Source: Amia ocellicauda
Taxonomy: Eukaryota; Chordata; Actinopteri; Amiiformes; Amiidae
Direction: 5' to 3'
NCBI RefSeq assembly: GCF_036373705.1
Contig: NC_089851.1
Coordinates: 61,592,850-61,656,849 of the forward strand
DNA: 64,000 nucleotides
Shown piece after piece: positions 1 to 64,000 of this stretch (its first letter is position 1; each line of letters starts with the position of its first letter). The notes beneath the pieces were generated by a model, which saw only the letters and a program-made list of their open reading frames with translations, was not told the origin of the DNA and did not search any database. The translations under genes and the position numbers were made by a program.

Positions 1-366
1 TTGAGCTACAGTAGCTCATCTGTTGGATCGGACCACACGGGCCAGCCTTCGCTCCCCACGTGCATCAATGAGCCTTGGCCGCCCATGACCCTGTCGCCGG
101 TTCACCACTTTTCCTTCCTTGGACCACTTTTGATAGGTACTGACCACTGCAGACTGGGAACACCCCACAAGAGCTGCAGTTTTGGAGATGCTCTGACCCA
201 GTCGTCTAGCCATCACAATTTGGCCCTTGTCAAAGTCGCTCAGATCCTTACGCTGCCCATTTTTACACATCAACTTTGAGGACAAAATGTTCACTTGCTG
301 CCTAATATATCCCACCCACTGACAGGTGCCATGATAATGAGATTATCAGTGTTATTCACTTCACCT
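1..366 (-). mobile_element. Tc1/mariner element, 5' part, cut by the window edge
   Basis: On the minus strand this segment carries the subterminal region and transposase N-terminus of a Tc1-type DNA transposon common in fish. The likely start Met is at about 270; the peptide begins [20 protein letters not shown] and contains the paired-like helix-turn-helix ([20 protein letters not shown]). A stop TGA at 18-16 sits where the family has an Arg CGA codon, so this looks like CpG-to-TpG decay and the copy is dead. The outermost terminal repeat appears to be lost: recognisable element sequence ends near 366, where a short (TA)n run begins. The rest lies outside the window. Confidence 0.8.
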
Positions 367-520
367 ATATATATATATATATGTGTGTGTGGTTTATAAC
401 CAAACCTTAAAAAGCTGAGTACTGAAATTTTCTCAGACATAAATTCAGATGTGTTTCTTTCTTTGTTTTTGTTTTGCATGTTTATAATTTGAAAGTTATG
501 AGGCCTTATGAAAAAGAAGT

Positions 521-1076
521 ATGGTGAGTATACTTTAACAGACTGTACAATGCACTAGTTAGAGCTCATCTGGATACTGTGGACAGTTCTGGGCTCCACA
601 CTTCAAGAAGGATATCGCTGCTCTAGAGGCAGTTCAGAGGAGAGCAACCAGACTTATTCCAGGTCTGAAGGGAATGTCCTACTGAGAGATTGAGGAACTG
701 AACCTTTTCACCTGGAACAGAGGAGACTACGTGGGGACTTGATCCAAGTCTTCAAAATCATGAAAGTCATCGACCACATCAAACCAGAGGAGCTTTTCCA
801 GATCAGCAGGGACACACGCACCCCGGACACACATGGAAATTAGGCTTCAAGGCATTCGAGACAGAAAACAGGAGACACTTCTTCACACAGAGAGGTGTCA
901 CAATCTGAACAAACTCCCCAGCGATGTGGCTGAAAAGACAATTTGGGAACATTCAAAAACAGACTGGATAGGATCCTTGATTACTTAGTTATTAATGGAC
1001 ACCAAACGAGCACGATGGGTCGAATGGCCTCCTCTCGATTGGACACTTTCTTATGTTCTTATGTTCTTATGATCTA
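521..1076 (+). mobile_element. CR1-clade LINE, 3' end fragment
   Basis: Three-frame reading gives the conserved C-terminal part of a CR1-like reverse transcriptase ORF with stops and frameshifts (for example [12 protein letters not shown], then FKIMK, EELFQISRDTRT and WEHSKTDWIGS). The fragment ends in the short 3' repeat TTCTTATG repeated in tandem at about 1050-1074, as CR1-type elements do instead of a poly-A tail. It is a 5'-truncated, decayed insertion. The same family occurs in minus orientation at 3.5-4.0 kb and in a longer copy at 46.6-48.4 kb. Confidence 0.8.
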
Positions 1077-3080
1077 ATTCATCCATACATAGTAAGTATA
1101 CTTCAAGTTTTACAGATGTATATTAAATATACTTACCTGTATTCCTACTTTTTTTTTTTATAACTCTATGAAAGTTCTAGTTTTTCTACAGGGAGAGGAT
1201 AACTTTGGATCTGAATACTGGTCTCTATAACTCAGTTGTCCTAAATAAAATTAATTAAATGTTGCTCATATTGAGGGATAAAAAGAGGGAAGTGAAAAAT
1301 GCTCCTAATCTTCATAATTGGTGATCTAGGTAGAGTGTGAACTAATGTGATCCATCCTCTCCTGATGTTTCTTCAATATGTAGTGTTGAAACTGGTTGGT
1401 ACACATTTTTGAACATTTTTTCTAGCTATGTTCACTCACAGTACACTTGGCTCCCAACTGAAATGTACCCCTTCATCTAAGTAATGTCACATGTTGTCCC
1501 ACTGGTATGTTTATTTGGGTCTTTTGGAATAAAAATTCCATACCATTAACTGCAAATATTGAGTAAATGAAATGCAATACATAGCCTCGTGCCAGTTGAG
1601 AGAGTAATCTGCGGCACAGTTGAGAGCGAGATCATTACACTGTTTAATAAAGGGATATGATCGAGATTTAGAGGTTAGAGATTTATGAGTCCTTCAGTGA
1701 ATTAATTGTATCTTCCTTTTTGAGTTGGAACACTGTTTGACCTGTCATTTCTGTGCTTCTCTTATTCACACTCAAACATAAAAGATGGTGCCCTTCGACC
1801 ATCCATTAGGTCAGACGTTTCAGAGAGGGACTTTGAAAAGGTCCTGCATTTGTGCCACCTTCTACGTGCAATTAACCCTCATAATTCACGGCCAGCTGGC
1901 ATCTTAACTGCTGGATTGTTACAGAAACGGCTCTCATTTTCTTGCCGGCTGCTCTGCCATTGTTCTGGTTCTCAGCCCCCTCAAGTGATGAAACTGTGCC
2001 AGACTTCATCAACGGGTATCACGAGTGCCCAGCACACCCGGGCAGTTGAAATAAACAGGAGCATTGGGAGTCATGCATGGACTCTGGGGCGGGCATCCCC
2101 AGTCCTGCAGGGCCAGGTATCTGCAGGTATACAATGTACCTGTCAATCAGCATCTGGTTGACACCTGGAAATAACAGGTGTTGATAATTCAAATAAATCC
2201 CTAAAGGAGAGGTCCCACTAATTCTAAACCAAAGTTTTTATGTGTTGTTCTAGTGTTTAAGTAAGATACAGACCACTCTTCTACATGAAGTCCTTCATAT
2301 AAGAAACTTTTAAAAATATGAAATTGAAAACGTAATGCACCAAATAATGGAGGCTGTCAAATTTCGGCACCCTCTCGAGTTATTGCATTTCTGTCATGTC
2401 ATAACATCCTGTTGAGTGGAAAAACTACGAATCACCAGATTTGTCTTTCCCACAGCAACTGTTTTTATCAAGTAAATCCACTCAATTATTCAACAATATA
2501 GGAGATGAATCTGCAGATGAGATTACAAGTAAGCAATAACACATTAAAGTGGAACAAAAGAATTTCAGCAAAGTAATTTTGAAAAGAAAAATATAATTAC
2601 TTTGTGGATATTGTACTGGAATAAAAAAGTTACTATTTACCTTGTGAACACACACACAAACTGTAACATTCACTACTGTGCATGAATAAAAATCATACGA
2701 ACCAGCATAGGATATCGAAGTGATAAAAAACATGATTTTATATCAAGGGGGACCTTTTGGTCTGAGATGGAAGGGAAACTAGAGGTAAGCAGAGTGGCAA
2801 TTTGAAAGCTGAGATGTAAGTCGTGGTGTTTTAATTGTTTTGAGGTTCCGAGATACCTTTCAAATCTCTTATTTTGTAGACTTTTAAATCAGGCGCAGAC
2901 ATACACATTAACTGCTTATACAAACCTTGAGACACTGAAACAGAGCAGCATTGGTACTCCCATTATTGTGTGAAATGCATTATCTCATACACTTCTGATA
3001 ATGACTCAGATTCAAGTGTTACATATTCAACACTGAGGATAAACCACCTCTGGGAAGAAACTCCCTCCCATAATCAATCA
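1077..3080. other. Gene-free AT-rich stretch
   Basis: I see no exon, RNA gene or recognisable transposon here. The open frames at 1850-2161 (+) and 2482-2733 (-) have no family resemblance and ordinary non-coding composition. Confidence 0.5.
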
Positions 3081-3400
3081 AGTCCCTTGTGGGCTTTTTT
3101 CCTTCCCCCTTATTAGTAAAAATGCCCCGATTTCAGGCGTTCTGTTTTGGAGCTCATTTGCTCATTGAAAAATGTGCATGATTCGCAAAATAAAAAGACG
3201 ACAACATAATTTAGTGCACTCCGGGGCTGTCACAGCATGTTAAGCGATTAGATGGGGACTCTTTAACAAATGAGCAACAACGGCATCCCTGTAGAACCGC
3301 CACAAAGAAAGGGGATTGTGTGTTAGGATGATGAATGGACCGCAAGGGAAATTAATAAGACTTTAGTCATGAATAAACAACCTGGCTTCTGCTTTCTGGA
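3080..3400. promoter_or_regulatory. Candidate conserved non-coding block upstream of MNX1
   Basis: This is unique sequence without repeats or microsatellites, with balanced composition and homeodomain-type cores (for example AAATTAATAAG near 3350). It resembles developmental enhancers in texture. Conservation cannot be measured from one sequence, so this is only a candidate. Confidence 0.25.
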
Positions 3401-3532
3401 AGTCACGCTGCTTGGCTTGCTCTCCCATACCTGAGGACACTGCTAATCCAGGCACTGGGACTGCCGACACGTCAATCCAGCAGAGAAGCTCGCAGGTTGA
3501 ATATCAGGGAGGAAAGACTAATTGCTCACCTG

Positions 3533-4010
3533 TACATAAGAACATAAGAAAGTGTCCTATCGAGAGGAGGCCATTTGCCCCATCGTGCTCGTTTGGTGTC
3601 CATTAATAACTAAGTGATCAAGGATCCTATCCAGTCTGTTTTTGAATGTTCCCAAATTGTCTCTTCAGCCACATCGCTGGGGAGTTTGTTCAGATTGTGA
3701 CGCCTCACTGTGTGAAGAAGTGTCTCCTGTGTCTCCTAACTAAGTGATCCAAGGATCCTATCCAGTCTATTTTTAAATGTTCCCAAATTTTTAGCTTCAG
3801 CCACATCGCTGGGGAGTTTGATCAGATTGTGACGCCTCTCTGTGTGAAGAAGTGTCTCCTGTTTTCTGTCTTGAATGCCTTGAAGCCCAATTTCCAATAG
3901 TGTGTCCCCGGGTGCGTGTGTCCCTGCTGATCTGGAAAAGCTCCTCTGGTTTGATGTGATCGATGCCTTTCATGATTTTGAAGACTTGAACAAACTCAGA
4001 TCTGTGTCTG
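3533..4010 (-). mobile_element. CR1-clade LINE 3' end, minus strand, internally duplicated
   Basis: This is the reverse complement of the family at 521-1076. It starts with the terminal repeat (CATAAGAACATAAGAAAG at about 3536) and runs into the RT C-terminal region, ending near TTTCATGATTTTGAAGACTTG at about 3966-3987. A segment of about 130 bp is present twice in tandem: 3606-3733, then again at 3737-3865, each with the block ATCCTATCCAGTCT through GTGTGAAGAAGTGTCTCCTG. The two units differ at several positions, so the duplication is not recent. Confidence 0.8.
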
Positions 4011-4330
4011 TGATGGACCTGTGAAGGCAAGAGTGGATTGTGAGTGAAGGAGCGAGATGATTGAACCTCTTAATAATGACTAATTGTGGTCCAATAAAGG
4101 CAATAATGTCAGGGGTTCCAAACCCAGTTCCAGGAGGGGTCACGGTTATGGTTCCAACTGCAGCCAAACTGGAGGTTATTCAATTAACATAATAATTTGA
4201 TCAATTAGGCACATATTACACGATTTAAATGTCTTTAATACTTAATTGAAAGATTCCTTTGATGCAACATAACCAATAACCTAATTTGCACCCTTAAGAT
4301 TTTTTTTTAATTCGTCCAGTTAATCAGCTG

Positions 4331-5045
4331 ATTAATATTATGGTAAGGTTATGTGTTCCTCGGCAGAGCGAGCTAACGTCACTTAGTGATGCGTGGATCG
4401 ATGTCTCCATATGTTGCCTGATATTCTCTGATTCACAACAGTCACTTGGAAATATATCTTCTGTAAAGTGCGGTCTACTGTTAAGACCTGTATTAAGACC
4501 CGAGGTGGATTGTAGACATTAGGTTATAGTGAAGTGTGTAAAGTGAGAGTGCAGCAAATATTATTTTATTTTAATCTATCTTATGTCTTTATTTATTGAT
4601 AGAACTTTAATTTACATGCAACAGGCCAAGATACCAGACGTTGGCACTTTTTATGCCTGTTTGCTTTCTTCTGTTTATTTTATGTTATTGTATTATTATT
4701 ATTATTTGTATTTGTTGATGATGTTCCCATTGTACAATCTCTATGCCCCAGGTTTCTCATTTGAATGTGGCAGTGCTATGTTTTTTTTTGGATGTGGCCA
4801 ATAAATATGGTCAGCCATCTGTTGTAATCAACTAAAAGTTAAGAAATCATAAGTGCATAAGGACAGAAGAAAAAAACAGCAAATTGCTGCCACCACTCCT
4901 CTTCTCATTACCAGTAATACCTAATATGTCATTGTTTCGTGGTGATAAATGTGTAATAAATAATGTCATAGTTTAATGCTGTATATACACTTAGCCAGTC
5001 CATGTTTAGAAGTCATAAAAATATGTACAGAACAGAGTCCCTCTG
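4331..5045. other. Gene-free stretch
   Basis: This is AT-rich unique sequence. The small open frames (4340-4522, 4583-4804) have no recognisable domain, and I see no RNA gene or intact transposon. Confidence 0.45.
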
Positions 5046-5430
5046 TCATTTGCTGTCTTGTTAAGCCCGCTACGAGTTAAAGAGACAGAGGCTTTGACCC
5101 TTTCTGGCGGTTCTCCTTCAATAACTATTGAATAACCTTCACGCACTGCCTCCATCGGTATTCTGTCACCTTTCTCAATCACAAAGGAGCATATTATTTA
5201 TCAGCGCTGACTGAAAAAAATCCTAATTAAATGTCGTGAATTTAGTTATGAATGAGGCGAGTAAATAATTATTCGACGTTAAGGGATGTTCTTTTCATCC
5301 CTTGAAATCTACAGTCATTACTAGCAGGCTTTTGAAGGTCGAACTTAAAAGGATCTTCAATTTTCGACACCTGAAGGATATCAGAACCATTCCGCTTTGA
5401 TCCTGAATCTGAGATTTCAAATCCAGGCCA
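5045..5430. promoter_or_regulatory. Candidate conserved non-coding block upstream of MNX1
   Basis: This repeat-free unique segment has balanced composition and AT-rich homeodomain cores such as TCCTAATTAAATG near 5221. It is flanked by repeat-rich DNA. The function is inferred from texture and position only. Confidence 0.25.
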
Positions 5431-5689
5431 CGAGACCTATGCATGTTATGTTGGGAATGGGGCTCAATTGTGACCTGCAGAAGCCCTAAAATATGTCCAA
5501 TTTAAGAGGCCCAATAGCATTACCAAAAAACTGTGTATTATTCGAACACAAAGGACAATGAAAACAGAATCATCAAAGCTTTATATTTGTATGCATGCAT
5601 AGGCAGAGGAGCAACAAGAAACTACTGACCAAACTAAAACATGTACTTTGCAATAATGTGAAGCCTTAAACTGCAGCTTACTGCAGAGA

Positions 5690-5790
5690 TTCCCAAACCA
5701 GTACTGTGCAGCTGGTTTTTGTTCCAACTGAGATCTTAATTGCTTAATTGAATCCTTAATTGATCTAATAATGCAAGATAAGGCTCAATT
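5690..5790. repeat. Half of a palindromic MITE-like repeat
   Basis: This segment resembles one arm of the palindromic elements at 23744-23995 and 37527-37856: a GTTCCAACTGAG-type arm followed by alternating TTAATTG motifs. The opposite arm is not clear. An L2-tail repeat follows immediately. Confidence 0.4.
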
Positions 5791-5794
5791 ATTA

Positions 5795-5905
5795 TTTTTA
5801 TTTATTTCTTTATTTATTTCTTACCAGACACCCTTATCCAGGGCAACTTACAAGATATAAGCTCAATACAAAGTGCAAAAATACAATACAGTTCAAGGCA
5901 TAAAA
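5795..5905 (-). repeat. L2-type LINE 3' tail, minus strand
   Basis: This is the inverse of the 3' tail at 6540-6625: an A/T-rich simple tail, then the signature CAGACACCCTTATCCAGGGC at 5826-5845 and the TACAAAGTGCAAAAATACA block. It abuts a plus-strand L2 fragment, so the two tails form an imperfect inverted repeat about 640 bp apart. Confidence 0.7.
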
Positions 5906-6626
5906 CTTGTCTGGTATTCTCTCTGCCATGATTCACACGCTACTCCACTGCTCTGCTCCCTCCACTGGCTCCCGATAGCGGCACGCATTCAGTTCAAGAC
6001 TTTGACCCTCACCTACCGCTGTCTTGACCACACTGCACCAAGCTACCTTCAGTCACTCGTCTCTCCATACATCCCCTCCAGACCACTGCGCTCCTCCAGG
6101 GCCAGAAGACTAACTCTGCCTCCTCTCCACTCTCCTTCCTCCAGAGCCGCTCCTTCTCATCCCTGGCCCCTAAATGGTGGAACGACCTGCCCGCCGAAGT
6201 CAAAACCGCAGAGTCCTTGACCTCATTCTGGCGCTTACTCAAGACACATCTTTTCCGACAGCACTTGTAATATTAGTCCTCTATCCCTGCTAGATAGCAC
6301 TTCACAGTTTTATTATGCTTCTCTCGTTCTTGATTGTTTTCCTCCTTGCTCCCTTTCCCGTAGCCCTCGTCTGTAACCCTACATCTTGACATCAATTAGC
6401 TTTCACCGTCCAGGATGTAGGACCTCACTTACTGCACTTGTGTAAATTGTAAATTGGAATTTGTAAAATGTATTATTTTGAATTGCTGTTTTAGCTAAAT
6501 TGAATTTGTAATGATTGATGCCTTGTACTTCTCTGTATTTTTGCACTTTGTTTGCACTTATGTTGTAAGTCACCCTGGAAAAGGGCGTCTGCCAAGAAAT
6601 AAAAATAATAATAATAATAATAAAAC
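5906..6626 (+). mobile_element. L2-clade LINE, 3' end fragment
   Basis: The frame at 5930-6220 encodes the RT C-terminal signature LHWLPIAARIQFKTLTLTYR, followed by APSYLQSLVSPYIPSR and the degenerate WNDLPAEV-like segment, ending near KTHLFRQHL. A 3' UTR of about 270 bp follows, ending with GTCACCCTGGAAAAGGGCGT and a (AATA)n/(AAT)n tail at 6597-6626. It is 5' truncated, as most L2 insertions are. Three more copies of this tail occur at 12.2, 16.5 and 37.0 kb. Confidence 0.8.
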
Positions 6627-6699
6627 ATTACAAATTCCAATTTACAAATTACAGTGCAAATTGTGTAATTAAGAGCTGATTTAGTGTATACTTAAATCC

Positions 6700-7850
6700 A
6701 TCACTGGTTGGGGGTATAAAGTGGTGCTGTATGGTGGGTTTGGTTACACCAGACCATGATTTTCTGAGATAATACATAAGTGTTCTCTATGTCGTGGTTA
6801 AACCCTACATGTATGTTACATGTTAATCCATTTAATAGGCCAGTCAAACCCCTTGCTCAGCACTAAACTAAACCTTGTATATTATAAGTAAATATGTCTT
6901 GCAGTTAAGGTTACCTGGATTCATATTTCAGAGCGAGCTCATACATTACTCCACCTGTTGCTTGCATCACCCTTTCGATGACTGAATAATGAATCAACGC
7001 GGAGTGATGAGGTCTTCATGGAGAAGGCTGTGGATGTGACATCTATGAGTGAAATTGATGTCTGCCTCGTGTTCAGTTCACTTAAAGGAAAGTGATATGA
7101 AAATTGTTTTTATACATTGTTTTGCACATTGTTCAGTAGTACAATGGAAAGATACCAGTCTTATTCCTATCAGTATTCTCTCGGGCCTGTATTGTGTGTT
7201 TGTGGGTCGAGGTGATGTTTACGCAGTTAAACGGACACAAATTCTGCTAGGCCTACAGAATCCAAAGTGACTGTGAATAGGATTTTAGGAGAACAGACGG
7301 TGTTACATTATAGGCAAAAACATAGACAATTTAAAGCAGAACATACAAGCTAGAAACGTACAGAGGTGACCTGTTGACCCATCGCTGTATTCGGGAACAC
7401 GATTTGGAAGATTGATATAGGTAGGTAACAGATATCTGCTTTTAAAAATACCACCAACATGGAAATATTTCCCCAACTACATTTAGGGTAGGCAATTCCG
7501 TACACTGCTGCAGGTTTCTGTAGTTGTTTGTTTCAAAGGGACGTTAACATGATTTCGATTTTAAAATCCATTTACCTGTGCGGACAGATGAACAGACAGA
7601 ATTTGCATGAAGCTGTTCAGTCGAAAGACACTATCCCGTCATTCTCAGTCACCTGTTGTACATCTGTGCTATGAAAACGTGAAATGGCATAACATAATTT
7701 ACTCATCTATGTGTTGATTGAATAGGGGTAGGCGGTAGGTGTGTGAAAGATTGAAGGAAACGGTAGGCAACATTCAAATACAAGATTTTGTTGTAATACC
7801 TCGTTTAAGTTATGTAAATAGATTGAGGTGAACTTGTATTGGGTATTTCT
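6700..7850. other. Gene-free stretch
   Basis: I see no coding exon or recognisable transposon in this unique AT-rich DNA. The open frame at 7049-7270 has no family resemblance. Confidence 0.45.
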
Positions 7851-7857
7851 TTTTATC

Positions 7858-7858
<1 letters not shown>

Positions 7859-7888
<30 letters not shown>

Positions 7889-7915
7889 CTTCTTCTTCTT
7901 CTTCTTCTTCTTCTT
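7859..7915. repeat. (CTT)n microsatellite
   Basis: This is a pure CTT/TTC triplet run of about 19 units. The poly-Glu minus-strand frame over it is an artefact of the repeat. Confidence 0.95.
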
Positions 7916-7974
7916 GTTGTATGCAATGTAAACAGATGCACATTGCTACCTTGCATCTAATGGTTTGATAAGCA

Positions 7975-9070
7975 CTAATACTTTCTCGTTTGTGTTTGTT
8001 TAGCCCGGACCTTAAAACTGGATCCGGGGTGCCTTTAAATTATTACAAGGTCGATCCGTCTAATTAATTGGGGGATAAGAAAGGAAGAATACAATTAAAT
8101 GAGCAGAGAATCATTTTCTAATTTAATAGAAGAACATTTATAAAGATCAACGAGCCGAAGGGCATTGAATGATTTTATTGATGTTTCACTAAATCAAGCA
8201 GAAATGGGTACAACCTGACAGCCTATAAGGTGGTCTCTGCAACTTAATAATATTGCAATGGCAAGAAAGCATCCTTTTCAAGGAAATTAGTTCTGTGTTG
8301 GGGAAAAAAAACAAAAAACAATGATTGCTGCAATTGGATTTGATCCCCCGTTTAATATAAAGGAATCGTTCAAGGTCCTTTCAATCAAAGAAATAAACTT
8401 GCAAATGCCCTGGACGGCAGATTAAATTGATCAAATGATTATGAGCCGCAAATGTGTTTAAAAGCAGTTTCTATACGTTTGTGGAGACAGCGACCATTTG
8501 TGCCAATTTAATCGAAGGTATTTATTGCAATAAAAGAGACAGAGCGGGTCCCCTTAAATTGCCTTTTCATAATGAACACATTTACAGTGGGTAATTAATA
8601 TATAAACTATTCCGATTTGTCATTTTGATTTGTATTTTAGTTAATTGTGAAAGTAATTACCGAACAAATTAACAGCTTTCAGAAAAAAATACCGGGGTTT
8701 GAGGTCTATTGCAGTCCTTGGGTGCAGAAAATTAATTTTTCCCTGCTGTGGATGTGATGAATAAAGCGATAAATCTGCGTGATTGGAGCAGGCCAGGACT
8801 AAATGGCTTCATATTTCACTTGGGGTTTAATAGAAATATTCATGCTCTCTCTTAATGAAATTAAACCACAGTAGGAGGGGACAGGCAGAGATAAACTAGG
8901 GTGGTACTGGTAGTAAAGAGACAGCGGATCGTTTTAGGAGAAAATGAAATGTTAAGAATAATTTATTTAAAGTGTACTGTTAAGGAAGCAGCGATGTTAG
9001 TAGTAAAGTACCTGGGAATTTTCCTCAAACCCCATTCAGAATGTGATGTATTTTATTTTATAATAAAGTA
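7975..9070. promoter_or_regulatory. Candidate conserved non-coding region upstream of MNX1
   Basis: About 1.1 kb of unique, repeat-free DNA is dense in homeodomain cores: TCTAATTAATTGG near 8060, GGTAATTAATAT near 8591, TTAGTTAATTGTG near 8637 and GAAAATTAATTTT near 8728. Runs of this kind, 5-6 kb upstream of a homeobox gene, are typical of enhancers. Mouse Hb9 has motor-neuron enhancers several kb upstream (known). Assigning this block to that role is inference. Confidence 0.35.
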
Positions 9071-9177
9071 AATCGAAAAATTAAAAATTATTATTATTTC
9101 AATATGTATTTAATATATGTAAATCGACGAAAACTTTGCAATGGAATTGTTTTACTTATTGCATCTTTGCTTTGAGA

Positions 9178-9179
<2 letters not shown>

Positions 9180-9213
<34 letters not shown>
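9180..9213. repeat. (TA)n microsatellite
   Basis: This is an uninterrupted TA run of about 17 units. Confidence 0.95.
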
Positions 9214-9214
<1 letters not shown>

Positions 9215-9443
9215 GTTCTGCTTATTAAAATAATCACTTTTATATAAGGATATACAAAAAAAAAGCTACTCAGTCTAAATAGTTTTATACGTAAAAAAAT
9301 AGGCTATTTGTTTTCCTTTGTGAAAAATTTCATAATTACACAATCAAAAGCCTATTTGTTTTTCTAAAGAGCAAAATCAGCCTAATAGCGTTTTTCCAAA
9401 ATGATTTTAATTGAAAACGTTTATGCAATATGAAACCAAACAC

Positions 9444-9445
<2 letters not shown>

Positions 9446-9478
<33 letters not shown>

Positions 9479-9480
9479 GT
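9446..9480. repeat. (ACAG)n microsatellite
   Basis: This is a tetranucleotide GACA/ACAG run of about 8-9 units. Confidence 0.95.
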
Positions 9481-9632
9481 GGATATAGGCTGTAATATGT
9501 GGTTTGCGGTGCACTATTTGTTAATATGAAATGGTCTAATGATATCAAATAAAGTTAATCATTTATGAGGCTGGCAAAAATGTCGTTCTGCTAAGTTTAT
9601 GTAAGGATTAGTGAAGTATTATTAGTAGTAAC

Positions 9633-9633
<1 letters not shown>

Positions 9634-9674
<41 letters not shown>

Positions 9675-9720
9675 GTAGTAGTAGTAGTAGTAGTAGTAAT
9701 AGTAATAATAGCAATAATAA
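9634..9720. repeat. (ATT)n-(AGT)n compound microsatellite
   Basis: ATT triplets run from 9634 and change to AGT at about 9673, then to AAT-like units. Confidence 0.95.
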
Positions 9721-9739
9721 AGAACTAGACGCGCTGCTC

Positions 9740-10025
9740 ATTAGCAGTAAGTAGGCCTGTACGAGCGGATCTGGCGGTTAATGTAACTGATCTGTGACTT
9801 GTTGATTTCCCCTGAGCAAATACGCCTTTGATGCAGTCCCGGGCAGAGTGGCTAGATTAGCTGATGAACTGACAGAAACTAATCAGCTTTATTGGGAGAC
9901 AGGTTAAGGGCAACGGGGTGTCAGTAATTCTCATCCCGACCTCTTCATCCATTAAGCCGGAGCGGTGGAGACCCCCAGCGCATTGTGTGAGCACCATTGC
10001 TTTAATAAACACGCCATTATTACAA
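9740..10025. promoter_or_regulatory. Candidate conserved non-coding block 4.5 kb upstream of MNX1
   Basis: This is balanced-composition unique sequence squeezed between two microsatellites. It includes TTAGCTGATGAACTGACAG-like and CTTTAATAAACACGCCATTA segments that look constrained. The plus- and minus-strand open frames over it run into the GA repeat and are not coding. This is a candidate enhancer only. Confidence 0.3.
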
Positions 10026-10027
10026 CT

Positions 10028-10028
<1 letters not shown>

Positions 10029-10071
<43 letters not shown>

Positions 10072-10081
10072 GGGGGGGGGG
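10029..10081. repeat. (GA)n microsatellite with G run
   Basis: About 20 GA units are followed by a run of G at about 10070-10081. Confidence 0.95.
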
Positions 10082-10749
10082 AGAGAAAAAAACAGCCATA
10101 GGATGTCACATTTATCACTAAGGTTTATTTATCACAGTCTCATTTAGTAAATGTCACAGTGAAATGTCTTCAGTTTTGATCACACTGGGCTGTATCCTAA
10201 TGCTATTAGCTTTAAATTGCGGGGGGAACTCGGATTACAAGAAAGGACGTGATGTGTGCAGTGCATATGTCCCATCTCCCCGGTGGGCTTACATACCGTG
10301 AAGAAAAAAGCGCTAAGAGATGTGAGGCTAGTGAAATGCATCGATGGACATCATTTCCACTGAAACGTCCCCCCCACCCACCCACCCACCCCAAAAGAAA
10401 AAATAATCCGGCTGAAATCCGGCTGTTTATAGGCATACTAAATCATAAAAAGAAAAATACACTTTGTCTCAAAATCAGTTTCAAACTATACATAAAATAC
10501 AGTTTAGGTGTTGGAGTGTGTTAAAGTTATGCTGAGTGTTTTAATCGTGTGCTGTGCAGATTGGAACTCGCTGTATTTGCGCGATGTCCAGTGAAACGGC
10601 CGGAGCTACAGATCAGTTTGAATAATGACGCGATTAACACCCACTGTGATTTAGAAAAGAAAGTGTTCCCACAGTGCTGCAAAAATGTGTTCATAAGGAT
10701 TGATCGCTTGCATTTTTATTTACAGCCTAATTTGCTGCAGTTAGTCTGA

Positions 10750-11460
10750 TTGTATGTAAATGGCTTTATTTGTCATTTGACCACCCATTTCTTCTGGTGT
10801 GTCTTTCCCTTTCACGGGACACTGGTGACAAGAAGGGGAGAAAAGCACCAGCAGTCACGATCTCACAGTTCTACCTGGACAGTATCCTTGGGTCAACACA
10901 GGTGAACAAACTGCCCTTTGACAATGAAAGGAGGCCGACATTAATCCGTCATAGGATCTGCTGACCCGGCCTAATTGATATTTAAATGCACCGAGTTTTA
11001 ATTTCTCCCAAACTCGTGATGACTGCAGTAAACATTTTCTAGATGGGCTGAAAGTAGCCCAAATTAAATACGTCCCATTGGACTGCAGATGGAGGTTAAT
11101 TAAGGCTTGGAGATTTTCTCACTTTTACTTTCCACTTTAATCAAGTAAAAAAAAAACGTTTTTCTTTCCACGCCATTTGCGTCAAATTGTGAAATGCTCT
11201 AATTATTATATATTGCGTTCTTTTTTTTTACACCTAACTATAAACCTGACAGGAGGTTAAGACATAAGGTTGGCTTTTAGCTGAATTTCCCAGTTGGCCA
11301 CGAAAGATCTCCGGGGGTCACAGTGACACTTTTAATGACTTCATTAGGAAGATTATTTGTTGGAATAACAAACAGCGGGACCTTCATGCAAACAGGCCGG
11401 TAGCTCGGAAAGCAGGTCCGAAAGAAAATTGAGCAATTGTTGTAAAATACAGTTGTTGGT
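10750..11460. promoter_or_regulatory. Candidate conserved non-coding region 3 kb upstream of MNX1
   Basis: This is unique DNA with homeodomain and other cores (GGAGGTTAATTAAGGC near 11091, CCTAATTGATATTTAAATG near 10970) and no transposon. It ends at the long (AT)n run at 11480. It is the nearest such block upstream of the MNX1 promoter. Function is inferred. Confidence 0.3.
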
Positions 11461-11477
11461 TCCCATTGAGAAGCTAA

Positions 11478-11479
<2 letters not shown>

Positions 11480-11561
<82 letters not shown>
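11480..11561. repeat. Long (AT)n microsatellite
   Basis: This is an uninterrupted AT run of about 41 units. It is followed at 11578-11602 by an AAT triplet run. Confidence 0.97.
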
Positions 11562-11567
<6 letters not shown>

Positions 11568-12094
11568 GTATTATTTATAATAATAATAATAATAATAATA
11601 ATACATTTGTTGATTTCTCCTCCACTACTGTATAATTACTAACGAAAAATGTAATACGGCTAAATGTGAAATGCAGCATTCTAACATTTTCCAACCATTT
11701 ATTTTTACTTGGATAAGCAAAACTTTCCGAAATACATACATACCTACATAGACAAACAAGCAAACAAGCAAAAATATTCTAGACAATTCACTTCAAACAT
11801 TTCTTCGGAAAATGCAGTAAAGAGAAAACAAGTAAACAATACATTTATTTTCCTAAATCTTTTTTGCAATCAATTTGAAGACGAATACTCGACCGATTAA
11901 ATAAATAAATAAATAAATAAGCATATTTTGATATTACTAGCCATTTTTTAATTTCCGGATATCCTGCTTTTGTTTTGTTGCAGTAGAAAAACATGACATA
12001 TTAATTATGCCTCTAAGGTTAATTTCGTTTAATGTTTTAAACATTATATTATATAATTATATATTTTGTAAAGGGCTAATACAAAATTGATACA

Positions 12095-12121
12095 TTCTTC
12101 TTCTTCTTCTTCTTCTTCTTC

Positions 12122-12162
<41 letters not shown>
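12095..12162. repeat. (CTT)n-(ATT)n compound microsatellite
   Basis: CTT units at 12095-12122 change to ATT units to about 12162 and lead into the A/T tail of the adjacent minus-strand L2 end. The triplet run probably grew from that LINE tail. Confidence 0.95.
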
Positions 12163-12290
12163 TTATTTTATTTTATTTCTTGGCAGACGCCCTTATCCAG
12201 GGCGACTTACAACATAAGTGCAATACAAAGTGCAAAAATACAGTTAAGGACAAGGCATCAAACATTACAAATTCAACAGCTGTAAAACAT
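12163..12290 (-). repeat. L2-type LINE 3' tail, minus strand
   Basis: The diagnostic tail CAGACGCCCTTATCCAGGGC lies at 12185-12204, followed by CGACTTACAACATAAGTGC and the TGCAAAAATACAG block. It is the same family as 5906-6626 and 37005-37153. Confidence 0.75.
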
Positions 12291-12419
12291 ACATGTGGGC
12301 AAAACGGATTTTTATAATTTTATGTATTCTCATTTAAAACTAACAGTATCTACTTAAATAAATCTGCACATTGTAGATCTTGTGATTCAACTGAATGTCA
12401 TGTTTAACAATACAGAAAA

Positions 12420-12422
<3 letters not shown>

Positions 12423-12486
<64 letters not shown>
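12423..12486. repeat. (AAT)n microsatellite
   Basis: This is an AAT/ATA triplet run of about 21 units. Confidence 0.95.
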
Positions 12487-12489
<3 letters not shown>

Positions 12490-12599
12490 TGTCGGTGCAT
12501 AAAGCATAGAACATAGAAACAACGAAATTTCTGAGGAGGGAATTATCTACAGAACGTTTAACCAAATAAATAAGAACAATATGCAAAGGAACCCAAGCG

Positions 12600-14040
12600 A
12601 AAGACTGAGGGGTCAGAACAATATAACACCACGGGGAGTTTGTTCACCTGTAACAGCAAATTCCTTTGTCAGATGCCCAGGTGGGACTATCGCCTGAAAC
12701 AATGACGTGCGAGGTGGGTGGCCGGGAGCCTCGCCTCCTGGAGCAGCTGACCTACCTGTGCCCAGGTTACATAGCTGGAGGAATGGGCTCAAACCCAAGC
12801 AATTCTGTCCAAACGCCACTCCGGGCAATAGGGGACCGAGATCCGGACGCAGGGGTTAGGGCTGAGTGATGGGCATGCTTGACACTCTGAGAAAAGACAG
12901 AAATTAGCAGAGTGAGTATCGATCTGCACTGGAGATATTGATAGGGGCTCCACAGCGGAAATAAGTCCACAAGGAGCTTTTTTTTAAAACAGATGTGAAA
13001 AATAGATATAGTATTTACAAATATTGCAGTAGGGGTAATTCATTTTATATAGAATACATACATACATATATATGTATGTGTATATATATATATATATACA
13101 AACACACATATAGACGGGATAGAGGGAGAGAGAAGAGAGACAGAAAAAATGCTACTGGGTTAGCAGGAGACAATGAATGTAATATTGAGTCAGACACACC
13201 AGAGACACACGCCACTCCTCTTATGAAATGTAACCACTGTATACAGAATCCACGCCTTCTGTCCAAGACAAAATAGCACACAAAAGACAATAATGTTCTA
13301 ATTCGCCCTAATAAATAATAATAATAATAATAATAATTCCTACACTCCTTGCACTGTAATGTAATGTAATTATTTTATTTTAGGCATATTTATTTGTTCT
13401 TAATTTATGATATGCAACTGAATAGCTCATAATATACCAACATTTGCATTTCTGGTATCGATAGCGTAAATATCATATTCCATCCATTTTTATGTTTTAC
13501 GTTTGATTTCTGCTATTAAAAATGGGCTGAAATGTTGAGTGGAAAATGACGTCAGCAGCAATAGTCAGTTAAATCCTACCTTGGAACAGGTCAAAGACTC
13601 TTGTAATGGGCGCTACAATGTCAGGACACCGATTGCAGTAATTCCCAAAATATATATTTTACAGCAGGCCTAATACAGCTGAAGGTTAATAACAGCCATT
13701 TATTCTCTTTCACTTTAAAATGAATTTTGGCTGGCTTTATTTTCGCCAACATGAAAACAAATCACTAGCGTGGCAAAAAAATAAAAAATAAAACAAATTA
13801 CAAAATAAAATGGTAATGAAAAACGTTCATAAATAATGCAAGCCTGCGACATGAGTGTTTTAAACCGCGAACCAATTCAACACAACAGCAAACAAAGTAC
13901 AAAACACACATGTCCTTATATGTATATCCATGTATGTTTATAGTAAAACAAAATTCTTCTTCTCTTCTTTTGCAATGATTATTATTATTAATATTAATTA
14001 CGGGAAGATTAGCATTCACCTGTTCTGCTTCTCAACATCT
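12600..14040. other. Gene-free stretch upstream of the MNX1 promoter
   Basis: This holds unique sequence with a short TA/CATA simple-repeat patch at 13048-13110 and an AAT run at 13309-13337. The frames at 12666-12869 (+) and 12613-12828 (-) are GC-richer but have no recognisable product. Confidence 0.45.
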
Positions 14041-14055
14041 GATGTTATAGTGCTT

Positions 14056-14331
14056 TTTCACTGACAATAAGAGCGGACGGCTGCGGTGTCCGCGAGGCGC
14101 GAGCGGGTTTGAAGGTGTGCGGTGGCGCTCGCGGCTGCGCGTCACCGCCGGGCTGGCCAATGGGAGCGCGCCCTGCCGCCGCGCGCCAGCCAATGGGGTC
14201 CCGCGAGCGGCTCCGGTGAAAAGAGCCCGGTGCGGCGCGAGGTAGCGCCTCACAGCAGAGCGCCCGCCCGCCCGCCTCGCTCTTCTTCTCCGCCCGGGGG
14301 AGACGACTGGACACATACACACACCGACCCC
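14056..14331 (+). promoter_or_regulatory. MNX1 promoter and 5' UTR in a CpG-rich island
   Basis: Base composition jumps from AT-rich to strongly GC/CpG-rich at about 14060 and stays so through MNX1 exon 1, the pattern of a CpG-island promoter. Two CCAAT boxes on the plus strand lie at 14157-14161 and 14190-14194, 33 bp (about three helical turns) apart and 138-175 bp upstream of the start codon. That arrangement fits NF-Y binding. No TATA box is evident. The transcription start cannot be fixed from sequence alone but probably lies between the boxes and 14331. Confidence 0.6.
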
Positions 14332-17923
<3,592 letters not shown>

Positions 17924-18538
17924 GGACACAGTAAGCAGGGACAGGACAGTGGAGGAAGGCGGACAAAAGAAAAGAAAACTTTGTCTGACAGTTGTTTTAA
18001 GTGGCGCTGTTCTGTGGATCATATGGAAGTGGCATGCGTTTTATTTGGTTCCCAGTTAATGATCATTTTTGCGCAGGTGATCTGGACAGCAGAGCCTCGC
18101 CATGCACTGAATGGGCTCATTTGTGTTGAATATAATGGCGCAGACTCTCCCGGTGCGCAGCGCAGAGGACGCATGTTCCCACTCGGCTCTTTCTGTCCAG
18201 TTGTTATATTCCGTTTGCTTGTCTGGGATCCTGCAGCCCAGAGCCGCTACCCGGCGAGAGATCACTGTCACCCCGGCAGGACCTGCATCTGCCTCGGTGC
18301 AGTGTTCACAGCAGACAGACACCTGAGCATCTCTGGTGCTCTTTCATGGAAAATAGGTAACCACTGCGTTTTTGGTTTTATTATGGAAACTATGTGTGGT
18401 TGTTACACAGCTGTCATATTTGAGAGAAAAACCCTGTAACGTCTTTATTTTTGTATATTGTATTTATAAAGAACGTCCTAGAAGTATGCATGCTAAATTA
18501 TTGTTTAGCTATTCCCACGGTGCAGATGGTATATATAA

Positions 18539-18544
18539 AATAAA
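18539..18544 (+). terminator. Possible MNX1 polyadenylation signal
   Basis: This is the first AATAAA on the plus strand after the stop codon, about 0.6 kb downstream. It would give a 3' UTR of plausible size. Confidence 0.35.
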
Positions 18545-18599
18545 TTTGTTTTGTAAAATATGGGTTATGTTTAATGCGTGTGCACACATTTAAATATAT

Positions 18600-20385
18600 A
18601 ATAACAATCAAATAAAATCACACATTGCTCTACCGTTAAGCATTCAGGTTTTAGACGTTTTATGGATGTGGATATATATGGAGTTAATCTTAAAAAGGAA
18701 ATATATAAACGCAATATATTATATAGCACAAATGTGTGTATACATATCATAAAGCAGTTTTGACAATTGACATGTTTTCAGTCATGTAGTGAATATTTGA
18801 AATGGCCACATTATTGGCGTTTCGTAAATCATAATCACACATATACGCCATGTTGTTATGTTTGAGTTGACCTTGAGAAGCGCTGTGTGTTTGAGTTAGT
18901 TGTATAGTTTTATGGTTTGTTTTTATTGCAGTATTTACGTTCATTATAAGGACGGAAGTATATGCTGAAATAACCTGTTTTACATTCCGGGTACGTGAGA
19001 TACTACAGTGTGTGGCAACGGCAGGGTAAAACATCTGGCATTGTTTCTGTGCTGTAAAATGCTTAATTACTTTATCATACTTCATATTTAATTTGACGGG
19101 ACGCAGAAACACACATACCCACTTCTAACGCATTCGTTTGTAACAATGTTATTCTGTGATTCATGTGGTTCATGTAAATGGTTAATTAAGCTCTACGGAG
19201 TCATCAATGCTACCCTTCAGTGCTTTAGTTATCACGACCGATCCATACACAACAACAGTTGATTCATAAAAATGATGTACCACACTAAATGGGAATGGTC
19301 GAATCAGACCGTTTCACCTGGAGGGTGCGAGTCATTTCAACGACAATAAATGCGTGAACCGCCGTCCAGGTGCGCTGGAGTAGGAGGCTGCTGTGTTTAT
19401 TGCAGCTCCCGAGCACGACTGTTAATAGCGCTGCCAGGTCTGTGCAAATGTGCGCCAGTGCAAACACGCACACGTATAGAGGCAAACTGCAGAAACATCT
19501 CACACCACAGCTGCAATGGCCTGACATTAAAAAAGCCCCATCCATCAGTGCAGCAGGGCTGGCCATGTGCTGAGCAGATGAGCTCCTTTCTCCGAGTTTG
19601 TGTGTTTGTTTCTGGCGCTGTATCTGCGGCTTTGTGCGCATGGGGGACCGCTGAGAAAAACACTGGGCATAAAATGCACACATTGCCTCACATTCGTCAT
19701 ACAGCCGGGCGAGGACACATTATCTCGCAATATTGTATCAATCGATATTTTAATGGGGCGGTTGAGTTTCATGCAGCACAAAAGCGTATTTGTTTGTTCA
19801 CCACAAGCTTTGGAAATTTAAATCCACCGTGACTGTTAGTGTTTGCAACAACTACGATTAATATAGTGTGGCTGAAAGGAGATTGGCGCAAAACCCAACC
19901 CGAGCACTTCTGCGGTTAGTCACTGTTTTCATACGAATAACAACCGATACTATACAACAAAAGACATCGTTACGACATTAGTTTACGGCATTATTATAAT
20001 TAAGCTGTATATAAAACTAATATGCACTGCGCAGTTTTATTTCGGAAAAATAAACGTTGTAAAAAAAACACGTCACTATACATTGTTTAATTGAAATTGC
20101 TAAATTCGTTTATAAAAATAATACTATTTTCCAGTTAAAGCGGTTGATATCAGATCTTCGGTTAATGATGGAAAACAGGCGATAGCGGCGCATCTCAAAT
20201 CCCAGCCTCGGTATTAACGGGGGACTAAACGAAATTCTTTCTGCATTTCTTTTTCATTCGTATATCACGTCAAACCCCTGCTTAAATAATACAGTGCGTT
20301 ATTATTTTTATTATCATTAGTGCATGGGGGAAAAAGTAATTAGAAAAAGGCAATACTTTATACAGTGCGGGAATGGATAATTTAA
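18600..20385. other. Gene-free stretch downstream of MNX1
   Basis: This is unique DNA with several medium open frames on both strands (the longest is 19350-19832, 160 codons). None has a recognisable domain, splice structure or coding texture. No transposon was recognised. Confidence 0.45.
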
Positions 20386-20389
20386 TAGC

Positions 20390-20730
20390 CTTTGCAGCTC
20401 TATGTAATTGAGGTCAATTTAGCAGAAACGTCGTTTCCATCTTTATTAATAACAGTCGGCTTTATCTCGCCAATAAATGCAATGATCAATTTGGTCTTTG
20501 CCAAGAAGCACGCCTTCAGATCAATTAGAGCAAATTTAAATATAATCACTATCCCATCCTTTCCAGCCCCGGGCCACGGACAACAATTCATTGAGCTGAG
20601 GGAGAAGGTCCCCTCGCCTGGCGCTCGTCTTCATTTTCCACGCCAGTGTTTAGGTCTCCTGTCCACTGGTTTCAATGAATGAATTAGAACCACCCTGGCG
20701 CTGTGGCATCGAGCACATATTCAACTGCAT
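20390..20730. promoter_or_regulatory. Candidate conserved non-coding block downstream of MNX1
   Basis: This is a repeat-free, balanced-composition segment with cores such as CTTTATCTCGCCAATAAATG near 20461 and GATCAATTAGAGC near 20519. It lies in the MNX1-NOM1 interval and looks like a developmental enhancer. Conservation was not tested. Confidence 0.3.
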
Positions 20731-20804
20731 GGGAGGACTGGCTTTATAATGTTGATTTGAATCCTTTTATCGGAATTTCGTTTGCCGTCCTTGAAATTTG
20801 ATGT

Positions 20805-20960
20805 ATAACCCCTTTTTCTGTATAGCGCTTTACAGCTTGATAAACACACAACAAAAATAAATGCATACATACATACATAAATAATACACCATACAAACAT
20901 TATAAAATAAAAGAAACCTATAGGCACGGAGGAGAGAAAAACTCTCATGGATGACCTAGA
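20805..20960 (+). repeat. Interspersed repeat fragment (family shared with 54930-55140)
   Basis: This has the same order of blocks as 54930-55140: TATAGCGC..TTTAC, an A-rich middle, then GGCAC-GAGGAGAGA-AAAC and GGATGAC. It is probably a SINE or LINE 3' region. The family name is not known to me. Confidence 0.45.
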
Positions 20961-20961
20961 A

Positions 20962-21480
20962 TACCATTAATGCAATCTGAGCCAGTCCCCTGGGGTCTGT
21001 GGAGAGCACCTTCACCTGCCAGACCCTGTTCCGCGAATGATCGGATCCGCTCCTGCGCACTGTGCTTTGGAACGTCAATGCTAAATTGCCAATTAACGAA
21101 TTCGTGGGAACCGAGCAGCAATAATCTGAGCGCTTGATCTCAAACTCGACTCCCTCAGGAGATAACAGCATGCAGGCTTTTATTTATTAGTATTTATTTG
21201 TTTTTTAGAGTTTCGACGATGGCAGATTTCTTGTTTCTTGTCCTCTCATATATTATATTAAAATGATAATAATACGCGTACCTGCCCTGTGCCTGCCTGG
21301 CAATGAGGGACTTTAGATCGCAAGACGGCCTGTTAGTCTTTCTAAAGCAGGTCATTTCAAAGTTCAGTAAGTGTAGCTCGATTCCTTGGGAAGGAAACCC
21401 CTGACACAAAACAGCATGTCTCCTCAATAGTGCTGATCGGGCCCAGTCCACAAAGCAATCCACAAACGATGCATTTGTAA
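20962..21480. promoter_or_regulatory. Candidate conserved non-coding block between MNX1 and NOM1
   Basis: Unique sequence includes AATTGCCAATTAACGAATTC near 21084. It carries no repeats apart from a short A/T patch at 21180-21275. This is a regulatory candidate from texture alone. Confidence 0.22.
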
Positions 21481-21499
21481 TAAACTCCAGTTTCACTAT

Positions 21500-23740
21500 T
21501 TCAGTAACAATCTAGAACTGTGCAGGCAGAGAGAACACGTTGTGGTTGTTGTTGTCGTCGATGGTGACATTTTAATATTTATAATAATTACTCTATTGGT
21601 ATATTCGAAAACGTTGCATATTTACTAGTGAGTCTAATTTGTTGGTCTTCATTATTAAGACATGGCTCTCAACGGTTTAAATACGGTTTAAAAACGGTTT
21701 TATAAGTAATTGGCAATTGGCAATCTCTATGCGTAGGCTATGATCGTTCACATTTTATTGTGGACTAATTAAGGCTAATTAATGAACAGTGTTGCTGTGA
21801 TCATAATCTTACACAGAGGTCCAGATACGTGAGGCGTTATCAGCAACTGATAACACGGCATATGGGACATGCTTACGTATTCAGTGTGACTTCTTGGAAA
21901 CCTTGGGACCTTATTTTCTGTTCCAAAGTCCTTCAAGTTTCCATGTGTATTTTTCAATAAAACTAATCCCTTTAAAGCTTCAGCTTCATCGATACTAAAA
22001 GTTCATGAAAGTGCGCTTGGATGTTGGCTTTTGAACTGAATCCAATGCAAACTATTGTTGAACCCGTCAGAAAGCAGATTAAGCGGTAATTATAGATCAT
22101 ATTACAAACTTGCGACGTTTATAGCTTGAGTTAAAGGATTCACAGCATACTAAAATCTTGCTCGCTCCTGCAAACGAATAAATCAATAAAAATGTAATTA
22201 AAAATCCAGATCGTGTTGTTTTTTATGGCTTTTTCTGTGCGTCGGGTGTGGAATTCTCTGACGTTCACAACCCGCTGCTGAAACGTACAGCGTCGCTTTT
22301 ACGTCACTGCGTTGCAGGGTTCACTTGCAATAAGATCACAATGCGCTCTCCGGGCAGTGGCACTCAATTGGACTTGAATGAAAACGGTGAAAAGCAGTTG
22401 CAGAAGTGGTATAAAACGCATTCAATACAGGCCGGTCGCCGCGCTGGGCTGTGGAGCCGCAGTGCCGCACACTGTCCGGGCTCCTGCGGGAATGCGTGGC
22501 CATTGCACAGGCACTTCGTTTACGGAGGATCGGTTATCCATTGACGGGTAATTCGCTAACTGTCAGTTTGCCCAGCTGTGAGGAAACAAAGGGAGCGATC
22601 GGCGTTATCTGTCCAGAAACACTTCCCACAGAAAAAGGACTGGGAGGCGAGAGAAAGTCAACACACGGCCCGGAGGCTTTCAAGAGCCGGTGAAGAGCCG
22701 GGGTCAGCCGCTGGGCTCCTGGGCAATCTGGGCCAGGTGGACAGGTCACTGCCAGGGCAACCTCTGCGTTTTCAATCTGTTCCCCAGTAAGACTGAGGAC
22801 AGCGGACAGGTCTTAGACATGAACAAAATAAGATCTATACAGGTGCCGAAGGTCAATAATAACAACAAACAGAGGAATACTTGTTTATTGTGAACATCTT
22901 TAAAAAGTTATAATCATGAACACAAAAAAAATAATTCACCATTTATTTGTTTTGGCAGATGCACTTAGAATTTCAGTCCTCAATATTTTAATATGTCAAG
23001 AATTATTGGAATGATATCAAATGCAGTTTTGTTGGGATTTTTTTGTATTTATTTGGTCTATATGAATGCGAGCAGTCTGTTCTAGAAGCAGCAGAGTGGA
23101 TAGGAGAGCAAGGCTGTCCACACGGACCATGAACAGACTGAGCCCTCGGGGTTAGGCCGCGTCTGCTCTACTGGGCAACCTGTTGTGAAGCGGAACCAGA
23201 ACCCGCAGCTCAGGTGTAGTCCAGACCTTACGTGCCATAAGAGGTGGACACAAGCACGGCCCCTCTTTCACTGAACACGAAGCACTGCCATTGTGTTTCG
23301 CTGTAATCTCAGGGCAGCTCTGCTGGGGTCCCAGGCCCCTGTGGTCCAGTTAATATCGCTAATTAATGACGCAGACATCAAAAGTAACCGCACAGGTTGG
23401 TATTCCGCGGACGATGGCCATGCCCTTAAATAACATCCAGGAAACGTCAGTTTTCAATTGCATATTTTTTAATACTTACAAAATGCCCCCCCCCAAAAAA
23501 AAAAAACACACAATCATTGAAATTGGTCAACCCCTATTAAGGGGAGGGGGCAAGGTGATCTAAGACATCCTCTCACAAGGTGTTGACAAGAACTTTCCTG
23601 GACACCGGAAGGTTTTTCGTTAGGCTCAACTGAAGCAGGCACAGGGTGGGTCTGTGGAGACACGGGCACCGCTTCTCTCACTGGCAGCAGGGCAGTTATA
23701 TGCACTAATGCCCCTCACTGCCGGGCCACTGTATCCCCAT
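21500..23740. other. Gene-free stretch
   Basis: I see no exon or clear transposon. The frames at 22248-22544 and 22451-22693 overlap each other and have no recognisable product. Confidence 0.4.
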
Positions 23741-23743
23741 AAT

Positions 23744-23995
23744 CAGTGGTTCTCAACCCTGGTCCTGGAGGAGCCCTTAACGTGCTGGTTTTCGTTCCAA
23801 CCGAGCTCTCAATACTAAATTTCCAATATCAGAGCCTTTTCATTATTTTAAACGGTAGGGGGTTTAAGTTAAGTATATAATTGTATAAAGAACCAAAAAG
23901 TCAAATCTAAGCAGATTGTTACTTCAATTAAGGTTCAATTAAGTAATTGAGAGCTCGGCTGCATCAAAAACCAGGACCAGTGTTGAGAGCCACTG
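23744..23995. mobile_element. Palindromic MITE, copy 1
   Basis: The 252-bp element begins CAGTGGTTCTCAACCCTGGT and ends with its near-complement ACCAGTGTTGAGAGCCACTG. Inner arms GAGCTCTCAATAC and AATTGAGAGCTCGG also pair. It has no coding capacity. Copy 2 is at 37527-37856. The CAGTG ends and long terminal inverted repeats suggest a non-autonomous DNA transposon, but flanking target duplications are unclear at this copy. Confidence 0.75.
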
Positions 23996-23999
23996 CTCT

Positions 24000-25225
24000 A
24001 AACCATCAATCACTGAATACCTTCAACACTGACAACCATCTAAGCCCAACAATTGAATAAATTATGTAATGAACTTTTTGGCTGACATTGTGGGCGGGGC
24101 CACTGACTGACACTGTGCTTGGGGTAGAGTGAGGTGGGACTGGGGGTTGGCATCCTCCCAAACTTCAGAATTAAACTCCATTTAAACAAAAAAATACCCA
24201 TGTTTTTTACAGCCAACGGCCATCACTTCCATCCTATTGTCCACTGTGGAACATGGATGTAGTCCCTCTGAATATGGCCAAATAAGGATAGCAGTGTTCC
24301 TCAAACACAGAGAAGAGTTAACCCTGAGGTGAGGAACAGAGCCCAGTTTTATTGCATGGAGGACAAAAAGCTAGAAACCATTTAATTACCATTTAATCTG
24401 TGAAACAATCGGGTAAAACAACACCGGCTACTAAAAGAGGAATACACAGACAGATGTGAACCACATGATAGTCCAGATGGATTTAAACCACATACAGTAG
24501 ACAATCATGGCTTCCATTTCATAAGTGTTTCATTTCCCAGGTCAGAATTACTGATTCATTTTACACCATTGTGTAATTAGTATGTAAATCTTTTCAGTTC
24601 CTTCCATACATGGCGAGCATCCAGTGCCCCCCCCTGTGTAATTCTCATGAGTAGTTCTCATGTAATTATATCAACTACACGTGGAATACAAATCTTCCCC
24701 ACAGGGTGCTGTTTAGGCCCAACAAACATTCCTGGACATCAAAATAAAAAAAAAACTGAACAGAAGTGTCTAGCGGGAGATACATATATTAATATGTATT
24801 TATATTGTGTGGATAGGATCCATTTTGCCTGCCAATACATTCTAAAACATCCTCTCCATTTGGAGGACTTGCAGAAAATTAAATGAACGACACTGTTTTA
24901 AAATAGAATATATATATATTAAAATAAAGCAATACGGTAGACATTTCCCAATTCATCTGGAGGGGAACGACCCCCTGGCAGATCGGGGCTGGACAACTTC
25001 AGAGTCCTGGAGGACCACAGCATCCTTAGATTTTAATTCCAAGACCTAATTCAAAACTAATCACTGGCTTTAAAGGATACCGTCTCACAGCTATTCCCCT
25101 CCTGCAGGGGCGGACGATCCGGAGAGGACCCTCGAGCCCTGCCGGACCCCACACACCTGTCTGTGGAGGACCACAGCACACAGACGCCCCTCCTCCACAG
25201 CGAGGGGAGCACGAGTTGGCCAGGC
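24000..25225. other. Gene-free stretch, probable NOM1 3' flank
   Basis: This contains the likely NOM1 3' UTR next to 25226. A minus-strand AATAAA (plus-strand TTTATT at 24348-24353) is one possible polyadenylation signal. No other gene is visible. Confidence 0.4.
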
Positions 25226-25226
25226 C

Positions 25227-25404
25227 TCACAGCTTGAGCTTGGAGTCTCTGGCCTCAATGGCTTTGGTCACCAGGTCGGCCCTCTCCTTCAGCAGGCCGG
25301 GCGGCTCCCCGGGGGCCAGGCTCTGGGCGCCCTTCAGGAGGAAGTGGCTGATGAAGAGCTTCAGGCCTTCACGCAGCATCGCCAGCTTAGGAACGCCCGA
25401 AATC
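25227..25404 (-). CDS. nom1: NOM1 coding exon 11 (last)
   Basis: It follows a strong polypyrimidine tract and CTTTCAG, and encodes [20 protein letters not shown] to SKLKL (residues 768-826). Stop TGA is at 25229-25227. Confidence 0.94.
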
Positions 25405-28400
25405 CTGAAAGACAGGAAAAAAAAAAAAAAACACACCATCAGTGACACAAAGAGCTGCCTGTGGGGGATTGTGGGAAGTGTAGTCCTGCATCACTCAAAG
25501 CCAGGTCTGGGCCTTTTCACCTAAATCCAACTGCAACATTTCTGAACACAAGTGCAGGGGTACTCAGGTGTGAGGGATTGTGGGAAGTGTAGTACTGCAT
25601 CACTCATCAGGGGAAAAACATGCATTCATGAAAGAAGTGGCAGCATCTGTGCGGCTCCAGGAACTGGGTTTGAGACCACGAAGAGATGGGATTTGGGATC
25701 TGAAAGCCTGTGTGTGTGCGCGCATGTGTGTGAGTTACTAAACACTCTAATAGCATCTTGAGCTCAGTAGCCCGTTTTGTAATCTGTGGTAATAAGACAA
25801 CAATGCTCTTCTAAAAGAGTTGAAGCAGATGGGAAACAAAGAACCTGTTGGCAAACTGAACAAAGACTTCAGTAAACAAACAATAGATCTCATATGACTA
25901 CAACTGCAGCCCCAGGGTGTGAAGGGCTGGTGTCAGGGTCCACTTCCTCCAAGGACACTCATCTGGGATCAGCTGGCTGGCTCTTTCAGCCTGACGTTTT
26001 CATATAAACACACACTTGTGCTTTCTTAACGTCTTAACCTCCAGAAAGCACCACCAGAAGCCTGCTGTGGAGAGTAAACACTGCAGAACCAACCATTCTG
26101 GGAAAAAGACTGGTTAGGAGGTTCAAATGAATCTTGACATGAAAAGGCAGAGATTAATGTAAGCAATATCCGTTACCTGCCAAAGATGTCCACGAGCTCC
26201 TCCGGCTCCGACTCAGTCAGCAGTTTACCCAGCACCCGGCGCAGAAAGCTCACGCTGTGCCTGTCCAACTCGCTGAACTCGATCGCCTGCAGGGACAAGC
26301 AAAGGACGCTTGACAGGGCTCTACGCTTACTTTTTCCCTTTGGAGCACAGTCCAAAATTTAGGGGCACATTTAAAAACAAAATGGGCCACATCATAAATG
26401 ATTCATATTTAATGCTAAAATGAAAAACAAATACAACAATGTTCAAGACATTTAAATACAGTGTTGTACAGTGGAGCCTTGTGGGGGGGCAGTGGCTCAA
26501 ACCAAAAAAGGGGCAATTCGGGGGGAAAATAATGGCAGGGGAAAGAAAATGAGCACCCCTGCACGCCCCTGTGTAAATACACATGCACACACAGCAGCGC
26601 CGTTGAAAACTCAAACGTTCTGCATTTGTTTTTTCGTTTTTGATATACATTTATATTTTGAATTCAATATGTATGGCACTAGTTTGATCATACAGTATAA
26701 TGCGCCACAGCTGTGCAACACACTTCCACAGGCTCTGAGGAGCGCCCTACACATTTAAAGAAATGTATTAAATCACTTTTTGGAAAAAAGTTTTTATGGA
26801 TCTCTGTTAGTTACAAGTTTTAAAATAATCTTTTCTGATTTTTATTGCTTGCTCTCCTTTATTGGCTAACCTATCCGCTTGTTTTCATGCTTATTTTGTT
26901 GTCTATAATGTCCTGCTGTTTTGCATATTTTTACTGTGTGTGTTTTGGCTGTTGCTTGAGTGTAGTGCATGGGTATAAGAGCGCATAAATGTATAATTTA
27001 TAAAATGTATAATAATAATGTAGTAGAGGACATAAAGAAACAGGCGTAGCTTGCGGGACGCACACGAGTTCAAGTAACGGGAATGGCTGGGTACTTTGTG
27101 CGGTTTAAACAGATCCAATGTGCTCTCCTTGATGGACAGCTTCCATCCTGTCATCAGCTCCAGTGCGTCTCTTCAGTGCTCTGCGTCATTGTCGTGCTCG
27201 CCAGGTGAGTTCAGCTGTGCACATGTTGCAGCAAACTGTCTCCAGTGTAAATTCAATGTGAAGTGCTCCTATACAGTGAGGGAAAACAGTATTTGATCCC
27301 CTGCTGATCTTGTACGTTTGCCCACTGACAAAGAAATGATCAGTCTATAATTTTAATGGTAGGTGTATTTTAACAGTGAGAGACAGAATAACAACAAAAA
27401 AATCCAGAAAAACGCATTTCAAAAAAGTTATACATTGATTTGCATGTTAATGAGGGAAATAAGTATTTGATCCCCTATCAATCAGCATGATTTCTGGCTC
27501 CCAGGTGTCTTTTATACAGGTAACGAGCTGAGATTAGGAGCACTCTCTTAAAGGGAGAGCTTCTAATCTCAGCTCGTTACCTGTATAAAAGACACCTGTC
27601 CACAGAAGCAATCAATCAATCAGATTCCAAACTCTCCACCATGGCCAAGACCAAAGAGCTGTCCAAGGATGTCAGGGACAAGATTGTAGACTTACACAAG
27701 GCTGGAATGGGCTACAAGACCATCGCCAAGCAGCTTGGTGAGAAGGTGACACAAAATAACTGTCAGTCACCCTCAGTCTGGGGCTCCATGCAAGATCTCA
27801 CCTCGTGGAGTTTCAATGATCATGAGAACGGTGAGGAATCGGCCCAGAACTACACGGGAGGATCTTGTTAATGATCTCAAGGCAGCTGGGACCATAGTCA
27901 CCAAGAAAACAATTGGTAACACACTACGCCGTGAAGGACTGAAATCCTGCAGTGCCCGCAAGGTCCCCCTGCTCAAGAAAGCACATGTACAGGCCCGTCT
28001 GAAGTTTGCCATCATCTGAATGATTCAGAGGAGAACTGGGTGAAAGTGTTGTGGTCAGATGAGACCAAAATCGAGCTCTTTGGCATCAACTCAACTCGCC
28101 CTGTTTGGAGGAGGAGGAATGACCCCAAGAACACCATCCCCACCGTCAAACATGGAGGTGGAAACATTATGCTTTGGGGGTGTTTTTCTGCTAAGGGGAC
28201 AGGACAACTGCACCGCATCAAAGGGACGATGGACGGGGCCATGTACCGTCAAATCTTGGGTGAGAACCTCCTTCCCTCAGCCAGGGCATTGAAAATGGGT
28301 CGTGGATGGGTATTCCAGCATGACAATGACCCAAAACACACAGCCAAGGCAACAAAGGAGTGGCTCAAGAAGAAGCACATTAAGGTCCTGGAGTGGCCTA

Positions 28401-29247
28401 GCCAGTCTCCAGACCTTAATCCCATAGAAAATCTGTGGAGGGAGCTGAAGGTTCGAGTTGCCAAACAGCCTTGAAACCTTAATGACTTGGAGAGGATCTG
28501 CAAAGAGGAGTGGGACAAAATCCCTCCTGAGATGTGTGCAAACCTGGTGGCCAACTACAAGAAACGTCTGACCTCTGTGATTGCCAACAAGGGTTTTGCC
28601 ACCAAGTACTAAGTCAAAGGGGTCAAATACTTATTTCCCTCATTAACATGCAAATCAATGTATAACTTTTTTGAAATGCGTTTTTCTGGATTTTGTTGTT
28701 GTTATTCTGTCTCTCACTGTTAAAATACACCTACCATTAAAATTATAGACTGATCATTTCTTTGTCAGTGGGCAAATGTACAAAATCAGCAGGGGATCAA
28801 ATACTTTTTTCACTCACTGTACTTTGAACGGATGTATCTGCTGTATCCTCTCTCAAGTTTTTTTTTTTTTTTAGTAGCTGCGGTGCAGCTACACCAGACT
28901 AATCGATGATTAATTACATTAAGATTTTAATAATCAACGTTACCAGTAACTTGTTGCAGCCCCACTGTCGCCGAGTACTATTGAATCTGTAAGTGTGTTT
29001 TAATGACGAGGCGGCTAACGCCAGCTAGTAGTTATTGGATATCGTGTCAATGAACCGCTGCAATACTGGGGCATGAACGTCAATCACGGGACTTGTAGTT
29101 TTCGTTGCCTTCGGTTAATTGAGACAATCCACAACCGAACTACATTTCCCACATTTGCCACCATAATAACGATTAGTGTAAAATATCGTTATTATCTTAA
29201 TCATGTCAATGTAATATTTCCTTATAGAGTAAAATGAATAAATAAAA

Positions 29248-29286
<39 letters not shown>

Positions 29287-32200
29287 CACACTGTGCGCCC
29301 AAATTGTATTTCACATTCGCACAACATTATTTTTACTCACAAATGCGAGTTAAACGCTCGCACTGTAGAGCCCTGCTTGAGAAGAGGACCTGCCAGGGGG
29401 TGTGGATGGAAGAAACCTATGGGACCGAAGGGCTTTGGGACACGGGGCGTCCCGGCCACTGTACCTTGAGCACGGAGAGAGATAGGGCCTTCTTCTTCAG
29501 CAGGTGCACCAGGAGGGGGACTAGGTTAGCCACGGTGCTTTTGGACAGGCTGGGCAGATCCCGAAACTTGTCCCACATGCTGAACTGAAAGGTCATCTGC
29601 GGGTGTGGAGAGAGATGGACACTGTGGCTGAAAATCATCGCTTAAAAACACAAACAACACTGAGCTCTAGAATACAAAAGACAGATCACTGTGCTGTCCC
29701 CCCAAACACAAGATCAAGGGAAACGAGTCCAAAACAGATCCCAAACACAGTGACTACAGGGCCTCGTTTCAGCCCAGCTCTCAGGTACATAGTTCAGGTG
29801 GAGAACTCTCTGGAAGCTCTCTGGAAAAGGGAAATGATTGACCAGCCCTGAGGGTCATAGCAGGGTGTGAAGCAGGGTGTGAAGCAGGGGGAAATGAGGC
29901 AGGAACTGGGCTCGACGCGCCGTTTTTGATCAGCAGCGTGACATTTAAACCAACTGGTGACTCTGGAAGTGAAAACCTTAAGACCCTGGGGGCATCTTCC
30001 TCAATCTACAGCATGGGTGCAGCTTCCAATACAGCGTTTCCGCCTAAAGTAACGGAGTGATTACACAGACTTCTCATTTAGACAACAGCATGAAGAAAAC
30101 TGAAAAGCAGCGCGATCCTCTCCGAGCTGTGCACTGACAGGCGGCTACTTTTAAGATTGCTCCTGTCAAAACCTAACCGTGTCAATGTTTGGATATAAGA
30201 ATCAGAAGAAAACAAATCGACGATCATCATGACCATCATCATCCAAATGCTTTTATTACCCCTTTACCAGCACTCTGTTTTAGAGAGGAAAATATAAAGT
30301 ATTACACAAATCTCCCATCAAAAAAAAAAAAAAAAAACTTAGCATAAAATAACATCTATTGGTCTTATGTTATGCTTAGTATTTTGCAGAACAGGGTTTT
30401 TGTTTTAATATTTTTAAATAATATAAAGAAAATTACCTTATCCCATTGACATATTTCTTCTTAAATTATACTGGAATTTACTCATAGTTTTTTTAATCAG
30501 TTATTAAGAGTGAAAGGACAAAAACCTCCCAGATGATATGAGGCGATTAGACTGCAGCCCTTAAAGACAGCAGCTACCACCCCTCGCTCTGGGCTTTACC
30601 TGGAAGCGGCGGTCATAAGAACAGAACTTCTCCCCCAAGACAGCATAGAAGGTGTTGAAGGTCTTCTCCTGCAGGCAGCAGTCCATGAGCACACGCACAA
30701 TCTCTCTCTCCTGCTGATCCTTCAGGCCCAGCCTGGGGGGAGGGGGACAGTGTGCGGGAGAGACGATTCACACCCGGGTATCAGGAAACCAATCAAATCA
30801 GACTAAACTTGGCAAATGACAGCAAATCCGTCTAGGCCTTGCGGTCATTTGCCTGCGGTTGCCTTGTGCTTGTGTCCAGACCAAACCCCAATGTAAGCAC
30901 CTCCCCGTGATGCACATTCACAACTGATCATGGATGTCAGAAAATGAGGACAGGGTACGACTGTAATTCGCGATTAGGGAATAGGTCAAAGTTCAGAGCT
31001 CAGAGCAAAGGCATTGCATCCTACCTCAAGAGCTTTTCAAAAGCATCCAAGTAGTCCTCACAGGTCATCAGCACACAGAAGATATTCCTGCGGATGTCAG
31101 TGTTCATCCTCTGCTTCCGGGCTAGATCCAAAACCTTTGAGCTAAACTAGTATAGTAAAATAGAAATATGAATTATGAATGACAGAAAACCACATTCCAT
31201 GATCTGTATAACCTGGGACTGTGGGGCTGTTGAGAGCAGGGTGTCCCTGTTTCTAACCAGAGGAGGGAAACAGTGGCAGTGTGGGGACAAGGAGAGAGTT
31301 GTGTACCAGTGTCTATCAAGGGCTGTGAAGCAGTGACAGTGGGGGGACAGAGGGGTGGACAGAGAGGGCTGGGTGTCCCTGCATCTAACAAGGGCTGTGA
31401 AGCAGTGGCAGTGGGAGGACAGGGAGAGAGCTGTGTACCAGTGTCTATCCAGGTACGTGAAGCAGTGACAGTGGAGTCACAGAGTTGTGTACCTGGCCTC
31501 CTGGCTGCGATGGCAGGGTCTTGCTGGTGGAGCTGTGGATCATGGGAGCCCCAGCCCAGGACGAGCCCACAATCCACCAGCGCCCCACCTGGTCGGCCGC
31601 CAGCAGGTTGTCCAGAGACACGCGCAGACACACATCACTGCCTGCCGTACTATGGTGGATCTGAGCACACACACAGACTGCATTAATACACACGCAGCCA
31701 CACGCTTCATTTCACTCCCAGAGAAAGGAGGTCAAATTAAAGCAGGCAGCTACATTATACAATGATGAAAACTGAACTGTTAAATATTTTAAGATCGAAT
31801 GCTGGCCTAATACCTGGACACATCAATTCTCGCCTACAACACACTAAAAGGACACCATTTCAGAAAGACAGACCCTAAAACACACATTCAGAGTCAGACA
31901 TTGTCTATTGAGATTATGTTATTTTATTTTTAAAATGTAATGTGTTTTCTGATCACTCAGTAACTTGTGTTTTAATGGATATATACATATGCAATAATAT
32001 AGATAATGCACTAGTAATGTACTGTCACAGTGTGCTGCAGAGACACAGTGAGGGACTGCATTCGGCCTGCGTCACCGTCCTCTAGAGACACATTCTGTTG
32101 TGCAGTGCCCTCTAGTGGAGACACTTCATACTGTCCAGCCATTCTCCCGTGGAGAGGCCTCTTAACAGCAGGTTTACATCCACGGCAAACTTTCATTTTG

Positions 32201-35200
32201 GCAATTTTTTTATTTCTTTCATTCTTATTTTATTAATTTTTGTATTCAGCTGACTTCAGGAAAGAACACCTGAACACAATGTAAAGATGAGACCTATATT
32301 CATCAAAGCAGGCTTAGATTAAGCCCCAGGACCTCCCAGTACTTGTCCCTTTATAACATGACTGTTAATATTTAACCTGCTGGTTCACCGCCCTGCTCTA
32401 GCTTCTCTCAACACAACACAAGGACTGATCGGAGTTAAAGATACATTCAGAAAATTCATACATCTGCCTGCATCACTGAACTGTTCAAGACCTGCTTTTA
32501 TGAAGAGAAAAAAACAATGCAAAACTATAATGTACTTTTCCTGCAGGTGAGCTGCCCACAGTCCTACAGAAAGTAGAAACGTGGGTCAGGTTTAGGGTCT
32601 GGAATTAGAATTTAATAACGGATTTCTTAAAATAAATAAAAAATAATAATACTCCCAAATAACCTAATGATGGACTACAATTACAAAACTAACTATTGAA
32701 CGATGGCACATGGCCTGTTTTTTGTTATTATATATCCTGCCCATGAGAGAAGCCCTGAGTAACCCGCTCACTACAGAAGGCCCGTCTGCTACAGCTCTAT
32801 AGCCATGCCCTGCTCCTCCCCCCCCCACTGACCAGGGTCCGCTGCAGCTTGCGCAGCCTCTCCACGGGCTCGGGGTCGTAGCCTGGGATCTTCCTCATGT
32901 CGTTGTTCTTCAGCGCCAGCATGGTCTCCAGCATGAAGCGCACCTGCAGAGACACCACAGAGAAGGAGGCGTCAGAGAGAACACACAGTTAAAGTTTAAC
33001 CTAAGTTTAATCTTCTCTCTACAATAACAAGGCTACTGAAGACATGACTGAGCTGGGTTTGGAAGCATTGACGTTACGATAAAGACAGTGCTGCTATACC
33101 CGGTTCTGGTCCTGAAACTGCGCTCCCAGGGCACTGGCCTTGCGCTGGGCCTCGGAGATCAGCTCCTTGAGGGCGAGCGCGTCGTCCTTGCGCAGCGCGA
33201 AGCCCACGTTCCTGAGGAGCAGCAGCACGAGCTCGATGTCCTTCTCGGCGAAGGCGGAGGTGAGCTTCCGGAGCAGGTCGAAGATGAGCAGCGCGTGCAC
33301 CACGTGAAAGTTGTAGAGGTGGGCGATGATGGCCAGCAGGTTGTCACACTCCTTGCCCTCGCAGCCGGCCTGGTACAGCTCCTCGAACCGGCGCACCACC
33401 GTCTCCAGGAACTGCGCCCCCACCTGCACAGCCACCGGGAGGAGATTCATTTAAACACAGTGTTGTCCGTGGTGTACTGTACTCCTGCACACGAGCACGG
33501 TGCCTGGAATAAAGGTGTCTACTGAATTAATAAATAAAAATACAACGTGCAGACCAGTTTCCGTTGGTTAAGACTTCTGATGTTAAAGATCTTGACATCA
33601 CCGACCTTTAATGAACAAGATTGGCATCATTAACACACTGTGCCTAATGTATAATCCAATGCTGATAACGCACAGCCTTCTCATGCATTTGGTCTGGTAT
33701 AAGAATGGGATCCAGCGGTATGTTAAGAGTTACTGTAAAACTACCAGTATTCACGAGACGACAACAACACTAAGACAGAGCGCTTCAGTTAGGTGGCACA
33801 GCGCTGGTATATACAAGAGAAGTACATTAGAGTCAGACATTAAAATCCCCAAAGCTGTCAGTGGAAAGTGTTAAACAGCAGGTAGTATTCAACAGTCAGA
33901 GGCAGTGAAGCATTGAAAAGCCCAAGGACTCCGAGGTACTAAACTATCCCCATTTATTACACAATAAAGGCTGCCGACTGCCCCTGCCTCCGCCGGACAA
34001 CAGGTTGTCAAGGTGTGAACCCAACACCCTCCATTAATCACAGGGTCACTGGCAATTACCTTACAAATGAACCCTGCTGGAGATAGGGCACACACGGCCC
34101 GGTGGCTCAACACATTGCTGACTAATGACCATGCAGGGGTTAATGGTTACACACGCAAAGACACACACAGCTCTGTGCAGGGCTTCACGAACGCCACAGG
34201 AATTCACCAGGCACAAAACCATCCACGACTCATAAAAACGGCATCCTCTACCGTTTTATAGTGTAACACATTAAAAATCGAAACATTGAGTAAATAATTG
34301 GTTATGCACCTTAAAATATGGAGTGAAGAGTTCTTAAAAAAACCAAACTACACAACCACAGCTTGCATTTCTACTCAGTTAACCCAGACTGGGGGAGATG
34401 CGTCTAATACCCCAGCGCAGTTTAACCCTCAGGAACCCAGTATGGCTTGAATGTCACCCACAGAGCGACAGACTTCTCTTAAACCGTGACATTACTCAGT
34501 GACTCCCACTTCCCACTGGGTTCTCAGGAGTTGAAGTTGAAGCCCCAGTGGCCGGCGGACCCCCACGCACCTCCAGCCCCACGGTGTGATGCAGCACGCT
34601 GACCAGCAGCACGTGCTCCAGCAGGAGGCGGTCAGCCATCAGGGCCGGAGACACGCAGGCGGACAGCAGCACGTCAGTCAGGGTGTCGCTCATGTCCTTC
34701 CGGCTGTGGCTCATGTACAGCTGCTCCAGCTGCCCGCTGATGGACGCCATGTTGGGCTCGCTCAGCCTGCGGGCGACAAAACAATCACAGATGCGCAGAT
34801 GCAGATTTGACTTTGATGAACATCCATGAGGGGACAGGAAAGAGGAGAACTACGAATGACTCTTTCGTCCGTACCTGTTCACCAGCCCTTTCACGCTGCG
34901 TCTCAGCCTCTCCAGCTGGGCTCTGCGGGTCGAATCCACGGACTCCCTCAGGGCAGGGGGGACGTATTTTCCGGTGGCACTGCCAGGCTTCCCCCCCCCG
35001 ACAAAAACAAGACATTTTAGCAGCATGTATTTGTACTACCTTTTTAAATATCATTTTAATACGGCTATGTCAGAGGGGGGTTGGAAACATACAGTTTACA
35101 CTTAAAACTTGGACTCCCAAAAAAACAATACACATGGTTTCCTTTACAAATAATAGGCAGCAAAATGATAAAGTGCAGTATTTTCCTTTTTTTTTTTCTT

Positions 35201-36570
35201 TCATTCTTTGGCAAAGGTGCTGGCTCTTCAGCATTATCCCAGACTTTCCAGAAATCCATTGTACATTTACTGTTCACATTAATCATAAGTGTGGTTTTGG
35301 TTTAGGTTTGGACTCGTTTGAAAGGAGGGGTTCAGGCCCAGGTTTAAAAAGGAAAATACAGGTGGAAGTGGGAATGCTCTTACGATTGCATATACGATTG
35401 GTTTTCTCTAATCCGAGCCTAAATGGTTTAGAAATGTTCATTTACTTCATTTTAGATCATGTAAACTGTTTACAGGTCTATTTTTATTTTATTGTATTAT
35501 TTATGTATTCTTTTATTTTGCTGTACGTTTTATGGATGTTTACCAGTCTATAATATAAACCAGTCTAAAAAAATAAAAAAATGATCCATTGATTATCATA
35601 GGCAATGTTTATGTCAAATGTTTAACAAATTAGTGCGCAGAGAGGTGCGCATGTGCGAAGCGCTATGGACAGATACCTGTGCGGCTCCTGTCTCAGCATC
35701 CCCTCCATCCCCGGGGACGTCTGGCCCCTCTGCCTCTCCGCCCTCGTCTTCCTCGTCGCTGTCCTCCCCCCGCTCCAAATCTTCCTCAGATTCCCCCCCT
35801 TCCTCATCCTCTCTTCTAACATCCAGATGTTGCTCTTCTTCGCCACTGTCTTCCTCCTCTTCCGAGACACCCGAGCCCAGCTCCCCCAGCCAGTCCGCCG
35901 CCCGGTCCGCTTCCTCCTCGCTGTCGTACAGCCCGGGCGCGGAGGCGTCCAGGGCCCCCAGGATGTAGTCCAGCCCGTCGGCGGCGAAGGACTGCGGGAG
36001 CGTCTTCTTGTTCTTGCGCCGGTGCAGCCCCAGGTATTTCTCCAGCCTCTTGATCTCCTTGTCTTCCGCGACGTTGGCCTCCAGCAGCGCCTTCTTCCTG
36101 CTCTCCTCCAGTCGGCCTGCGGGCCGTTTCCTCTTCACTCCCCGGCCCACTGGGTCGCTTTTCTCCTTGGCGTCCGGCTGGGCTGCTGGCGTTTTCCGCA
36201 CCTGGTCTTTTTTTGTCCCTTCCTTGTCGCCAGCGTCCTCGCCTTTACCTTTGTTCTTCTTCATTTTGCTTTTTGCGTGTGCCGCGGCCTCCTCGGCAGT
36301 CGGGTGGGGGGCTTCGTTCAGGTGCGGCTTGCCTTCGTAATGGTTTTTCATTTTTAATTTCTTCAGCTTGCGCTTCTCTTTGCGCAGCTCTTTGCGACTT
36401 TTCCTCTTGACGTGCGGCAGCGTGTCCCCAGGGCTGTCGTCCTCGGCTTCAGCGCTCGCCGATCTCCTTTTGACGAATTCCTGCACGGAGGTTTTGAACT
36501 TCTGCAGTTTGCCGAAGTCTCCTTTCAGTTTTCGCTTTCCTTGAGGTCTTCTCTTCATTTTCGGGTCCAA
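25227..36570 (-). CDS. nom1: NOM1, nucleolar protein with MIF4G domain 1; 11 coding exons
   Basis: Eleven minus-strand exons join with GT-AG introns and consistent phases into 826 aa (human about 860). NOM1 is a nucleolar protein that binds the helicase eIF4A3 through its MIF4G domain and is needed for small-subunit ribosome biogenesis (family knowledge). Exon 1 encodes a Lys-rich nucleolar N-terminus ([17 protein letters not shown]), the conserved [14 protein letters not shown] motif and a Glu/Asp-rich region. The MIF4G domain covers about residues 323-530 ([20 protein letters not shown], then [18 protein letters not shown]) and the MA3 domain about 620-735 ([20 protein letters not shown]). 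The C-terminus ends [14 protein letters not shown] ... SKLKL. The RVxF-type PP1-binding motif of human NOM1 is not visible in the joined protein. It is convergent with MNX1 and divergent from LMBR1. Confidence 0.95.
26177..26286 (-). CDS. nom1: NOM1 coding exon 10
   Basis: This encodes [20 protein letters not shown] and [16 protein letters not shown] plus a split Arg (residues 732-768), between TTGTCCCTGCAG and donor GTAACG. Confidence 0.94.
26650..27020 (+). repeat. Probable decayed LINE 3' remnant in NOM1 intron 10/9 region
   Basis: A short frame reads [15 protein letters not shown], which resembles the WNSLP-LRS-type C-terminus of L2-like LINE proteins. An AT-rich 3' UTR-like stretch and a (TAATAA) tail near 27010 follow. 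It lies in intron 9 and is strongly decayed. Confidence 0.4.
27502..27598. repeat. Near-perfect palindrome inside the Tc1 element
   Basis: Arms of about 46 nt (CAGGTGTCTTTTATACAGGT and its complement ACCTGTATAAAAGACACCTG) flank a short CTCTCTTAAAGGGAGAG centre. The region lies just 5' of the transposase start codon. Confidence 0.9.
27641..28612 (+). pseudogene. Tc1 DD34E transposase pseudogene
   Basis: The frame opens [20 protein letters not shown] with the N-terminal helix-turn-helix. It is then broken: a frame change near 27755, a second frame change with an in-frame stop near 28017-28019, and a TGA at 28472-28474. The catalytic motifs remain readable: WSDETK near 28051, HDNDPKHT near 28320 and LNPIENLW near 28420, with 34 residues between the second Asp and the Glu. 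The natural end is TAA at 28610-28612. Transposases of this family excise and reinsert the element through its TIRs; this copy cannot encode one. Confidence 0.9.
29249..29282. repeat. (TA)n microsatellite in NOM1 intron 9
   Basis: This is an uninterrupted TA run of about 17 units. Confidence 0.93.
29465..29596 (-). CDS. nom1: NOM1 coding exon 9
   Basis: This encodes [20 protein letters not shown] to [11 protein letters not shown] (residues 688-731), between CACACCCGCAG and donor GTACAG. Both ends are phase 0. Confidence 0.94.
30600..30732 (-). CDS. nom1: NOM1 coding exon 8
   Basis: This encodes the second half of a split Arg, then [20 protein letters not shown] to SYDRRFQ (residues 643-687), within the MA3 domain. 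The donor is GTAAAG. Confidence 0.94.
31025..31146 (-). CDS. nom1: NOM1 coding exon 7
   Basis: This encodes [20 protein letters not shown] and [20 protein letters not shown] (residues 603-643), the start of the MA3 domain. The acceptor is TATACTAG and the donor GTAGGA. Confidence 0.94.
31215..31492. repeat. Minisatellite-like tandem repeat in NOM1 intron 6
   Basis: An imperfect unit of about 60 bp recurs: AAGGGCTGTGAAGCAGTG-A/G-CAGTG, then GGGGACA, GAGAGAG and TTGTGTACCAGTGTCTATC. Landmarks are GTGTACCAGT at 31301 and again near 31434, with a shorter unit at 31485-31492. The last unit overlaps the exon 6 splice donor. The 137-codon plus-strand open frame here is a repeat artefact. Confidence 0.8.
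31493..31660 (-). CDS. nom1: NOM1 coding exon 6
   Basis: This encodes [20 protein letters not shown], then the strongly conserved [16 protein letters not shown] and SQPGGQ (residues 547-602). The acceptor is GTGTGCTCAG and the donor GTACAC. The donor lies in the repeat at 31215-31492. Confidence 0.92.
32833..32943 (-). CDS. nom1: NOM1 coding exon 5
   Basis: This encodes [20 protein letters not shown] and [17 protein letters not shown] (residues 510-546). The acceptor is TCTCTGCAG and the donor GTCAGT; both ends are phase 0. The exon has no ATG-started frame of its own. Confidence 0.94.
33100..33423 (-). CDS. nom1: NOM1 coding exon 4 (MIF4G core)
   Basis: This encodes [20 protein letters not shown] to GAQFQDQNR (residues 402-509), the centre of the MIF4G domain. 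The acceptor is GGCTGTGCAG and the donor GTATAG; both ends are phase 0. Confidence 0.95.
34571..34766 (-). CDS. nom1: NOM1 coding exon 3
   Basis: This encodes a split Arg then [20 protein letters not shown] to LHHTVGLE (residues 336-401), the start of the MIF4G domain. The acceptor is TCGCCCGCAG and the donor GTGCGT. Confidence 0.95.
34875..34987 (-). CDS. nom1: NOM1 coding exon 2
   Basis: This encodes [20 protein letters not shown] and [17 protein letters not shown] (residues 299-336). The start is set by phase: exon 1 ends in phase 0, so the AAG at 34990-34988 must be the acceptor. The better-looking GGCAG eight bases downstream would shift the frame. The acceptor is preceded by nine G residues instead of pyrimidines. 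Confidence 0.82.
35677..36570 (-). CDS. nom1: NOM1 coding exon 1
   Basis: The first Met gives [14 protein letters not shown]; the human protein has its MKRR a little further in. The exon encodes residues 1-298: a basic nucleolar-targeting region, [19 protein letters not shown], the [14 protein letters not shown] motif and a long acidic tract. It ends GCACAG before donor GTATCT at 35676. A second possible start four codons later (MKRR) would give nearly the same protein. Confidence 0.94.
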
Positions 36571-36880
36571 TTAGTAAGACAGTTTTACACACAAAAAGTG
36601 CAGCTTTGCATGTGACAGGTACCACAAACTCGCACTGGTAACATAAAGCAGCTTTACCTTTTAGCTGATTTAGCTATATTTCGTATATTGGTATAGTTTA
36701 AAGTTATAGACTCATTTAACGCATCTAGAAATAGAAATTAGTATAAAATACGATCTGAGAAATAAGGTAAATCCAAAACATGCCTGTTTGTGGACGCCGC
36801 CATGTTGAAAACAGAAGCAGCAGGAACTTCATCATAGAAAAATACGCCCATTTCCGCTACATCGCCGTGTGCTGATTGGT
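36571..36880 (-). promoter_or_regulatory. NOM1 proximal promoter with YY1-type site and CCAAT box
   Basis: GCCGCCATGTTG at 36796-36807 matches the YY1 element found downstream of start sites in many housekeeping genes. An inverted CCAAT box (ATTGG) is at 36875-36879, about 70 bp upstream in the direction of NOM1. Position and orientation fit a TATA-less NOM1 promoter. The YY1 match is seen directly; promoter use is inferred. Confidence 0.55.
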
Positions 36881-37004
36881 TCAAGCGGCTACACTCTTTC
36901 TTGTGTTTAAGCACTTTTCTCATTATAATAACATTTTGTTGACCAATATATTCAATTAGTCTCAATGCCCCACAGTATATTAATAACATAATATTTGCAA
37001 CATT

Positions 37005-37100
37005 TTAGCTAAGTTGAACTTGTAATGATTGATGCCTTGTACTTCACTGCATTTTTGCACTTATGTTGTAAGTCGCCCTGGATAAGGGCGTCTGCCAAGA

Positions 37101-37153
<53 letters not shown>
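37005..37153 (+). repeat. L2-type LINE 3' tail with (AAT)n run
   Basis: This contains TTGTAATGATTGATGCCTTG, then TCGCCCTGGATAAGGGCGTC near 37073 and a (AAT)n tail at 37102-37153. It lies in the NOM1-LMBR1 interval. Confidence 0.8.
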
Positions 37154-37155
<2 letters not shown>

Positions 37156-37526
37156 TATGATGTGTAATCTAGACTCAAGATGACTCTACCAACAGTTGTA
37201 ACATTTTGAGAGAGATTAAGTGTTCATAAAAAAGTTGAAGTGTGACATTATTTATGAACTGAAATATAAAACTGCTGAATGACTTGAATAAGATGCTCAG
37301 GACAATCATTGAGGTTCAACTATATAATAATACTAGGCTGGTTTCACAGACTGAGATTAGCACTAGTCTTGTACCACCCAATGTATGTAGGGTAATCCAA
37401 GATTGGTGATAATCGAGGTGTGTGAAACCATCTGAAAGTGTCTCAAAGGGCTGCTTTCAGAAAGTCAGGTTAGATATCCAATGTTCATTTGTGTTAATCG
37501 AGGGAAAGCAGCTAAAAGTCCAATAT

Positions 37527-37856
37527 CAGTGGTTCTCAATCCTGGTCCTGGGGGTCCACCTACCCTGCTGATTTTTCTTCCAACTGAGCTCTCAATTACT
37601 TACCTTAATTTAAGTAATAATGTTCTAAATCAGAGCCTTTTAATTATTTTTAACAATAGGGGTTTTAAGTTAAGTATAAAATTGTATAAGGAAATGTATC
37701 TTCTTAAGGAACCAAGTTTGTACCAGTTACACAATTTAAAGATTCAAATGTAATCAAATTACTTAAATTAAGGGTTCAATTAAGTAATTGAGAGCTCGGT
37801 TGGAACAACAACCAGCAGGGTAGGGGCTCCTGCAGGACCAGGATTGAGAACCACTG
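37527..37856. mobile_element. Palindromic MITE, copy 2
   Basis: The 330-bp element begins CAGTGGTTCTCAATCCTGGT and ends ACCAGGATTGAGAACCACTG, an exact terminal inverted repeat over those 20 bases. The inner arm GAGCTCTCAATTACTTA pairs with TAAGTAATTGAGAGCTC. Flanks TCCAATAT and TCCTATAC agree at six of eight positions, suggesting an old 8-bp target duplication. It is homologous to 23744-23995. Confidence 0.82.
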
Positions 37857-38040
37857 TCCTATACCAACCCTGCATGTGTTAAAGAAAGACAGATACTTAG
37901 TTTACAAACCGTTAAATTGAAATCACCCCTTTAGTGTGATTTCAGTGATGCTCTGCCGTCGACTTATATATATTGTTATCAAATGAAGTATAGTTAACAA
38001 TACCTTAATACAACTTACTAGACCAACACACAAACGATAC

Positions 38041-38317
38041 CGGCCACACTCATCATGGCGCCGAAATCCTTCCAAGGCGGCCCCTTCGAGTCGAGGACTG
38101 ATGGCGTCATTTTCTCCGAGGCCGTTTTTAAATCGCGTCACCCAGCCCTGGCGCGTCTCAGCGTTATGACTCGCCCGACAGAAAGGGCCGTCCTGCTGGC
38201 TAGTGGCGGCGGACGTGTGCGTTTGTGTTTATTTCACAGGGGTTTTGTCTCCCGCACTGGTTGATGACAGTCGCGCCGCGTCCTGACAGACATCGCCGCT
38301 GCGGAGCAATATGAAGG
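38041..38317 (+). promoter_or_regulatory. LMBR1 promoter / 5' UTR region
   Basis: Composition becomes GC- and CpG-rich from about 38040 up to the LMBR1 start codon. It includes CATCATGGCGCCG, a partial YY1-like element, at 38050-38062. An upstream ATG at 38055 opens a 69-codon frame that could act as a uORF or simply lie upstream of the start site. Confidence 0.45.
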
Positions 38318-38380
38318 ATGGACGAGGACGATGTGACGATCAGAGAGCAGAACTTCCACAGCCAAGTGCGAGAGTACACT
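38318..38380 (+). CDS. lmbr1: LMBR1 coding exon 1
   Basis: This encodes MDEDDVTIREQNFHSQVREY plus T (21 codons) and ends phase 0 at donor GTGAGT. An in-frame-independent ATG 7 bases upstream (38311) is in another frame; the start at 38318 gives the family N-terminus. Confidence 0.93.
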
Positions 38381-41300
38381 GTGAGTACAGCCGCCGCGGG
38401 CATCCCAACTTCAGCCGCTCCCCGAGTTCGGCAGCGCACAGCACGCACAGCGGGTCAGGCCACCGAGCGGCGCCCCGGCCCCTGCGCCTGCCCCGGCCCC
38501 TGCCCCTGCCCCTGCCCCTGCCCCTGCCCCTGCCCCTGCGCCTGCCCCGGCCCCTGCCCCTGCCCCTGCCCCTGCCCCTGCCCCTGCCCCTGCGCCTGCC
38601 CCTGCCCCGGCCCCTGCCCCTGCCCCTGCCCCTGCGCCTGCCCCTGCCCCTGCCCCTGCCCCTGCCCCTGCGCCTGCCCCTGCCCCTGCCCGGTGCTGCG
38701 GAGAGGCGCTCCGGGTCCACCGGGTCCACCGGGCTGATACCCGCTTATCTGATGCCTCTACCGTCACTGGGCGCGCTTGCGGCCAGTTTCCTACGGTGCC
38801 ACCACTAAAGTGCATTCGCAGTCATTATATCCACTGCCAGGCTATTAACGAAATCAACATTCATTATTAATATTTAACATGATATACGATGTTACGTGTT
38901 TAAAAGCCCACGCTAGGCGGTTATTGAGATGGCATAGACCGTTCCACTATTGACAGCACGGCAGTGTTTCCACACGTACAATTGCAAAGGCACGTCCAAG
39001 TCTACGACAGCGGAAAAACAGCGGCATGTTTTTAAAACCCGATCCGTGTTGGCAGCAGTAAACGGCAGGCTAATCCGTGCAGCGGCTGCGCCTCCAGGCT
39101 GTCCCCGCCATGTGCTGGACGATTCAGGCAGAGGCACTAGCTCTGAAGCCTGCTCTCCCACTGCTGATGAGCTGTTTTATTCCGCAGGTTGGGCCTTGAT
39201 TGATAGAGTGTTCACTGACATACTTTATTTATGTACTTGCTTGATAAAACTTTTTCCACCCAGGTTGTAAGTGTTATCCAGCTCATTCCTGTTTGTGTTC
39301 ATCGAGGAAATTGATAACCTGGGCTTCGTTCAAAAAATGTTTTAATATATTTATGATGTTATATGATGTCTGACGGGATTATGTTTGAACAAGAATGCTC
39401 TTTCCCAGCTCCCACCCCCACCCCACTACGTTTTCTAACTTTTTTGAAATTCTTTGGAAATTAAATGGTGAAGGAAGAATTCCTATCATGTAGGAAGTCC
39501 TGTGCCTAGAAAACACATGAAAAGAAACACGGAAACATGTTTTAAAAAAAGCTTGAACTTAAACATTTCACTTGTATAAATGCACACAAGCATTTGATAT
39601 TGAAACCGCTATCAACAATGGCATTATTCTGCTGTTTCAGTTTTAGCTCTGTTGCTGATGAGTCCCTGGGGACACAATTAATCCACAGGGTGCTTGCTTT
39701 GACATGCGTCTCGGGCAGAGATACCAAGACGCACTGTCATGTGTACAGGACCCTCCCCGGGGCACGCTCTTTAAATGGCAGCAGTTTATCAAGTGTTGTT
39801 TAAAAGAAATAATGGATTCTGCTAAATCAGACTTTGACAAAGAATTGCACAGCTTCTGGTTGCATGAGAACGTAATGCTTTGTCCCCCACCTTGTGCGCT
39901 CTGGGATCTGGAACCGGTCACAAACCAGTTTCCCCGGAAATTGTGAGTATGGGTCCAAGCAAATCTTGGAAGGACTGTGTTTGTGGCTGTGCCGGTTTTG
40001 TCTGGTATTTTACCCCTGGCACAGTGCGTACTCGGATGTAGCCCATCTCCTGGCAGTCAGTCGGTCCTTAATTGAGAAGTGGTCTCACCGGGTGCACTCT
40101 GACCTCTCCTTACACCCTGTGTGACTCCGTGGGTTTTTGCGATAAGATCTGAGGCTGTTCTGTAAGCATTGCAGGATACCGTGCAGAATTGTAGTTGCAG
40201 CCTTGAAGGCTCAGGTGACCTCGTCCAGTTTCACGTGCGGGTTTGAGAACGAACTCTGGCAGAGGTTGATAACATCCTTAATTAAAACAAGTTAATTTTC
40301 TTTAGGTTCCATTGAGGGCCTTGGAAATCTCGCACGTTTATTTTCCCACTCTGTAAGAGTTATGTTTCCGACCCGTGTTTCCTTATTGTTTTCCGCCCTG
40401 TCAGTGGAAATTGGCAGTAAAATCCTGTATCCACACATTGTCCAGTGCCTTTTGTTTTTGTTCAAAGCGAGAGAGAAGTAAACAAATGCCTTATATAGGA
40501 CAGGGCTTTGTTTATAAGTGGAGCAGCAACTTTAAACTGTACTGTGTTTGAACTTGAAGATGCTTGGAGATTTGTATTCTCATGTCAGTCTTGCTTACAA
40601 ATGTATTGTACGTTCGCAGCACAGTGTGTGAATACATAATTTCCACAGGAACACAGGGCTTTCCCATGCTCAGTATTGTGTACAGTGAAGACAACACCTC
40701 CTGAGCTGATATTGATTTAAGGTTGCATACATGCACACGTACAACCATTCATTAACAGATGCTAGTTAGTCTTTGCACACTTAAAGTTCATGGGAAGCTC
40801 ATTTCCAATATTTTTGGTTTATTCATTATACCTACCTGTACCGTCTACACTCACCTAAAGGATTATTAGGAACACCTGTTCAATTTCTCATTAATGCAAT
40901 TATCTAACCAACCAATCACATGGCAGTTGCTTCAATGCATTTAGGGGTGTGGTCCTGGTCAAGACAATCTCCTGAACTCCAAACTGAATGTCTGAATGGG
41001 AAAGAAAGGTGATTTAAGCAATTTTGAGCGTGGCATGGTTGTTGGTGCCAGATAGGCCGGTCTGAGTATTTCACAATCTGCTCAGTTACTGGGATTTTCA
41101 CGCACAACCATTTCTAGGGTTTACAAAGAATGGTGTGAAAAGGGAAAAACATCCAGTATGCGGCAGTCCTGTGGGCGAAAATGCCTTGTTGATGCTAGAG
41201 GTCAGAGGAGAATGGGCCGACTGATTCAAGCTGATAGAAGAGCAACTTTGACTGAAATAACCACTCGTTACAACCGAGGTATGCAGCAAAGCATTTGTGA

Positions 41301-44300
41301 AGCCACAACACGTACAACCTTGAGGCGGATGGGCTACAACAGCAGAAGACCCCACCGGGTACCACTCATCTCCACTACAAATAGGAAAAAGAGGCTACAA
41401 TTTGCACAAGCTCGCCAAAATTGGACAGTTGAAGACTGGAAAAATGTTGCCTGGTCTGATGAGTCTCGATTTCTGTTGAGACATTCAGATGGTAGAGTCA
41501 GAATTTGGCGTAAACAGAATGAGAACATGGATCCATCATGCCTTGTTACCACTGTGCAGGCTGGTGGTGGTGGTGTAATGGTGTGGGGGATGTTTTCTTG
41601 GCACACTTTAGGCCCCTTAGTGCCAATTGGGCATCGTTTAAATGCCACGGCCTACCTGAGCATTGTTTCTGACCATGTCCATCCCTTTATGACCACCATG
41701 TACCCATCCTCTGATGGCTACTTCCAGCAGGATAATGCACCATGTCACAAAGGTCGAATCATTTCAAATTGGTTTCTTGAACATGACAATGAGTTCACTG
41801 TACTAAACTGGCCCCCACAGTCACCAGATCTCAACCCAATAGAGCATCTTTGGGATGTGGTGGAACGGGAGCTTCGTGCCCTGGATGTGCATCCCACAAA
41901 TCTCCATCAACTGCAAGATGCTATCCTATCAATATGGGCCAACATTTCTAAAGAATGCTTTCAGCACCTTGTTGAATCAATGCCACGTAGAATTAAGGCA
42001 GTTCTGAAGGCGAAAGGGGGTCAAACACAGTATTAGTATGGTGTTCCTAATAATCCTTTAGGTTAGTGTATAACCCTGTGGGCATTGTTTATAATGACAG
42101 TCTCTAATGTCAAAAAATATGCCCTTGCCCTTGCCTCTTACCTTTCGTGGCTCAGAGTGAACTTTTATAGAATATATAGAATATATAGAAAATAGATTTG
42201 CCTTTGATGACCTTTCCAATTGCTTTGGCATGGCTTTTGAGATGCCGATGAATGTGCCGGTCTGTGTGTCTCGTTCTTTGGCGTTGGCTGCTTCGTTTGT
42301 CAAAGCATGCAGAAAAGCCCGTTGTGTGAGGATCCCGATCTGCTTTCCACACATCCCCAAACAAGCCTGGGCTGCATGCAGAATGCATAGCAAAGCTTTA
42401 TTGCTTTTGCTTAAGTCTGATCTGTGGCTGGCGAATCAATCGATGTATGTGGACAAGAGCTGTTAGGAATGACTCACCCCTTTGGACGGGAACCCAACGC
42501 CCATGAGATGGAAGAACTGGAAGAAAAGAAGCTCCCTTTTTCTTTTGTCAAGCAGATCCTCCTGTTCAGTTTCCCTCTGCTTCCAGGCTCTGTCTGTGCT
42601 CTGACTTTTGATTTAAGTAAATGTCTGGATTTGCATTTGACCATCCTGTTATAATTCTGTTGATGAGATCCATACAGGTGATGCAGTATAGGCTAGCAGA
42701 CATGCTCTGTCTTTTACCTTAGAGCAGGCCATATATGGCCCCTGAGGCCGTTTGCTCCGGCCCTTGAGTCCATTTGAAAATAAAATAAAATTCTGTGACA
42801 TACACTTAACACTAGAAGCGCCAAGCTTATGTAATACACATCTCTACTGCGTTTTAACTGCATAAACACGAAAATAAATGCATTCTAAACACATTTACCT
42901 AGAATAGCCAAAATTGTGTAATTTTCACTGGTCATTAAAATACATAACTCAATATAACCCATAATCCTGCCTTCCCTATACAATAGTCAGTCTGGCGCTG
43001 TCTTTCATGTGCTTGAAAAACACACTCATTGTACAGCATTGCAGATGTTTTCTTACAACTGTAGTCAGATTGAGTGGATACAGTGCTTACCCTGCAAATA
43101 AACATGGACTGGAAATGGAGACTGAAGAGAGCGTGTTTTGGACATGCCGTCTATATGAACATGACTGATTCAGCGGCATCAGTGATACTGGCAGTGACAG
43201 ATCATTTGTGGGTTTGTGCCAGTGCTGTGAAAACACTGCGAGTGAAACGCCAGGTCCAAATGGCACCGAGTGCTTTTACTCCACTGATCAATATGCGATT
43301 GCTACTGCACATAGTACAGAGTGCAATAGCGCAGCACATCCACAAAATCATGATTCATGGACATTATCAGTGGAGGAGCATTTATTGAGATGCTATATAT
43401 TCGTGGAGTAAAAGTGTCACCTGAGAGGCTGTCAAAATGCAGTGTGAGGTATGAGCTCATGCAGGGAAAGTGGAGAAACGTGTTCTGTGTGGACTGTCCC
43501 GAGCTGTCAGTTATGCAGGCTAAATATATAGTAAATAGTTTATTGAAATACACAGATTTTATTCACTGTAACTTTGTATGTTGAAAACAAAGTTTACACA
43601 GTGTTGAAAATGTTTACTTTAGTGTACAGTTATGTTTTGATAAATGCAATAGATATTTTTTAACTATACAATATTGCTTTTGAGCATTATTCCAATATTT
43701 ACGTTTACACCGGTTTCATTATCTTACTGTATGCTGTTTTTGAGCTTTTTGCTTATTGTAGGCTATATAGTTATTTATGTTTTTACTGCAGTTTGTGCAT
43801 TTAGAAGAAAGTGATTTGTTCTTGCATTAGAATGTAAGTTTCATCTGTATTAATGTTTTGATGTAGGTGTATTAATTAAGTTTGCACCCCGTGAATACAT
43901 TTGTGAACACTCGAATGGCCCTTGATAGGAAAAAGGTTCCCCACCCCTGCCTTGGAGTCTAGTTGCTGACAGTACTGTACATTTTAGAAGTCAAAATGGT
44001 ATTAAAATGTTATTTTAATTGTATTTATTCACTTTACATTAAACAAAATGAGAAGAAGGTTGTCCCAGTAAAGCATATCTCTGGTTTCATTTTAGATTTA
44101 TTACACGGCTTTAGTGAAATTCTCGTGCCAGCTCCCTGTGCTCTGGAACGGACTGGAATGTAAACTTTGAGAACAAATGCATCTTCATGTGTGTTTATGT
44201 GTATATATACAGGAATGTTGTGCGTTTCAAAATTGATCTTCCTGCTTGGATGTCCATTTAGAAATCACGTAACTCGAATTTGAGTATCTCGTGGGATTAC

Positions 44301-47300
44301 TGTACAGCACACCAAAGACATTCAAAATGAGGTTAGGGTTCAAAATCAGTACACTGGTGTAATAAAGGAAGAAGCAATACATTGTTCTTTCCATTTTTTT
44401 AAGTTTAGTTGTTTTTAATTCCTAATAGTAAATCTACACCCTTGCAATAAATAAATGAATATATCTGTTATGTATATGGGTTTATAGTTGTAGTTAGTTT
44501 GCCGTTAGTTATTTTGCATTGCTTGCCATTTTACAAGTCTAAAACATGAATAGTGGTACAAATATGTGATCCGCCTTTCTTGGTTATTTTTATGGAAATG
44601 GTTTTTGGTTAATAAATAAATGCATAGATGTTGTATCTATGGGGGTTGTATACGGCACTTCCTAAAGCCATGGCTGTTGCCACAACCTCTAGTGCCTTTT
44701 TGAGTTCCAGTAATCCTATACGTCAGCCTTCGAAAGAGCAGGAGGCCAGGAATGTGTGTAATTACAATGTAGTGTGTCATCATCGCATACATTCTCACTG
44801 ACTGAGGAAAGTGTCCTGAAAATGTCCTGAATGCCACATCTTACACATCAGGGTGTCTAGTCAGTTCACCTGAGCAGCAGAAATACAGCCATGCTCTCTG
44901 GATTCTGACTCACCAGGAATGAAACTGGAATTAAATCCATTTTCATATGTAAACCAGGCATAAAATAGTGATGAAAGCAGTGCTACAAAGCTTCAGAAAC
45001 ACCATATTTGTTGAAAATGAAAGGTAAAGTCTCTAAAAGTGGCACCATGTGCACTCCTCGTAGGGTTGGGTGATGTATCTTCCAAAGGTAAAATGTAAGA
45101 ACTGAAACTAAACCAAGCATAAAGACGTGCCCGGGAACAGAGTTGGTTTGCCACTCGCTGGTGTTACCAACAGGAAATCCGGAGAGGAAACGCTTCATTC
45201 TCTCCGAGCTTCGCTGCACATGGAGATTTGAAAAGTCAGACTCAGGGGTTGCACTGTAGTAGTGTTTTCCTGCAGCACGTCTGACTGCTGAATTGCGGCA
45301 GAGCTTGTTTACAGGCTATTGAATGTCCTTTTTCATTTATTTTTTATTTTCCATGCACGTTGTGGGATTAGAATCTTCCTCAAAGATATGAAGTGCAGTT
45401 GGAGAGGGCATGTGTCTGCAGTGAGGGAGAGATGAAGACTGCACTCGTGTTGTTCTGCCTCTCAGTAGTGCCGTCCTGTATTGAACAATCTTGCTGCACA
45501 GGACATCTTTATTCAGCTATTTTGATTAAACGTGCTTTAGCCGTAACTTCAGACACTCGTGTCAAAAAATATATTTCACTGATCTATTTTTTCTTTGTTT
45601 TAGACTACTTTAAAAACAGTTCTGTTAGTCCAGTCTCTGCCTCTGACCTTTTACCATTGCAAGAGACCCCGCTCAGGTGAATGGTAGAGGTCGGACCATC
45701 CAATTTCCATGCAAATCAGGTCTGCAGTGCAGCAGCTCTTGTGTATTAACCTTGAGTGCCCAGGTCTCCTCAAACACTTGTCTGTCCCGCAGTGCATTTT
45801 AAATCCTGTGCTACACTTTCACAAGTGTGCAGCGGACTGCGGATTGGGCTGCTCTTCCCATACCTGCTGGCCCTTCAGTGTTCAGCCGTTCAGTGTTACC
45901 CCCAGATCATTACCCAGGCATGGCAGTCTATCTGATTTGTTGAAGGGGTGGTTGTTGGGTGGGAAGAAATGCTATCAAAGGCAATCAAAATGCTTTTGAA
46001 AGAGCAAACACACACAACAATATCCACCTGGTTTTCTGTATAGCTTTTTTCTTCTATTGTGTTTTTGGACCACACTTAAAAGTTAACAATTGACCAACAT
46101 TTTTCATCAGAAAAACACAGTAACAAAAGGCTGAGATTGACGGCTATGAGACGGCGTCCTCCAGTAAAAAACATAAGGAAAGAAAGTTACGAATGAGCAA
46201 GATGTTATTTTCCATTTGATGGGGGGCATTTGTTTTTGCGAATATTCCTCTGGAAAAAGGTGAATAATTCCAAACTTTTCTGAACAAACATGTAACATGG
46301 AATATCTAGCCCAATTGCTGATTTGCACAACATGTGAAATGCACAATGGGTAAAGATGTGTGACATGGTTGTCTACATACTGTCTACAAAGGCAACATAT
46401 CAGTAGGGTTTGCATATTTTGTTTGTTCTTCAAGGACTATTGAATACCTCTGAACTGAAATTAATATTGGCCGATAGTTAATCTGCAGTATGCAAATTGC
46501 TCATTGTAAAATGTGAAATGTTTAAATGCGTTTGAAGTTAATTTTAATAATGTGAGTGGACTTTGTATCCAATAATGCCAGTTACATGATCAAGGCATAC
46601 CATTTTGGAGTTCTGACAATGGAAGAAAATGTTTGTAACTCAATGCCAGGAGTGTAAGGAACAAGATGTTGGCACAGTGCTGGTGTGTGACTATGATGTT
46701 GTAGGAGTGACAGAAACATGGCTTACAGAAAATGATGGGGATGAATACAAGTTGAAAACATACACACAGTTTAGGAGAGACAGGTGGTGGGGTAGCATTA
46801 TATGTCAGAAATTATATTGAGGCAGAAGAACTCAAATTAGATCCCAGTAACGAAACAGAATCTTTGTCAGTTAAACTTTTGAATAAAAGATCCAGAGGAT
46901 TAGTGGTAGGTGTGTTACAGACCGCCCAACTCAGATGCTGCATTGTACAATGTAATCAGGACTGCATGTAGCAAGGATGTGACTGTTATCATGGGGGATT
47001 TCAATTTCCCAAACATAGACTGGGAAAGCCCAGTTGGGACTACAGAAGCAGAAATAGAAATGGTTGAGATGGTAAATGACTGCTTTCTAACTCAGTTTGT
47101 CAGGTAACCAACCAGGGAGAGAATATGCATTGACTTGATCTTTTCAAATGACCAAGATAGAGTCAGAGGAACACTAGTTAGAGAACCAATGGCAAACTGT
47201 GATCACAACATGGTTCGCTTTGAGGCATTCTTTCAAAAAACAATGACCAAGTCTAAAACAATGGTCTACAATTTTAGAAAAGCAAACCTTGAAGGTATGA

Positions 47301-50300
47301 GGCGGCACTTAGAAGAGGTAGACTGGAGCACACTGGATACAGAGTCAGTTGAAAATGGATGGTTATATTTTAAGACTATACTACTTGAGGCTCAGGAGAA
47401 ATTTGTACCAAAACACAGTGGCCAAAATGGTTTAATAGAAAATGTTTTATAGTTCATACAAAAGGGATAGAGACTAAACAATATACAAAGAATATGTTGA
47501 ACTGCAAAGAGATGTTAAGAAAGGGATCAGGAAAGCAAAGAGGGAAATAGAAAGAAACATCGCTCTTGGAACTAAAACTAATGCAAAGAGTTTTTTCAAT
47601 ACTACAGCAGCAAGAGGTCAATAAAGGAGGAAGTGAAATGGATAAAGGGCAAAAATTGAGGTATCTTGGAAAACAAACAAGATGTGGCAAATGATTTAAA
47701 TAAGTATTTCAGAGAGGTTTTTACAGAAGAAAAAACTGATAACAAGCCACAGGTTAACAATCGGTCCAGGCAAACCCTAAGAGAGATCAGGATAAATGAG
47801 GAGGAGGTACTAAAGGGACTCGCAGAATTAAAAAACAAACAAATCACCTGGGCCAGATGGGATATTTCCAACAGTACTTAAAGAAATTAGGGAAATTATT
47901 TTTATCCCGCTAACTCAAATATTCCAAATGACACTTCGAACAGGGGATGTGCCAACTGACTGGAAGACAGCAAATGTCAAACCAATCCACAAGAAAGGGG
48001 ACAAAACTGAGCCAGGAAATTACAGACCAATCAGTCTCACCTGCATCACCTGTTGGAGAAAATGATTAGACAGAAAATAGAGGAGCATCTTAATGAAAAC
48101 CATATTCTTGGAGATAGTCAAGTCTTCAAAATCATGAAAGGCATCGACCACATCAAACCAGAGGAGCTTTTCCAGATCAGCAGGGACACACGCACCTGGG
48201 GACACAAATGGAAATTGGGCTTCAAGGCATTCAAAATTGAAAACGGAAGACACTTCTTCTCACAGAGTTGTCACAATCTGGAACAAACTCTCCAGTGATG
48301 TGGTTGAGCTGAAAATCTGGGAACATTTAAAAATAGAATGGATAGGATCCTTGGATCAGTTTGTTATCAATGCACATCAAACAAGCACGATGGATCGAAT
48401 GGCCTGCTCTCAATTGTAAACTTTCTTATGTTTTAATGACATTCTTTGAAGTTTATTGCTAATGCAGTATAATAGCTCTTGACAGCATTATTTGGGCAAC
48501 TAATTTTCCTAAAGCAGACAAGCTGATTTGCAACTGTTAAAAAAAAAATGGTTTTACAATTGCTCAAGCAGAAAACCGTTTTGAAGACTGCCTGAGAGAA
48601 GCAGTCGAACAAGAAGGATGTACTTTACTTATAAAGTTGCTGCCTGAGTCGTGCAGAACATGATGGGGCACCTGGTATTCTGCTGCTGAATATCAATCCA
48701 GATATCTATGTGCATAGACTGTGTGTAGAAGGAAATGCACATTTCACCAAACAGCATTAAAAGACCGTCAGAAATTGCTTACAGATGTGCAGTTTAAATT
48801 CTCAACTCTCCCAAATCGTGAGGCATGGCAAGGCATGGCTGGATCTGATTCAGTGGTTTGAACACCGTGAAGTGAGAGTCCATCAAACATATAAAAAAGG
48901 TTCAAAATTAATACATACTGAGCAATGCCATACGATATACACGGCACAGATGGCACAAGAATCCTTCCATGATGCGTCTGACAAACTGACTAACAACCTG
49001 CATCAATGCAAAAATAAACTACATTCTGAAGGCAATAAGGGTATTCGACCCACAACAAGTGTGTAGATTGGATCTGGAAGCCCCCTATTATATCCTATTC
49101 CAGTATTTGATGCAGACTATCAGATAAATCAGAAATGGATGAATACCAACCATATGGAAGGGAAGGAGGAAAAACTGCAGTAGGATGAATTTTGGAATAA
49201 AGCTGAAGAATGATTTCCCAATTTAATACAAAGGCTGAAAGATCATTGTCAGTTGTTACCAATTCTGTAGATGCTGAAAGAACTGTTTTTACAGGACATC
49301 AATCTCTGACAGGAGGCAGGCTGAACCAACTGATGATGCTTAGATTGAATAGGAGAATGTAGGCTAATCCCCGGGACATTTTCTTTCATGAAACTGTAAG
49401 TGACACTTCATGTGCTGCTAGTGAACAGCCTGGCATTGTTATCGTGATGTTCTCTTTGTAATATGTTACAACATTGTTGTTATGGGTTCAGTATTTTATA
49501 TAAATTGTTCCAGGAATCAGTGCCATTTGTTTATTTTATTTTTTTAATCTTTTGCTGACAAGTTGTGTTCCTACTAGTAAACGGAAACATTGACATTGTT
49601 TACAGATTCTAACTTGGTAATACAGGGATGTATGTCTTAATAAATACTGTTGCTGTTGCTGCTTAATCAACGCAATGCGCCTTAATAGAATGACTAACGG
49701 AGCTGATTAAAGGATTCCGGGGATTATTAACCAGTAAGAGGTTTAATTAAGCTACACTTCATTCCTCTTACAGTAAGGCGGTCATCTAGTCTGCTTAACA
49801 ATGCAGGTTCCATAAAACGCAGGCCCTAGGTGTGGTATGTTTTCAGAAATCTTGTCTTTGCACACCTTCAGTTTGTTCTTTAGCTTCTCCAACTGCCTCT
49901 GCAGAACTTTCTGTGGTGCACATAACTGGACAACCGACATCGTGCTTTTGTTAGTCTAAAATCAAGTCAACGTTCTCGTCAAAAAGAGAAATCGCGAGCA
50001 AGTTCCCTCAGTGTCCGTGTCTGACTGACCTTCCTGCTTTTTAATGAAGCCTGCTGATTACAGGATGGGCCTGTAGTGAACAGGAAAGGTCTGAATAAAT
50101 AAAACACTGTAAGAAAAGAGGAGTCCAGCTGTAATGAAGAACCGTACGTTTGGGTTGTGACCGGTCCTGTTTAACCTGCTTCTTTTCATGAAACCCTTCT
50201 TTTGTCCTCAGATCTGCTTCCTGCTGTTCGCGGTTCTCTACATTGTCTCATACTTCTTCATCACCAGGTACAAGAGGAAAGCCGGTAAGCAAACCCTTCC

Positions 50301-53300
50301 TTTACATCACCTTTATCTGCCCAACTCCTGCTCCTTTAATCTATCTTATAACTAACACTGCAGCGTGACCTGCGCTCAGCCACCCAAGTGGATTACTTTC
50401 AACCTTTACTGTGACAGCCACTGTTTTTGTTGTTGTTGGATTCATTATTGTCATTATTTGGAATTCCGCAGTAATTGTGCAACTTGCGAAATTTTGATTT
50501 CTTGTTGTTGAGGAAGTCTGGAACGGCAGAAGAAAATAAACCAGTTTATTTCTGTTTGTTTGGACTCACTAAGGGATTTGAAAGACGCTGGAAGGCATGG
50601 TGAACTCTTAATGGGATTTTCTGGAGCTGCGTGGGTGTGTTTACCTGCTGCCCCACTGTTCGCACTCTTGTCCTGCCGCTGTCCCCAGGCAAAGCGTGGC
50701 TCTGAGGGTAAAAGCAACTGTAGGAGGCGTCTCAGTGCTGTGATGGAAACCTGATGCAAAGTGTCAGCCGGATTATCAGCCCTACATAGACAAACCTACA
50801 GGGTGATTTTTAAATGTAGAGAAAATCATACTGTATCTTTAGATTTAGGTTTTATTCATGGGGTATAGGCCATGGATGGGCACCATGTGTAGCGATAGTC
50901 CAGGAGAGTCTGGTATGAAATTTCCATTGTTTTTTAAATTACAATGCCTTTTGAAGTTCCTTTTAAATGTAACAAGAAAAGGAAGCACATTTTTAGCTTT
51001 TGACCGTCGGCAGCTGTTTCCTCACCCTGGTATGGCACCTGAGCTAATACATGGTCACCTAGAGCTTTCCACAACAGATTAGACATTTTAGTTTTTTTAA
51101 GGTGAATACAGGGACCAGCAATTCACAGGGTATAAGATGCTTCAGTTCCACTCACAAGGCACCCATTGTGCAGTGTCTGAAAGAGGCATAACATTCATTA
51201 GGGAGCTTGACAACGATTGCCCTGTTGTTCTCTTATGATTGTACAGAACACACTTGAAAAGCCTGAAGTCGCATTATGTTGCATCGGTTTCTGCATCAGA
51301 TGCACATTTCGAATTAGATATATTGTGGCAAAGTATAATATGCTTTTGTAGTTTTCTTGGCTCTTTAGATGCTTCCATTTCAGTCTTATTGCAGCTCGTT
51401 TTGCACTGACACAGACCTCACAGTGCTCAATTGATTTAGTAGAAACATCCTCTTCTCTCCGCCACCGTACAACCTCTGGTAAAGCTGCTAATTTTGTCAT
51501 CAGTTGTGGCTTATAGGGTTACATTGGCCATCTAGTAATAAAAGCATGTTTGTGTGATTAGAAACGCCAAGATCAAATCGTGGAATACTGTCATTTCAAA
51601 TCATTCAAATCTTTATCTTTTTGGGCCTCTTGCAAATTTCCCTTCTGAATTTTAAACTTTCTGGTCTTGGCATCTGGTTAAAAGATAAGAGACCTATATG
51701 TACAGAGACGTAAGAAGTGGAACAGAAGCTCGATTTCCAGAGGACAAATATAGAGCTGCCGGGGCACTAGGTGAGCAAAAAGTAGATCAGACGTGTTCAA
51801 ACTCTCTCAGTGGGTCACTCCGCTGCCATTACCGTCTCACTCTGTTGGAACTCAGAGTGCTGCCAGATAGTTGCTCAACTAATAGGGATGTGGGATGCAG
51901 CTTCTTCCAGATCACTCAAGAAACCTGCGGCCTGCAGCATGGAGATGTTTTTCCAATGTGTCAGAGCAAGCGATGCTGAAATGACCCCCCCAGGGACCTG
52001 TGGATCTGCCGCAAGCTAAACTACGACTGTTGGAATTGTGGAAAGATGTCTCTTGAAAAATGTCTGGCCTGCCTCCCCCCTCCTTCCTATTACATTATAG
52101 TAGTGGTGGACTACCCTGTCCTTGGCTAACCTGGATCCTGCAGGACCTACAGACTAATTATGTCCAATTGTTGACTAAATTAAGTAGTTTTGGATTTAAC
52201 TTTAAAAGCAGACTGCTGGTTTAGACTTCTTATTTTAACCCTGCTGTGGTACCATGGGGTCTCTGTGACCCCACCCCAATGGTACTGTCAATGTAACTTT
52301 TTTTCATGGTACCAGAGCAGGGTTACGCCACTTGTTCTTTATACAGGAGTCACTGTGTGTAAACATCAGGTCTGTCTCTGGGCTCACTGTGTAGGACACC
52401 GACATAAACCATGTACATGTAAGCCATGAGTCAGACTTCCCATGAAATACTGTACCTTTATGAAACTGCATTGTAGAAGGATGCACTTGATTGCTTCTGT
52501 TGCCAGCTCCCATTAAGATGGCAGCATTCATGCCTGTGGTTTGCTCGATAAGGGGAACCGCTAATTGGCCAAGACTCCTATCCAAACTCTCCATGAATCG
52601 GCTAAATGTTCCAGGCGTACAGAAGCAATTCCTGCTTGGTTTTGGGGACTGCGGCCTTTGTTTATAGGAGTGTTTCTTCATTTGTTTGTTCTTTTTCTTT
52701 AGATGACCATGAAGACGAAGATGCCATCGTGAACAGAATATCGTAAGTACAGCTACACTCAATAGTAGGAGTAAATGTGTTACCTGTTAAAGGTCAGCTG
52801 GACAGCAATTTAGGAAAACCTCATTGTTGATGAAACCACTGCAACACTGCTGTTGTAATACAGCCCTATCAATCTCAGATGTGACTTGAAGCACCGCATT
52901 TAACAAGACCCAAACAGCTTTTGCAAACGCAGCCTGTGTCTTGCCTATGGTCTGGCTGAGGTCAACAAACTCAAGACTCGAACCAAAACGGCAGCAATAT
53001 GAATACTGTGAGGGCTCCGTGCACAGAATGCTTCAGACAGCAGCTGAAATGTCATTTTTCTCCAGGGCTGGACTTGACTTGGATCTTGAGTAGGAGGTAC
53101 TTGGAAACTGTGGCGTTTCTTTCACTTTTCTGGAACAGGCCGAGTAAGGCCGGCTGAAGTGATTATTCCCTCAATGGTTTTCACAGCCATAAGTGTACCC
53201 TGCAGTTGAACAATGTGCTGCTGTGCAAAACCTCGAAACTTCCGTCTGCAAACGGGAGAGATCCATCTGCTGCGAAAAACAAACTGGAGACTGGACTGGT

Positions 53301-54835
53301 TTCAATCAAGTCTGCTGGGCTGATATCAAGCATGCAGGCCCTGAAGCACCGCATGATTGGACTCTTCTCATCCGTCAGGCTTGTGAGCTCTTAGGCCCTG
53401 TTCACACGCATGCTTATGGTTGTGTTCTTTGCACACGGCACATTTCTACAGGTGCTTCATCAATAGGAGCAGTATGGAAAGGCTTCAGCCATATAGTTAG
53501 ATAGATAAATGTATGAACGCAAACATGAATAAATGCATAATCAAAAGGGCTTCTTCTTTTAAAGAGGAAGTACCGTTTCCTCTTCTGTGCCCCATGGTAC
53601 TGATAACACTGGGAGGTACTCATCTCTGCAATCTCATGCTGCAAGAGATGGGTCTCAGGACCATGTTTCCGTTCCGTAGACATGCTGCCAGTGTGCTCAT
53701 CAGCTGGGCTTTAATTACCTCTCCCTGTGTCCATAATAACCTCCCATCATAGCACCTGCACACCCATATTAACACCTTTCTGATAAAAAAAAATAATTAA
53801 GAAACGTAACTTTAAAAATGAAATGCAATATATATATTTATGACACACAGCCCTACACCTAGTCATTTTTCCTTTTGAGAATCTTCACCTCTTTTCATTG
53901 CGTGTAAAATCGCTCGCTCAAATGCTCATTGGTTTTAAGTTCTGTGGCCAGAGCAGTCAAGATTTACAAAATAAAAAAACACAAAACACTGATATGGTGC
54001 AGGTTAGATAAGAGTCTGTAAGTGACTACACGGCCCGAGCCCCCTCCGGTCTGTCCTGGAGCACTGCGGGTCCTGGGTCCCCGTCTGTGGTCCTATTAAC
54101 GCATTAACAGACCTGTAACACGTCTGTCCCAGGGAGGAACTAATGGCCTGACTAATGGCAGTGTGTGTCTGGTTCTCCGCAGGCTGTACTTGTGCACATT
54201 CACGCTGGCGGTGTCAGGTGGAGCCGTCTTGCTCCTGCCCTTCTCTATAATCAGTAATGAGATCCTGCTTACCTTCCCCCAAAACTACTACATCCAGTGG
54301 CTTAACGGCTCACTAATTCATGGTCAGTACTTTAATTTTCTTAATTATAACTGTCTTGTAACGATTATTGGTTTGCTTTTGTGTGGTTGGTCAGCTTGTT
54401 GGGTTTTTTGTTTGTGTTTTTTGTTCCTAATGAAGTTTTGCAGTTTTTCCATCAGCAGGCTTCACTCAGTTGTGCCAGTCATTGGTTCTGTGCTGATTAT
54501 GGAGGGGTAAAAGTCTGCTAAGGGTTAAGTAAGACCCTTAGTTCAGGTAACGGGTCAATTAGGAGTTGAGTTGGAATGAAATCCAGCAGCCACAGTGGAC
54601 TCCAGGACCAGGGTGGGGACGGACTGGTGTTGGTAAGAGCGACTGTGTAATACTGTTCATGTGTGTTCAAGCATTAACATTCTACTTTGTTAGTTATTGA
54701 TTAAGGATGAAAGAGTGATACATTACCCAAAAGTCTCTCTAATTCATTAAAATGTATTTGTTGGAAGATCAGTTTCAATTCTGTATCTTTAACATGTTTT
54801 CCAGTTGCAGTTCTGCAGTTCACTGGTCAGTTGCA

Positions 54836-54870
<35 letters not shown>

Positions 54871-57800
54871 TCAAAGGCCACATTCACACCAGAATGTGTC
54901 CTAGTGCCCCACTTTTAAGTCAATTAATCAATCTTCAATTGGTATAGCGCCCTTTGCAGAGTTGCCACAGGATGCTTTACACATTGCAAATCAACACAAG
55001 CTTGTGTTATTAATACAAAAATGAAAGGGAACCATTAGGCACCGAGGAGAGAGAAACAAAACCTCCTACAGGATGACAGACCATTATAGGTGAAAATAAA
55101 TCTCTAGGTCTCCATGGCTTCAGACCCAGGCCCCATAGTAGCCTCCCCACTGGGCAATGTGACCTAAGCAGTGAAGATCAGAAAATCCTTGCCGTGGTGC
55201 CTCCTGTGATTTGTCTCATTGAAATGTGTAAAGCTGAATTATAACAGCGGTTTTACATGGATCAGCCCTTACCTCTTTTGTCCAGATGGGCTGGCCGTAC
55301 TGCTCTGTGTGACACTGCTGTGCTGTGATGTTTGCTTTGAGGGACTCGCAGTGCAGAGAGAACTAGATGGGCAACTGCCAACTCCTTGTTAACCTTTAAT
55401 ACGATCAAAACAAAAAAACAAATAGATACGGATTTGCAATTTCTGAAAAATAAAATGGAACAAATAAGCAGGATGAAGCCCGCAGTAGACACGTGTGGAT
55501 TTGCATGGCGCTTACACTATTAGCATTAGGATTGCAGGACAATGGTACTGTGCTGCCAGTTGTTTCACTCAAATGCCTGAAATTTTAAAGAAGGGACTCG
55601 AGGAGTTTAAAGTTTGGGAGGAGGATAGCTCCCCAATCTCGCATCACTTTTGCTCCAAGCCCAACTAATGAGATGCACATTATCATAAATACTTTGACAA
55701 GTTTCTTGGCATTTCTTGATTGAAATAAACGATTTTTTTCTTTTGGAGCAATTTAATTGGCCAACATTAATATATAGTTTAACATAAATGAAAGCCAGAT
55801 CGCTGCAGTTAAATTATAACAAGCTCCCACTCTTCCCAAGTGTATTCTCTGACTTGGGCTTGAGGCCAGACTTTCTCAGCTTTGTACTATGATCGAAGTT
55901 TCCTCTCTCTCTCTCTTCTATTGAATCAATCTCTTGTCAATTCAGGGAATGGGGGACGACAAATCGCACAAAAACAAATCTGCTCTTCCCTAGATGTGTC
56001 ACTTAGGCAACATTTCCAGTTTTAAATGAGGGGAGGGAAAAAAAAGAACCTTTTAAAATGAATAGAGCCATTTGCCTGGTTTAAAACTTCCCAAGTCACT
56101 CTGTTTCAGATGCACTTGCATTTTATATGCAAGACAATGTTTCCCTCAGGTTACCACAGTAATCTGGCAGTGGTAATGCTTTTTGTTGGTTTTTTTCATG
56201 CTAAGCATCTTGATTGACTCTACCGTTCTCAGCTATCATGATTTAATTGTGCTTTCCTGCACTGTGTTCAGTGTGTAAATTACTGTGAACCTTTCAGGGT
56301 AATCTCTACAAAGTAGGCTACTTTGTGAATGAAATAACTTTTCCTCCCCTGGGTCATTGAGTATAGGAACAGGGGGTTAGTTATTCCCTGGCCGGCCAGC
56401 ACAGTGCAGCCGAGACAACAACCATATAGTGCAGCTCTAAATTTAGCTGCGGTGCCGCAACACTTTCAAGTAACAACCCCTTGGGACTTGGGTTCTTGAG
56501 TATGGCAACTGCTCTCAATTCTGTAAGAAAGAAAGAAAAGAAGAATCCGAAACCAACTTTTCTGCTTCCCTTCTCTCGGTTTACAGAGCATACTGGAAAC
56601 GGCCGTCCAGATTGATTCTGACTTAATTTTGGGTGATCCATCCAAAGCAGCAAGTGGCAAATTCACAAGCCTAATCTTCTCGTGTGTCCCATTGTCTGGT
56701 GTAAATGCATGTTTTTGTAGCCTGTGCTTGCTGTAAGCAGAATGTAAATGTATGAGTACAAAATAACAGTATTACATGTGTAGACAGTGGACATGCACGT
56801 GGTGTCACAGATGCAGTTTTTTGCTGACACCAGTGCTTCCTCACCCGGGTCCTGGAGGTCACCTGCAAGATATTCCACCTGGCTCTTTTCATCTTGGGTT
56901 GTGGACAGTTGTCTACCTACCTCCAAAAACAGTGAAATTGTTTCCTGGGAGCAGCTTGACTGTATGTCACATAAGAAGTGCCCATCAAGCCGATCCAACT
57001 TGTGTGAGGTGCTTCTGGAGGCATGAGGTGAAATCTCTTCGGATTACCTCAACAAATTGACAACTAGAATGCCAAAGGTCTGCAAGGCTGTAGTTGCTGC
57101 AAATGGATTCTTTGACAAAAGCAAAGATTGAAGGACATAATTATTATTTCAATTAAAAAAACATAATTTCTAACCTTGTCAATGACTATATGTCCTATTA
57201 ATTTAGCTGTATTTCCTATTCAAACTCTTTTCATGGAAAACAAGGAAATTTGAGTGACCCCAAACTTTTGAACAGTAGTGTATAGTTTGACACTACAGAC
57301 AGAAACACACACAGTGACAGTGAACACTTTGTAAATCATTTTAGTATATATATTATATATGTATGTATTATTATGGGAATATGTCTATTTAAATCCATTG
57401 CTGTTTACAGACTAAATAAAATCATGTAGGCCAGAAAAGCCTTCACATTGGTGATCCCTCTCTCCATTCCACTTTATTTCACAATATTACATTGAAACCC
57501 CTGCCAACTATATGATTGAGAAGTATTTAAATCCGTTCTATTTGCCATTTCATTTAGTTCATTCAATAATCTTTAGTGAATGACACTTATTTCTCAACAA
57601 TGTCTTGCTGAAAATGTCTTTGTTGAAATGCTAACTGTCCAGAGTCCAGTTGATTGAATGGTGTGAACACAGGGGTGTCCGCTTTGCTCCATAGAAATCA
57701 GTGCATTGGAAATATTTACAACCCCTCTGTATGAACATTGGACTCTTCATTTTCCTCTCCAGGCTTCATCTCTGCTAAATTTACAATTCTTGAATATTTT

Positions 57801-58327
57801 CTCCTGGTCGTTCCCAGGTATTGACCACAAGGTGGCGTCATTGTACAACCTTTCTCCAAGTTGTCATGAGTGCCTACATAGCCATTTACTAAGCATCCCT
57901 CTGGCAACATAACCCACTTTAAACTGCCTTCAATCTATTATTTATTTTTTATTACCAACTACAACATGCTTAATAATCACAATAACAATAATGTTAGAAG
58001 TAGTACTAGTATAGTACTTTCTTGTTATTCATTTGATTTGCTGAAGACCCCTGTGATCTAAACTTCATGTCTAGTATCTCGCATGATGGACCCAGATATA
58101 CTCCGTGTGTGGTTCTGCCTGCTGTTTTGCTTGTTGTCTCCTGAATTGTCCCCTGGGCCCTAAGCCAGGGTGAACGCACAGAGCGGCTCCCTTGCTAATG
58201 GTGTCTCCTGTGGCTCGTTTCAGGCCTGTGGAATCTGGTGTCTCTGTTCTCCAACCTCTGCCTGTTCGTGCTCATGCCCTTCGCCTACTTCTTCCTGGAA
58301 TCGGAAGGATTCGCAGGATCCAAAAAG
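38318..58327 (+). CDS. lmbr1: LMBR1, limb region 1 protein, exons 1-5 (partial; continues beyond window)
   Basis: Joining 38318-38380, 50212-50284, 52703-52742, 54183-54322 and 58224-58327 gives the first 140 residues of LMBR1 in frame with GT-AG introns. LMBR1 is a multi-pass plasma-membrane protein of the LIMR family (related to lipocalin receptor LIMR). The N-terminal segment REQNFHSQVREYT precedes TM1 (ICFLLFAVLYIVSYFFITRY), an acidic loop (DHEDEDAIVNRIS), TM2 (FTLAVSGGAVLLLPFSI), a conserved loop (FPQNYYIQWLNGSLIHGLWN) and TM3 (FSNLCLFVLMPFAYFFLE). Intron lengths are 11.8, 2.4, 1.4 and 3.9 kb. The window ends in intron 5, the intron that holds the SHH limb enhancer in other vertebrates. 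Confidence 0.94.
38466..38692. repeat. (CCCCTG)n GC-rich tandem array in LMBR1 intron 1
   Basis: About 38 hexamer units consist mainly of CCCCTG, with interspersed CGCCTG and CCCCGG variants that recur roughly every 54-60 bp, giving a higher-order unit. It begins about 85 bp after the exon 1 donor. The minus strand is (CAGGGG)n. All six frames are open, so the proline/leucine, alanine/cysteine and glycine/arginine frames here are artefacts. Confidence 0.95.
38700..40845 (+). other. LMBR1 intron 1, left part
   Basis: This is unique sequence. No exon, transposon or RNA gene was recognised; the open frames at 38950-39270 and 39704-39946 lack any family resemblance. Confidence 0.5.
40848..42068 (+). 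mobile_element. Tc1/mariner DD36E transposon, copy A
   Basis: The 1221-bp element has TA target sites at 40846-40847 and 42069-42070. Its TIRs are CACTCACCTAAAGGATTATT and, read inverted from the right end, CACTAACCTAAAGGATTATT, differing at one position. It lies in LMBR1 intron 1 in gene orientation. It is over 99% identical by eye to copy B at 58448-59669. The low divergence and intact TIRs indicate a young insertion. Confidence 0.95.
40996..42036 (+). pseudogene. DD36E Tc1 transposase, copy A, one premature stop
   Basis: A 346-codon reading frame is interrupted once, by TAG at 41053-41055 (codon 20). The next in-frame Met is at 41158, leaving 292 open codons that lack the N-terminal DNA-binding helix-turn-helix. 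Catalytic residues are visible: Asp155 in AWSDES, Asp246 in YFQQDNAPCHK and Glu283 in LNPIEHLW, with 36 residues between the last two. This places it in the DD36E group rather than DD34E. It would act in the nucleus on its own TIRs if active; the truncated frame is unlikely to bind TIR DNA. Confidence 0.9.
42725..43949. mobile_element. hAT-type element with 8-bp target-site duplication
   Basis: The element begins CAGGCCATATATGGCCC and ends GGTTCCCCACCCCTG. It is flanked by CCTTAGAG (42717-42724) and CCTTGGAG (43950-43957), an 8-bp direct repeat with one mismatch. The right end, read inverted, is CAGGGGTGGGGAACCTTTTT, a hAT-style terminus. The left end matches only in CAGG, so it is diverged. 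The interior has open frames (43074-43584) but no recognisable transposase; it is probably non-autonomous or decayed. A TTAACACTAGAAGCGCC motif at about 42808 resembles a piggyBac-type end and may mark a nested insertion. Confidence 0.65.
43960..46585 (+). other. LMBR1 intron 1, middle part
   Basis: This is AT-rich unique DNA with no recognised exon, RNA gene or transposon. Confidence 0.45.
46590..48437 (+). mobile_element. CR1-clade LINE, internally deleted
   Basis: In shifting frames this encodes the apurinic-endonuclease domain (DVVGVTETWLTEN near 46700, YRPPNSDAALYN near 46914, VIMGDFNFPNIDWESP near 46987), the linker (NFRKANLEGMRRHLEEVDW near 47265) and the beginning of reverse transcriptase (IHKKGDKTEPGNYRPISLTC near 47985). 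At about 48118 it jumps to the RT C-terminal FKIMKGIDHIKPEELFQISR and the 3' end, so most of the RT catalytic region is deleted. It ends in CTTTCTTATG near 48420-48430. Multiple stops make it inactive. Confidence 0.85.
48590..49365 (+). pseudogene. hAT-like transposase remnant (C-terminal dimerisation region)
   Basis: Near 49245-49363 a frame reads SVVTNSVDAERTVFTGHQSL then TGGRLNQLMMLRLNRRM followed by a stop. This resembles the hAT C-terminal dimerisation motif (NSVDAERxFS ... LTxxxLxxLxMLxxN). The preceding 48785-49066 frame may be an earlier part of the same protein. Several frameshifts and stops intervene. Terminal repeats were not found. Confidence 0.55.
49370..50211 (+). other. LMBR1 intron 1, right end
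   Basis: This is mostly unique DNA. The segment 49655-49760 is TAATTA/TTAATTAAG-rich, repeat-free and could be a small conserved non-coding block, but nothing more can be shown. Confidence 0.4.
50212..50284 (+). CDS. lmbr1: LMBR1 coding exon 2
   Basis: This encodes TM1, ICFLLFAVLYIVSYFFITRY, then KRKA and the first base of the next codon. The acceptor is TTTTGTCCTCAG and the donor GTAAGC. Confidence 0.95.
50285..52702 (+). other. LMBR1 intron 2
   Basis: This 2.4-kb intron has no recognised exon. It contains the hairpin element at 52235-52326; the rest is unique sequence. Confidence 0.6.
52235..52326. mobile_element. Small palindromic element, piggyBac-MITE-like
   Basis: A 92-bp hairpin runs from TTAA (52235-52238) to TTAC (52323-52326). 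Arms AACCCTGCTGTGGTACCATG and CATGGTACCAGAGCAGGGTT pair at 19 of 20 positions. The TTAA/TTA(C) edges and CCCTGC terminus suggest a piggyBac-type miniature element. The family assignment is tentative. Confidence 0.5.
52703..52742 (+). CDS. lmbr1: LMBR1 coding exon 3
   Basis: This 40-bp exon completes a split Asp and encodes DHEDEDAIVNRI plus two bases. The acceptor is TTTTTCTTTAG and the donor GTAAGT. It was found by its match to the conserved acidic loop and by the phases of its neighbours. Confidence 0.93.
54183..54322 (+). CDS. lmbr1: LMBR1 coding exon 4
   Basis: This encodes LYLCTFTLAVSGGAVLLLPF (TM2) and SIISNEILLTFPQNYYIQWL to GSLIH, plus one base. The acceptor is TGGTTCTCCGCAG and the donor GTCAGT. 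Confidence 0.95.
54838..54867. repeat. Poly-T homopolymer
   Basis: This is an uninterrupted T run of about 30 in LMBR1 intron 4. Confidence 0.95.
54930..55140 (+). repeat. Interspersed repeat fragment (family shared with 20805-20960)
   Basis: This has the same block order as 20805-20960: GGTATAGCGCCC, ATGCTTTACAC, an A-rich middle, GGCACCGAGGAGAGAGAAAC, and CAGGATGACAG. It is probably the 3' part of a SINE or LINE. The family was not identified. Confidence 0.45.
57035..57282 (+). mobile_element. Tc1/mariner 3' end remnant
   Basis: A short frame reads NKLTTRMPKVCKAVVAANG, which matches the C-terminal MP-R/K-V-AV-A-G ending of Tc1 transposases. About 150 bp later comes the terminal GTGACCCCAAACTTTTGAAC at 57254-57273 followed by AGTAGTGTA. 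The 5' remainder is missing. It is a different family from the copies at 40.8 and 58.4 kb. Confidence 0.65.
58224..58327 (+). CDS. lmbr1: LMBR1 coding exon 5
   Basis: This completes a split Gly and encodes LWNLVSLFSNLCLFVLMPFA (TM3) and YFFLESEGFAGSKK, ending phase 0 at donor GTACAG. The acceptor is CTCGTTTCAG. Exon 6 is not in the window. Confidence 0.95.
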
Positions 58328-58447
58328 GTACAGCAGTCCTTTCATTCATGATGTGTACTGAACTATGCATTTATGGATAAATCAAACTCAAAAGATTCAC
58401 TCCATAGCATTCTTTGAAATGTAGGGCTCTTATATATATATATATAA

Positions 58448-59669
58448 CACTCACCTAAAGGATTATTAGGAACACCTGTTCAATTTCTCATTAATGCAAT
58501 TATCTAACCAACCAATCACATGGCAGTTGCTTCAATGCATTTAGGGGTGTGGTCCTGGTCAAGACAATCTCCTGAACTCCAAATTGAATGTCTGAATGGC
58601 AAAGAAAGGTGATTTAAGCAATTTTGAGCGTGGCATGGTTGTTGGTGCCAAACGGGCCGGTCTGAGTATTTCACAATCTGCTCAGTTACTGGGATTTTCA
58701 CGCACAACCATTTCTAGGGTTTACAAAGAATGGTGTGAAAAGGGAAAAACATCCAGTATGCGGCAGTCCTGTGGGCGAAAATGCCTTGTTGATGCTAGAG
58801 GTCAGAGGAGAATGGGCCGACTGATTCAAGCTGATAGAAGAGCAACTTTGACTGAAATAACCACTCGTTACAACCGAGGTATGCAGCAAAGCATCTGTGA
58901 AGCCACAACACGTACAACCTTGAGGCGGATGGGCTACAACAGCAGAAGACCCCACCGGGTACCACTCATCTCCACTACAAATAGGAAAAAAGAGGTTACA
59001 ATTTGCACAAGCTCACCAAAATTGGACAGTTGAAGACTGGAAAAATGTTGCCTGGTCTGATGAGTCTCGATTTCTGTTGAGACATTCAGATGGTAGAGTC
59101 AGAATTTGGCGTAAACAGAATGAGAACATGGATCCATCATGCCTTGTTACCACTGTGCAGGCTGGTGGTGGTGGTGTAATGGTGTGGGGGATGTTTTCTT
59201 GGCACACTTTAGGCCCCTTAGTGCCAATTGGGCATCGTTTAAATGCCACGGCCTACCTGAGCATTGTTTCTGACCATGTCCATCCCTTTATGACCACCAT
59301 GTACCCATCCTCTGATGGCTACTTCCAGCAGGATAATGCACCATGTCACAAAGGTCGAATCATTTCAAATTGGTTTCTTGAACATGACAATGAGTTCACT
59401 GTACTAAACTGGCCCCCACAGTCACCAGATCTCAACCCAATAGAGCATCTTTGGGATGTGGTGGAACGGGAGCTTCGTGCCCTGGATGTGCATCCCACAA
59501 ATCTCCATCAACTGCAAGATGCTATCCTATCAATATGGGCCAACATTTCTAAAGAATGCTTTCAGCACCTTGTTGAATCAATGCCACGTAGAATTAAGGC
59601 AGTTCTGAAGGCGAAAGGGGGTCAAACACAGTATTAGTATGGTGTTCCTAACAATCCTTTAGGTTAGTG
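58448..59669 (+). mobile_element. Tc1/mariner DD36E transposon, copy B
   Basis: This 1222-bp element is a near-twin of copy A, one base longer. The right TA target site is at 59670-59671; on the left the flank reads TATATAA, so one base of the original TA context has changed. It was inserted into a TA/TATG simple repeat in LMBR1 intron 5, about 120 bp after exon 5. Its TIRs are CACTCACCTAAAGGATTATT and, inverted, CACTAACCTAAAGGATTGTT. Confidence 0.95.
58596..59637 (+). pseudogene. DD36E Tc1 transposase, copy B, one frameshift
   Basis: The frame opens MAKKGDLSNFERGMVVGAKR, with the helix-turn-helix intact (SISQSAQLLGFSRTTISRVY). It is shifted by one extra A in the A run at about 58986-58991 (six A where copy A has five). 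Translation would then end at 59031-59033. The catalytic half, with AWSDES, QQDNAPCHK and LNPIEHLW, continues in the next frame to TAG at 59635-59637. Copy B therefore has the N-terminal domain that copy A lost and lacks a continuous catalytic domain. Confidence 0.92.
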
Positions 59670-59682
59670 TATGTATGTGTAT

Positions 59683-59705
59683 ATATATATATGTATATAT
59701 GTATA

Positions 59706-59769
<64 letters not shown>
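59683..59769. repeat. (TA)n/(TATG)n simple repeat
   Basis: A TA-rich run with TG interruptions directly follows Tc1 copy B and continues the short TA run on its left side. Confidence 0.93.
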
Positions 59770-59773
<4 letters not shown>

Positions 59774-60690
59774 TATAAATACTGTGTTTTACTCCTGAAT
59801 TTCCATTGTTTTCTCTCTCACTCATTTTATTCACTGTTTCACATTTGTAGTGCTCTTCTCATCCTTATAGTAGTGTGTGTATGTAGAAGAATATATGTCC
59901 GTGATGGTTAAACTTTAGCTGGAGGCTTCGGCTTTACAGTGGAGACCCTGTACATATGTGACATAGAATAGTCAGAGAATAGTACTGTGAACATTTTATG
60001 GCCCTGTTCATAACCCTGACATTATTACCGTGTATAGAACACACATGGGATAAACTGGCACAAAAACTCGAGAGGATCCAGTGAATGCAGATTTCTCTTG
60101 GTGCACTAGAGTCTTTCAGGCCAAGATGGGCCTTGTTCATGCATTTTGAACGGCTCTCTTGGAATGAAGTCCATTGTCCAGGACATCATTGGTATAGTAA
60201 TGTGGTTGAATGTTTGGAAATATCAGTGCCTTGTGTTTGGAGCAGGTAGCAATTGAATCGTTCAGAGGAACCCTATACCTTTTCTCTGTGTGTCTTTTGA
60301 AATTGAAGTTCAATCAGACAATGGTGTCCGCCATTCCAGATTTCTCCATCCTGTTCACACTGAAATGAATGTCAATACTGAATTTCAGAAGAGTGCCTGG
60401 TGTTGAAAATGGCCTGTGTTTTAAGATGCGGTTACATGGTTCTAGTAGTTGGCTGTTCAAATTCAGTTTATTTTGCAATTGTCTGATTGCAATTTTTCTG
60501 CACTACTTTTTAAACTAGACCTTTCCAAGCACTGAAAAGCTAGAATTAAAATAAAATGTGGCTTCAGTCATGTTGAAGTGGCTTCATTGGTGGTGGTTGT
60601 TGGTATTATTTAAGATGTGAAATGTGAAGTGTAGTGTTAAGAAACTGGTACCAGAAACAGGTGTTCTGCCTCTGCCCTCTCCCTGACACC
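59770..60690 (+). other. LMBR1 intron 5 between Tc1 copy B and the candidate ZRS
   Basis: This is unique AT-rich DNA without exons or recognised repeats. The left margin of the enhancer may extend into it. Confidence 0.45.
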
Positions 60691-60694
60691 AATC

Positions 60695-61920
60695 TGTGAG
60701 TATTAACTTGTTAACATGAAACATAAAGCTGCTCATCAGCCCCAGCCACATCCTGACCCATTATTTAAATTATCCAGACGCTGCAAAATGTTCAACGCGA
60801 GAGCCGTGTCCCTGTGATTTAAGAGCCCAAACCCCCCCCCCCCCCCCACCTTCCCCAAAAAAAGTACTTCAAAAGGATAGGCGAATAATAAAGCAGTACG
60901 GCCCAAAAGAACAGAAAAAAATTGAAAGGGAGGAGGGAAACTGGAGGTAACTTCCTTGTTTAATTAATTAGCTAAGGAGGCTAGAAAGATGCATACAGAT
61001 AAATCGCGTTACAGCACAATAGATTGGGAAACAAGGATGTTGAGTTTTTGTCCCCCCCTTCCCCTGTTTCCTTTCTTTTTTTTAATACATTTCTATCCTG
61101 TGTCACAGTTTGAAATTGTCCTGGATTATGTCTCCATTTAACCAACTTAAAAATCAGCCTGTACTGTATTCTAAGACCAGATGTTTTTTTTTTTTTTCTG
61201 TAGCAAATTTGTATCGTTGTCGGGGGGGCTCCGTAATAAAGTAATGGCCCGAAATCAGTAGGAAGTTGGGGCGGCCTTCTGTCACTTTATGACTCTGTAC
61301 TCTTTCATTTTGCGGCGACTGTTTTTTGCCACTGATCATCCATAAATTTGCTTGAGTGAAGTACTGCTTAGTGTTCGCTACACGTTCAGGTATTTTGTGC
61401 GGAGGAAATTTGTGTGGCTGCTCTGAGATGAGGAGAACCCCCCCCCGCCCCCAGCCCCCTGCTGACAAGGGCAAGGGTACTGAGGGGTTTGAATTAAGTT
61501 TTTATAATAAGGAAATTAGTTTTGTAAGCAAGAGCAATATTAAGGCAAGTCTTTGAGCCCTTGTGGTTTTCTTTCCTGACACTTTTTTTTTTTTTTTTCT
61601 TTCTTTCTTTCTTTCCTTTCCTTTGCTATTCCTTACAGAGCCCCTAAAACTGACATAACTGGCAATAAAATCCAACATGTGATTTTGTGTGCCCAGCATA
61701 CTGATTTGTGCTCAGGTTTTTTTTTTTTTTTTTAATTTGTGACCACCATGCAAAAATTGGAAACCATAATATTTCATAATTCCTGCCTTTGGTTTACTAA
61801 ATTGTGGGCAGAGTTTACCAAAGCAAGTGCCCCAATGAGTAACCGACTGAACAAATGCTTCGGTTTGTTTTTTCAACTGTCCTCTCCGGGGAGCTGTAGT
61901 GTTGCTCTAATTTAACAAAA
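60695..61920 (+). promoter_or_regulatory. Candidate ZRS (MFCS1), SHH limb/fin enhancer, in LMBR1 intron 5
   Basis: The ZRS is a roughly 0.8-kb enhancer in LMBR1 intron 5 that drives SHH in the posterior limb or fin bud from up to about 1 Mb away; it is conserved from sharks to mammals (known). This segment lies 2.4 kb after exon 5, in the right intron. Blocks resembling the human ZRS as I remember it include ACATCCTGACC...TATCCAGAC (60748-60779), CTGCTTAGTGTT (61364-61375) and TATTTTGTGCGGAGGAAAT (61391-61409). Sites of the expected type are visible: ETS AGGAAGT (61260-61266), inverted ETS ACTTCCT (60950-60956), GGAGGAAAT (61401-61409), HOX-type CAATAAA (61663-61669) and GTCACTTTATGAC (61281-61293). 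The resemblance rests on memory and needs an alignment. Homopolymer runs interrupt it. Confidence 0.7.
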
Positions 61921-61929
61921 CAAAATGCA

Positions 61930-64000
61930 ATATACTAAAGATACAGGAAAAATACTTTTTCCCTGCTCAAAAGATCACTAGATGACATTTAAGTATAATA
62001 TCCAGATTTTCTTCTGATATGTATAGTCCAAAAGCAGAACCATTAGTCCCATCCTAGTACAAATTTATACATTTATTTATTCTTTAAAGAAAATAAGGGG
62101 AACATTGTGTTTGTGTTGTGTATTGTTTGAGTGAGTAGTTCCATTTGCACCTGATTCAAAGACTTGTAATGTAATTATACCCAGATTGTTTTCAGATAAA
62201 AATGTCTTGTCCATAAAAAAGAAAAAACGTGGATCGAAACCTAAATTTACCCAGAATAGCTAACGGAGAAGTCTCCATCTAGGATGAGACTTATTACCTG
62301 AAACAATACTGCTGGAATAAGTTTTAATTTTTGCTTTTTGTTAGTTACCTGAATGTTCTCCTAGTATGATCTGTCTGTTGTGGTTGGTCTTTTCAGCCCA
62401 TCGTTGTCCTCTCTAATGGCTGTATCTGTATCTGTATCTGTATCGTTCAACAATGCCAGCTCTGAAAAATGTTTAAAAAATAACACAATCTTTGTCTGAG
62501 GTGTAACATGGCAATACAGGAAGTGTTTAAAAATAAATATATAAGCAGGGGGTGTGACAGGAAGGGGTTTAGGTTAAGGACCAGGTCTCGGACCCGGGCC
62601 ACTGTAACGACACCGGGCTGATTGTGTTTGTCAAGAAGCCTGCTCTGTATTCTTCGCTTTGTTTCAAACCACCTGCACTGTGTTGTCAGACTATCGGCAC
62701 ATGTAGCGACGCATGGACCCGTTCACCGTACATTGGGAGGGGTGGGTGGACGCCTTTACATTTATTGAATAGGTAAGGCTGGTTTAGCCGTCGGTTTACG
62801 ATGCCACATTTATTACAGCTGGTCTTGTTCCAGTGCACCATTTATTTCACAGCCAGAGTGAAATTATCGCCTATTACAGACTGGGATCAAATTGGAAACA
62901 TTCTTTAGCCCTGATATGCATCCTTCTGCATACATCTGCTCTTTTATGGATTTGGTGCCTGTTGTATTACTCGACGAGCGAGTGGAAGACTGTAGGTGGA
63001 TCTCACGGAGACCTGCACTCTTCGTTGTGTATTCTATTGTGTATTGTGTATCCTATCCTAGTCCTGATCCTTTTGAAAATGAAGGATCTGTGTGGCGGGG
63101 ATGGAGTGGACTCTGTCGAGTGCTGCAGAAACCTCCCATAGATGGCAGTGTTGGCAAGAGACAGCTGCTCAGTCTGCCCTTCCCTTTGCCTGGCCTGTAT
63201 GTGCCCTATGTCTAAGGGCCTAGCCTGGGCCCCTTGCCACAGCTCCGCAGCCTGGCATAAAAATAGAATCGTACAAATATTTGCTAATTAGATGCTGATA
63301 GTCAGTGAATTATGAGAATTGTATATCATAGAGGAGTTATCTTTGTGATCCTTATTAGATATAATCTAAGTGTCCGTTCAGAGGACTCTTTGCTTGTCCC
63401 TTGTCCAGGGCTGAGAGGAGCAGGGTAACGCAGCGTAATACACCCGCTCTTCCGTTCTCCACCCTGTGCTGTGGTCACCAGTTCACTGGCAGCAGGAAAA
63501 GGTAACCCAAACCGTAGACCCGACTGTATTTTTACCTGCCCCGTATTCCTGGAGAAAGGAGACCGGCTTTTGCAATATCCTAGAGTGAGAAATGTTATTA
63601 AAGGAATCGGGGGGACGGAGGAACAAGGAAGACCCCCCTCCCTGTCCTGAAATGGCATTCCAGGCTCTCTTGTCGCATCGTCCACGTAGACAGGATCGCT
63701 TCGGTTGGGCCCGTCTTCCTATTTTTAATCTCCGCCCGCTTTGAAACCGAGCAGAGGTCACCCCTTGGTGGCCTTTAAACACGGCCTGAGCGAAGGTCTC
63801 TGCAGTTCAGCGCGGAGCTCCCAGTTTTCAGACTGTTTTAAAACGCGTCCATCTATCCATCACGCCGAGATGACGGGCCAGTCTGGTGTCTTACTGAGTA
63901 AACCTTATTTTGGTGTTACTAAGATACTCTCTTTGTTGGCGGCTCACAATGGGCTCCATATTTATTTTAAATCTGCTGCTCATGCACACATTTCTTTCTT
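61930..64000 (+). other. LMBR1 intron 5, right part to window end
   Basis: I see no exon. A short (CTGTAT)n patch lies at 62421-62446; the rest is unique sequence with no recognised transposon. Open frames at 62833-63215 and 63326-63782 overlap on both strands and have no recognisable product. Confidence 0.45.

Follow-up and report, generated by a model that had tools for sequence, protein, structure and literature searches.

The window, by which we mean the whole 64-kb stretch of DNA analysed here, contains MNX1, a NOM1-like gene and exons 1-5 of LMBR1. MNX1 is encoded on the plus strand by three exons (14332-14803, 16896-17056 and 17633-17922) that together specify 307 residues, including a homeodomain (E = 3.4e-22). 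A MIF4G-domain coding sequence, which we take to be NOM1, lies on the minus strand at 33097-33450 (E = 2.2e-10). The human genes are arranged in the order MNX1-NOM1-LMBR1, and the same order is found in the window. The MNX1 protein has its top match, among the best 120 of 2464 matches, in the spotted gar (79%; 84% over 301 columns), and none of the matches listed (the best 120 of 2464) is identical to it; its C-terminal stretch is unusual relative to that of gar. In a tree built from the window protein and 20 of the best 120 matches (2464 in total), gar, the window protein and 12 teleosts are not separated, with gar nearest by path, and support for this fork (85/88) and for the teleosts (91/97) lies in both cases below the program's threshold. 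A search of the 64 kb for known RNAs returned no Rfam family at its gathering score.

The coding part of LMBR1 exon 1 is located at 38318-38380 on the plus strand, followed on the same strand by exons 2 (50212-50284), 3 (52703-52742), 4 (54183-54322) and 5 (58224-58327), with intron 5 starting at 58328. In this joined model the five exons are in frame and encode the first 140 codons of the protein, the last residues being FFLESEGFAGSKK; GT donors are present at all five exons, AG acceptors precede exons 2-5, and the 140-residue product matches the Pfam LMBR1 family with E = 3.1e-29. The end of exon 5 presumably matches the human LMBR1 junction at codon 141 (c.423). Because the exon 5 junction corresponds to c.423 and a human variant of the ZRS (MFCS1), the long-range limb and fin enhancer of SHH, has been named c.423+4916 (PMC11394837), the intron that begins here is identified as LMBR1 intron 5. 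An earlier note on this DNA had chosen the same intron from the end of exon 5, and the exon model, the Pfam match and the c.423 junction all agree with that choice. Mobile and repetitive sequences are also present at the locus. Within intron 5, a Tc1/mariner-like transposase sequence at 58596-59634 (+), between exon 5 and the candidate enhancer described below, is split over two overlapping frames, 58596-59030 (HTH_Tnp_Tc3_2) and 58924-59634 (DDE_3), and this copy therefore looks broken; a closely similar second transposase ORF of 326 amino acids, with no internal stop, occupies 41056-42033 (+) in LMBR1 intron 1, and a transposase-like ORF of 179 amino acids was recognised by eye at 27935-28471 (+). 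A long TA-rich simple repeat (59670-59775) lies approximately 0.9 kb upstream of the candidate enhancer.

An axolotl ZRS of 821 bp is printed in PMC12176643, where a reporter is described as labelling Shh-expressing limb cells. Gapped local alignment places 60681-61401 of the window, corresponding to +2354 to +3074 of LMBR1 intron 5, against positions 2-650 of the axolotl element, in collinear order and on the same strand (plus, relative to LMBR1). In the alignment of this core, 443 of the 569 aligned pairs are identical (77.9%) and 126 are mismatched; when the 232 gap columns are counted as well, identity is 55% over 801 columns. Its score is 152.9, in contrast to a mean of 16.2 and a maximum of 26.9 among 300 dinucleotide shuffles and to a best score of 22.3 among 160 control tiles, taken from each strand at 80 places up to position 60750. 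Blastn matched 61078-61375 to axolotl 324-628 at 66.25% identity (320 columns; E = 1.8e-26). It also recovered a collinear match at 60937-60974 (92%; E = 1.5e-7), whereas the best match elsewhere in the window reached only E = 0.021. The match at 61078-61375 is an alignment of the kind the earlier note had proposed as a check, namely a continuous one of at least 65% identity over several hundred bases, and the collinear alignment together with the position in LMBR1 intron 5 supports that note's identification of the region as the ZRS. Short words of HOX type are frequent, and the earlier note had started from a few blocks likened to the human sequence, both of which would be compatible with chance similarity within an AT-rich intron; the margin over shuffles and tiles and the blastn E value rule this out, and we regard its probability as negligible.

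Several blocks of high conservation, all on the plus strand, punctuate the aligned region. The longest identical block, at 61092-61124, matches the axolotl ZRS at 33 of 33 positions and occurs once in the window. A 38-bp block at 60937-60974 (35/38) carries ETS and TTAATTAA homeobox-type motifs and includes a chicken primer match described below, and a block at 61324-61348 (23/25), also recognised by mouse and human oligonucleotides, retains the Hx site and the CATAAA core of Hoxsite 4 (61341-61346). These three strongest blocks were absent from the earlier note, which had named three others: 60748-60779 at the 5' side (26/32) and 61361-61375 at the 3' side (13/15) are indeed conserved in the axolotl ZRS, while 61391-61409 agrees in part, TTTGTGCG being common to both sequences and 61394-61408 matching at 9 of 15 positions.

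The extent of homology was examined by aligning sub-segments to the axolotl ZRS, each with 500 shuffles as control. The segments 60681-60930, 60975-61077 and 61349-61401 each scored above all 500 shuffles. No alignment was obtained for 61196-61300, where 355 of 500 shuffles scored as well, a result that counts against assignment to the ZRS; this segment holds an ETS block common to the chicken ZRS. Convincing homology to the axolotl ZRS is also lacking in 61402-61920, where the best local score of 16.0 was equalled by 6 of 500 shuffles and two ETS motifs are the only features of note, and axolotl 651-821 has no convincing counterpart in the window. Thus the interval 60695-61920 originally proposed starts at about the correct place but runs approximately 500 bp too far to the right; a boundary at 61920 is not supported, given the lack of convincing homology past 61401. 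The element would extend beyond 61401 if the AGGAAAT motifs at 61403 and 61510 correspond to the two 3' ETS sites of the mouse ZRS, which are reported to read AGGAAAT (PMC3314984).

Comparison with other vertebrates relied on 23 wild-type oligonucleotides from six papers on the chicken, mouse and human ZRS, which were scanned ungapped over the 64 kb. Four of the 23 have their best match inside 60681-61401: the chicken primer TTTGAGGTAACTTCCTTGCTTAA at 60941 (20/23; PMC5633194), the human primer 2R at 61009 (19/25; PMC5138840), the mouse MFCS1 Hx-site probe at 61326 (19/20; PMC5592926) and the human primer ZRS 2r at 61328 (20/22; PMC9149355), the last two overlapping a single site. Two further chicken oligonucleotides match there in part and have their best full-length ungapped match elsewhere: FWD shares the 15-base exact word GTTTTTTGCCACTGA at 61321, and REV shares GAAATxAGTAGGAAGT at 61251 (15/16). 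The chicken oligonucleotides were taken from PMC5633194 and PMC4111902. The order and strand of all six fit one collinear element. The other 17 found no convincing match in the 64 kb, which counts against the ZRS reading; some derive from outside the conserved core (for instance the two outer primers of PMC5138840), while several others lie within the tetrapod ZRS or close to it. The oligonucleotides of PMC2851570, PMC9304341 and PMC5659820 are placed in the supplements of those papers. The stretch of the chicken ZRS containing the Silkie SNP needs large gaps to align (46 gap columns beside 54 identities and 8 mismatches) and scores 18.7 against a shuffle maximum of 14.1. Likeness to the mouse and human ZRS consists of the Hx-site probe and the two human primers at collinear places, a CAGATG E-box, and ETS motifs of both the AGGAAGT and AGGAAAT forms.

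The mouse ZRS is reported to contain five ETS sites of the form AGGAA(G/A)T (PMC3314984). Four such motifs are present in 60695-61920, in agreement with the earlier report of ETS-type sites there (shuffle mean 0.60; 6 of 2000 shuffles reach four). Two of them lie in the aligned core: AGGAAGT at 60950-60956 (-), which is common to the axolotl ZRS, and AGGAAGT at 61260-61266 (+), which falls within the chicken REV match and is absent from the corresponding place in axolotl. Two AGGAAAT motifs, at 61403-61409 (+), just beyond the core, and at 61510-61516 (+), farther outside it, may also belong to the enhancer. For the aligned core 60681-61401, a count of only two, reached by 93 of 2000 shuffles, counts against the ZRS reading. 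Over 60681-61560, an interval whose end was picked after the motif at 61510 had been seen, 2 of 2000 shuffles attain the count of four, and among 144 tiles only the tile at this place does so. As proof of a ZRS, the ETS cluster is weak for the aligned core alone.

A central E-box, CAGATG (E-box 2), is found at 61178-61183 (+) at the aligned position, where axolotl has CAGACG; it conforms to the CAGATG motif defined in PMC12263586 and is a predicted HAND2 motif. Although the two elements share ETS, TTAATTAA and Hx/Hoxsite-4 motifs and, by homology, occupy the same gene intron in the same orientation, each has sites that the other lacks. The AGTAGGAAGT block is kept in the window and missing from axolotl; conversely, AGGAAGT at 609 and HOX-type cores at 371, 395 and 420 are present in axolotl only. 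Two homopolymer runs also occur inside the element, 16 C at 60832-60847 (+) and 14 T at 61184-61197 (+), the latter directly after the E-box; a T run of varying length is reported for the mammalian ZRS (PMC3314984).

The published HOX sites are conserved in part. Four Hoxsites with the core CATAAA are described in the mouse ZRS, of which Hoxsites 1-3 lie within a 110-bp stretch beside the E-box; as reported there, expression drops when these three are lost jointly, and single mutations have no visible effect in transgenics (PMC5561167). Given this outcome of the single mutations, we do not regard the HOX sites, Hoxd13 motif included, as defining a ZRS. When mapped from the published order of sites rather than from the mouse letters, Hoxsites 1-3 appear to correspond to axolotl positions 371, about 395 and 420, and hence to 61125-61175 (+) in the window, where ATTATG at 61125, a 5-bp gap near 61148 and TCTAAG at 61170 are found. 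By this mapping none of these three mouse sites, which set the level of SHH, would be intact here. From the published site maps (PMC3314984, PMC5561167 and PMC12263586), the mouse has five ETS sites and four CATAAA Hoxsites, whereas the window has four ETS motifs, two within the aligned core and two beyond it, and, according to the mapping above, probably Hoxsite 4 only. The exact Hoxd13 motif C/TAATAAAA (PMC12263586) is absent from 60681-61560, a further point against the ZRS reading; the motif scan recovered TAATAAA at 60886-60892 (+), which has 7 of 8 bases of this motif (TAATAAAG). The HOX-type sites claimed in the earlier note are thus present as words of that type, but the published motifs are kept only in part. 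HOX-like words at 61234, 61286 and 60722 could compensate for Hoxsites 1-3. A preferential loss of HOX cores is not supported, since 14 of 20 HOX columns are identical, as against 31 of 45 other central columns outside the 33-mer. With Hoxsites 1-3 all apparently missing from their places and the 33-bp block, the E-box and Hoxsite 4 kept, the central HOX input might be a gain of lobe-finned vertebrates or might have moved in this lineage, a proposal that we consider rather unlikely; if it were true, the fin ZRS would be less dependent on Hoxsites 1-3 than the limb ZRS.

The same observations bear on whether the element, though a ZRS orthologue by descent, has been weakened in the fin or has lost its activity there in this lineage, as is described for snakes and the South American lungfish, with loss of ZRS activity in other lineages reported in PMC13121165. 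Such a history would be in keeping with Hoxsites 1-3 that seem not to be intact, the absence of the exact C/TAATAAAA motif and a part of the middle of the element that cannot be aligned to axolotl. However, long decay would not be expected to leave a 33-bp block in full agreement with axolotl and several others at 83-94%, and the window keeps not only the CAGATG E-box but also an ETS motif no longer present in axolotl. We therefore consider a weakened or inactive ZRS improbable.

Taken together, the data make it very likely that 60681-61401 is the ray-finned fish orthologue of the ZRS in LMBR1 intron 5; it would most likely work as a long-range limb and fin enhancer of SHH, as in other jawed vertebrates. 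This reading is based on the collinear match to a published axolotl ZRS that drove a reporter in Shh cells, the correct intron and exon 5 junction, the neighbouring MNX1 and NOM1-like genes, four of 23 oligonucleotides with two more in part, the CAGATG and ETS motifs, and the Hx/Hoxsite-4 block. Homology, position, orientation and motif content are direct observations; enhancer activity, the factors bound and SHH as the target are predicted from them by analogy. According to work in mouse and chick, GABPa/ETS1-type factors on the ETS sites would set the boundary of expression, HAND2 and a bHLH partner would act through the E-boxes, and 5' HOX proteins on the HOX-type sites would set the level, such that the element, acting from afar, would switch on shh at the posterior margin of the fin bud.

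An ancient conserved intron element need not have SHH control as its main role and might instead regulate LMBR1 or MNX1; MNX1 lies in the window and SHH outside it, and the mouse ZRS is reported to activate Mnx1 as well (PMC12404194). Yet in axolotl the homologous element labels cells that express Shh (PMC12176643), and SHH is the subject of the ZRS work reported in mouse, chick and medaka (PMC12263586, PMC5561167 and PMC13121165). A main role other than SHH control is, in our judgement, very improbable.

The ZRS serves as a model for long-range enhancers, and point mutations in it cause human polydactyly. Orthologues are reported in both bony and cartilaginous fishes (PMC5561167 and PMC13121165), and the existence of the element here was therefore to be expected; in our literature search, no paper printing a full fish ZRS was recognised. 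The bowfin genome paper (PMC8423624) gave no match there for ZRS or MFCS1; ZRS, bowfin and LMBR1 are mentioned jointly in at least two papers, PMC11607692 and PMC13121165. A ray-finned fish ZRS provides an outgroup for sorting the binding sites ancestral to fins and limbs from those that were added or lost, and the present sequence shows which E-box, ETS and HOX sites are kept in a ray-finned fish placed close to the teleost base or outside the teleosts. Through this orthologue, the change of the SHH switch from fin to limb would become open to a direct reporter test.
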